The notes beneath the pieces are model-generated. The model was not told where the DNA came from and searched no databases. It saw only the letters and a program-made list of their open reading frames with translations. The position numbers and the translations under genes were made by a program. 64,000 bases of DNA from positions 1,798,001 through 1,862,000 of the forward strand of contig OX439050.1 of assembly GCA_949317995.1 (NCBI GenBank), read 5' to 3'. This DNA is from Acholoe squamosa (lineage: Eukaryota > Annelida > Polychaeta > Phyllodocida > Polynoidae). Shown one piece after another: positions 1-64,000 of this stretch (the first letter of the stretch is position 1; the number at the start of each line of letters is the position of its first letter).

Positions 1-345
1 AGAAAGTCTTTGCTCGACTGGTCATAAACAGCACAGAGAATTGATTTCCAGAGGAGAAATTGATCAAAGGCATAAATAATGACTTTCCTACAAGCAGAGA
101 AAGGTGACTCAGTACTCGTGAACTACTGTTTTGTTCCTGTGGATTAATTGGCCAGTAAGATATTATTGTTAATTCAAGATCTCTACCTTTACACAAAGAC
201 CAGAATACACTGAGTCACTCAGCATCCAGACATCAGGGTGAAAACAAGTCAGCCATCGACTCCTGTATGGACAGACCAACACACACAGTCTGAGTCTGAC
301 TGCTGTTTGATCCAACCACTCTTCATCTTACTAGAGTGGAATAGC
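1..345 (+). repeat. Duplicated module U, copy 1 (non-coding)
   Basis: This segment matches 20088-20420 over almost its whole length, and its second half matches 26247-26400. Shared landmarks are CTTTGCTCGACTGGTCAT, GAGTCACTCAGCATCCAGAC and a stretch ending near CTGCTGTTTGA. No coding frame is conserved between copies. Each copy lies upstream of a CTGTCTG-core minisatellite, so U appears to be part of a larger duplicated unit. Function unknown. Confidence 0.8.
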
Positions 346-445
346 CCTAATCCAACGATTTATAATATATCAAAAGTATAGAAAAAAATCGGTCGGATTA
401 GTGCTAATCCGACCGATTTAGGTCTGTGGAACCAGCGCTTAAGCA
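325..445. mobile_element. Small foldback insertion with a perfect 16-bp palindrome
   Basis: Positions 386-401 and 404-419 are perfect inverted 16-mers separated by TG (arm AAATCGGTCGGATTAG). A third imperfect copy of the arm lies at 347-362. The paralogous module U at about 20,400 lacks this block, so it looks like a small insertion (MITE or foldback type). No target-site duplication is clear, so the outer limits are approximate. Confidence 0.5.
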
Positions 446-747
446 GTGTGCAGATGATCCAGCCTAGGTAGGTTTCAGTTCTTACTCATCAATGTACACA
501 AAGAGTTTTTTTTTACTATTATCACCTCAGACTCATATAAAAGAACAATGACATTTTGATTTTTTATTAGTAGACAGAGGGTAGTAAAAAGCAACACTTC
601 AGACTCACAGATAAGCACAAAACCAAACTGTTTACAATCCCAGAACCAAAGTTGATTACAGCTATAGTGATGCAACTGTCTGTTTAAAAATATTTTCAGC
701 ATAATAGGTGTCAATCATATAACTACCTGTAATAATCTCAGCTATGT
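446..747. other. Module U 3' part, no gene seen
   Basis: The start (AGGTAGGTTTCAG, near 467) matches the end of the other U copies near 20,445 and 26,428. The rest is AT-rich with no convincing coding frame. A 79-codon minus-strand frame here shows no family features. Confidence 0.5.
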
Positions 748-1128
748 CATGGCCCTTCTGTCTGTCACACCCACTGTGTCTGTTACATGCCACTCTGTCT
801 GTCACACCCAACTTTCTTTGTCACACCCTCTCTGTCTGACCCACCCCACTCTGTCTGTCACACCCCAATCTCTCTGTCACACCCCAATCTCTCTGTTTAC
901 AATACCTCATTCTGTCTGTCACACTCCATTCTGTCTGTCTGTAATACCCCTTCTCTCTGTTATATTCCACTCTGTCTGTCACACCGCACTCAGTCTGTCA
1001 CACCCCACTAGGTCACTCCTCATCCTGTCTGTCACACCCCCTCTGTCTGTCACACCCAGTCTGTCTACCACAGCCACTTTGTCTATCACACCCACTCTGT
1101 CACACCCTATTATGTCACACCCAACTCT
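748..1128 (+). repeat. 19-bp minisatellite (CTGTCTGTCACACCCCACT)
   Basis: Imperfect tandem array with consensus CTGTCTGTCACACCCCACT, including 18-21 bp variants. It is open in several frames only because the unit lacks stops; the translated frames are simple Leu/Ser/His/Pro repeats and are not genes. The same unit recurs at 22,995-23,485 and 26,925-27,090, and inverted at 17,885-18,150. Confidence 0.9.
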
Positions 1129-1480
1129 ATTTTAATTTTTAAAAGAGCCCCACCCTGCACTTCCCCATTAAATACCCATATTCACAGTCACAGCAAGCCT
1201 AATTACCAGACAATTATGATAAAATTGTCTTCCTCATCAGTTCTCCTCTAACCCTCCCCAAATTTTAAGATATAAATGGTTTTATTGAATCTACCAGATC
1301 ATTGGTCTTACTTCATTCACACTGAATGATAATACATTCAAAATGGTTTGATTTCCATATAGTCAGAAAAGTACTTTTGTTAAGAATCACGAGAAGTGAC
1401 ACTCTGCACCTTCGAAACTCAACAATATAAAATATTGCAGGACATTGTAAACCTACTTGCTGTGTCCATAATCTGTTTGA
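1129..1480. other. Non-coding spacer
   Basis: AT-rich sequence between two minisatellite arrays. I see no RNA gene, coding frame or element terminus. Confidence 0.4.
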
Positions 1481-1580
1481 CTCCCCTACTCTGTCTGTCT
1501 CCCCTACTCTGTGTGCCTATCCTTCCCTCTCTGCCTCCCCTACTCTGTCTGCCTCCAACAATTTCCACCAATCCTTCCCT
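1481..1580 (+). repeat. Short CTGTCTGCCTCCCCTACT minisatellite patch
   Basis: A few degenerate copies of the 18-bp CTGTCTGCCTCCCCTACT unit that forms the larger arrays downstream. Confidence 0.75.
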
Positions 1581-1587
1581 GTAAACA

Positions 1588-1893
1588 TTCTTATATCAGT
1601 TCTAGATGATTCTTAAGCTTCTTGTGGGAGGATCCCATGACACACATTGTTATAAAAATCATCTGGTGGTTAAGGGCTTTACTAATAGGCATAGAGTTGA
1701 TTTTACCAGCTTAGAGAAACTGACTCCCAGTGGCTTCACATATTCTGTGAACCTTTGCAACTCTTCTACTCAGTACCCAAAATTCACTGGACATATCTCA
1801 TCTCAAAGAATATTCTCTCATTGCCCTTTCCTCATGAGCCTCTTGTGCACAATACAGAAATTATTGATAAATTCTACTCTTTGAATAACACCT
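1588..1893 (+). repeat. Module M fragment (subtelomere-like duplicon), direct copy
   Basis: Matches 28,384-28,750 in the same orientation (shared: ATATCAGTTCTAGATGATTC, AAGCTTCTTGTGG, TTGCCCTTTCCTCATGA). Part of it is also present at 6,783-6,960. The similarity stops near 1893, where unrelated sequence begins. Non-coding. Confidence 0.75.
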
Positions 1894-3065
1894 GCTTGCA
1901 GGACACAGGTGGTTGGGAATGGGAGACAAGTGGTTGGTGAATTGGGCAAAATTATAACAGTGACTGGGATTTATACATCCTACATAAAAAGTTCTATGTC
2001 ATGATTATGGAGGACAGAGGGAAGGGAGTAGGTGCTTGTGAGAGGGTTTATAAGCAGAATAATGTTCTATCAAAAGGTGGTTGGGAACGGAACATGCCTG
2101 ACCCATTATTAACTGATGTATTAGACGGACTTGATACATTTTTAGTATCAGAGTAACTTCTCTCATATTCTATTTAAAAAAAACATGCATATAATGTACA
2201 AAGTACAAAAAGCGTGTAAGCTATGTATTATTAAATATCTTTAGTGGTTGGGAACAGGACCTATATTTATCAGTATTACTATTTTTGTATAAATATATTT
2301 TCATACCAAATCTATATTCTTGTAATTAAAACAAACAAAATTTTTTTCTCTGGTTATCTACCCCACCTCGGGTCGGTTAGTTAATACTGTAAAATTTTAT
2401 TCATATCACCTGATTACTCGTCTACCACTTTTTAATGCGTCTCGTTTATAATAATAACACTATTGTAACATTGTTACTACATATCACCATAGGTCGATGG
2501 TGCATAAGGCGCCACTTCCTATTCGTTATTATTAATTATCATTACTTCGGGTTATATGCGACGATGCCTCATTATGTACATATTATTTATAATGCCCCTA
2601 GATGTTCTATATCCTATACGAACTGTATATATAGACTTACCTATTTGTGTATGATATTACTGTATAAAGCTAAACAATAGGTATTTGTTAATCACACCTA
2701 ACCCTAGGTATAGTCTAGTAGGGGTGGTGTAGGGGCCGGTATCGTCGTATATATATTAGTGCCGTTCATCCGAAAGACGTGTTCGTGTGGTGCCTGTTCC
2801 TTCTATGCCAGCTAGGTGTCGCTTTGTGATACCCCGTTTGTACAAGAGGGGGCGGCACCATGCCTCGCGTCCAGCTCCTACTAAGGAGCCGGACGAGCGG
2901 CAGAAGGTGACTGGACCTAGTCCAGTCCAGACGCGCAGTTTAACCTGTAGACTAGAGTGCAATAAAGTCCTACCCGAGAGGTAGGGGTTTCTGGGGCTTT
3001 GCCCAACCCGAACTACTAGTGTTGTGTTGGTATTTCTAGTGGTAAGCGAGCCAAAGAGCCACCCA
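1894..3065. other. Unclassified 1.2-kb insertion into module M
   Basis: Sequence with no relative elsewhere in the window, interrupting module M relative to the 28.4-29.8 kb copy. The left part is AT-rich with three GGTGGTTGGGAA-like motifs (near 1909, 2076 and 2243). The right part (about 2690-3060) is GC-richer and carries an AATAAA near 2961. It ends in GCCACCCAACA, a CA terminus an LTR could have, but I found no matching TG start or target duplication. A 110-codon minus-strand frame (2756-3088) has no recognisable motifs. Confidence 0.4.
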
Positions 3066-3089
3066 ACATATAAGGCAATACGAACCATT

Positions 3090-3165
3090 ACAACTGTAAC
3101 CCTAGCCCAAACTGTAACCCTCGCTCAAACCCTAAACCTAGTGCTAACCCTAACTGTAATCTGCC
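3090..3165 (-). repeat. Short degenerate telomeric repeat (CCCTAA)
   Basis: Several degenerate CCCTAA/CTGTAA units (e.g. AACCCTAGCCC, AAACCCTAAACC). The same stretch precedes the duplicon at 29,650-29,740. Confidence 0.7.
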
Positions 3166-3747
3166 CCTCCTCCAACTGTGTTCATTTACTGCAATCCTAT
3201 ATAAACTTTTTCCCTGGACCTGGCATTTACTGCAAGCACTGTTAAAGCATAATGGTGTCTATAAGTCTTAGCCGACGCTAGCACTATCCCAAAGCCAGTG
3301 ATTAACTGTGGTTGTTAATTTAACTCTGGCCCTAACCTGAAATGCCAAAGAAACCCCAACAACTAGGCTTAGGGTGAAGATCATTAGATTGAATTAATGA
3401 GGTAGACAAGACACACGTATACCGTTTGGACATGGGGTTTGTCAAAGAAGTATGACCACCCTATTAAAGAGAAAAAAAAACAGATAACAATAGATTCACA
3501 CAACATTGCAGGAATAGTACCATGTTGCTCCTCCAGCTCTGGGGCAGTGAATGCGGAAGGGACTGGTGCGCACCACTACCAGACCCTGACATGGTGGAGC
3601 CCTCTATGTATCAATATACGAATCAATATACCATGGATTCTACACGACAAAAGGGCTTTAAAGAAAAAAATATATGCAGTTTTTTAAGTAAGTCACAGAG
3701 GTTATTTCAATGACTATGATTGTTGCACTGAGAATAGAAGGACAAAA
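3166..3747 (+). repeat. Duplicon D, direct copy (non-coding)
   Basis: Closely matches 29,740-30,075 in the same orientation and 6,960-7,200 in inverted orientation (shared: CACTATCCCAAAGCCAGTGA, AACTCTGGCCCTAACCTGAA, AGTAAGTCAC). This copy has an extra stretch at about 3395-3650 that I do not find in the others. No coding frame is conserved. Confidence 0.75.
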
Positions 3748-3819
3748 TGTGGATCAACACGGTAAAAGGTACGCCCACGAGAGGGTGCGTGGGCATACCT
3801 TTTACCTTGTTGATCCACA
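3748..3819. mobile_element. 72-bp hairpin insertion (foldback/MITE-like)
   Basis: Two 32-nt arms (3748-3779 and 3788-3819) are inverted copies with 30 of 32 positions complementary, around an 8-nt loop. Termini are TGTGGATCAACA and TGTTGATCCACA. The paralogous duplicon at about 30,070 reads straight from GGACAAAA into GTTCTCATCTAAAGG with no hairpin, so this is an insertion. Transcribed, it would fold like a microRNA precursor. There is no evidence of transcription. Confidence 0.65.
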
Positions 3820-4011
3820 AATATGCTCATCTAAAGGTTCTCCATCATCAATATTTTATGAGTTTAATGCTGACTACGGCTCTCCTAGCAAAGGACACCT
3901 TTATGAAGCAATGTGGAGTTAGGTTCTATAAGTTGGAAAAAATGACTCTATGCCTAGTAGGAAAGCCCTTAACCACTGTAAATGTTCTTTTTGAGAGACG
4001 GATCAGTGAAA
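3820..4011 (+). repeat. Duplicon D continuation
   Basis: Continues the direct match to about 30,075-30,250 (CTCATCTAAAGGTTCT, ATGCCTAGTAGGAAAGCCCT). It is inverted at 6,830-6,960 and direct again near 23,525-23,680. Confidence 0.75.
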
Positions 4012-4311
4012 ATTGTTTTCAAGGGGCTTCCCCTGTGAAAAGTCAAAAAGGAATTAGAATGATTATTTTCACTGGGAAACGTTGGTAATATTACAGAGCT
4101 GAGCAAAAGACAGGAGGACAGCTACAAAAAGAGAGAATAGGAAAGATTAAGGATTTTCACTGGCTCTGCCTCTGTGAAAATCTGCACAGGGCATTATCCC
4201 ACTGAACAAATCCATTAAGATGAGCGAAAAGGTAATTTTCACTGATAAAGCTTAGTGAAAGGAAAATACTTTTCACCAAGGATTATCCCAAGAGAAAAAT
4301 TGTGGGTGGGG
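4012..4311 (+). repeat. GTGAAAA/TTTTCAC cluster (array leader)
   Basis: A cluster of short inverted words (TTTTCAC, GTGAAAA, CCTGTGAA) spaced by a few tens of bases. The same leader precedes CT-rich arrays at 17,540-17,720, 18,780-18,905 and 23,730-24,120, and follows one in inverted form at 27,960-28,380. Non-coding; likely a foldback-rich repeat family. Confidence 0.65.
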
Positions 4312-5893
4312 TTCACTGTCTGTCTGCCTCACCTTCTCTGTCTGTCTGCTCTGTATGACTCCGCTTCTCTGTATGACTCCGCTTCTCTACCTGCCTCCCC
4401 TAGTCTTCTTCCCCTCCTACTCCGTCTGCCTCCCCTACTCTGCCTGCCTCCCCTACTCTCTCTGCGTCTCCTATTCTGCTGCCTCCCTTACTCTCTCTGC
4501 CTCCCCTACTCTGTCTGCCTGTCCTACTCTGTTGGCTACCCCTACTCTGTCTGCCTCACCTTCTCCATCTGCCATTCCATACTCTGTCTGCCTCACTACT
4601 CTGTATGCTTTTACTACTCTGTCTACCTGCCCTTCTCTGACTGCCTCCCATACTCTCTCTGCCTCCACTTCTCTGTCTGTCTCATTAACTCTGCCTTTCC
4701 TTTTCTGTCTGCCTTGCCTACTATGTCTGCATGCCCTACTCTGTCTGTATCCCCTACTCTGACTGCCTCATAATCTATGTCTAAGCTTCACTACTCTGTC
4801 TACCCTACTCTGTCTGTCTTCTCTAATCTCTGTCCCTACTCTGTTTGTCTCCCCTACTCCCTTTAATCTGTCTGTCTCCTCTACTCTGTCTGCCTCCCCT
4901 ATTCTGTCTGCCTGCTCTGCTCTGTCTGCCATCCCCTACTCTGTCAGCTTGCCCTACTCATTCTGTAACATACCACTATTTCAATCACATTTCCATTCTG
5001 GCTTTCACACCCATATCTGTCTACCTCGTCGATTTTTCTGCCTGCCCAACTATATCTTCCCAACTATATCTGCCTGCCCAACTATATCTGCCTACTCTGC
5101 ATGCCCCATCCTGTCTGCCTCCCCTACTATGTCTGCCCTCCCCATCTCTGTCTGCCTCCCCTAATGTCTGTCTTCTCTACTGTCTGCCCTCCCCTTCTCT
5201 GTCTGCCTCCCCTACTCTGTGTGCCTCCCCTACTCTGTACGCCCTTTCCTTCTTTGCCTGCCTCCCTTTCTCTGCCTGCCTGCCCTTCTCTCTCTCTGCC
5301 TCCCCTACTTTGTCTGCCTCCCCTAATATGTTTGCCTCCTTATTTCTGCCTTCCCTACTTTGTCTGCCTCCACTACTCTGTTTGCCTGCCTTTTCAACGG
5401 TCTGTCTCCCCTACTGTGTCTGAATCCCCTATTCTTTCTGCTTCCCCTAGACTGTGTGTTTCCTTTATTCTGAATCCAACACTGTCTGCCTCCCCTACTC
5501 TGTCTGCCTTACCAACTCTGTCTGCCTGCCTTACTCTGTCTGCCTCCTTTGTTATGTATGCTTCCCTTTAATCTCTGTGCATCACATTCTCTGTTTGGCT
5601 CTCTTTAATCTGTCTGTCTGCACTGCTCTGTCTGATTGTGCTTCTCTGCCTTCTTCTCCTACTCTGTCTGCCTCTCTCCCTCTGCCTGCCTCCCTTTCAC
5701 TGTTTTCCCTGTCCTACTATGTCTGCCTCCCCTACTCTGCCTGCCTCCCCTACTCTCTCTGCCTGTCCTGTTCTGCTGCCTCTCTTACTGTCTCTGCCTC
5801 CCCTACTCTGTCTGCCTGTCCTACTCTGTTGGCTACCCCTACTCTGTCTGCCTCACCTTCTCCATCTACCTGCCCTTCTCTGACTGCCTTCCT
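4312..5893 (+). repeat. 18-bp minisatellite (CTGTCTGCCTCCCCTACT), 1.6 kb
   Basis: Long imperfect array of CTGTCTGCCTCCCCTACT with point and length variants. Overlapping open frames of 65-192 codons exist in several phases on both strands; they are Leu/Pro/Ser/Cys-rich by-products of an 18-bp unit and are not annotated as genes. Parts of the array are themselves duplicated: about 4430-4560 reappears at about 5725-5855. Confidence 0.9.
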
Positions 5894-6712
5894 TACAACA
5901 AAATCCAATCAGGTACGCAAGAAATATGAGATAGGGATGTTGAACTGACATGAGTAATTTTTTTTTTTAGTTTAGATTAGTATATAGTTGCTTGAGCACA
6001 GGAACCACGGCATCAGGAGAAGTCAGAAAGCAGAAATGGTTGACTCAAAATAATCGATAGATTTGGAGAATGATAGGAATTCTATATTATTTTGAGAATA
6101 CTGTCAAACTACCATATTGGCTGATGTGATAACTACCGACTGCACAGTGAGAATAGAAGCTGTGTGGATGATGTGTTGGCAGTGCTTCTAAAGTTTCCAT
6201 CAATGTCACTGAAAATCTTCCCTTAGATTTGAAGGTGGCAATTTGATTGGAGCTTTATGACAGCTAAGAATCCTGATCACGAGTCCAAGTATGATACAAA
6301 AATGAAGCTTAATTCTATCCCACATCATTAAACAAGAAACATAAACATTTATCATAATAATACATGGGTGTAAATCGAGAAACATGGACCTGAAAAACAA
6401 GAAGTAGATGTAACAGAAAACCAAAAAAAGTAGTCAAAAATATAAAGTTGAACTAATTAACAAGAAATTCCATCAGGTACACAAGAAATATGAGATCGGG
6501 ATGTTGAACTGACATGAGTATTTTATTTAGTTTAGATTAGTATCTAGTTGCTTGAGCACAGGAACCAGGGCATCTGGAGAAATCAGAAAGCAGAAACGGT
6601 TGACTTAAAATAATCTATAGATTTGGATAATGATAGGGATTCTATATTATTTTGAGAATGCTGTCTAACTACCACATTGGCTGATGTGATAACTTCCAAC
6701 TGCACAGTGGGT
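5894..6712 (+). repeat. Isolated 562-bp satellite copies (about 1.4 monomers)
   Basis: Two tandem partial copies of the satellite that fills 34.5-64 kb. The landmark AAGAAATATGAGAT occurs at about 5920 and 6484 (period near 564). The copies are more diverged than the main array and lie 28 kb away from it, directly after the CT-rich minisatellite. Confidence 0.9.
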
Positions 6713-6783
6713 GGTTCACAGACAAAGAATGACATACAGAGAGTGAGTGGTTAACAGACAGAGAGTGAGTGGCTGACAGACAT
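6713..6783 (-). repeat. Short inverted patch of the 22-bp minisatellite
   Basis: Contains ACAGACAGAGAGTGAGTGG-type units, the reverse complement of the array at 20,690-21,415. Confidence 0.75.
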
Positions 6784-7395
6784 TATTATATCAGTTCTAA
6801 ATGATTGTTAAGCTTCTTGTGGAAGGACCCCATGACACAAATTGATCTTAAAAGAACACATAGTGGTTAAGGGCTTTCCTACTAGGCACATGTTTAATTT
6901 TTCCACCTCATTGAACCTGACTTTACATTGCTTCTTAAAGGTGTCCTTTGCTAGGAGAGGCCAGTCAGCATCCTTAGTAATTGAAATAGCCCCTGTGACT
7001 TACTTTTATACTGCATATCTGTTTCTCTAAGAAAGCATTTTTGTACTAATGATCTTCACCCTAAGCCCTTTTTTTATGGATTTTTGGCATTTCAGGTTAG
7101 GGCCAGAGTTGAATTAACAACAAAGGCTAATCACTGGCTTCGGGATAGTGCTAGAGTCAGCTAAGACCAAGTAGTATAGACACTATTAGGATTTAACAGT
7201 GCTTACACCTTAATCCTTACTCAATACCCAAAAGCCTCTTTTAGCATCAAACTAGACCCAAAATTGACATTTCCCTACCTAACTTACCCCTATATTCCCT
7301 TACCATGGACATTTCACCTTTTTGCTAAGGTTAGGTCTTACCCTAGCCTTTTTACCCACACTAGTTAACCCAGAATCTAGTAAAAAAGTAATCCA
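6784..7395 (-). repeat. Modules M and D, rearranged copy flanking the CCCTAA block
   Basis: 6784-7200 contains pieces of module M (TCAGTTCTAAATGATT) and an inverted copy of duplicon D (compare 3210-4000). 7215-7395 matches 28,845-29,030 in direct orientation (AGCATCAAACTAGACCC, GTAATCCAAACCAAAACATT) and leads into CCCTAA repeats as at 29 kb. A composite of two rearranged segments; non-coding. Confidence 0.65.
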
Positions 7396-9018
7396 AACCA
7401 AAACATTCATTCAAACCCCTAACCCTACCCCTAAATTAAATTCTAACCCTAACCCAAAAGATAACCCTAACCATAACATCTCCCCTAAAAGTTACTCTAA
7501 CAGTTGCCCTGACCCTAACCCTAACCTGAACTCTAAACCCTACCTTTCCCTTAGCAACAACCCTAACCCTAATCCTATCCCTAACCTTAACACTTAGCCT
7601 GACCCTAATTCGAACCTTATACCTAATCCTAACTTAACCCTAACCTTTACCCTAACAGTGGCCCTGAGCCTAACCCTAACCTTAACCCTAACCCTTATGT
7701 TTCCCTTAACCCTAAGCCTAAGCCTAAGCCTAACCCTTTTTACCCACACTAGTTAACCCAGAATCTAATAAAAGAGTAATCCAAACCAAAACATTGGTTC
7801 TTGCCTTAGTCATCACATTAAAGGTAACCCTAATGTTTGCAAAATCCTAACCCTGCATTTATATCCTTACCCAAACCTTAACCCTAACCTGAATTTGACT
7901 CCAATCCTAACCCTTACTGTAACCCTGAACCTAACCTAAACCTTTAGCTTAGCTCTAACCATAACCAAACCCCTAACCCTACCCCTAAATTAAATTCTAT
8001 TCCTAACCCTAACTCAAACTATAACCCTAACTATAACATCTCCCCTAAATGTTATCTAACAGTGGCCCTGATCCTAACCCTAACTTTAATTCTAACTCCT
8101 ACCTTTCCTTTAGCACCAACCCTAACCCTAATCCTATCCCTAATGCCAACCCTAACCCTAACCCCAACCCTGTCCCTAATCTCTTCCCTAATTCTTAGCA
8201 TAACAATAACTCTACACCTAACCCTAAGGCTAACCCTGACCATGACCCTGACCCTAATGCTAACCTTAACCCTACCCCCAACCCTAAACCCAAACCATAG
8301 CCTGTCCCTTAACCCTTAACCTGACAGCAGCCCTAACCTTAACGATAAGCCTTACCTTTCCCGTAACCCTAACCCTAACGCTTAACCCTAACCCCAACCT
8401 TAACCCTAACCTCAAACGTAACCCTAACCCCAAAACTCACCCTAACACTTACCTTTCGCTTAACTCAAACCCTAACTTTAACCATAGCCCTACCCCTTAA
8501 CCCTAACCCTATTCCTAACCCTAACCCTAACCCCAATCCTAACCCTAACCCTAACCTTAACCCTAACCCTGACCCTAATGCTAACCTTATCCCTAATCCA
8601 AACTCTAAACTTAACCCTAACCTTTACCCTAACAGTACCCCTAACCTTAACCTAAGCCTAAGCCTAAGCCTAACCCCAACCCCAACCCTATTCCTATTCC
8701 TAATCCTTACCCTAACCCTAACCCTAACCCCAACCCCAACCCTAACCTTAACCTAAACCCTAACCCTAATCCTAACCTTATCCCTAATCCAAACTCTAAA
8801 CTGAACCCTAACCTTTACCCTAACAGTAGCCCTATCCTTAACCTAAGCCTAAGCCTAACCCCAACCCCAACCCCAACCCTAACCTTAACCTAAACCTAAA
8901 CCCATACCCAAACCCTAACCCTAACCTTAACCCTAATCCTAACCCTAGGCCTAGTCCTAGACCTAACCCTAACCCTTAGTTCAACTCCAACCCTAACCCT
9001 AGCCATAATCCTAACCAT
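7396..9018 (-). repeat. Interstitial telomeric repeat block, CCCTAA strand
   Basis: About 1.6 kb dominated by CCCTAA and variants (CCTTAA, CCCCAA, CCTAAG) on the plus strand. It is degenerate rather than a pristine telomere, with occasional non-telomeric words. A 23-bp-scale phrase around GTAATCCAAACCAAAACATT occurs twice (about 7388 and 7777), suggesting internal duplication. Confidence 0.95.
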
Positions 9019-9134
9019 TGCTCTAACTCTATGCAATGTATACAATTTTAAATATTATGTCAACTGCAACATTTTGAATAAGGAGGAATTCCAGGCCCAG
9101 GGAACGAGTTCATACAGGATAAGAGTAAATGAGC
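9019..9134. other. Junction between opposed telomeric blocks
   Basis: About 115 bp of non-telomeric sequence separating CCCTAA (left) from TTAGGG (right). It includes the AT-rich ATACAATTTTAAATATTATG and CCAGGCCCAGGGAACGAG. It is the symmetry centre of the opposed modules. Confidence 0.7.
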
Positions 9135-9592
9135 AAGGTTGGGTGAGGGGTAGATTAAGGTAAGGGTTATGATTAGGGTTAGGTTTTAAGGTGGGTTAGA
9201 GTTTGGGCTAGGGTAAGGGTAAAGTTTAGAGTTAAGATTAGGGCTGGGGTTATCGTAAGGGTTACTGGTAGGGTTAGGTTTAGGGTTAAGGGTATGGGTA
9301 AGGTTAGGGTTAAAGTTGCAGGAGGGTTAGGGTTACAGTTAGGAGAGAGGTTAGGGTTAGGGGTGGGGTAAGGGTTAGGGTCAAGTTTAGAGGTAGGATT
9401 AGGTCCTGGATTAGGGTAGGGTTAGGGTTAGGGTTTAGGTTAAGTTTAGGGTTAGGATTAGGGCTATGGTTAGGGCTAGGGCTAAGGTTAAGGGTAGGGT
9501 TAGGGTTAGGATTTAGGTTATATTTAGCGTTAGGAATAGGGCTAGGGTTGGCTTAGGGTGAGGGTTTAGGTTAGGGTTAGGGTTAACAATTG
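9135..9592 (+). repeat. Interstitial telomeric repeat block, TTAGGG strand (part 1)
   Basis: Degenerate TTAGGG array (GGGTTAGGGTTAGG and variants). It is split from its continuation at 10,932 by a LINE insertion. Confidence 0.95.
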
Positions 9593-10930
9593 AGTTTGAG
9601 TTTAACAATTTTATTGGCACAATAGCATCATACAAAGGAAGCTTTTCAGGATTTGCCAAACAAAAGAAAGAAAATCAAATAATCAAAGAGAAATGAGACA
9701 TTCGCTGCGATCGGATTACAAGAAAGGTACATGGTAGATAATTCACATCGCCGACTGGCATTCATTGATGTAATAATGGTCCGTGTAGTATATTGCTTAT
9801 CATGAGATAAAGTCAAACTGCAGACTCGGTCGCCTTTACATATTGTAGCTACTTATGATATAGCATGATTACGATACCTTTGACATAAATTCCTTTTTGG
9901 TATCCATTTTTTTTATATCTCCGCTTAATTTATCCCAAAGTATTTTGCCACGGGATAAAGGACATTTATCATATACCATACATGTTGATCTACTAACTTT
10001 AAGTTGGATCTTATCATTGCCTCTTAGTACTCGTGTGGGCACTCTCACATGTTCTCTTTCCTTTGATACATCATACATGATACCTAACAATGATTTGTTA
10101 CGCCTAACTTGGAGTAGCTGGCATTGAGATCTTACATGTAAGTCATGAACTGAAATGTCCCTGGGATCTTTTATGCCATAGACTAACCTTAAACAATGGT
10201 TTTGCATAGTTTGTAGTTTTTTTACATTGGTATTTGGTCCACATTCGTGTATAAAACTGGCATGTTCAATCGAAGGTAGAACCATTTGTTTGTACAGTTT
10301 TAAACACAGGTTGCCGTCTAAATATTTCCTTAGCTTTCTTAGTTGGTAACATCTTGTTTGGAAAGTGGCCTTGACCTTGTCCATGTGTTTGGAGAAATTC
10401 AATTCCCTATCCACAATGACACCAAGATAGTTGAAATTCTCAACAACTTCAAGTGGTGAACCACCTAGATTAACCGACTGCTGGGCTAAATTAAGTCTAT
10501 TATATAACAGGCTTGGGGCAGTCCAGAGTAACTTGGTCTTATCAGTATTTACAGTCAGTTTATATATACAACACCAGGAGTATATATTACAAAGATCATG
10601 CTGTAGGTCAGCTATTACAGTGGCAGCATTTTCACCTGAGGCATAAACAGCTAAGTCATCTGCATAGAGGCAGTACTTACATTTCTCAATAACATTTGTT
10701 ATCTGGTTTATATAAATTACAAAAAGCAGGGGCCCCAGCACTGATCCCTGGGGCACACCACAGGATATAGTCAAGTCGGTGGAGACAAACCCATTTGCTG
10801 TAGTACATTGAGTCCTACCACATACGTAGGACCTTAGCCAACCAATACTGTGGGGTGAAAAATTAAGTTTTCTCATTTCCATCAGCAAGAGGGAGTGATC
10901 GACCGTATCAAAAGCCTTCCTCAGATCGAG
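9593..10930 (-). mobile_element. 5'-truncated LINE inserted in TTAGGG repeats
   Basis: A minus-strand non-LTR retrotransposon fragment with telomeric repeats on both sides. The 5' end is truncated inside the reverse transcriptase near 10,930. The 3' end (about 9593) carries AATAAAA on the minus strand near 9610-9616 and no poly(A) tail, ending in a short TTGTTAA-rich sequence. That fits CR1/Jockey-like or other non-poly(A) clades. The 3' untranslated part is about 9593-9868. Confidence 0.9.
9869..10927 (-). pseudogene. LINE reverse transcriptase, C-terminal two thirds
   Basis: One uninterrupted frame of about 353 codons running right to the truncation point, so the annotated end is a break and not a start codon. 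An internal ATG lies at 10,888. Seen in order: the RT domain aspartate motif DLRKAFDTVDH, GVPQGSVLGPLLF, the catalytic YADD box followed by LAVYA, NTDKTK, and YLGV, then the thumb and C-terminal region. Missing: the endonuclease and the RT N-terminus. In the family the enzyme copies its own RNA at a nicked target. This copy cannot be autonomous. No stop codon or frameshift interrupts what remains, so the insertion may be fairly recent. The clade (CR1/Jockey/I-like) is uncertain. Confidence 0.9.
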
Positions 10931-10931
10931 G

Positions 10932-11300
10932 TTACGGTTTGGGGGTGGGTAAGTGTTAGGGTTAGGGTTAGGGGAGAGGTTACGCTCAGGGTTATGGTTA
11001 GGGTTGGGGTGAGGGTTAAGGTTGGGGTGAGGGTTAAGGTTGGGGTAAGGGCTAGGGTTAACGGTTAGGGTTGGGTATGGGTTAGGCTTCAGGGTTAGTG
11101 ATAGGGTAAGGGTTAGGACAGAGGTTAGGATTAGGGTTGGGGTAAGGATTACGGTTATGGTTAGGGTTGGGGTAAGGGTTAGGCTTCGGGTTTAGGTTAG
11201 GGTTAGGGCTAAGGTTAGGTTTAGGTTAGGGTTAGCGTTACATTTAGGGTTAGGGCTGGAAACAATTTCAGGTTAACGTTAGGGTTGGGGTAACGGTTAG
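10932..11300 (+). repeat. Interstitial telomeric repeat block, TTAGGG strand (part 2)
   Basis: Continuation of the TTAGGG block beyond the LINE, with many TTAGGGTTGGGGTAAGG variants. It fades out near 11,300 into module sequence. Confidence 0.95.
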
Positions 11301-11393
11301 ATATAAATAGTGTTTAACATTTGATACCTCTTAACCATTTAGATTAAGGGTTAGGTTTAGATTAGCTTTGGTATGGATTACTGTTATAGATTC

Positions 11394-11524
11394 CTAGAGG
11401 TCATTTCTTAACATACTATGACTACCGTTTCCAAGTCATTCCAAAATCCCCATAGGAATAGCATTGAGATTTCAACTCATAGTGCTGTGTGTGGTCTTAG
11501 TGCATTAGGAAATTGTCTCCTGAG
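11394..11524. mobile_element. MITE-like element, short copy
   Basis: About 131 bp bounded by imperfect inverted ends (CTAGAGGTCATTTCTTAA at the left; TTAGGAAATTGTCTCCTGAG at the right). The left end plus the following ACATACTATGACTACC resembles the 265-bp element at 22,209-22,473. No ORF. The superfamily and target duplication are not determinable by eye. Confidence 0.55.
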
Positions 11525-11539
11525 GTCTATATTTAGTGT

Positions 11540-12113
11540 AAATAATAGGACTAGGGTTAGACCTTTCATTAGTGAAAAGGCGGAATGGCTATTATAAGGG
11601 CACATAGGGTAGAGTAAGATAGGGAAATGCCTAGTATTAACTGTCAATGTTGGGTCTAGTTTGATTCCATTTCAATGACTAGGGATTGTTGCATTGAAAA
11701 TATAGGGACAAAAGTTGCAAGATAGCAATCAGCAATATATTAGCTGCACTATTCACAAAGCAAGCAGGTTTTATTCAAAGAATATAATTAATCAATTATT
11801 CTGTATTGTATGCAACAGGTTCATGAGGAAAGGGCAATAAGTGAACGCTCTTTGACATGGGATATGTTCTGTGAAAGTTGGGTACTAAGTAACAAGTTTG
11901 ATATCATCTAGAATTGATATAATAATTTTCACAGGTAAGGATCGGTGAAAATTTGTTTTCATCGGGGTTCCCCTGTGAAAAAACGAATAAGAATTAGAAT
12001 AATTATTTTCAGTGGGAAATGCTGGTGAAAATTATTTCATTGGCCTTTCCCTGCGAAAAATAAGGAAATTCATCGTCAGCGATATTACGGAGGTGAGTCG
12101 ATGCCACCATATA
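11540..12113 (-). repeat. Module M, inverted copy, left of the Ngaro insertion
   Basis: The reverse complement runs colinear with about 28,205-29,000: the GTGAAAA cluster, then CCCTTTCCTCATGAACCTGTTG, then AATCCCTAGTCATTGAAAT, then the sequence leading into telomeric repeats. The match breaks at 12,113 where the Ngaro element begins, and resumes at 17,461. Confidence 0.85.
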
Positions 12114-12312
12114 TGGGTGAGACCAATCCTGATTGGTCTATGTATTGATACGGTCAGTACCACTACTACTCACCCACCTGCTACTCCTACACACACACAC
12201 ACACACACACTGCTACTCCTCCCTGAACATACCTGTGGGCAGTGACCCACTACTGCAGCCTGCCAGCCTAAGGGCACACACACATGGGACTCTTCCACTG
12301 CTTCAATTTTTT
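12114..12312 (+). repeat. Ngaro split direct repeat A1
   Basis: Repeated at 17,141-17,339 at a constant offset of 5027 bp, with no difference seen. It begins TGGGTGAGACC, contains the 20-bp palindrome AGACCAATCCTGATTGGTCT (12,120-12,139) and an (AC)11 tract, and ends in CTTCAATTTTTT. Alone at the element's left end, it forms the 5' half of the split repeat. The likely gag transcript leader starts in this region. Confidence 0.95.
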
Positions 12313-14260
12313 GTTTTTTTTATGCATCATGGTGGTCTGTTTGGTATGCCAACAGGCATACCATGGCAACAAAAAGCACTGCCCCAACTGTGGGGTGCTA
12401 AACCACAAACTCACGGAGGAGACCAGGAGTAATGCAGTTTTTCATGAGGAAGAAGGGGGAGACCAAGGAGCTTCCAATATGGCCACCCCCTTGGGAGAGA
12501 GAAGGCAGAGTAATACACAGCCAAAGTCACCAGAAGCTATTCTCCAGGAGAAGATTGCTATAGCAGAAGAGAAGGCAGGACTACTCAGGAAAAAAGGTGA
12601 CCTCTTAGCATTAGAAGAAAGGCTAGCCTTAATTGACTTAGAGAATGCAGAACTGGAGGAGGATTACAAAAAATCCCTCAAAGACATACAGCAGAAGCAG
12701 CAGAGTGCTGCACACAAGAGGAGGGGTGCATTTGTAAATTTTCATGATTTGACTGCACCTAACAGCAGCTATTACCAGGGAGAAACGTTAAAGAACGCAC
12801 CCAGGAGCAGCAGCAGATACGCCGACGACCGAGCGGAGTACACAACATTTACGAATGCAGCCAGCAGCGCCAAAGCCGAAGACGCCCGGACCTTGCCGAG
12901 CGCCTCCGAAGGCATATCCAACCCGAACACGGCCGGACACATACGGAGATACCCGAACGCCGCCGAAAACGGGCTCGGAGAGAGTCGGGGACAGTCGGCA
13001 GATGTACGGAGAATACCGAACGCTACTTCGGGTTTCTTCGGCGACGTAAACTCCTACAGCGGATTGAAAAAGAGCGGTCACGGCTTGGATTACGATACAC
13101 ACCAGAGAGCAAACGCAAGCGGCATATTAACCAACGAGGATATACCGAGCGCTGCCGACAGCCTAGGTCGGAAACTTTCGGATTACGTCGGCTCGGGCAA
13201 GCTCGGCAATGTTCGTGAACGCTCGGGAGTGCAAGATGGCGTTCCTTCCGCTTTCGCCGAGGGAGACAATTTGCAGCAGGAGTTTATGCTTTTTTTAGCT
13301 GGAAAACAGCAAAAATTGCTCAATCAGGCCAAGCAGAACCCAGTAGGCAGTGCTCCAGTCCCAACCACAGCAGCACAGGAGGTACCACAGCTGTATTACT
13401 TGGATGGGACACCCTACACTGGGTCTTTGCCTGACACACAACATCAACAACACAGGATCACACCACCCAAGCTTCCCCCCTCTGCTACCATCCAGGCTGG
13501 ATTATCAACTGCAGGCCTGAACGCTGAGAATATGGGCGTGGAGGGGGACCTTGCCGGCTACCTGGATGCAAAGGACCAAGGTGACTTGTTATCCACTTTA
13601 TTTAAGATAGGTGAAGCTTCTAAGAAAAAGAGGTCACAACACTGGTTAAGGCCAGATTACCACATTCCCACTGACAAAGTCTACTCTGATATGACATACA
13701 GAGAGCTAATATATGGTATGACATGTGTCCAGGAGAAGTTAGCTATTGCTAATTTACCACAGTGGTCTGCAAAAAGTTATGGTGACCATATGAGATTCGT
13801 AGCTAGGAAGGGTCTCAATGCCACTTATACCTCGAGTGCACTAGCTAAATATGAGCACGATCTCACTACTAGAGTGATTTCAGGGGAGTTACCCGGATTT
13901 CAGACAGCTGAGCACGCATCAGTCTCTGATAATTTGGGCTCCGATAACCTACAGGTGGTACAGGATTTGAAGGCTGAATTAGCCAGATTAAAAGCAGGTA
14001 ACAAACAAGGCACTAAAGGTAAAGGCCCCTCTACTCAAAACAGAATCCATTGCCCTACGGATGTTTGTGCTTTGTTCAATTTCACTAGATGTTGGTATAA
14101 CCCATGTAACAGGCAACACGTATGCGCGGTATGTAAGGGCCCCCACCCAGCAAAAGGGGGGTGCAAAAATCAGCCAACAACCACAAGCAGTGGAGCAAAC
14201 AATAATGCGGGAGGGGGGTCAACCTTTTTCGCACCACCGATCCACTCCCGCGTATCTTGA
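12284..14260 (+). CDS. gag: Ngaro Gag-like protein
   Basis: A 658-residue frame, first of the element. The first ATG (12,284) lies within repeat A1; ATGs slightly downstream (for example at the MVVCLVC segment near residue 16) are equally plausible starts. N-terminus: two CxxC pairs (CLVC, CPNCG) that could bind zinc. Residues about 83-145 are Glu/Lys/Leu-rich and probably coiled coil. Residues about 165-330 form a low-complexity, CpG-rich linker with repeated P[NS]A motifs. Residues about 425-560 form a more ordered region, probably capsid-like. The C-terminus has further cysteines (C590 onward) and a zinc-knuckle-like CAVCKGPHPAKGGC (C614, C617, H621, C627). Role by family: a nucleocapsid-like RNA-binding structural protein. 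It ends in a TGA that is in frame with the RT frame. Confidence 0.85.
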   Translation: MGLFHCFNFLFFLCIMVVCLVCQQAYHGNKKHCPNCGVLNHKLTEETRSNAVFHEEEGGDQGASNMATPLGERRQSNTQPKSPEAILQEKIAIAEEKAGLLRKKGDLLALEERLALIDLENAELEEDYKKSLKDIQQKQQSAAHKRRGAFVNFHDLTAPNSSYYQGETLKNAPRSSSRYADDRAEYTTFTNAASSAKAEDARTLPSASEGISNPNTAGHIRRYPNAAENGLGESRGQSADVRRIPNATSGFFGDVNSYSGLKKSGHGLDYDTHQRANASGILTNEDIPSAADSLGRKLSDYVGSGKLGNVRERSGVQDGVPSAFAEGDNLQQEFMLFLAGKQQKLLNQAKQNPVGSAPVPTTAAQEVPQLYYLDGTPYTGSLPDTQHQQHRITPPKLPPSATIQAGLSTAGLNAENMGVEGDLAGYLDAKDQGDLLSTLFKIGEASKKKRSQHWLRPDYHIPTDKVYSDMTYRELIYGMTCVQEKLAIANLPQWSAKSYGDHMRFVARKGLNATYTSSALAKYEHDLTTRVISGELPGFQTAEHASVSDNLGSDNLQVVQDLKAELARLKAGNKQGTKGKGPSTQNRIHCPTDVCALFNFTRCWYNPCNRQHVCAVCKGPHPAKGGCKNQPTTTSSGANNNAGGGSTFFAPPIHSRVS

Positions 14261-16045
14261 TGTACAAATAATATTGACGGTGCCCATGATATTCCGGATT
14301 CCTACGGTTCCGCGGTCAATGTAACAACCGACAATTTACCAGACATTTATTGTGATAGAGACTCGCTTGTGTGTACTTCGGACATATCAGAATTATTGTC
14401 AACTTATGTAAGCTATGCTCCATTGTGGGATATTAACTCCACCCATATCCTAAAAGGGGTCAGATCTCAAATGAAACCCGCAGGCTGGTTATCAATGCTT
14501 AGTGGAGGCCCTAATTCGGTTTATGGTACAAATGGTTGGGATTATGACGCCGCATTCCTAATGGACGGCATAATGCACGGGTTTAAAGTAGTGGACCCAA
14601 ACACACATATTAGTGAGTATAGCACTAAGAACTATGTACCCCAAGAAGCAAGGAACTTCATTGATAACCTGCTAAAGACAGAAGTAGACCAAGGCAAATT
14701 GTCTATAGTCACAGCAGCACCTACTTGCATCCACGCCTTAGGTGCGGTTGAGAAAAGAGATGGCAGTTATAGACCGGTAACGGACGCCAGTAGACCAGAA
14801 GGTCTATCTATTAATTCACACATGAACGAGACATTCCATCACTTTAGTTACACTAGCATCGATGATGTGACCAAGGTGCTCCGACCCGGTATGTTCATGG
14901 CAGTCACAGACATTTCCGCAGCATACCGCTCTATTATGATTAGGCCAAGCGATAGGCAATTCCAGGGCCTACAGTGGACATTCGACTCACAGAAAGTGTA
15001 TTTCGTGGACAACTTTGTGTCATTCGGCACTAGAATGGCTGCATTCCTCTTTAATAGGATTACTGACAGCATAGCTCGTTATATGAGAGCTAACGGTTAT
15101 TATTGCTTTAATTATCTCGATGACTTACTTACTATGGGTAACTCATATGCGGAGTGCCAAAAAGCACAGTTGTTTCTACATAGCACACTCCACTCGTTGG
15201 GTTTTTTCTTATCCTATAAGAAGGTTCTTTCACCGGCACAAGTTCAAATTTATCTAGGGATAGAAATTGACTCACTACAAATGTGCCTCAGACTACCGGA
15301 GAGCAAGATCAATAAATTGCACAGTGAGCTACGTTTCTTTGTAGGTCGTCGAAGGGCAACCAAGAAACAGCTGCGCCGTTTATGCGGGATCTTAGCACAC
15401 TGCTCTACTTTAGTCAGGGGGGGCAGGACATTCTCTCACAGAGTCATAGGCATGTTATCTGCGTTCACGAGCACTAAAAGTTACATAACCCTCTCTACCG
15501 GGTTCTTCAAGGACCTAGACTGGTGGCTAAGATTCGCAAAGTGGTTTAATGGCGAAGCAAAAATTGTCAGCACTCTACCGTCCACAAAAAGTGACTTATA
15601 CATGGACGCATCAGACAGGGGTTACGGTGTCAGGTACGGCAAGGACTGGATATGTGCAGGTTGGGGATGCAGGATCAGTATTCACATAGACAGTCATGGA
15701 CACTGCCTCCCGCCACCTAGTCAATTCGTGCCTGAAAACATAAACATCAGGGAGCTATACCCCATCTTAATGGCGATTAATAGGTGGGGACCTTTGTGGC
15801 GCAATAGGAAAATTGTCTGTTACACGGATAACACCCATGTAGTAAGCGCACTGAATAAGGGCAAAAGTACAAATACAAGAGCGATGGACTTCCTGAGAGA
15901 ACTGTTTTGGCTTACAGCTCTTTATAACTGCCATATTGTAGCATTACATATCCCAGGACGACTTAATGTCCTTGCAGATGCTTTGTCAAGAGTGTTATAT
16001 TACCCGCATAACCTTCCTATGTATCTATGTTGTAGCGGCGGCTAA
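14261..16045 (+). CDS. pol: Ngaro reverse transcriptase - RNase H
   Basis: The frame is open from the codon after the gag stop to TAA at 16,043-16,045. The first in-frame ATG is 14,471 and a GTG lies at 14,369, so I annotate the whole open frame and leave the start undecided. Counting from the GTG: RPVTDASRPEG near 135, the first catalytic aspartate in AVTDISAAY (D181), VSFGTRMAAFLF, the catalytic YLDD box (249-252), and YLGIEID. The RNase H domain follows with YMDAS (D413), REL (E462), YTDN (D487) and ADALSR (D537), a complete D-E-D-D set. By family it makes cDNA from the element RNA and removes the RNA strand. It shares the gag frame with one TGA between them and overlaps the recombinase frame by 80 bp. 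Confidence 0.93.
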   Translation, partial: CTNNIDGAHDIPDSYGSAVNVTTDNLPDIYCDRDSLVCTSDISELLSTYVSYAPLWDINSTHILKGVRSQMKPAGWLSMLSGGPNSVYGTNGWDYDAAFLMDGIMHGFKVVDPNTHISEYSTKNYVPQEARNFIDNLLKTEVDQGKLSIVTAAPTCIHALGAVEKRDGSYRPVTDASRPEGLSINSHMNETFHHFSYTSIDDVTKVLRPGMFMAVTDISAAYRSIMIRPSDRQFQGLQWTFDSQKVYFVDNFVSFGTRMAAFLFNRITDSIARYMRANGYYCFNYLDDLLTMGNSYAECQKAQLFLHSTLHSLGFFLSYKKVLSPAQVQIYLGIEIDSLQMCLRLPESKINKLHSELRFFVGRRRATKKQLRRLCGILAHCSTLVRGGRTFSHRVIGMLSAFTSTKSYITLSTGFFKDLDWWLRFAKWFNGEAKIVSTLPSTKSDLYMDASDRGYGVRYGKDWICAGWGCRISIHIDSHGHCLPPPSQFVPENINIRELYPILMAINRWGPLWRNRKIVCYTDNTHVVSALNKGKSTNTRAMDFLRELFWLTALYNCHIVALHIPGRLNVLADALSRVLYYPHNLPMYLCCSGG

Positions 16046-17024
16046 GCTATGCGAAGATTTGGACATGAAAGCGGCAATAGCGAGAGCGCATGCTTGGAGC
16101 GTTTCCACCTGGAAAACTAAATGCAGCCAATGGAAAAGATTTATTGTGTTCTGTACCATCTCTGCCTCTACAGTCGTACCCACTTCGGTTCAGACCATGT
16201 GTCGATATTCAGTGTACCTGTCTTCGGACTTGAAGTATAGCACTATAGACAATTACGTGAGTGCAGTGATAAGTTTAAATGCACATTATGGCTACGACGT
16301 AGCTTGGATAAGGACAAATTTTATGTTTAAGTGTACTATGTCAGGTCTGCGCAGGATCCTCGGTGACCCTATACCCACTAGAGTCACACTGTCAGTTTCG
16401 CAACTCTTGGACATGTCTACAAGGGTGAATCTAGCAGTACCTGACCATTTAGCTATGTGGGCATGCATCGTTACTAGCTTCAGGACCCTTCTCAGGAAGA
16501 GCAACCTAGTAGTAGACAACGCAGCAAAAGCATCACCACACTTTCTAAGAAGAAAGTCTGTATCATTCACTAGCTGGGGTATGATTGTCACGGTTTCAAG
16601 CTCAAAAACAATCCAATTTGGACAGAGAGTCCACCACATCCCGGTCGTAGGAGTCCCTAACTCACCACTTTGTGCAGTATCTTTACTCAAGAGACACTTT
16701 GACGGTACCCCCACGACAGACCCTGAAGCACCCGCCTTCCTAGTGCGCAAAGGGAATTCGCTGGTCCCATTACAATACTCAGCACTACTTAAGTTCCTGA
16801 AACACCTACTAAGTACTATTGGGATAGATACAAACAGGGCCGGAATACATTCTCTGAGACGTTCAGGCGCTGCCTTTATGCACCTGTGCGGTATCCCACT
16901 AGAGGACATCAGATACACCGGTGACTGGACAAGCTTGTCTGCTCTTTTGTACTTAGCCAAACCACTTGGTACCAGGATAGATATAGACAATATAGTCGCC
17001 ACGGCACTGAAAGCTACTTTTTAG
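15966..17024 (+). CDS. Ngaro tyrosine recombinase (integrase)
   Basis: A 352-residue frame in a different phase from the RT. It starts at ATG 15,966 inside the RNase H coding region; a second ATG at 16,065, just after the RT stop, may be the true start because the first 33 residues merely mirror the overlapped RNase H codons. Catalytic set visible: R177 in LLRKSNL, H295 and R298 in GIHSLRRSG, W321 in GDW, and nucleophile Y329 in SALLYL, eight residues after the Trp, as usual for the family. An N-terminal SAM-like DNA-binding region (WKTKCSQWKRF and following) precedes the catalytic domain. By family it integrates circular element DNA at short matching sequences without duplication. The frame is complete and apparently functional. 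Confidence 0.93.
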   Translation: MSLQMLCQECYITRITFLCIYVVAAAKLCEDLDMKAAIARAHAWSVSTWKTKCSQWKRFIVFCTISASTVVPTSVQTMCRYSVYLSSDLKYSTIDNYVSAVISLNAHYGYDVAWIRTNFMFKCTMSGLRRILGDPIPTRVTLSVSQLLDMSTRVNLAVPDHLAMWACIVTSFRTLLRKSNLVVDNAAKASPHFLRRKSVSFTSWGMIVTVSSSKTIQFGQRVHHIPVVGVPNSPLCAVSLLKRHFDGTPTTDPEAPAFLVRKGNSLVPLQYSALLKFLKHLLSTIGIDTNRAGIHSLRRSGAAFMHLCGIPLEDIRYTGDWTSLSALLYLAKPLGTRIDIDNIVATALKATF

Positions 17025-17071
17025 ACATACTAATGTGTAGAGTATCAGGACTATATCATTGTTCTGGTGTT

Positions 17072-17141
17072 GCCGGGTCATTTGGACTCAGTTTAGCCCA
17101 GACCGCAGCTACTCGTCCTTCATTACTGTTCCAGAATCAAT
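17072..17141 (+). repeat. Ngaro repeat B1
   Basis: A 70-bp unit from GCCGGGTCATTTGGACTC to CCAGAATCAAT, repeated at 17,391-17,460 with one difference (G17108 versus A17427). It abuts A2 directly (CAGAATCAATGGGTGAG); this junction should copy the closed-circle junction of the element. Confidence 0.95.
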
Positions 17142-17339
17142 GGGTGAGACCAATCCTGATTGGTCTATGTATTGATACGGTCAGTACCACTACTACTCAC
17201 CCACCTGCTACTCCTACACACACACACACACACACACTGCTACTCCTCCCTGAACATACCTGTGGGCAGTGACCCACTACTGCAGCCTGCCAGCCTAAGG
17301 GCACACACACATGGGACTCTTCCACTGCTTCAATTTTTT
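17141..17339 (+). repeat. Ngaro repeat A2
   Basis: Internal copy of A1, joined to B1 with no gap. It shows the same AGACCAATCCTGATTGGTCT palindrome and the same (AC)11 tract, so the two copies were probably set by copying one template at the last transposition. Confidence 0.95.
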
Positions 17340-17390
17340 TTTTTATGTAATTTCTCTGTATTAATATGTTATTACTTGTTAATAAATAGG
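17340..17390 (+). promoter_or_regulatory. A2-B2 spacer with poly(A) signal
   Basis: About 50 bp of AT-rich DNA with AATAAA at 17,381-17,386, the likely transcript polyadenylation signal of the Ngaro element. A1 is followed instead by the gag frame. Confidence 0.55.
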
Positions 17391-17460
17391 GCCGGGTCAT
17401 TTGGACTCAGTTTAGCCCAGACCGCAACTACTCGTCCTTCATTACTGTTCCAGAATCAAT
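17391..17460 (+). repeat. Ngaro repeat B2 (right end)
   Basis: Second copy of the 70-bp B unit; it ends CAGAATCAAT at 17,460. The following AGTATATCTCCCTCCAGTG is host module sequence, recognised from the empty paralogue at 28,180-28,200. Confidence 0.95.
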
Positions 17461-17884
17461 AGTATATCTCCCTCCAGTGATTTAAAATTTGAAAGACACA
17501 CAGAAACAGCTAGTATCAAGCAAAAAAGAGGAGGATAGCTACAAAAAGAGAGAAGAGGAAAGATAATGGATTTTGACTGGCTTTGTCTCTGTGAAAATTT
17601 TCACAGGGCATTTTCCCTGTGAAGAAATCCTTTCAAATGATAGAAATTATAATTTTCACGGAGAAAGCTCAGTGAAAGAAAATACTTTTCACCCAGGTTT
17701 ATCCCAAGAGAAAGAATTTTGGTGGGGTGCCTCTGACTGCCTCCCCTTCCCTTTTCTCAAGGTAAAGCATTTCTTTTGAAGCCAAATATCTGTCAGTGTA
17801 TTCCAAGAAACAAACTCTGTGTCTATACACAATTCAACTGTGATTTGTTTGTGATCATGAACCTTGATAACTAAAACTAACTAA
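17461..17884 (-). repeat. Module copy right of the Ngaro insertion
   Basis: Resumes the inverted match to about 27,960-28,195 (CCTCCAGTGATTT, GAAAGACACACAG, the GTGAAAA cluster). It contains a perfect 18-bp palindrome CTGTGAAAATTTTCACAG at 17,589-17,606. From about 17,770 it matches 19,735-19,830. Non-coding. Confidence 0.75.
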
Positions 17885-18150
17885 GTACAGAGTTCAGACA
17901 GACACAGTAAGTTGTGGCAGACAAAATAACCTGTAAGATTCAGAGTGGGATGTGACAGACAGAGTAGGGCTTTACAAACAGAGTGGGGTGTGACAGAGTG
18001 GTATGTGAAAGATAAAGTAGGGTTTTACAAACATAGTGGGGTGTGACAGACAGAGTAGGGTTTTACCAACAGAGTGAGATGTGACAGACACAGTGGGATG
18101 TGACAGACAGAATGGGGTGTTACAGACAGAGTGGGGTATGACAAATAGGT
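17885..18150 (-). repeat. 19-bp minisatellite, inverted
   Basis: Units of AGTGGGGTGTGACAGACAG, the reverse complement of the array at 748-1128. Confidence 0.9.
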
Positions 18151-18530
18151 TACAAGCAACGAAGTTATAAGTGAACTTAGTTTAACTCTATACATTTTCT
18201 GTGATTTAATGGCTATGAATGCAGACTGGCAGGTGTCCACTGGGGGTTGAATTGCACTGTGATAATCTACAAAGCTCTATGGAACTTGGCCTCAATTAAC
18301 TCCCAAAGGGTCTGCCTCATCTCCTCTTTAATTACTTGCTCTCCATTAGACGATATAAAGCATGTTTTATATTTTTGTTTAGGGTTTGTGCTGTATATAT
18401 CCACAATAATGTGTATCTACATTCATTTGTTAAACTTTATGTATCAAAACATTTCAAATAGAAAATTCAACCAAATACCAAACCTATTTGCTCCCCAAAA
18501 ACCTTTATCTATATGCCTCCTCTATTTCTT
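18151..18530. other. Spacer, nothing recognised
   Basis: AT-rich, no repeat relative noticed in the window. The long plus-strand frame starting near 18,247 runs into the minisatellite and shows no protein-like features, so it is not called. Confidence 0.4.
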
Positions 18531-18778
18531 TACATTCCCTACTCTGTCAGCCTCCCCTACTCTGTCTGCCTTCCCCTACTCTGTCTACCTCCCCTACTCG
18601 CTCAGCCTCCCCTTTTATGTCTGCCTCCCCAACTCTGTCTGCCCTCCTCTTCTCTGTTTGCCTCCCCTACTCTCTCTGCCCTCTCCTACTCTGTCTACCT
18701 CCCCTACTCTGTCAGCCTCCCCTACTCTTTCTGCCTCCCCTACTCTCTGCACCTCCCCTAATCTGTCTGACCTCCCCT
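18531..18778 (+). repeat. 18-bp CT-rich minisatellite
   Basis: Array of CTGTCTGCCTCCCCTACT variants (also CTGTCAGCCTCCCCTACT). Confidence 0.9.
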
Positions 18779-18905
18779 TTTTACAGGGGATTGTCCCTGT
18801 GAAGAAATCCGTTGAGATGACAGAAATGGTAAATTTTACTGATGAAGCTCAGTGAAAGAGAATACTTAGGAATATCCCAAGAGAAAGGTCGTGGGTGGGG
18901 TGCAC
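18779..18905 (+). repeat. GTGAAAA/TTTTCAC leader between arrays
   Basis: Short copy of the array leader (CAGGGGATTGTCCCTGTGAA, GAAGCTCAGTGAAAGAGAAT, GTGGGTGGGGTGCACC), as at 24,000-24,130. Confidence 0.8.
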
Positions 18906-19735
18906 CATCTGTCTGCCTCACCTTCACTGTCTGACTCTCTTTAATCTGTCTGCCTTTCCTACTCTATCTGCATGCCATATTCTGCCTGTATCTGTCTGCC
19001 TCATAATCTCTGTCTTCCCTTTACTACTCTGTTTACCCAACACTTTCTGTCTTCCTCAATCACTCTGCCTGAAATACTCTGTCTGTCTCCCCTACTCGGT
19101 CTGTCTCCCTTTAATCTCTCTGCCTCACCTTCTCTGTTTGCCTCTCTTTAATCTGCCTGCCTGCCCTGCTGTGTCTGTCTCCCCTTCTCTGACTGCCTCC
19201 ACTAGTCTGCCTCCCATTCCTACTCTGTTTACCCCTCTACTCTGTCTGCCTCCTCCGTGTCTTCCTCCTCTACTCTGTCTGCCCCCTTTATTCTTTCTGA
19301 CTCACCCAATCTGTCTCCCTCCTCTACCTATTCTGCCTACCCTACTCTCTCTGCCTCCCCTAAAATGACTGCCTGCACTAGTTTGTGTTCCTCTCCCCTA
19401 ATCAGGTTTACTTGACTATTTTGCCTGCATCCCCTTCTCTTTCTGCCTCCCTTATTCAGTCTGCCTGCAATACCTTCTTTGCCCCACCTGCTCTGGCCAT
19501 CTTCCCTACTCTATATGTCTCGCCTTCCCCATCTTCCTCCCCCACTCTCTCTGCCTCAAATATTCTATCTGTGTCTGTTACTCTTTCTGCCTCAACTACC
19601 CTCTCTGCCTGCCTTATAACTCTGCCCCCTCTTTCTTTGCCTCTTCTTTTACATTTGCCTCATCTTTTCTGCCTGTGCTCACACTTCTGTATGTCCTTTT
19701 TGACTGTCTGCCCATATTTTGTGTATCTTTGAATT
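18906..19735 (+). repeat. 18-bp CT-rich minisatellite, degenerate
   Basis: Continuation of the CTGTCTGCCTCCCCTACT family with many variants. Its unit order resembles 24,130-24,900 (for example ...CTCAACTACCCTCTCTGCC...), so the two arrays are copies of one longer array rather than independent expansions. Confidence 0.9.
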
Positions 19736-20087
19736 TCAAGCCAAATAGGTTTTAGTTTATTCTTGGAACAACCTGTGTGTCTATACACTATTGAACTGGG
19801 GGTAGTTTCTTACCATGAAGCTTCAAAACCAAAACTTACTTATTACATAGACCTAGGTCATTGTGAGCTGATATACTATATGCAATGTCCCAATAAACAT
19901 TACACACATATCATCATTTACTTCTGAAATATTACAACCACCAGTTGTAAAATCCATTATGTTAGTGCTCTGTTATTGGTGACTAAGAAGTGTCCAGTGT
20001 TTTCATGTCATTAATGTTTTATGGAATTATTGATTCAATATAGAGCGTTGTATCTGATTACTCATGGTGCATTGCTCTGGTATGGTA
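19736..20087. repeat. Inter-array segment
   Basis: Begins with TTCAAGCCAAATAGGT...TTATTCTTGGAACAACCT, shared with 24,976-25,014 and loosely with 17,770-17,830. The rest to 20,087 has no other copy; its counterpart in the 25-kb unit is missing (replaced by a LINE). No gene. Confidence 0.6.
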
Positions 20088-20460
20088 CAAAGTCTTTGCT
20101 CGACTGGTCATTAACCCCATAGAGAATTGATTTCCAGAGGAGAACATGATCAAAGGCATAAATAATGACTTTCGTACAAGCAGAGGAAGGTGACTCAGTA
20201 CTCGTCAAATACTGTTTGGTTCCTGTGGATTGATTGGCCAGTAAGATATTATAGTTAATTCAAGATCTCTACCTTTACACACAGACCAGAACACACTGAG
20301 TCACTCAGCATCCAGACATCAGCATGATAAGATGTCAGCCATAGACTCCTGTATGGACATAAAAACAAACACAGTCTGAGTATGACTGCTGTTTGACCAA
20401 ACCACACCTCATCTGACCAAGACCACTGACAATTCCAAAGTGCAGGTACGTTTCAGTTTC
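20088..20460 (+). repeat. Duplicated module U, copy 2
   Basis: Nearly full-length match to 1-345 (CTTTGCTCGACTGGTCAT through CTCCTGTATGGACA). It lacks the palindromic insert of copy 1. Non-coding. Confidence 0.85.
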
Positions 20461-20689
20461 TCCTTATGGATGAAGGGTGTTTTCCATTAACAATTTCCAC
20501 TCACAGAGAAGCACACTGTGTTTTTGATTTGTGTGTTCCTACCCACAATGCCAGAACTGTATATTATTTGGTTTTCTTTTTATCAGCAAATCGTTAACTG
20601 TCATAACTGATATTTCACCCCTTCTATCTGTTCAAAGCCCTACTGCGTTTGTAACTCAACTCTGAAAGTCATTAATCTATGTCTATCAG
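20461..20689. other. Spacer following module U
   Basis: AT-rich sequence partly related to 480-700 and 26,440-26,560. No gene. Confidence 0.4.
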
Positions 20690-21415
20690 CCACTGACTCT
20701 CTGTATGTCAGCCACTCACTCTCTGTCTGTCAGCCACTCACTCTCTGTCTGTCAGCCATTCACTCTCTGTCTTTCAGCCACTCACTCTCTGCCTGTCAGC
20801 CACTCACTCTCTGTCTGTCAGCCACTCACTCTCTGCCTGTCAGCCACTCACTCTCTGTCTGTCAGCCACTCACTCTCTGTCTGTCAGCCACTCACTCTCT
20901 GCCTGTCAGCCACTCACTCTCTGTCTGTCAGCCACTCACTCTCTGTCTGTCAGCCACTCACTCTCTGTCTGTCAGCCACTCACTCTCTGTCTGTCAGCCA
21001 TTCACTCTCTGTCTTTCAACCATTCACTCTCTGTCTATCAGCCATTCACTCTCTGTCTGTCAGCCACTCACTCTCTGTCTGTCAGCCACTCACTCTCTGT
21101 CTGTCAGCCACTCACTCTCTGTCTGTCAGCCACTCATTCTTATGTCTATCAGCCACTAGCTCTCTGTATTTCAACACCTCACTCTCTGTCTGTCAACCAT
21201 TCACTCTCTGTCTGTCAAATATTCACTCTCTGTCTATCAGCCACTCACTCTCTGTATTTCAACCACTCACTCCTTGTGTGTAAACCACTCACTCTGTCTG
21301 TCAGCCATTCACTCTGTCTATCAGTCACTCACTCTCTGTCTGTCCACCGTTCACTCTCTGTCTGTCAGATACTCACTCTCTGTCCGTCAACCACTCACTC
21401 TCTGTCTGTCACATA
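20690..21415 (+). repeat. 22-bp minisatellite (CTGTCTGTCAGCCACTCA core)
   Basis: About 33 tandem units of 22 bp with core CTGTCTGTCAGCCACTCA; very regular at 20,700-21,130, more variable after that. A 192-codon frame across it is a repeat by-product. It shares the CTGTCTGTC core with the 18- and 19-bp families. Confidence 0.95.
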
Positions 21416-21775
21416 GATAGCTGGTTAGATGAGAGATACATAGATATCTGGTTAGTTGAGAGACACATAGATATCTGGTTAGATGAGAGATACATAGATA
21501 TCTGGTTAGATGAGAGATACATAGCTGGTTAGTTGAGAGACACATAGATAGCTGGTTAGATGAGAGATACATAGATATCTGGTTAGTTGAGAGACACATA
21601 GATATCTGGTTAGATGAGAGATACATAGATAGCTGGTTAGATGAGAGATACATAGCTGGTTAGTTCAGAGACACATAGATGGCTGGTTAGTTGAGAGATA
21701 CATAGATAGCTGGTTAGATGAGAGATACATAGATATCTGGTTAGTTGAGAGACACATAGATAGGTGGCTAGGTAG
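21413..21775 (+). repeat. 27-bp minisatellite (GATAGCTGGTTAGATGAGAG core)
   Basis: About 13 units of roughly 27 bp, with two alternating types (GGTTAGATGAGAGATACATA and GGTTAGTTGAGAGACACATA), some shortened. It starts immediately at the end of the 22-bp array. Confidence 0.95.
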
Positions 21776-22208
21776 GCTGACGGATGTACATCATGAAGAT
21801 AGGCAGCCTGAAGGAAAGTTAAATCAAAGGATATGTAGCATGAATCCTATAAACGTTTTGAGGGAAAACTTAATGAAACTCTAGATGCTTTAAGAGATAG
21901 TATGAGTGATAGGTAGACTAAGGTATAGGTAGTATGTGGGATAGGCAGAATATGTATCAGGTGGTGAGACAGATGTTGAGATATGTGACATGTACTGGGA
22001 AAGGGGGCCTTATTGCACCCTGCACTAAGACCCCTTTTTGCAGATTGCGTCACATATGTAGATTTAAGTACTGGTTTTGATTAGTATGTTTGTTAGCATG
22101 TTGCACCTTTAAAAAGTCCCAAACATTTTTAATATTACTTTTTGTACATTTTCAAAATATTCTCATCATCAAACCTTTCTTTTGGTATAGGTGGCCCCTT
22201 ATATCACT
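21776..22208. other. Degenerate GATA/TAGG-rich spacer
   Basis: 21,776-21,980 has decayed ATAGGTAG-like words, probably old minisatellite. 21,980-22,208 is unremarkable. No gene. Confidence 0.4.
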
Positions 22209-22473
22209 CAGGAGGCCATTTCTCAATGTACTATGACTGCCCACAGCCACTATGATTTAAAATCACCAAGAATAAGCCAGGCTGTCGTAGGAACTGCCCT
22301 ACGACTGCTCACTAAGATTAGCAGCTATGCAGTAATTACATAAGGTTTAGTAGGGCATTCGTACTGGTGCAGATATTAGGGACTTCTAGTGCATGGTACT
22401 GTTATGGCCAGATTATTAGGTTCTCACTACGATTTAAAGGACAGCAGTTGTGGTGTTAAGAAATGGCCTCCTG
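22209..22473. mobile_element. MITE-like element, 265 bp
   Basis: Bounded by inverted ends: left CAGGAGGCCATTTCTCAA at 22,209-22,226, right TTAAGAAATGGCCTCCTG at 22,456-22,473 (17 of 18 complementary). No ORF. A shorter relative lies at 11,394-11,524. I see no clear target duplication, so the superfamily is open. Confidence 0.7.
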
Positions 22474-22854
22474 GTAAAGATTCCTGACATATTCCCCTTT
22501 ATCTTACATAGGACACATGCACCAATGTGGTCCTTTTGAGCAGTCTCACAAGCATTTCATTAGTACATGATGATGACTAATTGTTAGGATGCACTCCTGC
22601 ATCAACAGCCCTAAAAGGGTAAAAGCAAATTTTAGAAGCAACTGAGAGAATGACTGTCAATAAATTAGTGTATACATGACCTAGTACACAAGTCATGCCT
22701 AGTCCTGAAATGTTGAAACATTTTCAAAATTGAAAAATAAAGGCTTCAAAAACACTGAATCGCCAAATTTCAGCCACTGCCTTACCGAAAAACGTCTCAG
22801 GTTAACAAGATTACAAATGAGAAAAGATAACTATCATTAATGCACTCTGAAAAC
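22474..22854. other. Spacer, nothing recognised
   Basis: AT-rich sequence without repeats or frames I can support. Confidence 0.35.
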
Positions 22855-23490
22855 CTGTCCTACTCTGTCTAACCTCCCCTACTCTGAATGCCTCCCTTAA
22901 TCTGTCTGTCATCCATTCTCTGTCTGCCTCCCCTACTCTGTCTGCACTCTCCTACTCTGTCTGCCTTCACTACTATGTCTGTCTGCCCTATTCTGTGTGT
23001 GTCCCTTTCAGTCACACCCCACTTTGTCTGACTCTGTCTGTGTCATGCAGCTCTGTCTGTCACATCCCACTCTGTCTGTCACACCTCACTCCGTCTGTCA
23101 CACACCACTCTGTGTGTCACATCCCACACTGTGTGTCAAACCCAATTTGTATGTCATACCCCACACTGTCTGTCACACTCCACTTTGTGTCTGTCACACC
23201 CCACTCTGTCTGTCACACCCACTCTGTCTGTCACACCCCACTCTTCTTGTCACACCCCACTCTGCCTGCTCTACTCAGTCTGCACTCTCCTTCTCTGTCT
23301 GCCTTCCCTACTATGTCTGTCTGCCCTATTCTGTCTGCCTCCCTTTCTGTCACACCCCACTTTGTCTGTTATATCTGACTCTCTCTGTGTCACGCAGCTC
23401 TGTCTGTCACACTCCACTCTGTCTGTCACACCCCACTCTGTCTGTCACACCCCACTCTCCCTGTCAAACCCCACTCTATTTCAATAACTA
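22855..23490 (+). repeat. Mixed 18-bp and 19-bp minisatellite array
   Basis: 22,855-23,000 and 23,265-23,345 carry the CTGTCTGCCT... 18-bp type. 23,005-23,265 and 23,345-23,490 carry CTGTCTGTCACACCCCACT. The two types alternate, and the whole switch (18-type into 19-type, including a GTCACGCAGCTCTGTCTGTC phrase) occurs twice, so a composite unit was duplicated. Confidence 0.9.
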
Positions 23491-24128
23491 GGATTATTCC
23501 AATAGTATATGTTATATAACATATAAAGGTTCTCCATCATCAATATTTTAAAATTTCAATGCTGACTAGGCCTCTCCTAGCAAAGGACAACAGAACCAAT
23601 GTGAAGTCAGGTATTATATGGTGGAAAAATTGGCTCTATGCCAAGTAGGACAGCCCTTAACCACTGTTTGTGTCGATGGGGTCCTATCACAAGAAGCTTA
23701 AAAATCATCTAGAAATTATATAATAATTTTCACAGGGAAAGATCGGTGAAAAATGTTTTCATCTGGCTCCCTCTGTAAAAATCAAATAATTAGAATAATT
23801 ATTTTCACAGGGAAACGCCAGTGAAAATCACTTCATTGGGCTCTCCCTCTGAAAAAATCAGGAAATTAGCCATCAGTGATATTATGGAAAGACACACAGA
23901 AACAGCTAGTATCAAGCTAAAGACAGATCTCGATATCTACAAAAAGAGAGAAGAGGAAAGATAAAGGATTTTCACTGGCTTTGTCTCTGTGGAAATTTTC
24001 ACAGGGGATTGTCCCTGTGAAGAAATCTGTTGAGATGATAGAAGTGGTAAATTTCACTGATAAAGCTCAGTGAAAGAGAATTCTTTTAACCGAGGATTAT
24101 CTCAAGAGAAAAGTTGTGGGTGGGGTGC
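23491..24128 (+). repeat. Duplicon D fragment plus GTGAAAA leader
   Basis: 23,525-23,680 matches duplicon D (GTTCTCCATCATCAATATTT, CTCTCCTAGCAAAGGACA). 23,680-24,128 is the GTGAAAA/TTTTCAC leader, including GAAAGACACACAGAAACAGC. Module order agrees with 3,830-4,311. Non-coding. Confidence 0.8.
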
Positions 24129-24905
24129 ACCATCTGTCTGCCTCACCTTCTCTGTCTGCCTCTACTTAATCTGTCTACCTGCCCTACTCTGACTGCCTCC
24201 CTTACCTTGTCTGCCTCCCTTACTCTGTCTGCCTCCCCTACTCTGTTTGTGTCCTTAACTCTGCCTTTCCTATTCTGTCTGCCTTGCCTACTCTGTCTGT
24301 CCTTCACTACTCTGTTTACCCAACTCTTTCTGTGTTTCCTAATTTCTCTGCCTCAGGGTAATCTCTCTGCCTTCCCTACTCTGTCTGCCTCCCCTACTCT
24401 GTCTACCTCCCTTTAACCTGTATGTCTCCCCTACTGTGTCTGCCATCCTTTAATCTCTCTGCATCACCTTCTCTCTATGCCTCTCTTTAATCTGCCTGCC
24501 TGTCCTGCTCTGTCTGTCTCCCATTCTCTGACTGCCTCCACTAGTCTGCTTCCCTTTCCTACTCTGTCTGCCACCTCGACTCTGTCTGCCTCCTCCTTCT
24601 CTTCCTCCCCTACTCTGTATGTCTCCTTTATTCTTTCTGACTCATCCACTCTGTCTCCATCCTTTACTCATTCTGCCTCCCCTATTATCTCTGCCTCACC
24701 TAAAATGACTACTCTATCTGTCTCGACTTCCCCGTCTTCCTCCCCTACTATCTCTGCCTCCACTTCTTCATCTGTGTCTGCTACTCTTTCTGCCTCAACT
24801 ACCCTCTCTGCCTACCTTATATAACTCTGCCCCATCTTTCTTTGCCTCTTCTTTGTTCTTTGCCTCCTCTTCTCTGCCTGTGCTCATGTTTCTCTCTGTC
24901 TTCCA
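24129..24905 (+). repeat. 18-bp CT-rich minisatellite
   Basis: CTGTCTGCCTCCCCTACT family, arranged like 18,906-19,700. Confidence 0.9.
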
Positions 24906-25024
24906 TTGTCTGTCTGCCCATATATTGTATATCTTTGAAGTTGCTACATTGTGACTCAAGTAAAAGCAGAACTTTTCAAGCCAAATAGGTGTTAGTTTAT
25001 TCTTGGAACAACCTCTCTGGCTAA

Positions 25025-25855
25025 TTGTATGCTGATGATATAGTAATCTATTGTGCTGCAAAGGACTCGGAGACCATTAACAATATGATGTATAATGATG
25101 TTCAACGTTTCAAAGCATGGGTTCTAGAAAACAGACTAACAGTAAATCCAAATAAGACCAAATTTATGTGGTTATGTAGTGTATTTAAATTAAAGTACTG
25201 TCCTGATCCAAAAATAGAATTCAATGAGAGTACTGTTCAAACAGTGACCTTCTTCCCTTATTTGGGAGTCCACATTGATAGCAAACTGAGCTTTGACAAG
25301 CAAATTAAAATAGTTAAAAGAAATGTATGTAATAAATTATTTCGATTTGCCAAATTAAGAAAATTTCTGACTCAAGATCAGAGTGTAAAGATATATTGTA
25401 GTACAATAAGACCAATTATAGAATATTGTTCCTTCATTTCAACTAGCTGTAATGAGGAAGGTTTGAAAGCTTTTCAACGCTTACAAAATAGAGCCTTAAG
25501 GATATGTCTAAAATGCAACATTAGAAAATACAATGTTAAAGAATTACATATGCAGTGTAATATAACTCTATTGGAAAAAAGGTTTGATATGCTTCTATTG
25601 TGTCTGATGTACAAAAAATCTAAAGATATAGAGCAAAGGCCACATGCACATAATACACGGTCACAAAATAAAATTGTTTTTGAATTACCAAGAAAAATTT
25701 CCAGGCATTACAAGAGATCTCCATGGTATAGAGGGGTGGCGCTCTGGAATGTCCTACCTGAGAACATCCAGAAAGCCACCACTAAAGTCAAATTTAAAAC
25801 TGAAATACTGAAGATAGATAATTTGAGGCAGAAATTGAAAATTGGTTACAACTAG
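25025..25855 (+). pseudogene. LINE reverse transcriptase C-terminal fragment
   Basis: About 276 codons, open to TAG at 25,853-25,855. The frame begins at the catalytic box (LYADDIVIY) because of 5' truncation, so the first codon is a break and not a start. It is followed by NPNKTKFMW, FPYLGVHID, RPIIEYCSF, and a C-terminal W-rich ALWNVLPENIQ motif typical of non-LTR RT tails. Endonuclease, fingers and palm N-terminus are absent, so it is non-autonomous. No stop or shift is seen in the remaining frame. Confidence 0.9.
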
Positions 25856-26217
25856 TATATTAAGCAGGTGTAGTTACCGCGCCGCTTCCAGATAATTGTG
25901 TTGAATCCTAATTACCATTATGTTACTGCCTAATACACTAACATGAATGTCAAATGTTATGTAAACCCTAGCAACTATACCAGTACATTATATCTTATAA
26001 TATCTTATAACAAAAATGCATGTGTGTATGTTACTATGATCAGTCGACCAGCTCCTAAACTCTCCAATGTTGTTGATCTTGTACAAATTGACTATTGTCA
26101 TGTTTTGTGTTTTGTAGTTGCTGTTCCTTATTTTGTTGTTGAAAAATCTAATAAAACTTGGTCTGCTCTATAGCTTCACTTAAATGAACATAACAATTCA
26201 TTGATGCAATGAGCGAG
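25856..26217 (+). other. LINE 3' untranslated region
   Basis: AT-rich, ends in AATAAA and an A-rich tail. A 76-codon frame here (25,943-26,173) has no family features and is taken as UTR. Confidence 0.6.
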
Positions 26218-26246
26218 TAAAAAAAAACAAACAAAAAAAAAAAAAC

Positions 26247-26560
26247 TGCTGCTTTGTTTTTAAAGATTGATTAGCCAAAAAGACATTATTGTTTATTAAA
26301 TCCACCCCTTTCCTTCTACACACAGACTAGAGCACACTGAGTCACTCAGCATCCAGACATCAGCATTAAAAGACGTCAGCCATTGACTGTATGGACATAC
26401 ATACACACACAGATTCTCCAGGTGAGGTAGGTTTCAGTTCCTACTCATGAATGAAAACAGAGAGGGTTTTCTATTAACAACTCAAACTAACTGAGAAGCA
26501 CAGTGCCATTTGTTTGTTGCTTCCACATAGCCAGTTGTGTACATGACTTTGGATTCCATT
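26247..26560 (+). repeat. Duplicated module U, copy 3 (5' part replaced)
   Basis: Matches the second half of the other U copies (GATTGATTAGCC, GAGTCACTCAGCATCCAGAC, GTAGGTTTCAGTTCCTACTC). The first half is missing at the LINE junction. Confidence 0.8.
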
Positions 26561-26924
26561 TTTGTGCAAATCCTTTATTTAATAATGGTTCTAATTTTTA
26601 AGATACATATTAAAGATCAGCTCAGCAACTCAATATATATGCAAGGGTATATTTTGAATTCAAGAGTAAATTCTTAAACCAATTGTATCCAAGATAAGTA
26701 AAAGTCATGCTTGAAAGTTCAAAAAGATAAAACTGAAAAGGCTTGAAATATATCAATATAGCATGACAGCTGTCTTATCTAAAATGTCACACTATATTTG
26801 ATATCCAAATCACTTATCAATGATTGGTTGACATGATTTATTGGCAGCTTCAGCCTTTCGCTCTATTGGCTATAATAACATGAATTCACGATCCAAGTCT
26901 AGGAATTCACACATAACTCTCTCT
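26561..26924. other. Spacer, nothing recognised
   Basis: AT-rich sequence between module U and the next array; no gene or repeat partner noticed. Confidence 0.35.
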
Positions 26925-27942
26925 GTAACATCCCAGTCTGGCTGTCACATCCCACTGTCTCTCACACCCCATTCTTTCCATCACACCCAAGTCTGTCAGT
27001 CAGACTCCACTCTGTCTGTCACACCACACTCTGTCTGTCATATACCCGTTCTGTCTGTCACACATCACTATGTTTATCACACACCAATCTTTCCATCACA
27101 CCTGTATCTGTCTGCCTCCTCTATTTCTCTACCTTCCCTACTCTGTCTGCTTTCCCCTACTCTGCCTGCCTCCCCTAGTCTGTCTGCCACCCCTACTCTG
27201 TCAGAAACCCCTACTCTGGCTGCTTCTCCTACTCTGTCTGCCCTCCCCTACTCTGTCTGCCACCCCTACTCTGTCTGGAACCCCTACTCTGTATGCCTGC
27301 CCTACTCTGTCAGCAACCCCTACTCTGTCTGAAACCCCTACTATCTCTGCCTGCCCTACTCTGTCTGCTCTCCTCTACTCCGCCTGCCTTCCCGACTCTG
27401 TCTACCTCCCCTTTTATCTCTACCTCCCCTTTTCTCTAAGCCTTCCCAACTCTGTCTGCCTCCCCTTTTCTCTCTGCCTCCCCAACTCTGTCTGCCTCCC
27501 CTACTCTGTCTGCCTCTCTTTAACCTGTTTGACTGCCCGATTCTGCCCCCTTCTTTTAATTTGTCTGCCTGCCCTGCTCAGTTTGACTCACTTTCTCTGT
27601 CTCGCTTACTCTGTTTCTCTCCCCTACTCTGTCTGCCTCCCTACTCTGTTCATCCTTCCGCTGCCCCCACTCTGTCTGCCTCATATTCTCTGTCTGCCCT
27701 CCATACTCTGTCTGCCTCCCCTACTCTGTCTTTCTCCCCTACTTTGTCTTCCTCCCCTTAATTTGTCTTTCACCCTTACTTTGTCTGCCTCCCTTTAATT
27801 GGTCTGTCTCCCCTACTCTGTCAGGCTCCCCTAGTCTGTATGTCTCCTTTTTCCACATCCGTCCCCTACTCTCTCTCTCTGTCTTCCCTACTCTGTCTGC
27901 CTGCCTTACGCTGTCTCCCTCCCCTAGTCTGTCTGCTCCCTT
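26925..27942 (+). repeat. 19-bp then 18-bp minisatellite array
   Basis: 26,925-27,095 is CTGTCTGTCACACCCCACT-like. 27,100-27,942 is the CTGTCTGCCTCCCCTACT family with local higher-order units such as CTACTCTGTCTGCCACCCCT and CTACTCTGTCTGAAACCCCT. Open frames are repeat by-products. Confidence 0.9.
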
Positions 27943-28380
27943 TAGGGTGTTCACCACCCACCTACTTTCTCTTCGGATAAGCCTCGGTGAAAGTTTTCTT
28001 TCACTGAGCTTTCTTGGTGAAAATTTATATCATCTCAAAGAATTTCTTCACAGGGACAATCCCCTGTGAAAGTGTTCACAGAGACAAAAACGGTGAAAAC
28101 CCTTTATCTTTTCTCTTCTCTCATTTTGTGGCTTTCTTCCTCTTGTTTGCTGTTCCTGTGTGTCTTTCCATTTCAAATCACTGGAGGGACATATACTATA
28201 TGTTGGCATTAGCTCAACTCTGCAATATCACTAACAGTGAATTTCCTGACTTTTTCCACAGGAAAAGCCCAATGAAAAAATTTTCACTGGCGTTTTGAAA
28301 ATTATTATTCTAAGTCCTATTTGCTTTTTCACGCAGGAAGAATGATAGAATCAATTTTCACCAATCATTCCCTGTGAAAA
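27943..28380 (-). repeat. Inverted GTGAAAA leader with empty Ngaro site
   Basis: The reverse complement is colinear with 17,461-17,740 and 11,930-12,113, the two flanks of the Ngaro element. The uninterrupted stretch at about 28,185-28,215 (plus strand GGAGGGACATATACTATATG then TTGGCATTAGC) is the pre-insertion site. Confidence 0.85.
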
Positions 28381-29055
28381 TATATATCAGTTCTAGATGA
28401 TTCATAAGCTTCTTGTGGAAGGATTCCATGACACAAATTGTTCTCAAAAAGAATCATACAGTGATTAGGGGTTTTCCTAATAGGCATAGAGTTGATTTTA
28501 CCACCTTAGAGAACCTGACTTGACATTGATGCACATCATTTGATGCACCCCATTCACATCTTTTCACACAGGATAGGGCAGTGTGAAAGAATGGTTCTCC
28601 TGTAAAAGTTTGCAACTCTTCTACTCAGAACCCAATTTTCACTGGACATATCCCATGTCAAGAACGTTCTGTCATTGCCCTTTCCTCATGAACCTGTTGT
28701 GCACAGTACAGAAATATTTGATGAATTATATTATTTGAATAAAACCTGCTTGCTTTATAAATAGGGTAGCTAATATACTGATAACTTGATATCCTGCAAC
28801 CTTTGTCCCTCTATTCTCAGTGCAACAATCCCTAGTCATTGAAATAGCATCAAACTAACCCCAACATTGATAGTTAATACTAGGCATTTCCCTATCTTAC
28901 TCTACCCCTATGTGTCCTTACCATAGCCATTCCACCTTTACACTAATGCTAGGTCTAACCCTCGTCCTAGTACTTACACTAAATCTAGGCCTCAGGCATT
29001 TTTAACAGTAATCCAAACCAAAACATTGGGTCTTACCCTGGTCAGCACATAAGAA
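28381..29055 (+). repeat. Module M, most complete copy
   Basis: Uninterrupted module running into the CCCTAA block. Related segments: 1,588-1,893, 7,215-7,395 and, inverted, 11,540-11,930. Non-coding. Confidence 0.8.
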
Positions 29056-29740
29056 GAAATGTGTCTAAACCTAACCCTAAATCTAAATTTGTTAAGAGGT
29101 ACAAGATATTAAACCCTAAATCTAACCGTTACCCCAACCCTAACCTTAACATAAAATTGACTCCAACCCTAACCCTAACTGTAAATCTAACCCTAACCTT
29201 AGCTCTAACCCTAACCTAAACCCAAAGTCTAACCCTTACCCCAACCCTAACCATAACCCTTATCCTTATCCCAACTCTAATCCTAACTTTGGTCCTAATC
29301 CTTACCCTATCACCAACACTAAACCTAACCTTAACCCCAAACATGACCCTAACCCTACCCCTACCCTTAACCTTAGCCCTTACCCCAATCCTAACCGTAA
29401 ACCTGAACATAACCTTTTCCCTAACGCTTACCCTAACACTAACACTAACCCAAACCCAGACCCAAAACCCTAAACCTAACCTAAATCCTAACCCTACAAC
29501 AACTGTAGCCCAAATCCTAACCCTAACCTAAACACTAACCCTACCCTAACCCCAGACCTAATTATTGGGATATATGTGCGTGGATTGGTTATGATGATGT
29601 AACATTACATAAATTGAAACATATATGTGGAATCATCTAACTCTAAACTAAACTATAACCCTAACCCTAACCCCAATTGTGTCCCTCACCCTACCTACCT
29701 CAAACCCTAAACCTAGTGCTAACCCTAACCGTAATATGCC
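29056..29740 (-). repeat. Interstitial telomeric repeat block, CCCTAA strand
   Basis: Degenerate CCCTAA repeats at 29,060-29,560 and again at 29,640-29,735, separated by about 80 bp of AT-rich unique sequence (GGATATATGTGCGTGGATTG). Confidence 0.9.
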
Positions 29741-30416
29741 CCTCCTCCAACTTTGTTCATTTACTGTAATCCCATATAAACCTTTTCCCTCGACCTGGCA
29801 TTCACTGCAAGCATTGTTAAAGCATAATAGTGTCTATAACTGCTTAGCCTTAGTCGACGCTAGCACTATCCCAAAGCCAGTGATTAACTGTGGTTGTTAA
29901 TTTAACTCTGGCCCTAACCTGAAATGGTAAAGAAACCCCAACAACTAGGCATAGGGTGAAGATCATTAGGACAAAAGGGCTTTAGAGAAAAAATATATGC
30001 AGTTCTTTTAAGTAAGTCACTGAGGTTATTTCAATGACTAGGATTGTTGCACTGAGAATAGAAGGACAAAAGGTTCTCATCTAAAGGTTCTTCATCATCA
30101 ATATTTTATGAGTTTAATGCTGACTACGCCTCTCCTAGCGAAGGACACATTCATGAAACAATGTGAAGTAAGGTTCTATAATTTGGAAAAATTAACTCTA
30201 TGCCTAGTAGGAAAGCCCTTAACCACTGTAATGATTCTTTTTGAGAACAATTTGTATCAACGGGTCCTTCCAGAAGAAGCTTAAGTATCATCTGAAACAC
30301 ATATAATAATTTTCACAGGGAAGGATCGGTGAAAATTGTTATCTTCGGGCTTCTCCTGTGAAAAATCAACAAGGAACTAGAATAATTATTTTCACTGGGA
30401 ACGCCAGTAACATTAC
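29741..30416 (+). repeat. Duplicon D, direct copy, with GTGAAAA leader
   Basis: Colinear with 3,166-4,085 but without the hairpin insertion at 3,748 and without the extra 3395-3650 stretch. It ends near 30,417, where LINE sequence begins. Confidence 0.85.
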
Positions 30417-31556
30417 AAGTCAATGGCAGCATATACAACCGCCTTGAATACCTTTTCTCTTTGGTCCTCGGCTAACAAATTAACAATGAATGAATCGAAA
30501 ACAAAAATTATGACCTTTGCTTCTTCAATTAAATTGAAAAGAAAACAGAAGCTAAAAATTGTCCTGAATGGAAAAAACACTAATGAATGTCTCATCATAT
30601 AAATATCTAGGGGTAACTTTGGACAAAGAATTGAATTTCAATTTATACTTAAGAAATGTTATAAAAAATGCTCGCTTTAAATCATTAATCTTGTATAAAA
30701 CCAGAAAATATTTGTCGACCACTGCAAGAATAAGAATGTATTAGATGCATATCATCCCTATCATTGACTATTGTGATATATTGTACAATGGAGCTAAAGC
30801 TAGCCTACTATTGGAACTACAACGACTACAAAACAAATGTTTAAAAACCTGCTTAGACGTTCACCTGTTTGTCCATAAAGAAACTGGTACTCCTATGTTA
30901 GAGCCTAGGAGACATCATCATATTAAGTTGCTAGTTTTTAAACGATCCAAATGGAAAAGTATATCAAATCTAATGTAAGAATTACCAGATTTTCTAACGC
31001 ACCTGCGTCAAATTATGAAAAGATCAACTGTACAGCATATGCTAAGTCACTGGAATGTCTATGTGCTCGAACCTGAAATAATCTAAAAACTAACACTAGA
31101 AATGTGAGAGACGTGGATAGATTTAAGAAAGTCTTAATCGACTCTATTGTTGTATAATCAAACCAGACCTTACTAATGCTTGCTATATAAATTTTATTGT
31201 AAAATGATCAGGGGGGGAAATGATTATTATTGCAGTTAAAGTAGATTAAGTGTCCCAGATTGTTCCGAAAGTTGTTATTATACAGTCATACTTTTATGAG
31301 AATTGGTAGGAGTTTATATGGCCAGATCATAATAACATTCTTCAAATGACTATCTGGTCATTAACTGTTTGGTCATGTTATTACTACGAAAATTATCCAT
31401 AAATGGGTAAGTAACAAGGTATTATCGTATGTACATAGGCTAGTGATCTCATTGGAATTATAGTCAAATATGTATGACCATATGAAGATGTATAGATTGT
31501 GCCTATGCAAACATGATGAAATATCTCTAGACCAAATAAAGTTTAAATTTGTTCAA
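30417..31556 (+). mobile_element. Decayed 5'-truncated LINE
   Basis: A third LINE 3' end on the plus strand: RT C-terminal remnant, about 400 bp of AT-rich 3' UTR, AATAAA at 31,535-31,540 and a short A-run at 31,554-31,559. It abuts the gypsy remnant directly. Confidence 0.85.
30423..31157 (+). pseudogene. LINE reverse transcriptase C-terminal pseudogene
   Basis: Recognisable pieces in several frames: NKLTMNESKTKIMTF, then after a frameshift near 30,597 SYKYLGVTLDKELNF, then a TAG near 30,739 followed by IIPIIDYCDILYNG and LLELQRLQNKCLK, and a C-terminal tail ending at TAA 31,155-31,157. The order matches the thumb and C-terminus of non-LTR RTs, as in the 25-kb LINE. At least one shift and one stop make it inactive, so it is older than the other two LINEs. 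Confidence 0.85.
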
Positions 31557-31559
31557 AAA

Positions 31560-31865
31560 AATATTGACCAAGACATCAAACATAGGCTGGAAGAGAGCTG
31601 AGACAAGGCCAAAGAGCAATATGACCAGACAGCACGGAGTCAACCTCTGCCCCCCTCATACCAAGGGCAGGACATTTACATCCAAGACAAGGCCTCCAAG
31701 ACATGGATGCCAGGGACAGTTGTGGAAAAGAGGGCTGAGCCCTGCTCATACATGGTTGACACACCAAGTGTCAGTATACTGCGGCGCAACAGACATCATC
31801 TCTGTGAAGGTGTCCACGCCCAAAAGACGCCACCTCTACAGCAAATGCATCCCAATGGTGAGTAG
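31560..31865 (+). pseudogene. Ty3/gypsy integrase C-terminal fragment
   Basis: In the frame ending at TAG 31,863-31,865, a chromodomain/SH3-like integrase tail is visible: a KEQYDQ helix segment, YQGQDIYIQD, TWMPGTVVEKRAEPCSYMV and ILRRNRHHL, the usual gypsy pattern of a beta-barrel followed by an RRNR motif. A TGA at 31,599-31,601 interrupts it, so it is a pseudogene. A longer 150-codon frame in another phase (31,549-32,001) is only a shadow of it. Confidence 0.85.
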
Positions 31866-31937
31866 GGGGAGAATGTCACTAATAAAAAGACTAGGCCCAG
31901 AACTGATAAACTGGCACAACTCACACCACAGAAAGCT

Positions 31938-31973
31938 CCACTGGCACAACTCACACCACAGTTGTGCCAGTGG
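31938..31973. other. Perfect 14-bp hairpin in the gypsy remnant
   Basis: CCACTGGCACAACT (31,938-31,951) and AGTTGTGCCAGTGG (31,960-31,973) are perfect inverted arms around 8 nt. The left arm plus loop is also directly repeated just upstream (about 31,911-31,930). Confidence 0.8.
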
Positions 31974-32373
31974 AAAGCCCTGGAAAGTCCTACAAGTGTA
32001 GTCTGCACTAGCAGAGCTGGCCATGCTATCTTAACCCCAGCATGATATCAGGACTAGTCAGTCAGGGACCACCTGCCAGACAGAGGCCAGAATAAAGCCT
32101 CCAGGTGGAGGAAAACAAGGGCAGTCTACCCTATGTTTTCTAGAGTAGATTAAGGTCATCATATTAAAATATATCATGTTTCAGTTCACTTATATTAAGA
32201 GACTTGTTGAAACTCATACTCATAGACATATGACAATACGCCAGGTTAAAGGTTGATTTACAAAAATACTCATATGTTACCATAATAGATAAGCAGTTGT
32301 GACTTTCATAAAAGAGCTTTATTACAAGTCCTTATAGACTATGAACTCCAAATATCATTCTGATTTTTATCTG

Positions 32374-32389
32374 AGAAAAAGGGGGATCT
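32374..32389 (+). promoter_or_regulatory. Gypsy polypurine tract
   Basis: Purine run AGAAAAAGGGGGA next to a TGTAGTAT LTR start, where plus-strand cDNA priming occurs in LTR retroelements. Confidence 0.65.
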
Positions 32390-32469
32390 TGTAGTATTGT
32401 GCTGCCAACTAGCGGCAGGCGGACTAACGATGGCCGGTCGTACTGGTATCGGTATCTCAAGATATCTAA

Positions 32470-32700
32470 GCTGTCTGTCCCTCTCTAACCTTCCCTGCCC
32501 AAACCTACATGACCACCCGTAACCTGGCTGCCCCTCTCTAATACTTACACTACATGGCCTCCCCTAACCTGTCCCCCCCTTTCTTACCTACCCAAATCAA
32601 CATGGCATCCCCTAACCTGTCTGTCCCATTCTAACATATCCAAATGTACCTGTCTGCCCCTCTCTTACCTCTTATCTCTTCTCAAGATGGATGTTACCTT
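32470..32700 (+). repeat. CT-rich minisatellite with about 45-60 bp units
   Basis: About five imperfect units starting CTGTCTGYCCCTCTCTAAC and ending ACATGGCMTCCCCTAAC. Related in composition and core to the 18-bp CTGTCTGCC family but with longer units. Confidence 0.75.
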
Positions 32701-34500
32701 TGTACTTTTATGGAACACTACACTGATCTGGTTCTTTTTGAATGTTTTAAAAATGCTAATTAAAGACTAGGTTTTTTGTGTTATAATTAAGGAGAAAGGT
32801 ATTAAAGAAAGAAATGCATCAATAATCTGTATACATGCACAATAAAGAAAATATCAATGGTCTATTTTGGTACCTAAGCAGTTAAAACAAATCCATTGTT
32901 TGAAAAAAGGTCGAATGCTTTATTTGATAAAGCATGGTACACTAATTGTGAACACACTTACACTGTTAACAAATCTATATTATATTTTAGGACGAACCAT
33001 TGTTAACCCCTAGTTGCCCAAGCATGCTTTAAAGCGCGGTTTTGGCTTTAAATACAAGTATTTATATGTATATTGAAGGAAGATATCATCAGGAAACTTT
33101 TACTGGTCCAATCTGTAAAGTTATACCCTCTCTAGAATGGCCATAACCTCACAAATCCAATGCTACCATCCATTTAATTGTATCTTTGTTACCCTTGGTA
33201 CAGTGAGACAAACTGTGAACTTTAGTTGTCATCTATTTGATGTATTTGAGGGAAACCGTCCAAGGATAGAGCTAGGATCTAACCGCATACCGATGTTAGA
33301 TTATATGCTTCCTATTGTCACACTTGTAATAGATCATGCCCATATTTTAGCCATTCCATTGCATAACCCAAGTCAATCATTCCTGAAAATTCCAGTTTTC
33401 CTTTATCTAATTCCTGGTTTGGTCCAAATTTTGACTAATGTTCCTGGTATATTACAGTGATGCATAGTGTTGATATGTTATTGAAAATTACCTTAATTTC
33501 ATTTACTGTGAATCTTTGTCTTTTTGGAAGTTTCAAAACTTCTATCAATGTTCTAGACTATGCACCTATATCCAAGGCCTGTTCTGCTAAATGTAAATAT
33601 GAACCTATAGAAAGATGTTTATGCAATGTATATGTTACTGCTTAGTTCAGGAAACACCCAGTTCATCTATAAATGAAATAAAAAACATTTTAAGCTCCTG
33701 TTGAGGAGATTGCATTTGTTATATATTCATCATAACCCATGTACAAAGGCTCACACCCTTTACCTCATTTATGAACTCATTTTAGTGCATTCTGCAGTAT
33801 ACATTTAGCGGCATATAATTCAAATATAATATTATACAAAGTGTACAATATTGGCATGTTCAAACCACTATAAATCCACTATTGGGTATGCAAGAGTTTC
33901 AACTTTTACTGGCCAATATGGTACATACATAAGACAAATTGAATTCCGAAGAAAAAATCCATTTGAGGGAGAGATTCTTTTTTAAACAGAGGGGAAGGTT
34001 GTGATGGTTTTATTGCCCTCCCCCAATCAAATAGCCAAAAATTGCGCTAAAAGGTGCCCTTTACAACTAGAGTAACATCTAGGCTTTTTCACAGTAGACA
34101 GTTACATAACCATTAGTCCCTCCTTCAGAGAGTTTTAAAAATATTACCCAACCCCTCACAAACCAAAAAGTTGTTCCCTGTTGTTAAAAAATGATCACTC
34201 CCTGAGGTGAAAAGGGATGAAAGAGAACATTTGATATGATTTAAATCCTTTCCTTCACAAAGCCAAAGCTGTCTGCCTCTGTTGCTAAATTATATATGGC
34301 AGCTACACATGTCTAAACACGCTGTCAGCCCACCAGAAGGTTTTTACAGTACAGTGCTTCTTATTCTGGAAAACAGTGGTAGTTGCTGTAGGTACCAAAC
34401 TGATGACCAGATTTGGATCCTGATGTATGCACTACAGCTCTATTTATGGCCCATTTACAATAGTGACTGAGAGTGCACATCAGCATATAGCTGTCACAAT
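32701..34500. other. 1.8-kb unique region, no gene recognised
   Basis: AT-rich sequence with no repeat partner in the window. Two consecutive frames of 107 and 62 codons (33,137-33,460 and 33,457-33,645, overlapping by 4 bp) have ordinary amino-acid composition but no motif I recognise and no visible splice or promoter context, so I do not call them genes. Confidence 0.35.
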
Positions 34501-36950
34501 TTGAATCTGTTCATATTGGCTGATGTGATAACTCCCGACTGCACAGGAAGAATAGAAGCTGTATTGCTGTGTGGATGTTGTGTTGGTAATGCTTCTGAAG
34601 TTTCCATCAATGTCAATCAAAAAGTATTCAAAAAGATAAAGTTTTGCTAAATAACAAGAAATTCCAATCAGGTACACAAGAAATATGAGATCGGGAAGTT
34701 GAACTGACATGAGTATTTTATTTAGAGTAGAATCTAGTTTCTTGAGCACAGCAACCAGGGCATCAGAAGAAGTCTGAAAGCAGAAATGGTTGACCCAAAA
34801 TAATCTGTAGATTTGGAGAATGATAGGGATTCTATATTATTTAGAGAATGCTGTCGAACTACCACATTGGCTGATGTGAGCACTCCCGACTGCACAGTGA
34901 GAATAGAAGCTGTATTGCTGTGTGGATGTCGTGTTGGCAGTGCTTCTGAAGTTTCCATCAATGTCACTGAAATCTCCCCTTAGATTTGAAGGTGGCAATT
35001 TGATTGGAGCTTTATGACAGCTAAGAATCCTGACCACAAGTCCAAGTATGATACGAAAATAAAGCTTAATTCTATCCTACATCATCAAACAAGAAATATA
35101 AACATTCATCATAATAATACATGGGTACAAATCGAGAAACGTGGACCTGAAAAACAAGGAGCAGATGAAACAGAAAACCAAAAAAAGTAGTCAAAAATAT
35201 AAAGTTTAACTAAAGAACAAGAAATTCCTATCAGGTACACAAGAAATATGAGATCGGGAAGTTGAACTGACATGAGTATTTTATTTAGTTTAGAGTAGTA
35301 TCTAGTTGCTTGAGCACAGGAAGCAGGGCATCAGGAGAAGTCAAAAAGCAAAAATGGTTGACTCAAAATAATCTATAGATTTGGATAATGATAGGGATTC
35401 TATATTTTTCTTGCGAATGCTGTCAAACTGCCACATTGGCTGATGTGAGCACTCCCGACTGCACAGTGAGAATAGAAGCTGTATTGCTGTGTGGATGTCC
35501 TGTTGGTAGTGCTTCTGAAGTTTGCTTCAATGTCACTAAAATCTCCCCTGAGATTTGAAGGTGGCAATTTGATTGGAGCTTTATGACAGCTAAGATTCCT
35601 GATCACAAGTCCAAGTATGATACAAAATTAAATTCGATCCTACATCATCATACAAGAAATATAAACATTTATCATAATAATACACGGGTGCAAATCAAGA
35701 CACATGGACCTGAAAAACAAGGAGCAGATGAAACAGAAAACCAAAAAATGTAGTCAAAAATATAAAGTTTAACTAAAGAACAAGAAATTCCTATCAGGTA
35801 CACAAGAATAGAGTTTAGAGTAGTATCTAGTTGCTTGAGAACAGGAACCAGGGCATCAGGAGAAGTCAGAAAGCAGAAATGGTTGACTCAAAATAATCTA
35901 TAGATTTGGATAATGACAGGGATTCTATATTTTTTTGCGAATGCTGTTGAACTACCACATTGGCTGATGTGAGCACTCCCGACTGCACAGTGAGAATAGA
36001 AGCTGTATTGCTGTGTGGATGTCGTGTTGGTAGTGCTTCTGAAGTTTCCATCAATGTCACTGAGATCTCCCCTTAGATTTTAAGGTGGCAATTTGATTGG
36101 AGCTTTCTGACAGCTAAGAATCCTGATCACAAGTCCAAGTATGATACAAAAATAAATTTGATCCTACATCATCAAACAAGAAATATAAACATTCATCATA
36201 ATAATACATGGGTACAAATCGAGAAACGTGGACCTGAAAAACAAGGAGCAGATGAAACAGAAAACCAAAAAAAGTAGTCAAAAATATAAAGTTTAACCAA
36301 AAAACAAGAAATTCCTATCAGGTACACAAGAAATATGAGATCGGAGGGTTGAACTGACATGAGGATTTTATTTAGTTAAGAGTAGTATCTAGTAGCTTGA
36401 GCACAGAAACCAGGGCATCAGGAGAAGTCTGAAAGCAGAAATGGTTGACCCAAAACAATCTGTAGATTTGGAGAATGATAGGGATTCTATATTATTTTGA
36501 GAATGCTGTCGAACTACCACATTGGCTGATGTGAGCACTCCCGACTGCACAGTGAGAATAGAAGCTGTATTGCTGTGTGGATGTCAGGTTGGCAGTGCTT
36601 CTGAAGTTTCCATCAATGTCACTGAAATCTCACCTTAGATTTTAAGGTGGCAATTTGATTGGAGCTTTCTGACAGCTAAGAATCCTGATCACAAGTCCAA
36701 GTATGATACAAAAATAAATTCGATCCTACGTCATCAAACAAGAAATATAAACATTCATCATAATAATACATGGGTACAAATCGAGAAACGTGGACCTGAA
36801 AAACAAGGAGCAGATGAAACAGAAAACCAAAAAAAGTAATCAAAAATATAAAGTTTAACTAAAAAACAAGAAATTCCTATCAGGAACACAAGAAATATGA
36901 GTTTGGGAAGTTGAACTGACATGAGGATTTTATTTAGTTTAGAGTAGTAT

Positions 36951-39900
36951 CTAGTTGCTTGAGCACAGAAACCAGGGCATCAGGAGAAGTCTGAAAGCAG
37001 AAATGGTTGACCCAAAACAATCTGTAGATTTGGAGAATGATAAGGATTCTATATTATTTTGAGAATGCTGTCGAACTACCACATTGGCTGATGTGAGCAC
37101 TCCCGACTGCACAGTGAGAATAGAAGCTGTATTGCTGTGTGGATGTCGTGTTGGTAGTGCTTCTGAAGTTTCATCAATGTCACTGAAATCTCCCCTTAGA
37201 TTTGAAGGTGGCAATTTGATTGGAGCTTTCTGACAGCTAAGAATCCTGATCACAAGTCCAAGTATGATACAAAAATAAATTTGATCCTACATCATCAAAC
37301 AAGAAATATAAACATTCATCATAATAATACATGGGTACAAATCAAGAAACGTGGACCTGAAAAACAAGGAGCAGATGAAACAGAAAACCAAAAAAAAGTA
37401 ATCAAAAATATAGAGTTTAACCAAAGAACAAGAAATTCCTATCAGGAACACAAGAAATATGAGATCGGGAAGTTGAACTGACATGAGGATTTTATTTAGT
37501 TTAGAGTAGTATCTAGTTCCTAGAGCACAGGAACCAGGGCATCAGGAGAAGTCAGAAAGCAGAAATGGTTGACTCAAAATAATCTATAGATTTGGATAAT
37601 GATAGGGATTCTATATTTTCTTGCGAATGCTGTCGAACTACCACATTGGCTGATGTGAGCACTCCCGACTGCACAGTGAGAATAGAAGCTGTATTGCTCT
37701 GTGGATGTCCTGTTGGTAGTGCTTCTGAACTTTGCTTCAATGTCACTGAAATCTCCCCTTAGATTTGAAGGTGGCAATTTGATTGGAGCTTTATGACAGC
37801 TAAGATTCCTGATCACAAATCCAAGTATGATACAAAAATAAATTCGATCCTACATCATCATACAAGAAATATAAACATTTATCATAATAATACACAGGTG
37901 CAAATCGAGACACATGGACCTGAAAAACAAGAGGCAGATGAAACAGAAAACAAAAAAATGTAGTCAAAAATATAAAGTTTAACTAAAGAACAAGAAATTC
38001 CTATCAGGTACAGAAGAAATATGAGATCGAGAAGTTGAACTGACATGAGGATTTTATTTAGTTTAGAGTAGTATCTAGTTGCTTGAGAACAGGAACCAGG
38101 GCATCAGGAGAAGTCAGAAAGCAGAAATGGTTGACTCAAAATAATCTATAGATTTGGATGATGACAGGGATTCTATATTTTTTTGCGAATGCTGTCGAAC
38201 TACCACATTGGCTGATGTGAGCACTCCCGACTGCACAGTGAGAATAGAAGCTGTATTGCTGTGTGGATGTCGTGTTGGTAGTGCTTCTGAAGGATCCATC
38301 AATGTCACTGAAATCTCCCCTTAGATTTGAAGGTGGCAATTTGATGGGAGCTTTATGACAACTAAGAATCCTGATCACAAGTCCAAGTATGATACAAAAA
38401 TAAATTCGATCCTACATCATCAAACAAGAAATATAAACATTCATCATAATAATACATGGGTACAAATCGAGAAACGTGGACCTGAAAAACAAGGAGCAGA
38501 TGAAACAGAAAACCAAAAAAAATAATCAAAAATATAAAGTTTAACTAAAAAACAAGAAATTCCTATCAGGAACACAAGAAATATCAGTTTGGGAAGTTGA
38601 ACTGACATGAGGATTTTATTTAGTTTAGAGTAGTATCTAGTTGCTTGAGCACAGAAACCAGGGCATCAGGAGAAGTCTGAAAGCAGAAATGGTTGACCCA
38701 AAACAATCTGTAGATTTGGAGAATGATAAGGATTCTATATTATTTTGAGAATGCTGTCGAACTACCACATTGGCTGATGTGAGCACTCCCGACTGCACAG
38801 TGAGAATAGAAGCTGTATTGCTGTGTGGATGTCGTGTTGGTAGTGCTTCTGAAGTTTCATCAATGTCACTGAAATCTCCCCTTAGATTTGAAGGTGGCAA
38901 TTTGATTGGAGCTTTCTGACAGCTAAGAATCCTGATCACAAGTCCAAGTATGATACAAAAATAAATTTGATCCTACATCATCAAACAAGAAATATAAACA
39001 TTCATCATAATAATACATGGGTACAAATCAAGAAACGTGGACCTGAAAAACAAGGAGCAGATGAAACAGAAAACCAAAAAAAGTAATCAAAAATATAGAG
39101 TTTAACTAAAGAACAAGAAATTCCTATCAGGAACACAAGAAATATGAGATCGGGAAGTTGAACTGACATGAGGATTTTATTTAGTTTAGAGTAGTATCTA
39201 GTTCCTAGAGCACAGGAACCAGGGCATCAGGAGAAGTCAGAAAGCAGAAATGGTTGACTCAAAATAATCTATAGATTTGGATAATGATAGGGATTCTATA
39301 TTTTCTTGCGAATGCTGTCGAACTACCACATTGGCTGATGTGAGCACTCCCGACTGCACAGTGAGAATAGAAGCTGTATTGCTCTGTGGATGTCCTGTTG
39401 GTAGTGCTTCTGAAGTTTGCTTCAATGTCACTGAAATCTCCCCTTAGATTTGAAGGTGGCAATTTGATTGGAGCTTTATGACAGCTAAGATTCCTGATCA
39501 CAAATCCAAGTATGATACAAAAATAAATTCGATCCTACATCATCATACAAGAAATATAAACATTTATCATAATAATACACAGGTGCAAATCGAGACACAT
39601 GGACCTGAAAAACAAGAGGCAGATGAAACAGAAAACAAAAAAATGTAGTCAAAAATATAAAGTTTAACTAAAGAACAAGAAATTCCTATCAGGTACAGAA
39701 GAAATATGAGATCGAGAAGTTGAACTGACATGAGGATTTTATTTAGTTTAGAGTAGTATCTAGTTGCTTGAGAACAGGAACCAGGGCATCAGGAGAAGTC
39801 AGAAAGCAGAAATGGTTGACTCAAAATAATCTATAGATTTGGATGATGACAGGGATTCTATATTTTTTTGCGAATGCTGTCGAACTACCACATTGGCTGA

Positions 39901-42006
39901 TGTGAGCACTCCCGACTGCACAGTGAGAATAGAAGCTGTATTGCTGTGTGGATGTCGTGTTGGTAGTGCTTCTGAAGGATCCATCAATGTCACTGAAATC
40001 TCCCCTTAGATTTGAAGGTGGCAATTTGATGGGAGCTTTATGACAACTAAGAATCCTGATCACAAGTCCAAGTATGATACAAAAATAAATTCGATCCTAC
40101 ATCATCAAACAAGAAATATAAACATTCATCATAATAATACATGGGTACAAATCGAGAAACGTGGACCTGAAAAACAAGGAGCAGATGAAACAGAAAACCA
40201 AAAAAAATAATCAAAAATATAAAGTTTAACTAAAAAACAAGAAATTCCTATCAGGAACACAAGAAATATCAGTTTGGGAAGTTGAACTGACATGAGGATT
40301 TTATTTAGTTTAGAGTAGTATCTAGTTGCTTGAGCACAGAAACCAGGGCATCAGGAGAAGTCTGAAAGCAGAAATGGTTGACCCAAAACAATCTGTAGAT
40401 TTGGAGAATGATAAGGATTCTATATTATTTTGAGAATGCTGTCGAACTACCACATTGGCTGATGTGAGCACTCCCGACTGCACAGTGAGAATAGAAGCTG
40501 TATTGCTGTGTGGATGTCGTGTTGGTAGTGCTTCTGAAGTTTCATCAATGTCACTGAAATCTCCCCTTAGATTTGAAGGTGGCAATTTGATTGGAGCTTT
40601 CTGACAGCTAAGAATCCTGATCACAAGTCCAAGTATGATACAAAAATAAATTTGATCCTACATCATCAAACAAGAAATATAAACATTCATCATAATAATA
40701 CATGGGTACAAATCAAGAAACGTGGACCTGAAAAACAAGGAGCAGATGAAACAGAAAACCAAAAAAAGTAATCAAAAATATAGAGTTTAACTAAAGAACA
40801 AGAAATTCCTATCAGGAACACAAGAAAAAATGAGATCGGGAAGTTGAACTGACATGAGGATTTTATTTAGTTTAGAGTAGTATCTAGTTCCTAGAGCACA
40901 GGAACCAGGGCATCAGGAGAAGTCAGAAAGCAGAAATGGTTGACTCAAAATAATCTATAGATTTGGATAATGATAGGGATTCTATATTTTCTTGCGAATG
41001 CTGTCGAACTACCACATTGGCTGATGTGAGCACTCCCGACTGCACAGTGAGAATAGAAGCTGTATTGCTCTGTGGATGTCCTGTTGGTAGTGCTTCTGAA
41101 GTTTGCTTCAATGTCACTGAAATCTCCCCTTAGATTTGAAGGTGGCAATTTGATTGGAGCTTTATGACAGCTAAGATTCCTGATCACAAATCCAAGTATG
41201 ATACAAAAATAAATTCGATCCTACATCATCATACAAGAAATATAAACATTTATCATAATAATACACAGGTGCAAATCGAGACACATGGACCTGAAAAACA
41301 AGAGGCAGATGAAACAGAAAACAAAAAAATGTAGTCAAAAATATAAAGTTTAACTAAAGAACAAGAAATTCCTATCAGGTACAGAAGAAATATGAGATCG
41401 AGAAGTTGAACTGACATGAGGATTTTATTTAGTTTAGAGTAGTATCTAGTTGCTTGAGAACAGGAACCAGGGCATCAGGAGAAGTCAGAAAGCAGAAATG
41501 GTTGACTCAAAATAATCTATAGATTTGGATGATGACAGGGATTCTATATTTTTTTGCAAATGCTGTCGAACTACCACATTGGCTGATGTGAGCACTCCCG
41601 ACTGCACAGTGAGAATAGAAGCTGTATTGCTGTGTGGATGTCGTGTTGGTAGTGCTTCTGAAGTTTCCATCAATGTCACTTAAATCTCCCCTTAGATTTG
41701 AAGGTGGCAATTTGATGGGAGCTTTATGACAACTAAGAATCCTGATCACAAGTCCAAGTATGATACAAAAATAAATTCGATCCTACATCATCAAACAAGA
41801 AATATAAACATTTATCATAATAATACACGGGTGCAAATAAAGAAACATGGACCTGAAAAACAAGGAGCAGATGAAACAGAAAACCAAAAAAAGTAATCAA
41901 AAATATAAAGTTTAACTAAAGAACAAGAAATTCCTATCAGGAACACAAGAAATATGAGATCGGGAAGTTGAACTGACATGAGGATTTTATTTAGTTTAGA
42001 GTAGTA
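36951..42006 (+). repeat. Trimeric higher-order repeat block (B-A-A')x3
   Basis: Three copies of a 1685-bp trimer, in phase at 36,951, 38,637 and 40,322. The translated B monomers are identical in the three copies and the A and A' monomers differ by single residues, far closer than neighbouring monomers are to each other. Confidence 0.9.
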
Positions 42007-44812
42007 TCTAGTTGCTTGAGAACAGGAACAAGGGCATCAGGAGAAGTCAGAAAGCAGAAATGGTTGACTCAAAATAATCTATAGATTTGGATAATGACAG
42101 GGATTCTATATTTTTTTGCGAATGCTGTTGAACTACCACATTGGCTGATGTGAGCACTCCCGACTGCACAGTGAGAATAGAAGCTGTATTGCTGTGTGGA
42201 TGTCGTGTTGGTAGTGCTTCTGAAGTTTCCATCAATGTCACTGAAATCTCCCCTTAGATTTTAAGGTGGCAATTGGATTGGAGCTTTCTGACAGCTAAGA
42301 ATCCTGATCACAAGTCTAAGTAGGATACAAAAATAAATTTGATCCTACATCATCATACAAGAAATATAAACATTCATCATAATAATACATGGGTAAAAAT
42401 CGAGAAACATGGACCTGAAAAACAAGGAGCAGATGAAACAGAAAACCAAAAAAAGTAGTCAAAAATATAAAGTTTAACCAAAAAACAAGAAATTCCTATC
42501 AGGTACACAAGAAATATGAGATCGGGGAGTTGAACTGACATGAGGATTTTATTTAGTTTAGAGTAGTATCTAGTAGCTTGAGCACAGAAACCAGGGCATC
42601 AGGAGAAGTCTGAAAGCAGAAATGGTTGACCCAAAACAATCTGTAGATTAGGAGAATGATAGGGATTCTATATTATTTTGAGAATGCTGTCGAACTACCA
42701 CATTGGCTGATGTGAGCACTCCCGACTGCACAGTGAGAATAGAAGCTGTATTGCTGTGTGGATGTCAGGTTGGCAGTGCTTCTGAAGTTTCCATCAATGT
42801 CACTAAAATCTCCCCTTAGATTTTAAGGTGGCAATTTGATTGGAGCTTTCTGACAGCTAAGACTCCTGATCACAAGTCCAAGTATGATACAAAAATAAAT
42901 TCGATCCTACGTCATCAAACAAGAAATATAAACATTCATCATAATAATACATGGGTACAAATCGAGAAATGTGGACCTGAAAAACAAGGAGCAGATGAAA
43001 CAGAAAACCGAAAAAAGTAATCAAAAATATAAAGTTTAACTAAAAAACAAGAAATTCCTATCAGGAACACAAGAAATATGAGTTTTGGAAGTTGAACTGA
43101 CATGAGGATTTTATTTAGTTTAGAGTAGTATCTAGTAGCTTGAGCACAGAAACCAGGGCATCAGGAGAAGTCTGAAAGCAGAAATGGTTGACCCAAAACA
43201 ATCTGTAGATTTGGAGAATGATAAGGATTCTATATTATTTTGAGAATGCTGTCGAACTACCACATTGGCTGATGTGAGCACTCCCGACTGCACAGTGAGA
43301 ATAGAAGCTGTATTGCTGTGTGGATGTCTTGTTGGTAGTGCTTCTGAAGTTTCCATCAATGTCACTGAAATCTCCCCTTAGATTTGAAGGTGGCAATTTG
43401 ATTGGAGCTTTCTGACAGCTAAGCATCCTGATAACAAGTCCAAGTATGATACAAAAATAAATTCGATCCTACGTCATCAAACAAGAAATATAAACATTCA
43501 TCATAATAATACATGGGTACAAATCGAGAAACATGGACCTGAAAAACAAGGAGCAGATGAAACAGAAAACCAAAAAAAGTAATCAAAAATATAAAGTTTA
43601 ACTAAAAAACAAGAAATTCCTATCAGGAACACAAGAAATATGAGTTTGGGAAGTTGAACTGACATGAGGATTTTATTTAGTTTAGAGTAGTATCTAGTTG
43701 CTTGAGCACAGAAACCAGGGCATCAGGAGAAGTCTGAAAGCAGAAAAGGTTGATTCAAAATAATCTGTAGATTTGGAGAATGATAGGGATTCTATATTAT
43801 TTTGAGAATGCTGTCAAACTACCACATTGGCTGATGTGAGCACTCCCGACTGCACAGTGAGAATAGAAGCTGTATTGCTGTGTGGATGTCGTGTTGGTAG
43901 TGCTTCTGAAGTTTCCATCAATGTCACTAAAATCTCCCCTTAGATTTTAAGGTGGCAATTTGATTGGAGCTTTCTGACAGCTAAGAATCCTGATCACAAG
44001 TCCAAGTATGATACAAAAATAAATTTGATCCTACATCATCAAACAAGAAATATAAACATTCATCATAATAATACATGGGTACAAATCGAGAAATGTGCAC
44101 CTGAAAAACAAGGAGCAGATGAAACAGAAAACCGAAAAAAGTAATCAAAAATATAAAGTTTAACTAAAAAACAAGAAATTCCTATCAGGAACACAAGAAA
44201 TATGAGTTTGGGAAGTTGAACTGACATGAGGATTTTATTTAGTTTAGAGTAGTATCTAGTAGCTTGAGCACAGAAACCAGGGCATCAGGAGAAGTCTGAA
44301 AGCAGAAATGGTTGACCCAAAACAATCTGTAGATTTGGAGAATGATAAGGATTCTATATTATTTTGAGAATGCTGTCGAACTACCACATTGGCTGATGTG
44401 AGCACTCCCGACTGCACAGTGAGAATAGAAGCTGTATTGCTGTGTGGATGTCGTGTTGGTAGTGCTTCTGAAGTTTCCATCAATGTCACTGAAATCTCCC
44501 CTTAGATTTGAAGGTGGCAATTTGATTTGAGCTTTCTGACAGCTAAGCATCCTGATAACAAGTCCAAGTATGATACAAAAATAAATTCGATCCTACGTCA
44601 TCAAACAAGAAATATAAACATTCATCATAATAATACACGGGTACAAATCGAGAAACATGGACCTGAAAAACAAGGAGCAGATGAAACAGAAAACCAAAAA
44701 AAGTAATCAAAAATATGTAAGGGTTTGTGGCCTTACGGACCTGGGGGGTTCGGGTCTTACGATTCGGAAAGAAAGAGTAAGACAGTATTCCAAGTGTATG
44801 CCAACGGTTAGG

Positions 44813-44818
44813 TTTATT
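44813..44818 (-). promoter_or_regulatory. Solo-LTR polyadenylation signal
   Basis: AATAAA on the minus strand, about 120 bp downstream of the TATA box and about 100 bp before the LTR 3' end, as expected for the R region. Confidence 0.6.
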
Positions 44819-44936
44819 ACTTAATGCACACTCACGGCTGCCGAATGATATCAAAGAGGCAGCTAATATTAAAAAGGCAGTGGTCTACATAGTGCGGAGG
44901 CCAGAAGGGCCTCTGACGTAGCGGCTGAGCCCTGGG

Positions 44937-44945
44937 CTTTATATA
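44937..44945 (-). promoter_or_regulatory. Solo-LTR TATA box
   Basis: TATATAAAG on the minus strand, about 150 bp into the LTR from its 5' end (45,091). Confidence 0.6.
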
Positions 44946-47900
44946 CGGACCCAGGTGTTCGTCGTCAGACGTCCCCACAGACCCGGATCGGTGCTGCCAC
45001 CTATCCGGAACCTGAGGAACGTCCGACGACTCGACTCACCCGCCACGTCAGACGGTACCCAACTCCTATGGTAGTAAAGTGTACCTCTACAAATATAAAG
45101 TTTAACTAAAGAACAAGAAATTCCTATCAGGAACACAAGAAATATGAGATCGGGAAGTTGAACTGACATGAGGATTTTATTTAGTTTAGAGTAGTATCTA
45201 GTTGCTTGAGAACAGGAACAATGGCATCAGGAGAAGTCAGAAAGCAGAAATGGTTGACTCAAAATAATCTATAGATTTGGATAATGACAGGGATTCTATA
45301 TTTTTTTGCGAATGCTGTTGAACTACCACATTGGCTGATGTGAGCACTCCCGACTGCACAGTGAGAATAGAAGCTGTATTGCTGTGTGGATGTCGTGTTG
45401 GTAATGCTTCTGAAGTTTCCATCAATGTCACTGAAATCTCCCCTTAGATTTTAAGGTGGCAATTTGATTGGAGCTTTCTGACAGCTAAGAATCCTGATCA
45501 CAAGTCCAAGTATGATACAAAAATAAATTTGATCCTACATCATCATACAAAAATATAAACATTCATCATAATAATACATGGGTACAAATCGAGAAACATG
45601 GACCTGAAAAACAAGGAGCAGATGAAACAGAAAACCAAAAAAAGTAGTCAAAAATATAAAGTTTAACCAAAAAACAAGAAATTCCTATCAGGTACACAAT
45701 AAATATGAGATCGGGGAGTTGAACTGACATGAGGATTTTATTTAGTTTAGAGTAGTATCTAGTAGCTTGAGCACAGAAACCAGGGCATCAGGAGAAGTCT
45801 GAAAGCAGAAATGGTTGACCCAAAACAATCTGTAGATTAGGAGAATGATAGGGATTCTATATTATTTTGAGAATGCTGTCGAACTACCACATCGGCTGAT
45901 GTGAGCACTCCCGACTGCACAGTGAGAATAGAAGCTGTATTGCTGTGTGGATGTCAGGTTGGCAGTGCTTCTGAAGTTTCCATCAATGTCACTGAAATCT
46001 CCCCTTAGATTTGAAGGTGGCAATTTGATTGGAGCTTTCTGACAGCTAAGAATCCTGATCACAAGTCCAAGTATGATACAAAAATAAATTCGATCCTACG
46101 TCATCAAACAAGAAATATAAACATTCATCATAATAATACATGGGTACAAATCGAGAAACGTGCACCTGAAAAACAAGGAGCAGATGAAACAGAAAACCAA
46201 AAAAAGTAATCAAAAATATAAAGTTTAACTAAAAAACAAGAAATTCCTATCAGGAACACAAGAAATATGAGTTTGGGAAGTTGAACTGACATGAGGATTT
46301 TATTTAGTTTAGAGTAGTATCTAGTAGCTTGAGCACAGAAACCAGGGCATCAGGAGAAGTCTGAAAGCAGAAATTGTTGACCCAAAACAATCTGTAGATT
46401 TGGAGAATGATAAGGATTCTATATTATTTTGAGAATGCTGTCGAACTACCACATTGGCTGATGTAAGCACTCCCGACTGCACAGTGAGAATAGAAGCTGT
46501 ATTGCTGTGTGGATGTCAGGTTGGCAGTGCTTCTGAAGTTTCCATCAATGTCACTAAAATCTCCCCTTAGATTTTAAGGTGGCAATTTGATTGGAGCTTT
46601 CTGACAGCTAAGACTCCTGATCACAAGTCCAAGTATGATACAAAAATAAATTCGATCCTACGTCATCAAACAAGAAATATAAACATTCATCATAATAATA
46701 CATGGGTACAAATCGAGAAACGTGGACCTGAAAAACAAGGAGCAGATGAAACAGAAAACCAAAAAAAGTAATCAAAAATATAAAGTTTAACTAAAAAACA
46801 AGAAATTCCTATCAGGAACACAAGAAATATGAGTTTGGGAAGTTGAACTGACATGAGGATTTCATTTAGTTTAGAGTAGTATCTAGTAGCTTGAGCACAG
46901 AAACCAGGGCATCAGGAGAAGTCTGAAAGCAGAAATGGTTGACCCAAAACAATCTGTAGATTTGGAGAATGATAAGGATTCTATATTATTTTGAGAATGC
47001 TGTCGAACTACCACATTGGCTGATGTGAGCACTCCCGACTGCACAGTGAGAATAGAAGCTGTATTGCTGTGTGGATGTCGTGTTGGTAGTGCTTCTGAAG
47101 TTTCCATCAATGTCACTGAAATCTCCCCTTAGATTTGAAGGTGGCAATTTGATTGGAGCTTTCTGACAGCTAAGCATCCTGATAACAAGTCCAAGTATGA
47201 TACAAAAATAAATTCGATCCTACGTCATCAAACAAGAAATATAAACATTCATCATAATAATACATGGGTACAAATCGAGAAACATGGACCTGAAAAACAA
47301 GGAGCAGATGAAACAGAAAATCAAAAAAAGTAGTCAAAAATATAAAGTTTAACCAAAAAACAAGAAATTCCTATCAGGTACACAAGAAATATGAGATCGT
47401 GGAGTTGAACTGACATGAGGATTTTATTTAGTTTAGAGTAGTATCTAGTGGCTTGAGCACAGAAACCAGGGCATCAGGAGAAGTCTGAAAGCAGAAAAGG
47501 TTGATTCAAAATAATCTGTAGATTTGGAGAATGATAAGGATTCTATATTATTTTGAGAATGCTGTCAAACTACCACATTGCCTGATGTGAGCACTCCCGA
47601 CTGCACAGTGAGAATAGAAGCTGTATTGCTGTGTGGATGTCGTGTTGGTAGTGCTTCTGAAGTTTCCGTCAATGTCACTGAAATCTCTCCTTAGATTTGA
47701 AGGTGGCAATTTGATTGGAGCTTTCTGACAGCTAAGAATCCTGATCACAAGTCCAAGTATGATACAAAAATAAATTCGATCCTACATCATCAAACAAGAA
47801 ATATAAACATTTATCATAATAATACACGGGTGCAAATAAAGAAACATGGACCTGAAAAACAAGGAGCAGATGAAACAGAAAACCAAAAAAAGTAATCAAA

Positions 47901-50900
47901 AATATAAAGTTTAACTAAAGAACAAGAAATTCCTATCAGGTACAGAAGAAATATGAGATCGAGAAGTTGAACTGACATGAGGATTTTATTTAGTTTAGAG
48001 TAGTATCTAGTTGCTTGAGAACAGGAACCAGGGCATCAGGAGAAGTCAGAAAGCAGAAATGGTTGACTCAAAATAATCTATAGATTTGGATGATGACAGG
48101 GATTCTATATTTTTTTGCAAATGCTGTCGAACTACCACATTGGCTGATGTGAGCACTCCCGACTGCACAGTGAGAATAGAAGCTGTATTGCTGTGTGGAT
48201 GTCGTGTTGGTAGTGCTTCTGAAGTTTCCATCAATGTCACTGAAATCTCCCCTTAGATTTGAAGGTGGCAATTTGATGGGAGCTTTATGACAACTAAGAA
48301 TCCTGATCACAAGTCCAAGTATGATACAAAAATAAATTCGATCCTACATCATCAAACAAGAAATATAAACATTTATCATAATAATACACGGGTGCAAATA
48401 AAGAAACATGGACCTGAAAAACAAGGAGCAGATGAAACAGAAAACCAAAAAAAGTAATCAAAAATATAAAGTTTAACTAAAGAACAAGAAATTCCTATCA
48501 GGAACACAAGAAATATGAGATCGGGAAGTTGAACTGACATGAGGATTTTATTTAGTTTAGAGTAGTATCTAGTTGCTTGAGAACAGGAACAAGGGCATCA
48601 GGAGAAGTCAGAAAGCAGAAATGGTTGACTCAAAATAATCTATAGATTTGGATAATGACAGGGATTCTATATTTTTTTGCGAATGCTGTTGAACTACCAC
48701 ATTGGCTGATGTGAGCACTCCCGACTGCACAGTGAGAATAGAAGCTGTATTGCTGTGTGGATGTCGTGTTGGTAGTGCTTCTGAAGTTTCCATCAATGTC
48801 ACTGAAATCTCCCCTTAGATTTTAAGGTGGCAATTTGATTGGAGCTTTCTGACAGCTAAGAATCCTGATCACAAGTCTAAGTATGATACAAAAATAAATT
48901 TGATCCTACATCATCATACAAGAAATATAAACATTCATCATAATAATACATGGGTAAAAATCGAGAAACATGGACCTGAAAAACAAGGAGCAGATGAAAC
49001 AGAAAACCAAAAAAAGTAGTCAAAAATATAAAGTTTAACCAAAAAACAAGAAATTCCTATCAGGTACACAAGAAATATGAGATCGGGGAGTTGAACTGAC
49101 ATGAGGATTTTATTTAGTTTAGAGTAGTATCTAGTAGCTTGAGCACAGAAACCAGGGCATCAGGAGAAGTCTGAAAGCAGAAATGGTTGACCCAAAACAA
49201 TCTGTAGATTAGGAGAATGATAGGGATTCTATATTATTTTGAGAATGCTGTCGAACTACCACATTGGCTGATGTGAGCACTCCCGACTGCACAGTGAGAA
49301 TAGAAGCTGTATTGCTGTGTGGATGTCAGGTTGGCAGTGCTTCTGAAGTTTCCATCAATGTCACTAAAATCTCCCCTTAGATTTTAAGGTGGCAATTTGA
49401 TTGGAGCTTTCTGACAGCTAAGACTCCTGATCACAAGTCCAAGTATGATACAAAAATAAATTTGATCCTACGTCATCAAACAAGAAATATAAACATTCAT
49501 CATAATAATACATGGGTACAAATCGAGAAATGTGGACCTGAAAAACAAGGAGCAGATGAAACAGAAAACCGAAAAAAGTAATCAAAAATATAAAGTTTAA
49601 CTAAAAAACAAGAAATTCCTATCAGGAACACAAGAAATATGAGTTTGGGAAGTTGAACTGACATGAGGATTTTATTTAGTTTAGAGTAGTATCTAGTAGC
49701 TTGAGCACAGAAACCAGGGCATCAGGAGAAGTCTGAAAGCAGAAATGGTTGACCCAAAACAATCTGTAGATTTGGAGAATGATAAGGATTCTATATTATT
49801 TTGAGAATGCTGTCAAACTACCACATTGCCTGATGTGAGCACTCCCGACTGCACAGTGAGAATAGAAGCTGTATTGCTGTGTGGATGTCGTGTTGGTAGT
49901 GCTTCTGAAGTTTCCGTCAATGTCACTGAAATCTCTCCTTAGATTTGAAGGTGGCAATTTGATTGGAGCTTTCTGACAGCTAAGAATCCTGATCACAAGT
50001 CCAAGTATGATACAAAAATAAATTCGATCCTACATCATCAAACAAGAAATATAAACATTTATCATAATAATACACGGGTGCAAATAAAGAAACATGGACC
50101 TGAAAAACAAGGAGCAGATGAAACAGAAAACCAAAAAAAGTAATCAAAAATATAAAGTTTAACTAAAGAACAAGAAATTCCTATCAGGAACACAAGAAAT
50201 ATGAGATCGGGAAGTTGAACTGACATGAGGATTTTATTTAGTTTAGAGTAGTATCTAGTTGCTTGAGAACAGGAACAAGGGCATCAGGAGAAGTCAGAAA
50301 GCAGAAATGGTTGACTCAAAATAATCTATAGATTTGGATAATGACAGGGATTCTATATTTTTTTGCGAATGCTGTTGAACTACCACATTGGCTGATGTGA
50401 GCACTCCCGACTGCACAGTGAGAATAGAAGCTGTATTGCTGTGTGGATGTCGTGTTGGTAGTGCTTCTGAAGTTTCCATCAATGTCACTGAAATCTCCCC
50501 TTAGATTTTAAGGTGGCAATTTGATTGGAGCTTTCTGACAGCTAAGAATCCTGATCACAAGTCTAAGTATGATACAAAAATAAATTTGATCCTACATCAT
50601 CATACAAGAAATATAAACATTCATCATAATAATACATGGGTAAAAATCGAGAAACATGGACCTGAAAAACAAGGAGCAGATGAAACAGAAAACCAAAAAA
50701 AGTAGTCAAAATTATAAAGTTTAACCAAAAAACAAGAAATTCCTATCAGGTACACAAGAAATATGAGATCGGGGAGTTGAACTGACATGAGGATTTTATT
50801 TAGTTTAGAGTAGTATCTAGTAGCTTGAGCACAGAAACCAGGGCATCAGGAGAAGTCTGAAAGCAGAAATGGTTGACCCAAAACAATCTGTAGATTAGGA

Positions 50901-53900
50901 GAATGATAGGGATTCTATATTATTTTGAGAATGCTGTCGAACTACCACATTGGCTGATGTGAGCACTCCCGACTGCACAGTGAGAATAGAAGCTGTATTG
51001 CTGTGTGGATGTCAGGTTGGCAGTGCTTCTGAAGTTTCCATCAATGTCACTAAAATCTCCCCTTAGATTTTAAGGTGGCAATTTGATTGGAGCTTTCTGA
51101 CAGCTAAGACTCCTGATCACAAGTCCAAGTATGATACAAAAATAAATTCGATCCTACGTCATCAAACAAGAAATATAAACATTCATCATAATAATACATG
51201 GGTACAAATCGAGAAATGTGGACCTGAAAAACAAGGAGCAGATGAAACAGAAAACCGAAAAAAGTAATCAAAAATATAAAGTTTAACTAAAAAACAAGAA
51301 ATTCCTATCAGGAACACAAGAAATATGAGTTTTGGAAGTTGAACTGACATGAGGATTTTATTTAGTTTAGAGTAGTATCTAGTAGCTTGAGCACAGAAAC
51401 CAGGGCATCAGGAGAAGTCTGAAAGCAGAAATGGTTGACCCAAAACAATCTGTAGATTTGGAGAATGATAAGGATTCTATATTATTTTGAGAATGCTGTC
51501 GAACTACCACATTGGCTGATGTGAGCACTCCCGACTGCACAGTGAGAATAGAAGCTGTATTGCTGTGTGGATGTCGTGTTGGTAGTGCTTCTGAAGTTTC
51601 CATCAATGTCACTGAAATCTCCCCTTAGATTTGAAGGTGGCAATTTGATTGGAGCTTTCTGACAGCTAAGCATCCTGATAACAAGTCCAAGTATGATACA
51701 AAAATAAATTCGATCCTACGTCATCAAACAAGAAATATAAACATTCATCATAATAATACATGGGTACAAATCGAGAAACATGGACCTGAAAAACAAGGAG
51801 CAGATGAAACAGAAAACCAAAAAAAGTAATCAAAAATATAAAGTTTAACTAAAAAACAAGAAATTCCTATCAGGAACACAAGAAATATGAGTTTGGGAAG
51901 TTGAACTGACATGAGGATTTTATTTAGTTTAGAGTAGTATCTAGTTGCTTGAGCACAGAAACCAGGGCATCAGGAGAAGTCTGAAAGCAGAAAAGGTTGA
52001 TTCAAAATAATCTGTAGATTTGGAGAATGATAGGGATTCTATATTATTTTGAGAATGCTGTCAAACTACCACATTGGCTGATGTGAGCACTCCCGACTGC
52101 ACAGTGAGAATAGAAGCTGTATTGCTGTGTGGATGTCGTGTTGGTAGTGCTTCTGAAGTTTCCATCAATGTCACTAAAATCTCCCCTTAGATTTTAAGGT
52201 GGCAATTTGATTGGAGCTTTCTGACAGCTAAGAATCCTGATCACAAGTCCAAGTATGATACAAAAATAAATTTGATCCTACATCATCAAACAAGAAATAT
52301 AAACATTCATCATAATAATACATGGGTACAAATCGAGAAATGTGCACCTGAAAAACAAGGAGCAGATGAAACAGAAAACCGAAAAAAGTAATCAAAAATA
52401 TAAAGTTTAACTAAAAAACAAGAAATTCCTATCAGGAACACAAGAAATATGAGTTTGGGAAGTTGAACTGACATGAGGATTTTATTTAGTTTAGAGTAGT
52501 ATCTAGTAGCTTGAGCACAGAAACCAGGGCATCAGGAGAAGTCTGAAAGCAGAAATGGTTGACCCAAAACAATCTGTAGATTTGGAGAATGATAAGGATT
52601 CTATATTATTTTGAGAATGCTGTCGAACTACCACATTGGCTGATGTGAGCACTCCCGACTGCACAGTGAGAATAGAAGCTGTATTGCTGTGTGGATGTCG
52701 TGTTGGTAGTGCTTCTGAAGTTTCCATCAATGTCACTGAAATCTCCCCTTAGATTTGAAGGTGGCAATTTGATTTGAGCTTTCTGACAGCTAAGCATCCT
52801 GATAACAAGTCCAAGTATGATACAAAAATAAATTCGATCCTACGTCATCAAACAAGAAATATAAACATTCATCATAATAATACACGGGTACAAATCGAGA
52901 AACATGGACCTGAAAAACAAGGAGCAGATGAAACAGAAAACCAAAAAAAGTAATCAAAAATATAAAGTTTAACTAAAGAACAAGAAATTCCTATCAGGAA
53001 CACAAGAAATATGAGATCGGGAAGTTGAACTGACATGAGGATTTTATTTAGTTTAGAGTAGTATCTAGTTGCTTGAGAACAGGAACAATGGCATCAGGAG
53101 AAGTCAGAAAGCAGAAATGGTTGACTCAAAATAATCTATAGATTTGGATAATGACAGGGATTCTATATTTTTTTGCGAATGCTGTTGAACTACCACATTG
53201 GCTGATGTGAGCACTCCCGACTGCACAGTGAGAATAGAAGCTGTATTGCTGTGTGGATGTCGTGTTGGTAATGCTTCTGAAGTTTCCATCAATGTCACTG
53301 AAATCTCCCCTTAGATTTTAAGGTGGCAATTTGATTGGAGCTTTCTGACAGCTAAGAATCCTGATCACAAGTCCAAGTATGATACAAAAATAAATTTGAT
53401 CCTACATCATCATACAAAAATATAAACATTCATCATAATAATACATGGGTACAAATCGAGAAACATGGACCTGAAAAACAAGGAGCAGATGAAACAGAAA
53501 ACCAAAAAAAGTAGTCAAAAATATAAAGTTTAACCAAAAAACAAGAAATTCCTATCAGGTACACAATAAATATGAGATCGGGGAGTTGAACTGACATGAG
53601 GATTTTATTTAGTTTAGAGTAGTATCTAGTAGCTTGAGCACAGAAACCAGGGCATCAGGAGAAGTCTGAAAGCAGAAATGGTTGACCCAAAACAATCTGT
53701 AGATTAGGAGAATGATAGGGATTCTATATTATTTTGAGAATGCTGTCGAACTACCACATCGGCTGATGTGAGCACTCCCGACTGCACAGTGAGAATAGAA
53801 GCTGTATTGCTGTGTGGATGTCAGGTTGGCAGTGCTTCTGAAGTTTCCATCAATGTCACTGAAATCTCCCCTTAGATTTGAAGGTGGCAATTTGATTGGA

Positions 53901-56900
53901 GCTTTCTGACAGCTAAGAATCCTGATCACAAGTCCAAGTATGATACAAAAATAAATTCGATCCTACGTCATCAAACAAGAAATATAAACATTCATCATAA
54001 TAATACATGGGTACAAATCGAGAAACGTGCACCTGAAAAACAAGGAGCAGATGAAACAGAAAACCAAAAAAAGTAATCAAAAATATAAAGTTTAACTAAA
54101 AAACAAGAAATTCCTATCAGGAACACAAGAAATATGAGTTTTGGAAGTTGAACTGACATGAGGATTTTATTTAGTTTAGAGTAGTATCTAGTAGCTTGAG
54201 CACAGAAACCAGGGCATCAGGAGAAGTCTGAAAGCAGAAATGGTTGACCCAAAACAATCTGTAGATTTGGAGAATGATAAGGATTCTATATTATTTTGAG
54301 AATGCTGTCGAACTACCACATTGGCTGATGTGAGCACTCCCGACTGCACAGTGAGAATAGAAGCTGTATTGCTGTGTGGATGTCGTGTTGGTAGTGCTTC
54401 TGAAGTTTCCATCAATGTCACTGAAATCTCCCCTTAGATTTGAAGGTGGCAATTTGATTGGAGCTTTCTGACAGCTAAGCATCCTGATAACAAGTCCAAG
54501 TATGATACAAAAATAAATTCGATCCTACGTCATCAAACAAGAAATATAAACATTCATCATAATAATACATGGGTACAAATCGAGAAACATGGACCTGAAA
54601 AACAAGGAGCAGATGAAACAGAAAACCAAAAAAAGTAATCAAAAATATAAAGTTTAACTAAAAAACAAGAAATTCCTATCAGGAACACAAGAAATATGAG
54701 TTTGGGAAGTTGAACTGACATGAGGATTTTATTTAGTTTAGAGTAGTATCTAGTTGCTTGAGCACAGAAACCAGGGCATCAGGAGAAGTCTGAAAGCAGA
54801 AAAGGTTGATTCAAAATAATCTGTAGATTTGGAGAATGATAGGGATTCTATATTATTTTGAGAATGCTGTCAAACTACCACATTGGCTGATGTGAGCACT
54901 CCCGACTGCACAGTGAGAATAGAAGCTGTATTGCTGTGTGGATGTCGTGTTGGTAGTGCTTCTGAAGTTTCCATCAATGTCACTAAAATCTCCCCTTAGA
55001 TTTTAAGGTGGCAATTTGATTGGAGCTTTCTGACAGCTAAGAATCCTGATCACAAGTCCAAGTATGATACAAAAATAAATTTGATCCTACATCATCAAAC
55101 AAGAAATATAAACATTCATCATAATAATACATGGGTACAAATCGAGAAATGTGCACCTGAAAAACAAGGAGCAGATGAAACAGAAAACCGAAAAAAGTAA
55201 TCAAAAATATAAAGTTTAACTAAAAAACAAGAAATTCCTATCAGGAACACAAGAAATATGAGTTTGGGAAGTTGAACTGACATGAGGATTTTATTTAGTT
55301 TAGAGTAGTATCTAGTAGCTTGAGCACAGAAACCAGGGCATCAGGAGAAGTCTGAAAGCAGAAATGGTTGACCCAAAACAATCTGTAGATTTGGAGAATG
55401 ATAAGGATTCTATATTATTTTGAGAATGCTGTCGAACTACCACATTGGCTGATGTGAGCACTCCCGACTGCACAGTGAGAATAGAAGCTGTATTGCTGTG
55501 TGGATGTCGTGTTGGTAGTGCTTCTGAAGTTTCCATCAATGTCACTGAAATCTCCCCTTAGATTTGAAGGTGGCAATTTGATTTGAGCTTTCTGACAGCT
55601 AAGCATCCTGATAACAAGTCCAAGTATGATACAAAAATAAATTCGATCCTACGTCATCAAACAAGAAATATAAACATTCATCATAATAATACACGGGTAC
55701 AAATCGAGAAACATGGACCTGAAAAACAAGGAGCAGATGAAACAGAAAACCAAAAAAAGTAATCAAAAATATAAAGTTTAACTAAAGAACAAGAAATTCC
55801 TATCAGGAACACAAGAAATATGAGATCGGGAAGTTGAACTGACATGAGGATTTTATTTAGTTTAGAGTAGTATCTAGTTGCTTGAGAACAGGAACAATGG
55901 CATCAGGAGAAGTCAGAAAGCAGAAATGGTTGACTCAAAATAATCTATAGATTTGGATAATGACAGGGATTCTATATTTTTTTGCGAATGCTGTTGAACT
56001 ACCACATTGGCTGATGTGAGCACTCCCGACTGCACAGTGAGAATAGAAGCTGTATTGCTGTGTGGATGTCGTGTTGGTAATGCTTCTGAAGTTTCCATCA
56101 ATGTCACTGAAATCTCCCCTTAGATTTTAAGGTGGCAATTTGATTGGAGCTTTCTGACAGCTAAGAATCCTGATCACAAGTCCAAGTATGATACAAAAAT
56201 AAATTTGATCCTACATCATCATACAAAAATATAAACATTCATCATAATAATACATGGGTACAAATCGAGAAACATGGACCTGAAAAACAAGGAGCAGATG
56301 AAACAGAAAACCAAAAAAAGTAGTCAAAAATATAAAGTTTAACCAAAAAACAAGAAATTCCTATCAGGTACACAATAAATATGAGATCGGGGAGTTGAAC
56401 TGACATGAGGATTTTATTTAGTTTAGAGTAGTATCTAGTAGCTTGAGCACAGAAACCAGGGCATCAGGAGAAGTCTGAAAGCAGAAATGGTTGACCCAAA
56501 ACAATCTGTAGATTAGGAGAATGATAGGGATTCTATATTATTTTGAGAATGCTGTCGAACTACCACATCGGCTGATGTGAGCACTCCCGACTGCACAGTG
56601 AGAATAGAAGCTGTATTGCTGTGTGGATGTCAGGTTGGCAGTGCTTCTGAAGTTTCCATCAATGTCACTGAAATCTCCCCTTAGATTTGAAGGTGGCAAT
56701 TTGATTGGAGCTTTCTGACAGCTAAGAATCCTGATCACAAGTCCAAGTATGATACAAAAATAAATTCGATCCTACGTCATCAAACAAGAAATATAAACAT
56801 TCATCATAATAATACATGGGTACAAATCGAGAAACGTGCACCTGAAAAACAAGGAGCAGATGAAACAGAAAACCAAAAAAAGTAATCAAAAATATAAAGT

Positions 56901-59900
56901 TTAACTAAAAAACAAGAAATTCCTATCAGGAACACAAGAAATATGAGTTTGGGAAGTTGAACTGACATGAGGATTTTATTTAGTTTAGAGTAGTATCTAG
57001 TAGCTTGAGCACAGAAACCAGGGCATCAGGAGAAGTCTGAAAGCAGAAATTGTTGACCCAAAACAATCTGTAGATTTGGAGAATGATAAGGATTCTATAT
57101 TATTTTGAGAATGCTGTCGAACTACCACATTGGCTGATGTAAGCACTCCCGACTGCACAGTGAGAATAGAAGCTGTATTGCTGTGTGGATGTCAGGTTGG
57201 CAGTGCTTCTGAAGTTTCCATCAATGTCACTAAAATCTCCCCTTAGATTTTAAGGTGGCAATTTGATTGGAGCTTTCTGACAGCTAAGACTCCTGATCAC
57301 AAGTCCAAGTATGATACAAAAATAAATTCGATCCTACGTCATCAAACAAGAAATATAAACATTCATCATAATAATACATGGGTACAAATCGAGAAACGTG
57401 GACCTGAAAAACAAGGAGCAGATGAAACAGAAAACCAAAAAAAGTAATCAAAAATATAAAGTTTAACTAAAAAACAAGAAATTCCTATCAGGAACACAAG
57501 AAATATGAGTTTGGGAAGTTGAACTGACATGAGGATTTCATTTAGTTTAGAGTAGTATCTAGTAGCTTGAGCACAGAAACCAGGGCATCAGGAGAAGTCT
57601 GAAAGCAGAAATGGTTGACCCAAAACAATCTGTAGATTTGGAGAATGATAAGGATTCTATATTATTTTGAGAATGCTGTCGAACTACCACATTGGCTGAT
57701 GTGAGCACTCCCGACTGCACAGTGAGAATAGAAGCTGTATTGCTGTGTGGATGTCGTGTTGGTAGTGCTTCTGAAGTTTCCATCAATGTCACTGAAATCT
57801 CCCCTTAGATTTGAAGGTGGCAATTTGATTGGAGCTTTCTGACAGCTAAGCATCCTGATAACAAGTCCAAGTATGATACAAAAATAAATTCGATCCTACG
57901 TCATCAAACAAGAAATATAAACATTCATCATAATAATACATGGGTACAAATCGAGAAACATGGACCTGAAAAACAAGGAGCAGATGAAACAGAAAATCAA
58001 AAAAAGTAGTCAAAAATATAAAGTTTAACCAAAAAACAAGAAATTCCTATCAGGTACACAAGAAATATGAGATCGTGGAGTTGAACTGACATGAGGATTT
58101 TATTTAGTTTAGAGTAGTATCTAGTGGCTTGAGCACAGAAACCAGGGCATCAGGAGAAGTCTGAAAGCAGAAAAGGTTGATTCAAAATAATCTGTAGATT
58201 TGGAGAATGATAAGGATTCTATATTATTTTGAGAATGCTGTCAAACTACCACATTGCCTGATGTGAGCACTCCCGACTGCACAGTGAGAATAGAAGCTGT
58301 ATTGCTGTGTGGATGTCGTGTTGGTAGTGCTTCTGAAGTTTCCGTCAATGTCACTGAAATCTCTCCTTAGATTTGAAGGTGGCAATTTGATTGGAGCTTT
58401 CTGACAGCTAAGAATCCTGATCACAAGTCCAAGTATGATACAAAAATAAATTCGATCCTACATCATCAAACAAGAAATATAAACATTTATCATAATAATA
58501 CACGGGTGCAAATAAAGAAACATGGACCTGAAAAACAAGGAGCAGATGAAACAGAAAACCAAAAAAAGTAATCAAAAATATAAAGTTTAACTAAAGAACA
58601 AGAAATTCCTATCAGGTACAGAAGAAATATGAGATCGAGAAGTTGAACTGACATGAGGATTTTATTTAGTTTAGAGTAGTATCTAGTTGCTTGAGAACAG
58701 GAACCAGGGCATCAGGAGAAGTCAGAAAGCAGAAATGGTTGACTCAAAATAATCTATAGATTTGGATGATGACAGGGATTCTATATTTTTTTGCAAATGC
58801 TGTCGAACTACCACATTGGCTGATGTGAGCACTCCCGACTGCACAGTGAGAATAGAAGCTGTATTGCTGTGTGGATGTCGTGTTGGTAGTGCTTCTGAAG
58901 TTTCCATCAATGTCACTGAAATCTCCCCTTAGATTTGAAGGTGGCAATTTGATGGGAGCTTTATGACAACTAAGAATCCTGATCACAAGTCCAAGTATGA
59001 TACAAAAATAAATTCGATCCTACATCATCAAACAAGAAATATAAACATTTATCATAATAATACACGGGTGCAAATAAAGAAACATGGACCTGAAAAACAA
59101 GGAGCAGATGAAACAGAAAACCAAAAAAAGTAATCAAAAATATAAAGTTTAACTAAAGAACAAGAAATTCCTATCAGGAACACAAGAAATATGAGATCGG
59201 GAAGTTGAACTGACATGAGGATTTTATTTAGTTTAGAGTAGTATCTAGTTGCTTGAGAACAGGAACAAGGGCATCAGGAGAAGTCAGAAAGCAGAAATGG
59301 TTGACTCAAAATAATCTATAGATTTGGATAATGACAGGGATTCTATATTTTTTTGCGAATGCTGTTGAACTACCACATTGGCTGATGTGAGCACTCCCGA
59401 CTGCACAGTGAGAATAGAAGCTGTATTGCTGTGTGGATGTCGTGTTGGTAGTGCTTCTGAAGTTTCCATCAATGTCACTGAAATCTCCCCTTAGATTTTA
59501 AGGTGGCAATTTGATTGAAGCTTTCTGACAGCTAAGAATCCTGATCACAAGTCTAAGTATGATACAAAAATAAATTTGATCCTACATCATCATACAAGAA
59601 ATATAAACATTCATCATAATAATACATGGGTAAAAATCGAGAAACATGGACCTGAAAAACAAGGAGCAGATGAAACAGAAAACCAAAAAAAGTAGTCAAA
59701 AATATAAAGTTTAACCAAAAAACAAGAAATTCCTATCAGGTACACAAGAAATATGAGATCGGGGAGTTGAACTGACATGAGGATTTTATTTAGTTTAGAG
59801 TAGTATCTAGTAGCTTGAGCACAGAAACCAGGGCATCAGGAGAAGTCTGAAAGCAGAAATGGTTGACCCAAAACAATCTGTAGATTAGGAGAATGATAGG

Positions 59901-62900
59901 GATTCTATATTATTTTGAGAATGCTGTCGAACTACCACATTGGCTGATGTGAGCACTCCCGACTGCACAGTGAGAATAGAAGCTGTATTGCTGTGTGGAT
60001 GTCAGGTTGGCAATGCTTCTGAAGTTTCCATCAATGTCACTAAAATCTCCCCTTAGATTTTAAGGTGGCAATTTGATTGGAGCTTTCTGACAGCTAAGAC
60101 TCCTGATCACAAGTCCAAGTATGATACAAAAATAAATTCGATCCTACGTCATCAAACAAGAAATATAAACATTCATCATAATAATACATGGGTACAAATC
60201 GAGAAATGTGGACCTGAAAAACAAGGAGCAGATGAAACAGAAAACCGAAAAAAGTAATCAAAAATATAAAGTTTAACTAAAAAACAAGAAATTCCTATCA
60301 GGAACACAAGAAATATGAGTTTTGGAAGTTGAACTGACATAAGGATTTTATTTAGTTTAGAGTAGTATCTAGTAGCTTGAGCACAGAAACCAGGGCATCA
60401 GGAGAAGTCTGAAAGCAGAAATGGTTGACCCAAAACAATCTGTAGATTTGGAGAATGATAAGGATTCTATATTATTTTGAGAATGCTGTCGAACTACCAC
60501 ATTGGCTGATGTGAGCACTCCCGACTGCACAGTGAGAATAGAAGCTGTATTGCTGTGTGGATGTCGTGTTGGTAGTGCTTCTGAAGTTTCCATCAATGTC
60601 ACTGAAATCTCCCCTTAGATTTGAAGGTGGCAATTTGATTGGAGCTTTCTGACAGCTAAGCATCCTGATAACAAGTCCAAGTATGATACAAAAATAAATT
60701 CGATCCTACGTCATCAAACAAGAAATATAAACATTCATCATAATAATACATGGGTACAAATCGAGAAACATGGACCTGAAAAACAAGGAGCAGATGAAAC
60801 AGAAAACCAAAAAAAGTAATCAAAAATATAAAGTTTAACTAAAAAACAAGAAATTCCTATCAGGAACACAAGAAATATGAGTTTGGGAAGTTGAACTGAC
60901 ATGAGGATTTTATTTAGTTTAGAGTAGTATCTAGTTGCTTGAGCACAGAAACCAGGGCATCAGGAGAAGTCTGAAAGCAGAAAAGGTTGATTCAAAATAA
61001 TCTGTAGATTTGGAGAATGATAGGGATTCTATATTATTTTGAGAATGCTGTCAAACTACCACATTGGCTGATGTGAGCACTCCCGACTGCACAGTGAGAA
61101 TAGAAGCTGTATTGCTGTGTGGATGTCGTGTTGGTAGTGCTTCTGAAGTTTCCATCAATGTCACTAAAATCTCCCCTTAGATTTTAAGGTGGCAATTTGA
61201 TTGGAGCTTTCTGACAGCTAAGAATCCTGATCACAAGTCCAAGTATGATACAAAAATAAATTTGATCCTACATCATCAAACAAGAAATATAAACATTCAT
61301 CATAATAATACATGGGTACAAATCGAGAAATGTGCACCTGAAAAACAAGGAGCAGATGAAACAGAAAACCGAAAAAAGTAATCAAAAATATAAAGTTTAA
61401 CTAAAAAACAAGAAATTCCTATCAGGAACACAAGAAATATGAGTTTGGGAAGTTGAACTGACATGAGGATTTTATTTAGTTTTGAGTAGTATCTAGTAGC
61501 TTGAGCACAGAAACCAGGGCATCAGGAGAAGTCTGAAAGCAGAAATGGTTGACCCAAAACAATCTGTAGATTTGGAGAATGATAAGGATTCTATATTATT
61601 TTGAGAATGCTGTCGAACTACCACATTGGCTGATGTGAGCACTCCCGACTGCACAGTGAGAATAGAAGCTGTATTGCTGTGTGGATGTCGTGTTGGTAGT
61701 GCTTCTGAAGTTTCCATCAATGTCACTGAAATCTCCCCTTAGATTTGAAGGTGGCAATTTGATTTGAGCTTTCTGACAGCTAAGCATCCTGATAACAAGT
61801 CCAAGTATGATACAAAAATAAATTCGATCCTACGTCATCAAACAAGAAATATAAACATTCATCATAATAATACACGGGTACAAATCGAGAAACATGGACC
61901 TGAAAAACAAGGAGCAGATGAAACAGAAAACCAAAAAAAGTAATCAAAAATATAAAGTTTAACTAAAGAACAAGAAATTCCTATCAGGAACACAAGAAAT
62001 ATGAGATCGGGAAGTTGAACTGACATGAGGATTTTATTTAGTTTAGAGTAGTATCTAGTTGCTTGAGAACAGGAACAATGGCATCAGGAGAAGTCAGAAA
62101 GCAGAAATGGTTGACTCAAAATAATCTATAGATTTGGATAATGACAGGGATTCTATATTTTTTTGCGAATGCTGTTGAACTACCACATTGGCTGATGTGA
62201 GCACTCCCGACTGCACAGTGAGAATAGAAGCTGTATTGCTGTGTGGATGTCGTGTTGGTAATGCTTCTGAAGTTTCATCAATGTCACTGAAATCTCCCCT
62301 TAGATTTGAAGGTGGCAATTTGATTGGAGCTTTCTGACAGCTAAGAATCCTGATCACAAGTCCAAGTATGATACAAAAATAAATTTGATCCTACATCATC
62401 ATACAAAAATATAAACATTCATCATAATAATACATGGGTACAAATCGAGAAACATGGACCTGAAAAACAAGGAGCAGATGAAACAGAAAACCAAAAAAAG
62501 TAATCAAAAATATAAAGTTTAACTAAAAAACAAGAAATTCCTATCAGGAACACAAGAAATATGAGTTTGGGAAGTTGAACTGACATGAGGATTTTATTTA
62601 GTTTAGAGTAGTATCTAGTAGCTTGAGCACAGAAACCAGGGCATCAGGAGAAGTCTGAAAGCAGAAATTGTTGACCCAAAACAATCTGTAGATTTGGAGA
62701 ATGATAAGGATTCTATATTATTTTGAGAATGCTGTCGAACTACCACATTGGCTGATGTAAGCACTCCCGACTGCACAGTGAGAATAGAAGCTGTATTGCT
62801 GTGTGGATGTCAGGTTGGCAGTGCTTCTGAAGTTTCCATCAATGTCACTAAAATCTCCCCTTAGATTTTAAGGTGGCAATTTGATTGGAGCTTTCTGACA

Positions 62901-64000
62901 GCTAAGACTCCTGATCACAAGTCCAAGTATGATACAAAAATAAATTCGATCCTACGTCATCAAACAAGAAATATAAACATTCATCATAATAATACATGGG
63001 TACAAATCGAGAAATGTGGACCTGAAAAACAAGGAGCAGATGAAACAGAAAACCGAAAAAAGTAATCAAAAATATAAAGTTTAACTAAAAAACAAGAAAT
63101 TCCTATCAGGAACACAAGAAATATGAGTTTGGGAAGTTGAACTGACATGAGGATTTTATTTAGTTTAGAGTAGTATCTAGTAGCTTGAGCACAGAAACCA
63201 GGGCATCAGGAGAAGTCTGAAAGCAGAAATGGTTGACCCAAAACAATCTGTAGATTTGGAGAATGATAAGGATTCTATATTATTTTGAGAATGCTGTCGA
63301 ACTACCACATTGGCTGATGTGAGCACTCCCGACTGCACAGTGAGAATAGAAGCTGTATTGCTGTGTGGATGTCGTGTTGGTAGTGCTTCTGAAGTTTCCA
63401 TCAATGTCACTGAAATCTCCCCTTAGATTTGAAGGTGGCAATTTGATTTGAGCTTTCTGACAGCTAAGCATCCTGATAACAAGTCCAAGTATGATACAAA
63501 AATAAATTCGATCCTACGTCATCAAACAAGAAATATAAACATTCATCATAATAATACATGGGTACAAATCGAGAAACATGGACCTGAAAAACAAGGAGCA
63601 GATGAAACAGAAAATCAAAAAAAGTAGTCAAAAATATAAAGTTTAACCAAAAAACAAGAAATTCCTATCAGGTACACAAGAAATATGAGATCGTGGAGTT
63701 GAACTGACATGAGGATTTTATTTAGTTTAGAGTAGTATCTAGTGGCTTGAGCACAGAAACCAGGGCATCAGGAGAAGTCTGAAAGCAGAAAAGGTTGATT
63801 CAAAATAATCTGTAGATTTGGAGAATGATAAGGATTCTATATTATTTTGAGAATGCTGTCAAACTACCACATTGCCTGATGTGAGCACTCCCGACTGCAC
63901 AGTGAGAATAGAAGCTGTATTGCTGTGTGGATGTCGTGTTGGTAGTGCTTCTGAAGTTTCCGTCAATGTCACTGAAATCTCTCCTTAGATTTGAAGGTGG

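Follow-up and report, generated by a model that had tools for sequence, protein, structure and literature searches.

A probably young Ngaro-type retrotransposon in Acholoe squamosa, with a UGA between gag and pol and a CpG-rich block in gag

The window, by which we mean the whole 64-kb stretch of DNA that was analysed, very probably carries a young Ngaro-type retrotransposon with a tyrosine recombinase, set in a genome depleted of CpG. The element belongs to a class of retrotransposons already known, whose members are copied from RNA and inserted by a tyrosine recombinase; it is a young example of that kind. Its unusual details are a UGA that divides one frame into a gag and a pol part, and a CpG-rich block within gag. 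A young, near-intact Ngaro-type copy with an empty site nearby is useful for the split-repeat replication model, and the position of an AATAAA together with the B1-A2 border leads to definite predictions on RNA ends and circle junctions. If the CpG block and the UGA prove common to other copies, they would bear on sequence gain and on Gag:Pol control. The coordinates of all features are collected in Table 1.

Table 1. Features of the element and its empty-site reference, in window coordinates
Feature	Position	Strand	Details and basis
Whole element	12115-17460	+	5,346 bp; repeat ends and empty site in paralogous host repeat
A1 split direct repeat	12115-12312	+	198/198 identical to A2
Perfect inverted repeat with two facing CCAAT boxes	12120-12139	+	9-nt arms, 2-nt loop; also in A2
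ORF1, Gag-like	12272-14260 (stop to stop)	+	First in-frame Met at 12284, 12329; ends in UGA 14258-14260
CpG-rich coding block in ORF1	12784-13259	+	476 nt; AGGGAGA at 12777-12783 and 13260-13266
Single UGA dividing gag from pol in one frame	14258-14260	+	Sequence and frames
ORF2, reverse transcriptase and RNase H	14261-16045	+	First in-frame Met 14471; Pfam and residues
ORF3, tyrosine recombinase	15942-17024	+	Met at 15966, 15978, 16065; Pfam and R-H-R-W-Y
B1 split direct repeat	17072-17141	+	69/70 vs B2
A2 split direct repeat	17142-17339	+	Identical to A1
AATAAA	17381-17386	+	4 nt before B2
B2 split direct repeat, 3' end of element	17391-17460	+	69/70 vs B1
Paralogous host repeat without element	27954-28401	-	Empty-site reference, unbroken across insertion point

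Extent, split repeats and insertion site

The element is laid out as A1-[ORFs]-B1-A2-B2, with split direct repeats, and AT is present both immediately before it (12113-12114) and as its closing dinucleotide (17459-17460). An earlier, sequence-only reading had placed its ends to within about 1 nt. That reading had also judged the A copies identical by eye and the B copies different at a single base, and both judgements were confirmed over the full repeats, with an (AC)11 tract in A1 as well as A2 and with G at 17108 against A at 17427 as the sole mismatch between B1 and B2. Its observation that a slippage-prone tract is equal in length in the two A copies held for (AC)11 but not for a T-rich tract on the inner border of A, which reads 6T-G-8T in A1 and 11T in A2. 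The T-rich tract may lie just outside the repeat. It was not used for dating because it stands at or beyond the repeat end, on a part which, in the model as we understand it, each copy obtains from a template of its own. Searching the 64-kb window with the element (blastn, E <=1) returned nothing besides the element and its own repeats, and tblastn of the three ORFs against the window gave no match outside the element.

The flanks of the element were found to be part of an older host repeat. A paralog of this repeat, read from 28401 to 27954, could be compared with the flanks over up to 100 alignment columns per side, with agreement at 76 of 96 aligned bases in the left flank and 76 of 86 in the right flank. 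Two other paralogs, at 23704-24153 and 4000-4339, have deletions right at the insertion point and are therefore unusable as empty sites. The joined flanks read CATATATAG against CATATAG in the paralog, with no duplication beyond one AT unit, (AT)3 versus (AT)2, so that a 2-bp duplication is possible. Since the paralog is uninterrupted, it independently supports the ends of the element and the lack of any target duplication beyond the possible AT. Ngaro elements are not known to duplicate their target on integration. A circle joined as ...CAAT|GGGTG... and used by a tyrosine recombinase would be expected to insert at AT, as seen here. For DIRS1-like elements, the accessible text of PMC3266345 describes a lack of target site duplication. 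The host repeat family is rich in TTTTCACAGGG/GGTGAAAA motifs and occurs at least four times in the window (3960-4375, 23690-24190, 27920-28420, and 11890-12114 plus 17461-17760, the last of which carries the element), as well as further partial matches.

Together the two repeat pairs show one difference in 268 positions, or 0.37%, with a Poisson 95% upper limit of about 2.1%. The A and B identities and the empty site in the paralogous host repeat support a recent insertion and a young copy, in agreement with the recent transposition proposed earlier. Repeat identity is taken as a mark of recent activity in the published model, so far as the excerpt of PMC6681497 goes.

Reading frames and classification

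The three frames are open over 662, 594 and 360 codons from stop to stop (ORF1, ORF2 and ORF3). Shuffling the element 1000 times produced open runs of at most 257 codons, and the longest in 21 sampled 5.3-kb stretches after the element (plus strand only) was 289, within a tandem array. One longer frame, of 440 codons, occurs elsewhere in the window on the minus strand at 9869-11191; by eye, it and a long frame at 25025-25855 (+) resemble fragments of non-LTR reverse transcriptases. The three frames are open, as had been described, but ORF1 and ORF2 are one frame split by the UGA. ORF3 lies in a different frame from ORF2 and overlaps it by 104 nt from stop to stop, whereas its methionine at 16065 follows the end of ORF2.

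In Pfam, ORF2 matched RVT_1 (3.8e-11) and, under the cut-off, RT_RNaseH (0.0096), while Phage_integrase was found in ORF3 at 9.5e-4 for the whole frame and 2.4e-4 for its C-terminal part, both under the curated cut-off. The residues named in the sequence-only reading were all found where it had put them: the reverse transcriptase YLDD starting at 15113, the RNase H D-E-D-D at 15605, 15752, 15827 and 15977, and the recombinase R, H, R, W and Y at 16494, 16848, 16857, 16926 and 16950. The W-to-Y spacing of the recombinase is 8 residues, compared with 9 in Cre, XerD and lambda Int. Against PDB sequences ORF2 gave 15 matches at E <=1, of which the best was 8r0s, 'Enzymatic polyprotein' (9.3e-6), a name which we take to be associated with caulimoviruses; retroviral-type reverse transcriptases followed from 8e-4. 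Whole ORF3 had no PDB match at E <=5, and its C-terminal part matched no recombinase at E <=10, just three unrelated fluorescent-protein chains. In PHROGs a weak integrase match was obtained for ORF3 (0.0016) and none for ORF2. No methyltransferase, aspartic protease, DDE integrase or SGNH domain was matched in the three ORFs by Pfam at E <=0.1, and ORF2 stops 21 residues past the final aspartate of RNase H, showing no sign of an extra domain.

The N-terminus of ORF1 shows a weak Zn-ribbon similarity, under the Pfam cut-off, and its C-terminal part had no Pfam match at E <=1. A cysteine/histidine cluster at 14066-14164 includes C-x2-C-x3-H-x5-C, which is near, yet unlike, the CX2CX4HX4C box given in the accessible text of PMC6681497. 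Two further Pfam matches under the cut-off, bMERB_dom for ORF1 (0.092) and nodavirus capsid for ORF3 (0.018), were set aside as chance. In viral contigs, pattern matches numbered 0 for ORF2, 1 for ORF3 and 7 for the C-terminal part of ORF1, and in prokaryote genome contigs 10 for ORF2, none of them confirmed; phages searched with ORF3 gave no match. Little or no animal DNA is expected in the viral, prokaryote, phage and plasmid collections, so misses there weigh little.

The Ngaro architecture proposed earlier was borne out. The repeats are split, pol combines reverse transcriptase and RNase H (weak for RNase H in Pfam, with D-E-D-D present), the recombinase follows pol and is read in the same direction, and no methyltransferase was matched. 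Split repeats, lack of a methyltransferase and a co-oriented recombinase after RT/RNase H characterize Ngaro as described in PMC8547959, PMC9210276, PMC3783388 and PMC3266345, so far as the excerpts go, and the lack of a methyltransferase is given as a Ngaro feature in those of PMC3266345 and PMC4157794. Ngaro ORFs are usually without overlaps according to the excerpt of PMC3266345, in contrast to the stop-to-stop overlap of ORF2 and ORF3 here. Our assignment to Ngaro is a structural one, and in the accessible text of PMC4157794 structure by itself is insufficient, as a PAT lineage with presumed loss of the methyltransferase mimics Ngaro. Points against a Ngaro-type description are the recombinase and RNase H matches under the curated Pfam cut-offs, the failure of sequence comparison to find a PDB recombinase, the W-to-Y spacing, the UGA, and the single copy in the window. 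The copy had also been called complete and possibly active. This was borne out in part only: the UGA parts pol from gag, and an insertion-like CpG-rich block stands in ORF1.

A PAT-like element that had lost its methyltransferase, and so resembled Ngaro in structure only, appears improbable. Such a lineage has been suggested in Caenorhabditis briggsae, and Pat1 elements carry a Gag zinc finger (both in the accessible text of PMC4157794), which could be compared to the cysteine/histidine cluster of ORF1. However, this explanation demands a loss, and the end of ORF2 so soon after RNase H bears no trace of an added domain. PAT-like and VIPER-like elements share split direct repeats and a tyrosine recombinase with the present element, but PAT-like elements normally have a methyltransferase, again in the excerpt of PMC4157794, whereas none was matched here by Pfam, and VIPER is known from kinetoplastids in the excerpts at hand. 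DIRS1-like elements have RT/RNase H and a tyrosine recombinase and lack target site duplication (excerpt of PMC3266345), against a possible 2-bp AT here; they differ in their inverted terminal repeats, internal complementary regions and methyltransferase, none of which was found in our element. Five inverted pairs of at least 25 nt (exact seed 12; shorter or more diverged pairs escape this search) were detected in 11000-19000, all at 17941-18696 and outside the element, and a DIRS1-like identity was dropped as no inverted repeats were found. An LTR retrotransposon was dropped for lack of an LTR layout and of a DDE integrase match. A Crypton was dropped likewise, as the element has a reverse transcriptase, which the definition of Cryptons excludes.

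Among the described elements, the Ngaro-type elements of Cafeteria burkhardae are alike in anatomy: A1-[ORFs]-B1A2B2, a Gag-like ORF1, RT/RNase H in ORF2 and a YR in ORF3 with HxxR and Tyr. The accessible part of their description (PMC8547959) contains neither a CpG block nor a gag/pol UGA. The Ngaro-like DIRS-53_XT and DIRS-54_XT of Xenopus also have split direct repeats, gag-like, RT/RH and YR genes, and repeat A is 236 bp and B 152 bp in DIRS-53_XT, versus 198 and 70 here. In contrast to our element, which has no SGNH match, non-overlapping gag and pol and an overlap only between ORF2 and ORF3, the Xenopus elements have an additional ORF for an SGNH hydrolase and overlaps among all ORFs (PMC9210276, in the text accessible to us).

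The UGA between gag and pol and a model of replication

The first in-frame AUG of ORF2, at 14471, lies 70 codons past the UGA. These 70 codons are stop-free in frame, as were those of 58 of 5000 shuffles (0.0116), and the other forward frames contain 3 and 6 stops. RNY over the same codons is 0.43 in frame versus 0.13 and 0.19 out of frame. By codon usage they did not stand out: 27.7% of 722 background values scored as high. On balance the 70 codons are coding, a call that leans on the RNY and stop-free tests, two of the three, and pol accordingly continues the gag frame. Given the UGA and no AUG for 70 coding-like codons, either Pol needs readthrough or non-AUG initiation, or the copy is lesioned. 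Nothing unusual was seen in the RNA structure of the 140 nt after the UGA with a pseudoknot-free model (z +0.65; 142 of 200 shuffles fold as well).

The UGA weakens the status of the copy as intact, and it could be explained either by damage or by regulation; on this evidence a lesion specific to the copy and readthrough are about equally likely. A copy dead on arrival, with the UGA as its own lesion and with related copies having an uninterrupted gag-pol frame, comes close to an even chance. It would agree with gag and pol abutting in the same frame at one stop, with the open and RNY-biased codons ahead of the first pol AUG, and with the ordinary folding after the UGA, pseudoknots being outside the model. 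It agrees less well with the remaining frames being open and the repeats near-identical, and the undistinguished codon-usage score detracts from it too. Programmed readthrough, or another non-standard start of pol, would yield far more Gag than Gag-Pol, as happens in some retroviruses, and is a real possibility, if somewhat below even. One frame, a single stop and coding-like sequence beyond it are what this explanation would lead one to see. On the other hand, the next 140 nt lack unusual structure within the same model, and the codon-usage score does not help here either. A C after UGA favours readthrough, but the base found is U. No report of readthrough for Ngaro was found in literature represented mainly by titles and abstract openings.

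Two candidate signals were noted in or next to the repeats. The AATAAA at 17381 would put the RNA 3' end inside B2 at the usual cleavage distance. A second AATAAA lies at 15311, inside ORF2, so that the one at 17381 has a counterpart and proves nothing by itself. The CCAAT inverted repeat, which begins 5 nt inside A, is a candidate promoter or recombinase site; among 2000 shuffles of A, 8 contained such a repeat, and the count for the whole element is 3. Rfam at gathering scores found nothing in 11500-18200. A bacterial promoter and terminator scan gave 5 versus 8.1 expected and 5 versus 4.3 expected, respectively, with bacterial models that are not applicable to this genome.

The geometry of the repeats can be combined with the published model into a possible replication cycle. 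The RNA would start inside A1 and be polyadenylated inside B2, at the AATAAA at 17381, and would thus be without the outer ends of A1 and B2. The internal B1-A2 border holds both missing ends joined, and could in this way template a circle, whose junction ...CAAT|GGGTG... would be the same sequence that is kept at B1-A2. The recombinase would then cross the AT of the junction with an AT of the host DNA, so that no target duplication would be formed. Gag and pol would be read in one frame, with pol reached past the UGA by readthrough, unless the copy is damaged there. The arrangement of the repeats is observed; where the RNA begins and ends, that a circle forms and that it recombines we infer from this arrangement together with the published model.

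The CpG-rich block in gag and the surroundings of the element

The block in ORF1 contains 57 CpG in its 476 nt, compared with 1 in the preceding 473 nt and 3 in the following 491 nt. CpG observed/expected is 1.35 over 12763-13280, 0.71 in ORF2, 0.62 in ORF3, 0.19 in 17461-37000 and 0.31 in the whole window. The first CpG of the block is 2 nt from one AGGGAGA and the last directly adjoins the other; the block plus one AGGGAGA is 483 nt, or 161 codons. RNY in the block is 0.41 in the ORF1 frame versus 0.16 in each of the others, and a fraction of 0.0046 of 5000 dinucleotide-block shuffles was stop-free in that frame, as the block is. No Pfam match was obtained for the block at E <=1; prokaryote contigs gave 98 pattern matches, none confirmed, and plasmids no match. 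Some 7-mer was shared in about 5% of 20,000 draws of random stretch pairs of such a size from the element. The AGGGAGA pair is therefore suggestive only, though a pair lying exactly at the edges of the CpG-rich stretch would be expected less often.

Judged from the sequence, the simplest reading of the block would be an in-frame insertion with a 7-bp duplication, and the block has the look of an acquisition. A wider explanation would join it to the UGA: a foreign CpG-rich segment of 476 nt (about 159 codons) would have been captured in frame into Gag with a 7-bp duplication, serving as a recently gained domain or as an internal CpG island protecting the element from methylation, and Pol would be made by UGA readthrough. 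This combination we consider doubtful. Against a foreign block stand the intermediate CpG values of ORF2 and ORF3, a 200-nt window from 14200 that reaches an observed/expected of 1.29, and further CpG-rich patches in the 64-kb window at 2651-3050 and 44751-45200, as well as another forward frame of the block that is nearly open, with only one stop.

The patch at 44751-45200 sits within a satellite and is unlike its surroundings there. This satellite is a long tandem array at 34500-64000 with a 562-bp period (self-match 0.84 at 562, on 38000-63900) and repeated ORF fragments. Degenerate 6-bp TTAGGG-like arrays are present at 7417-9585, 10947-11255 and 29112-29552.
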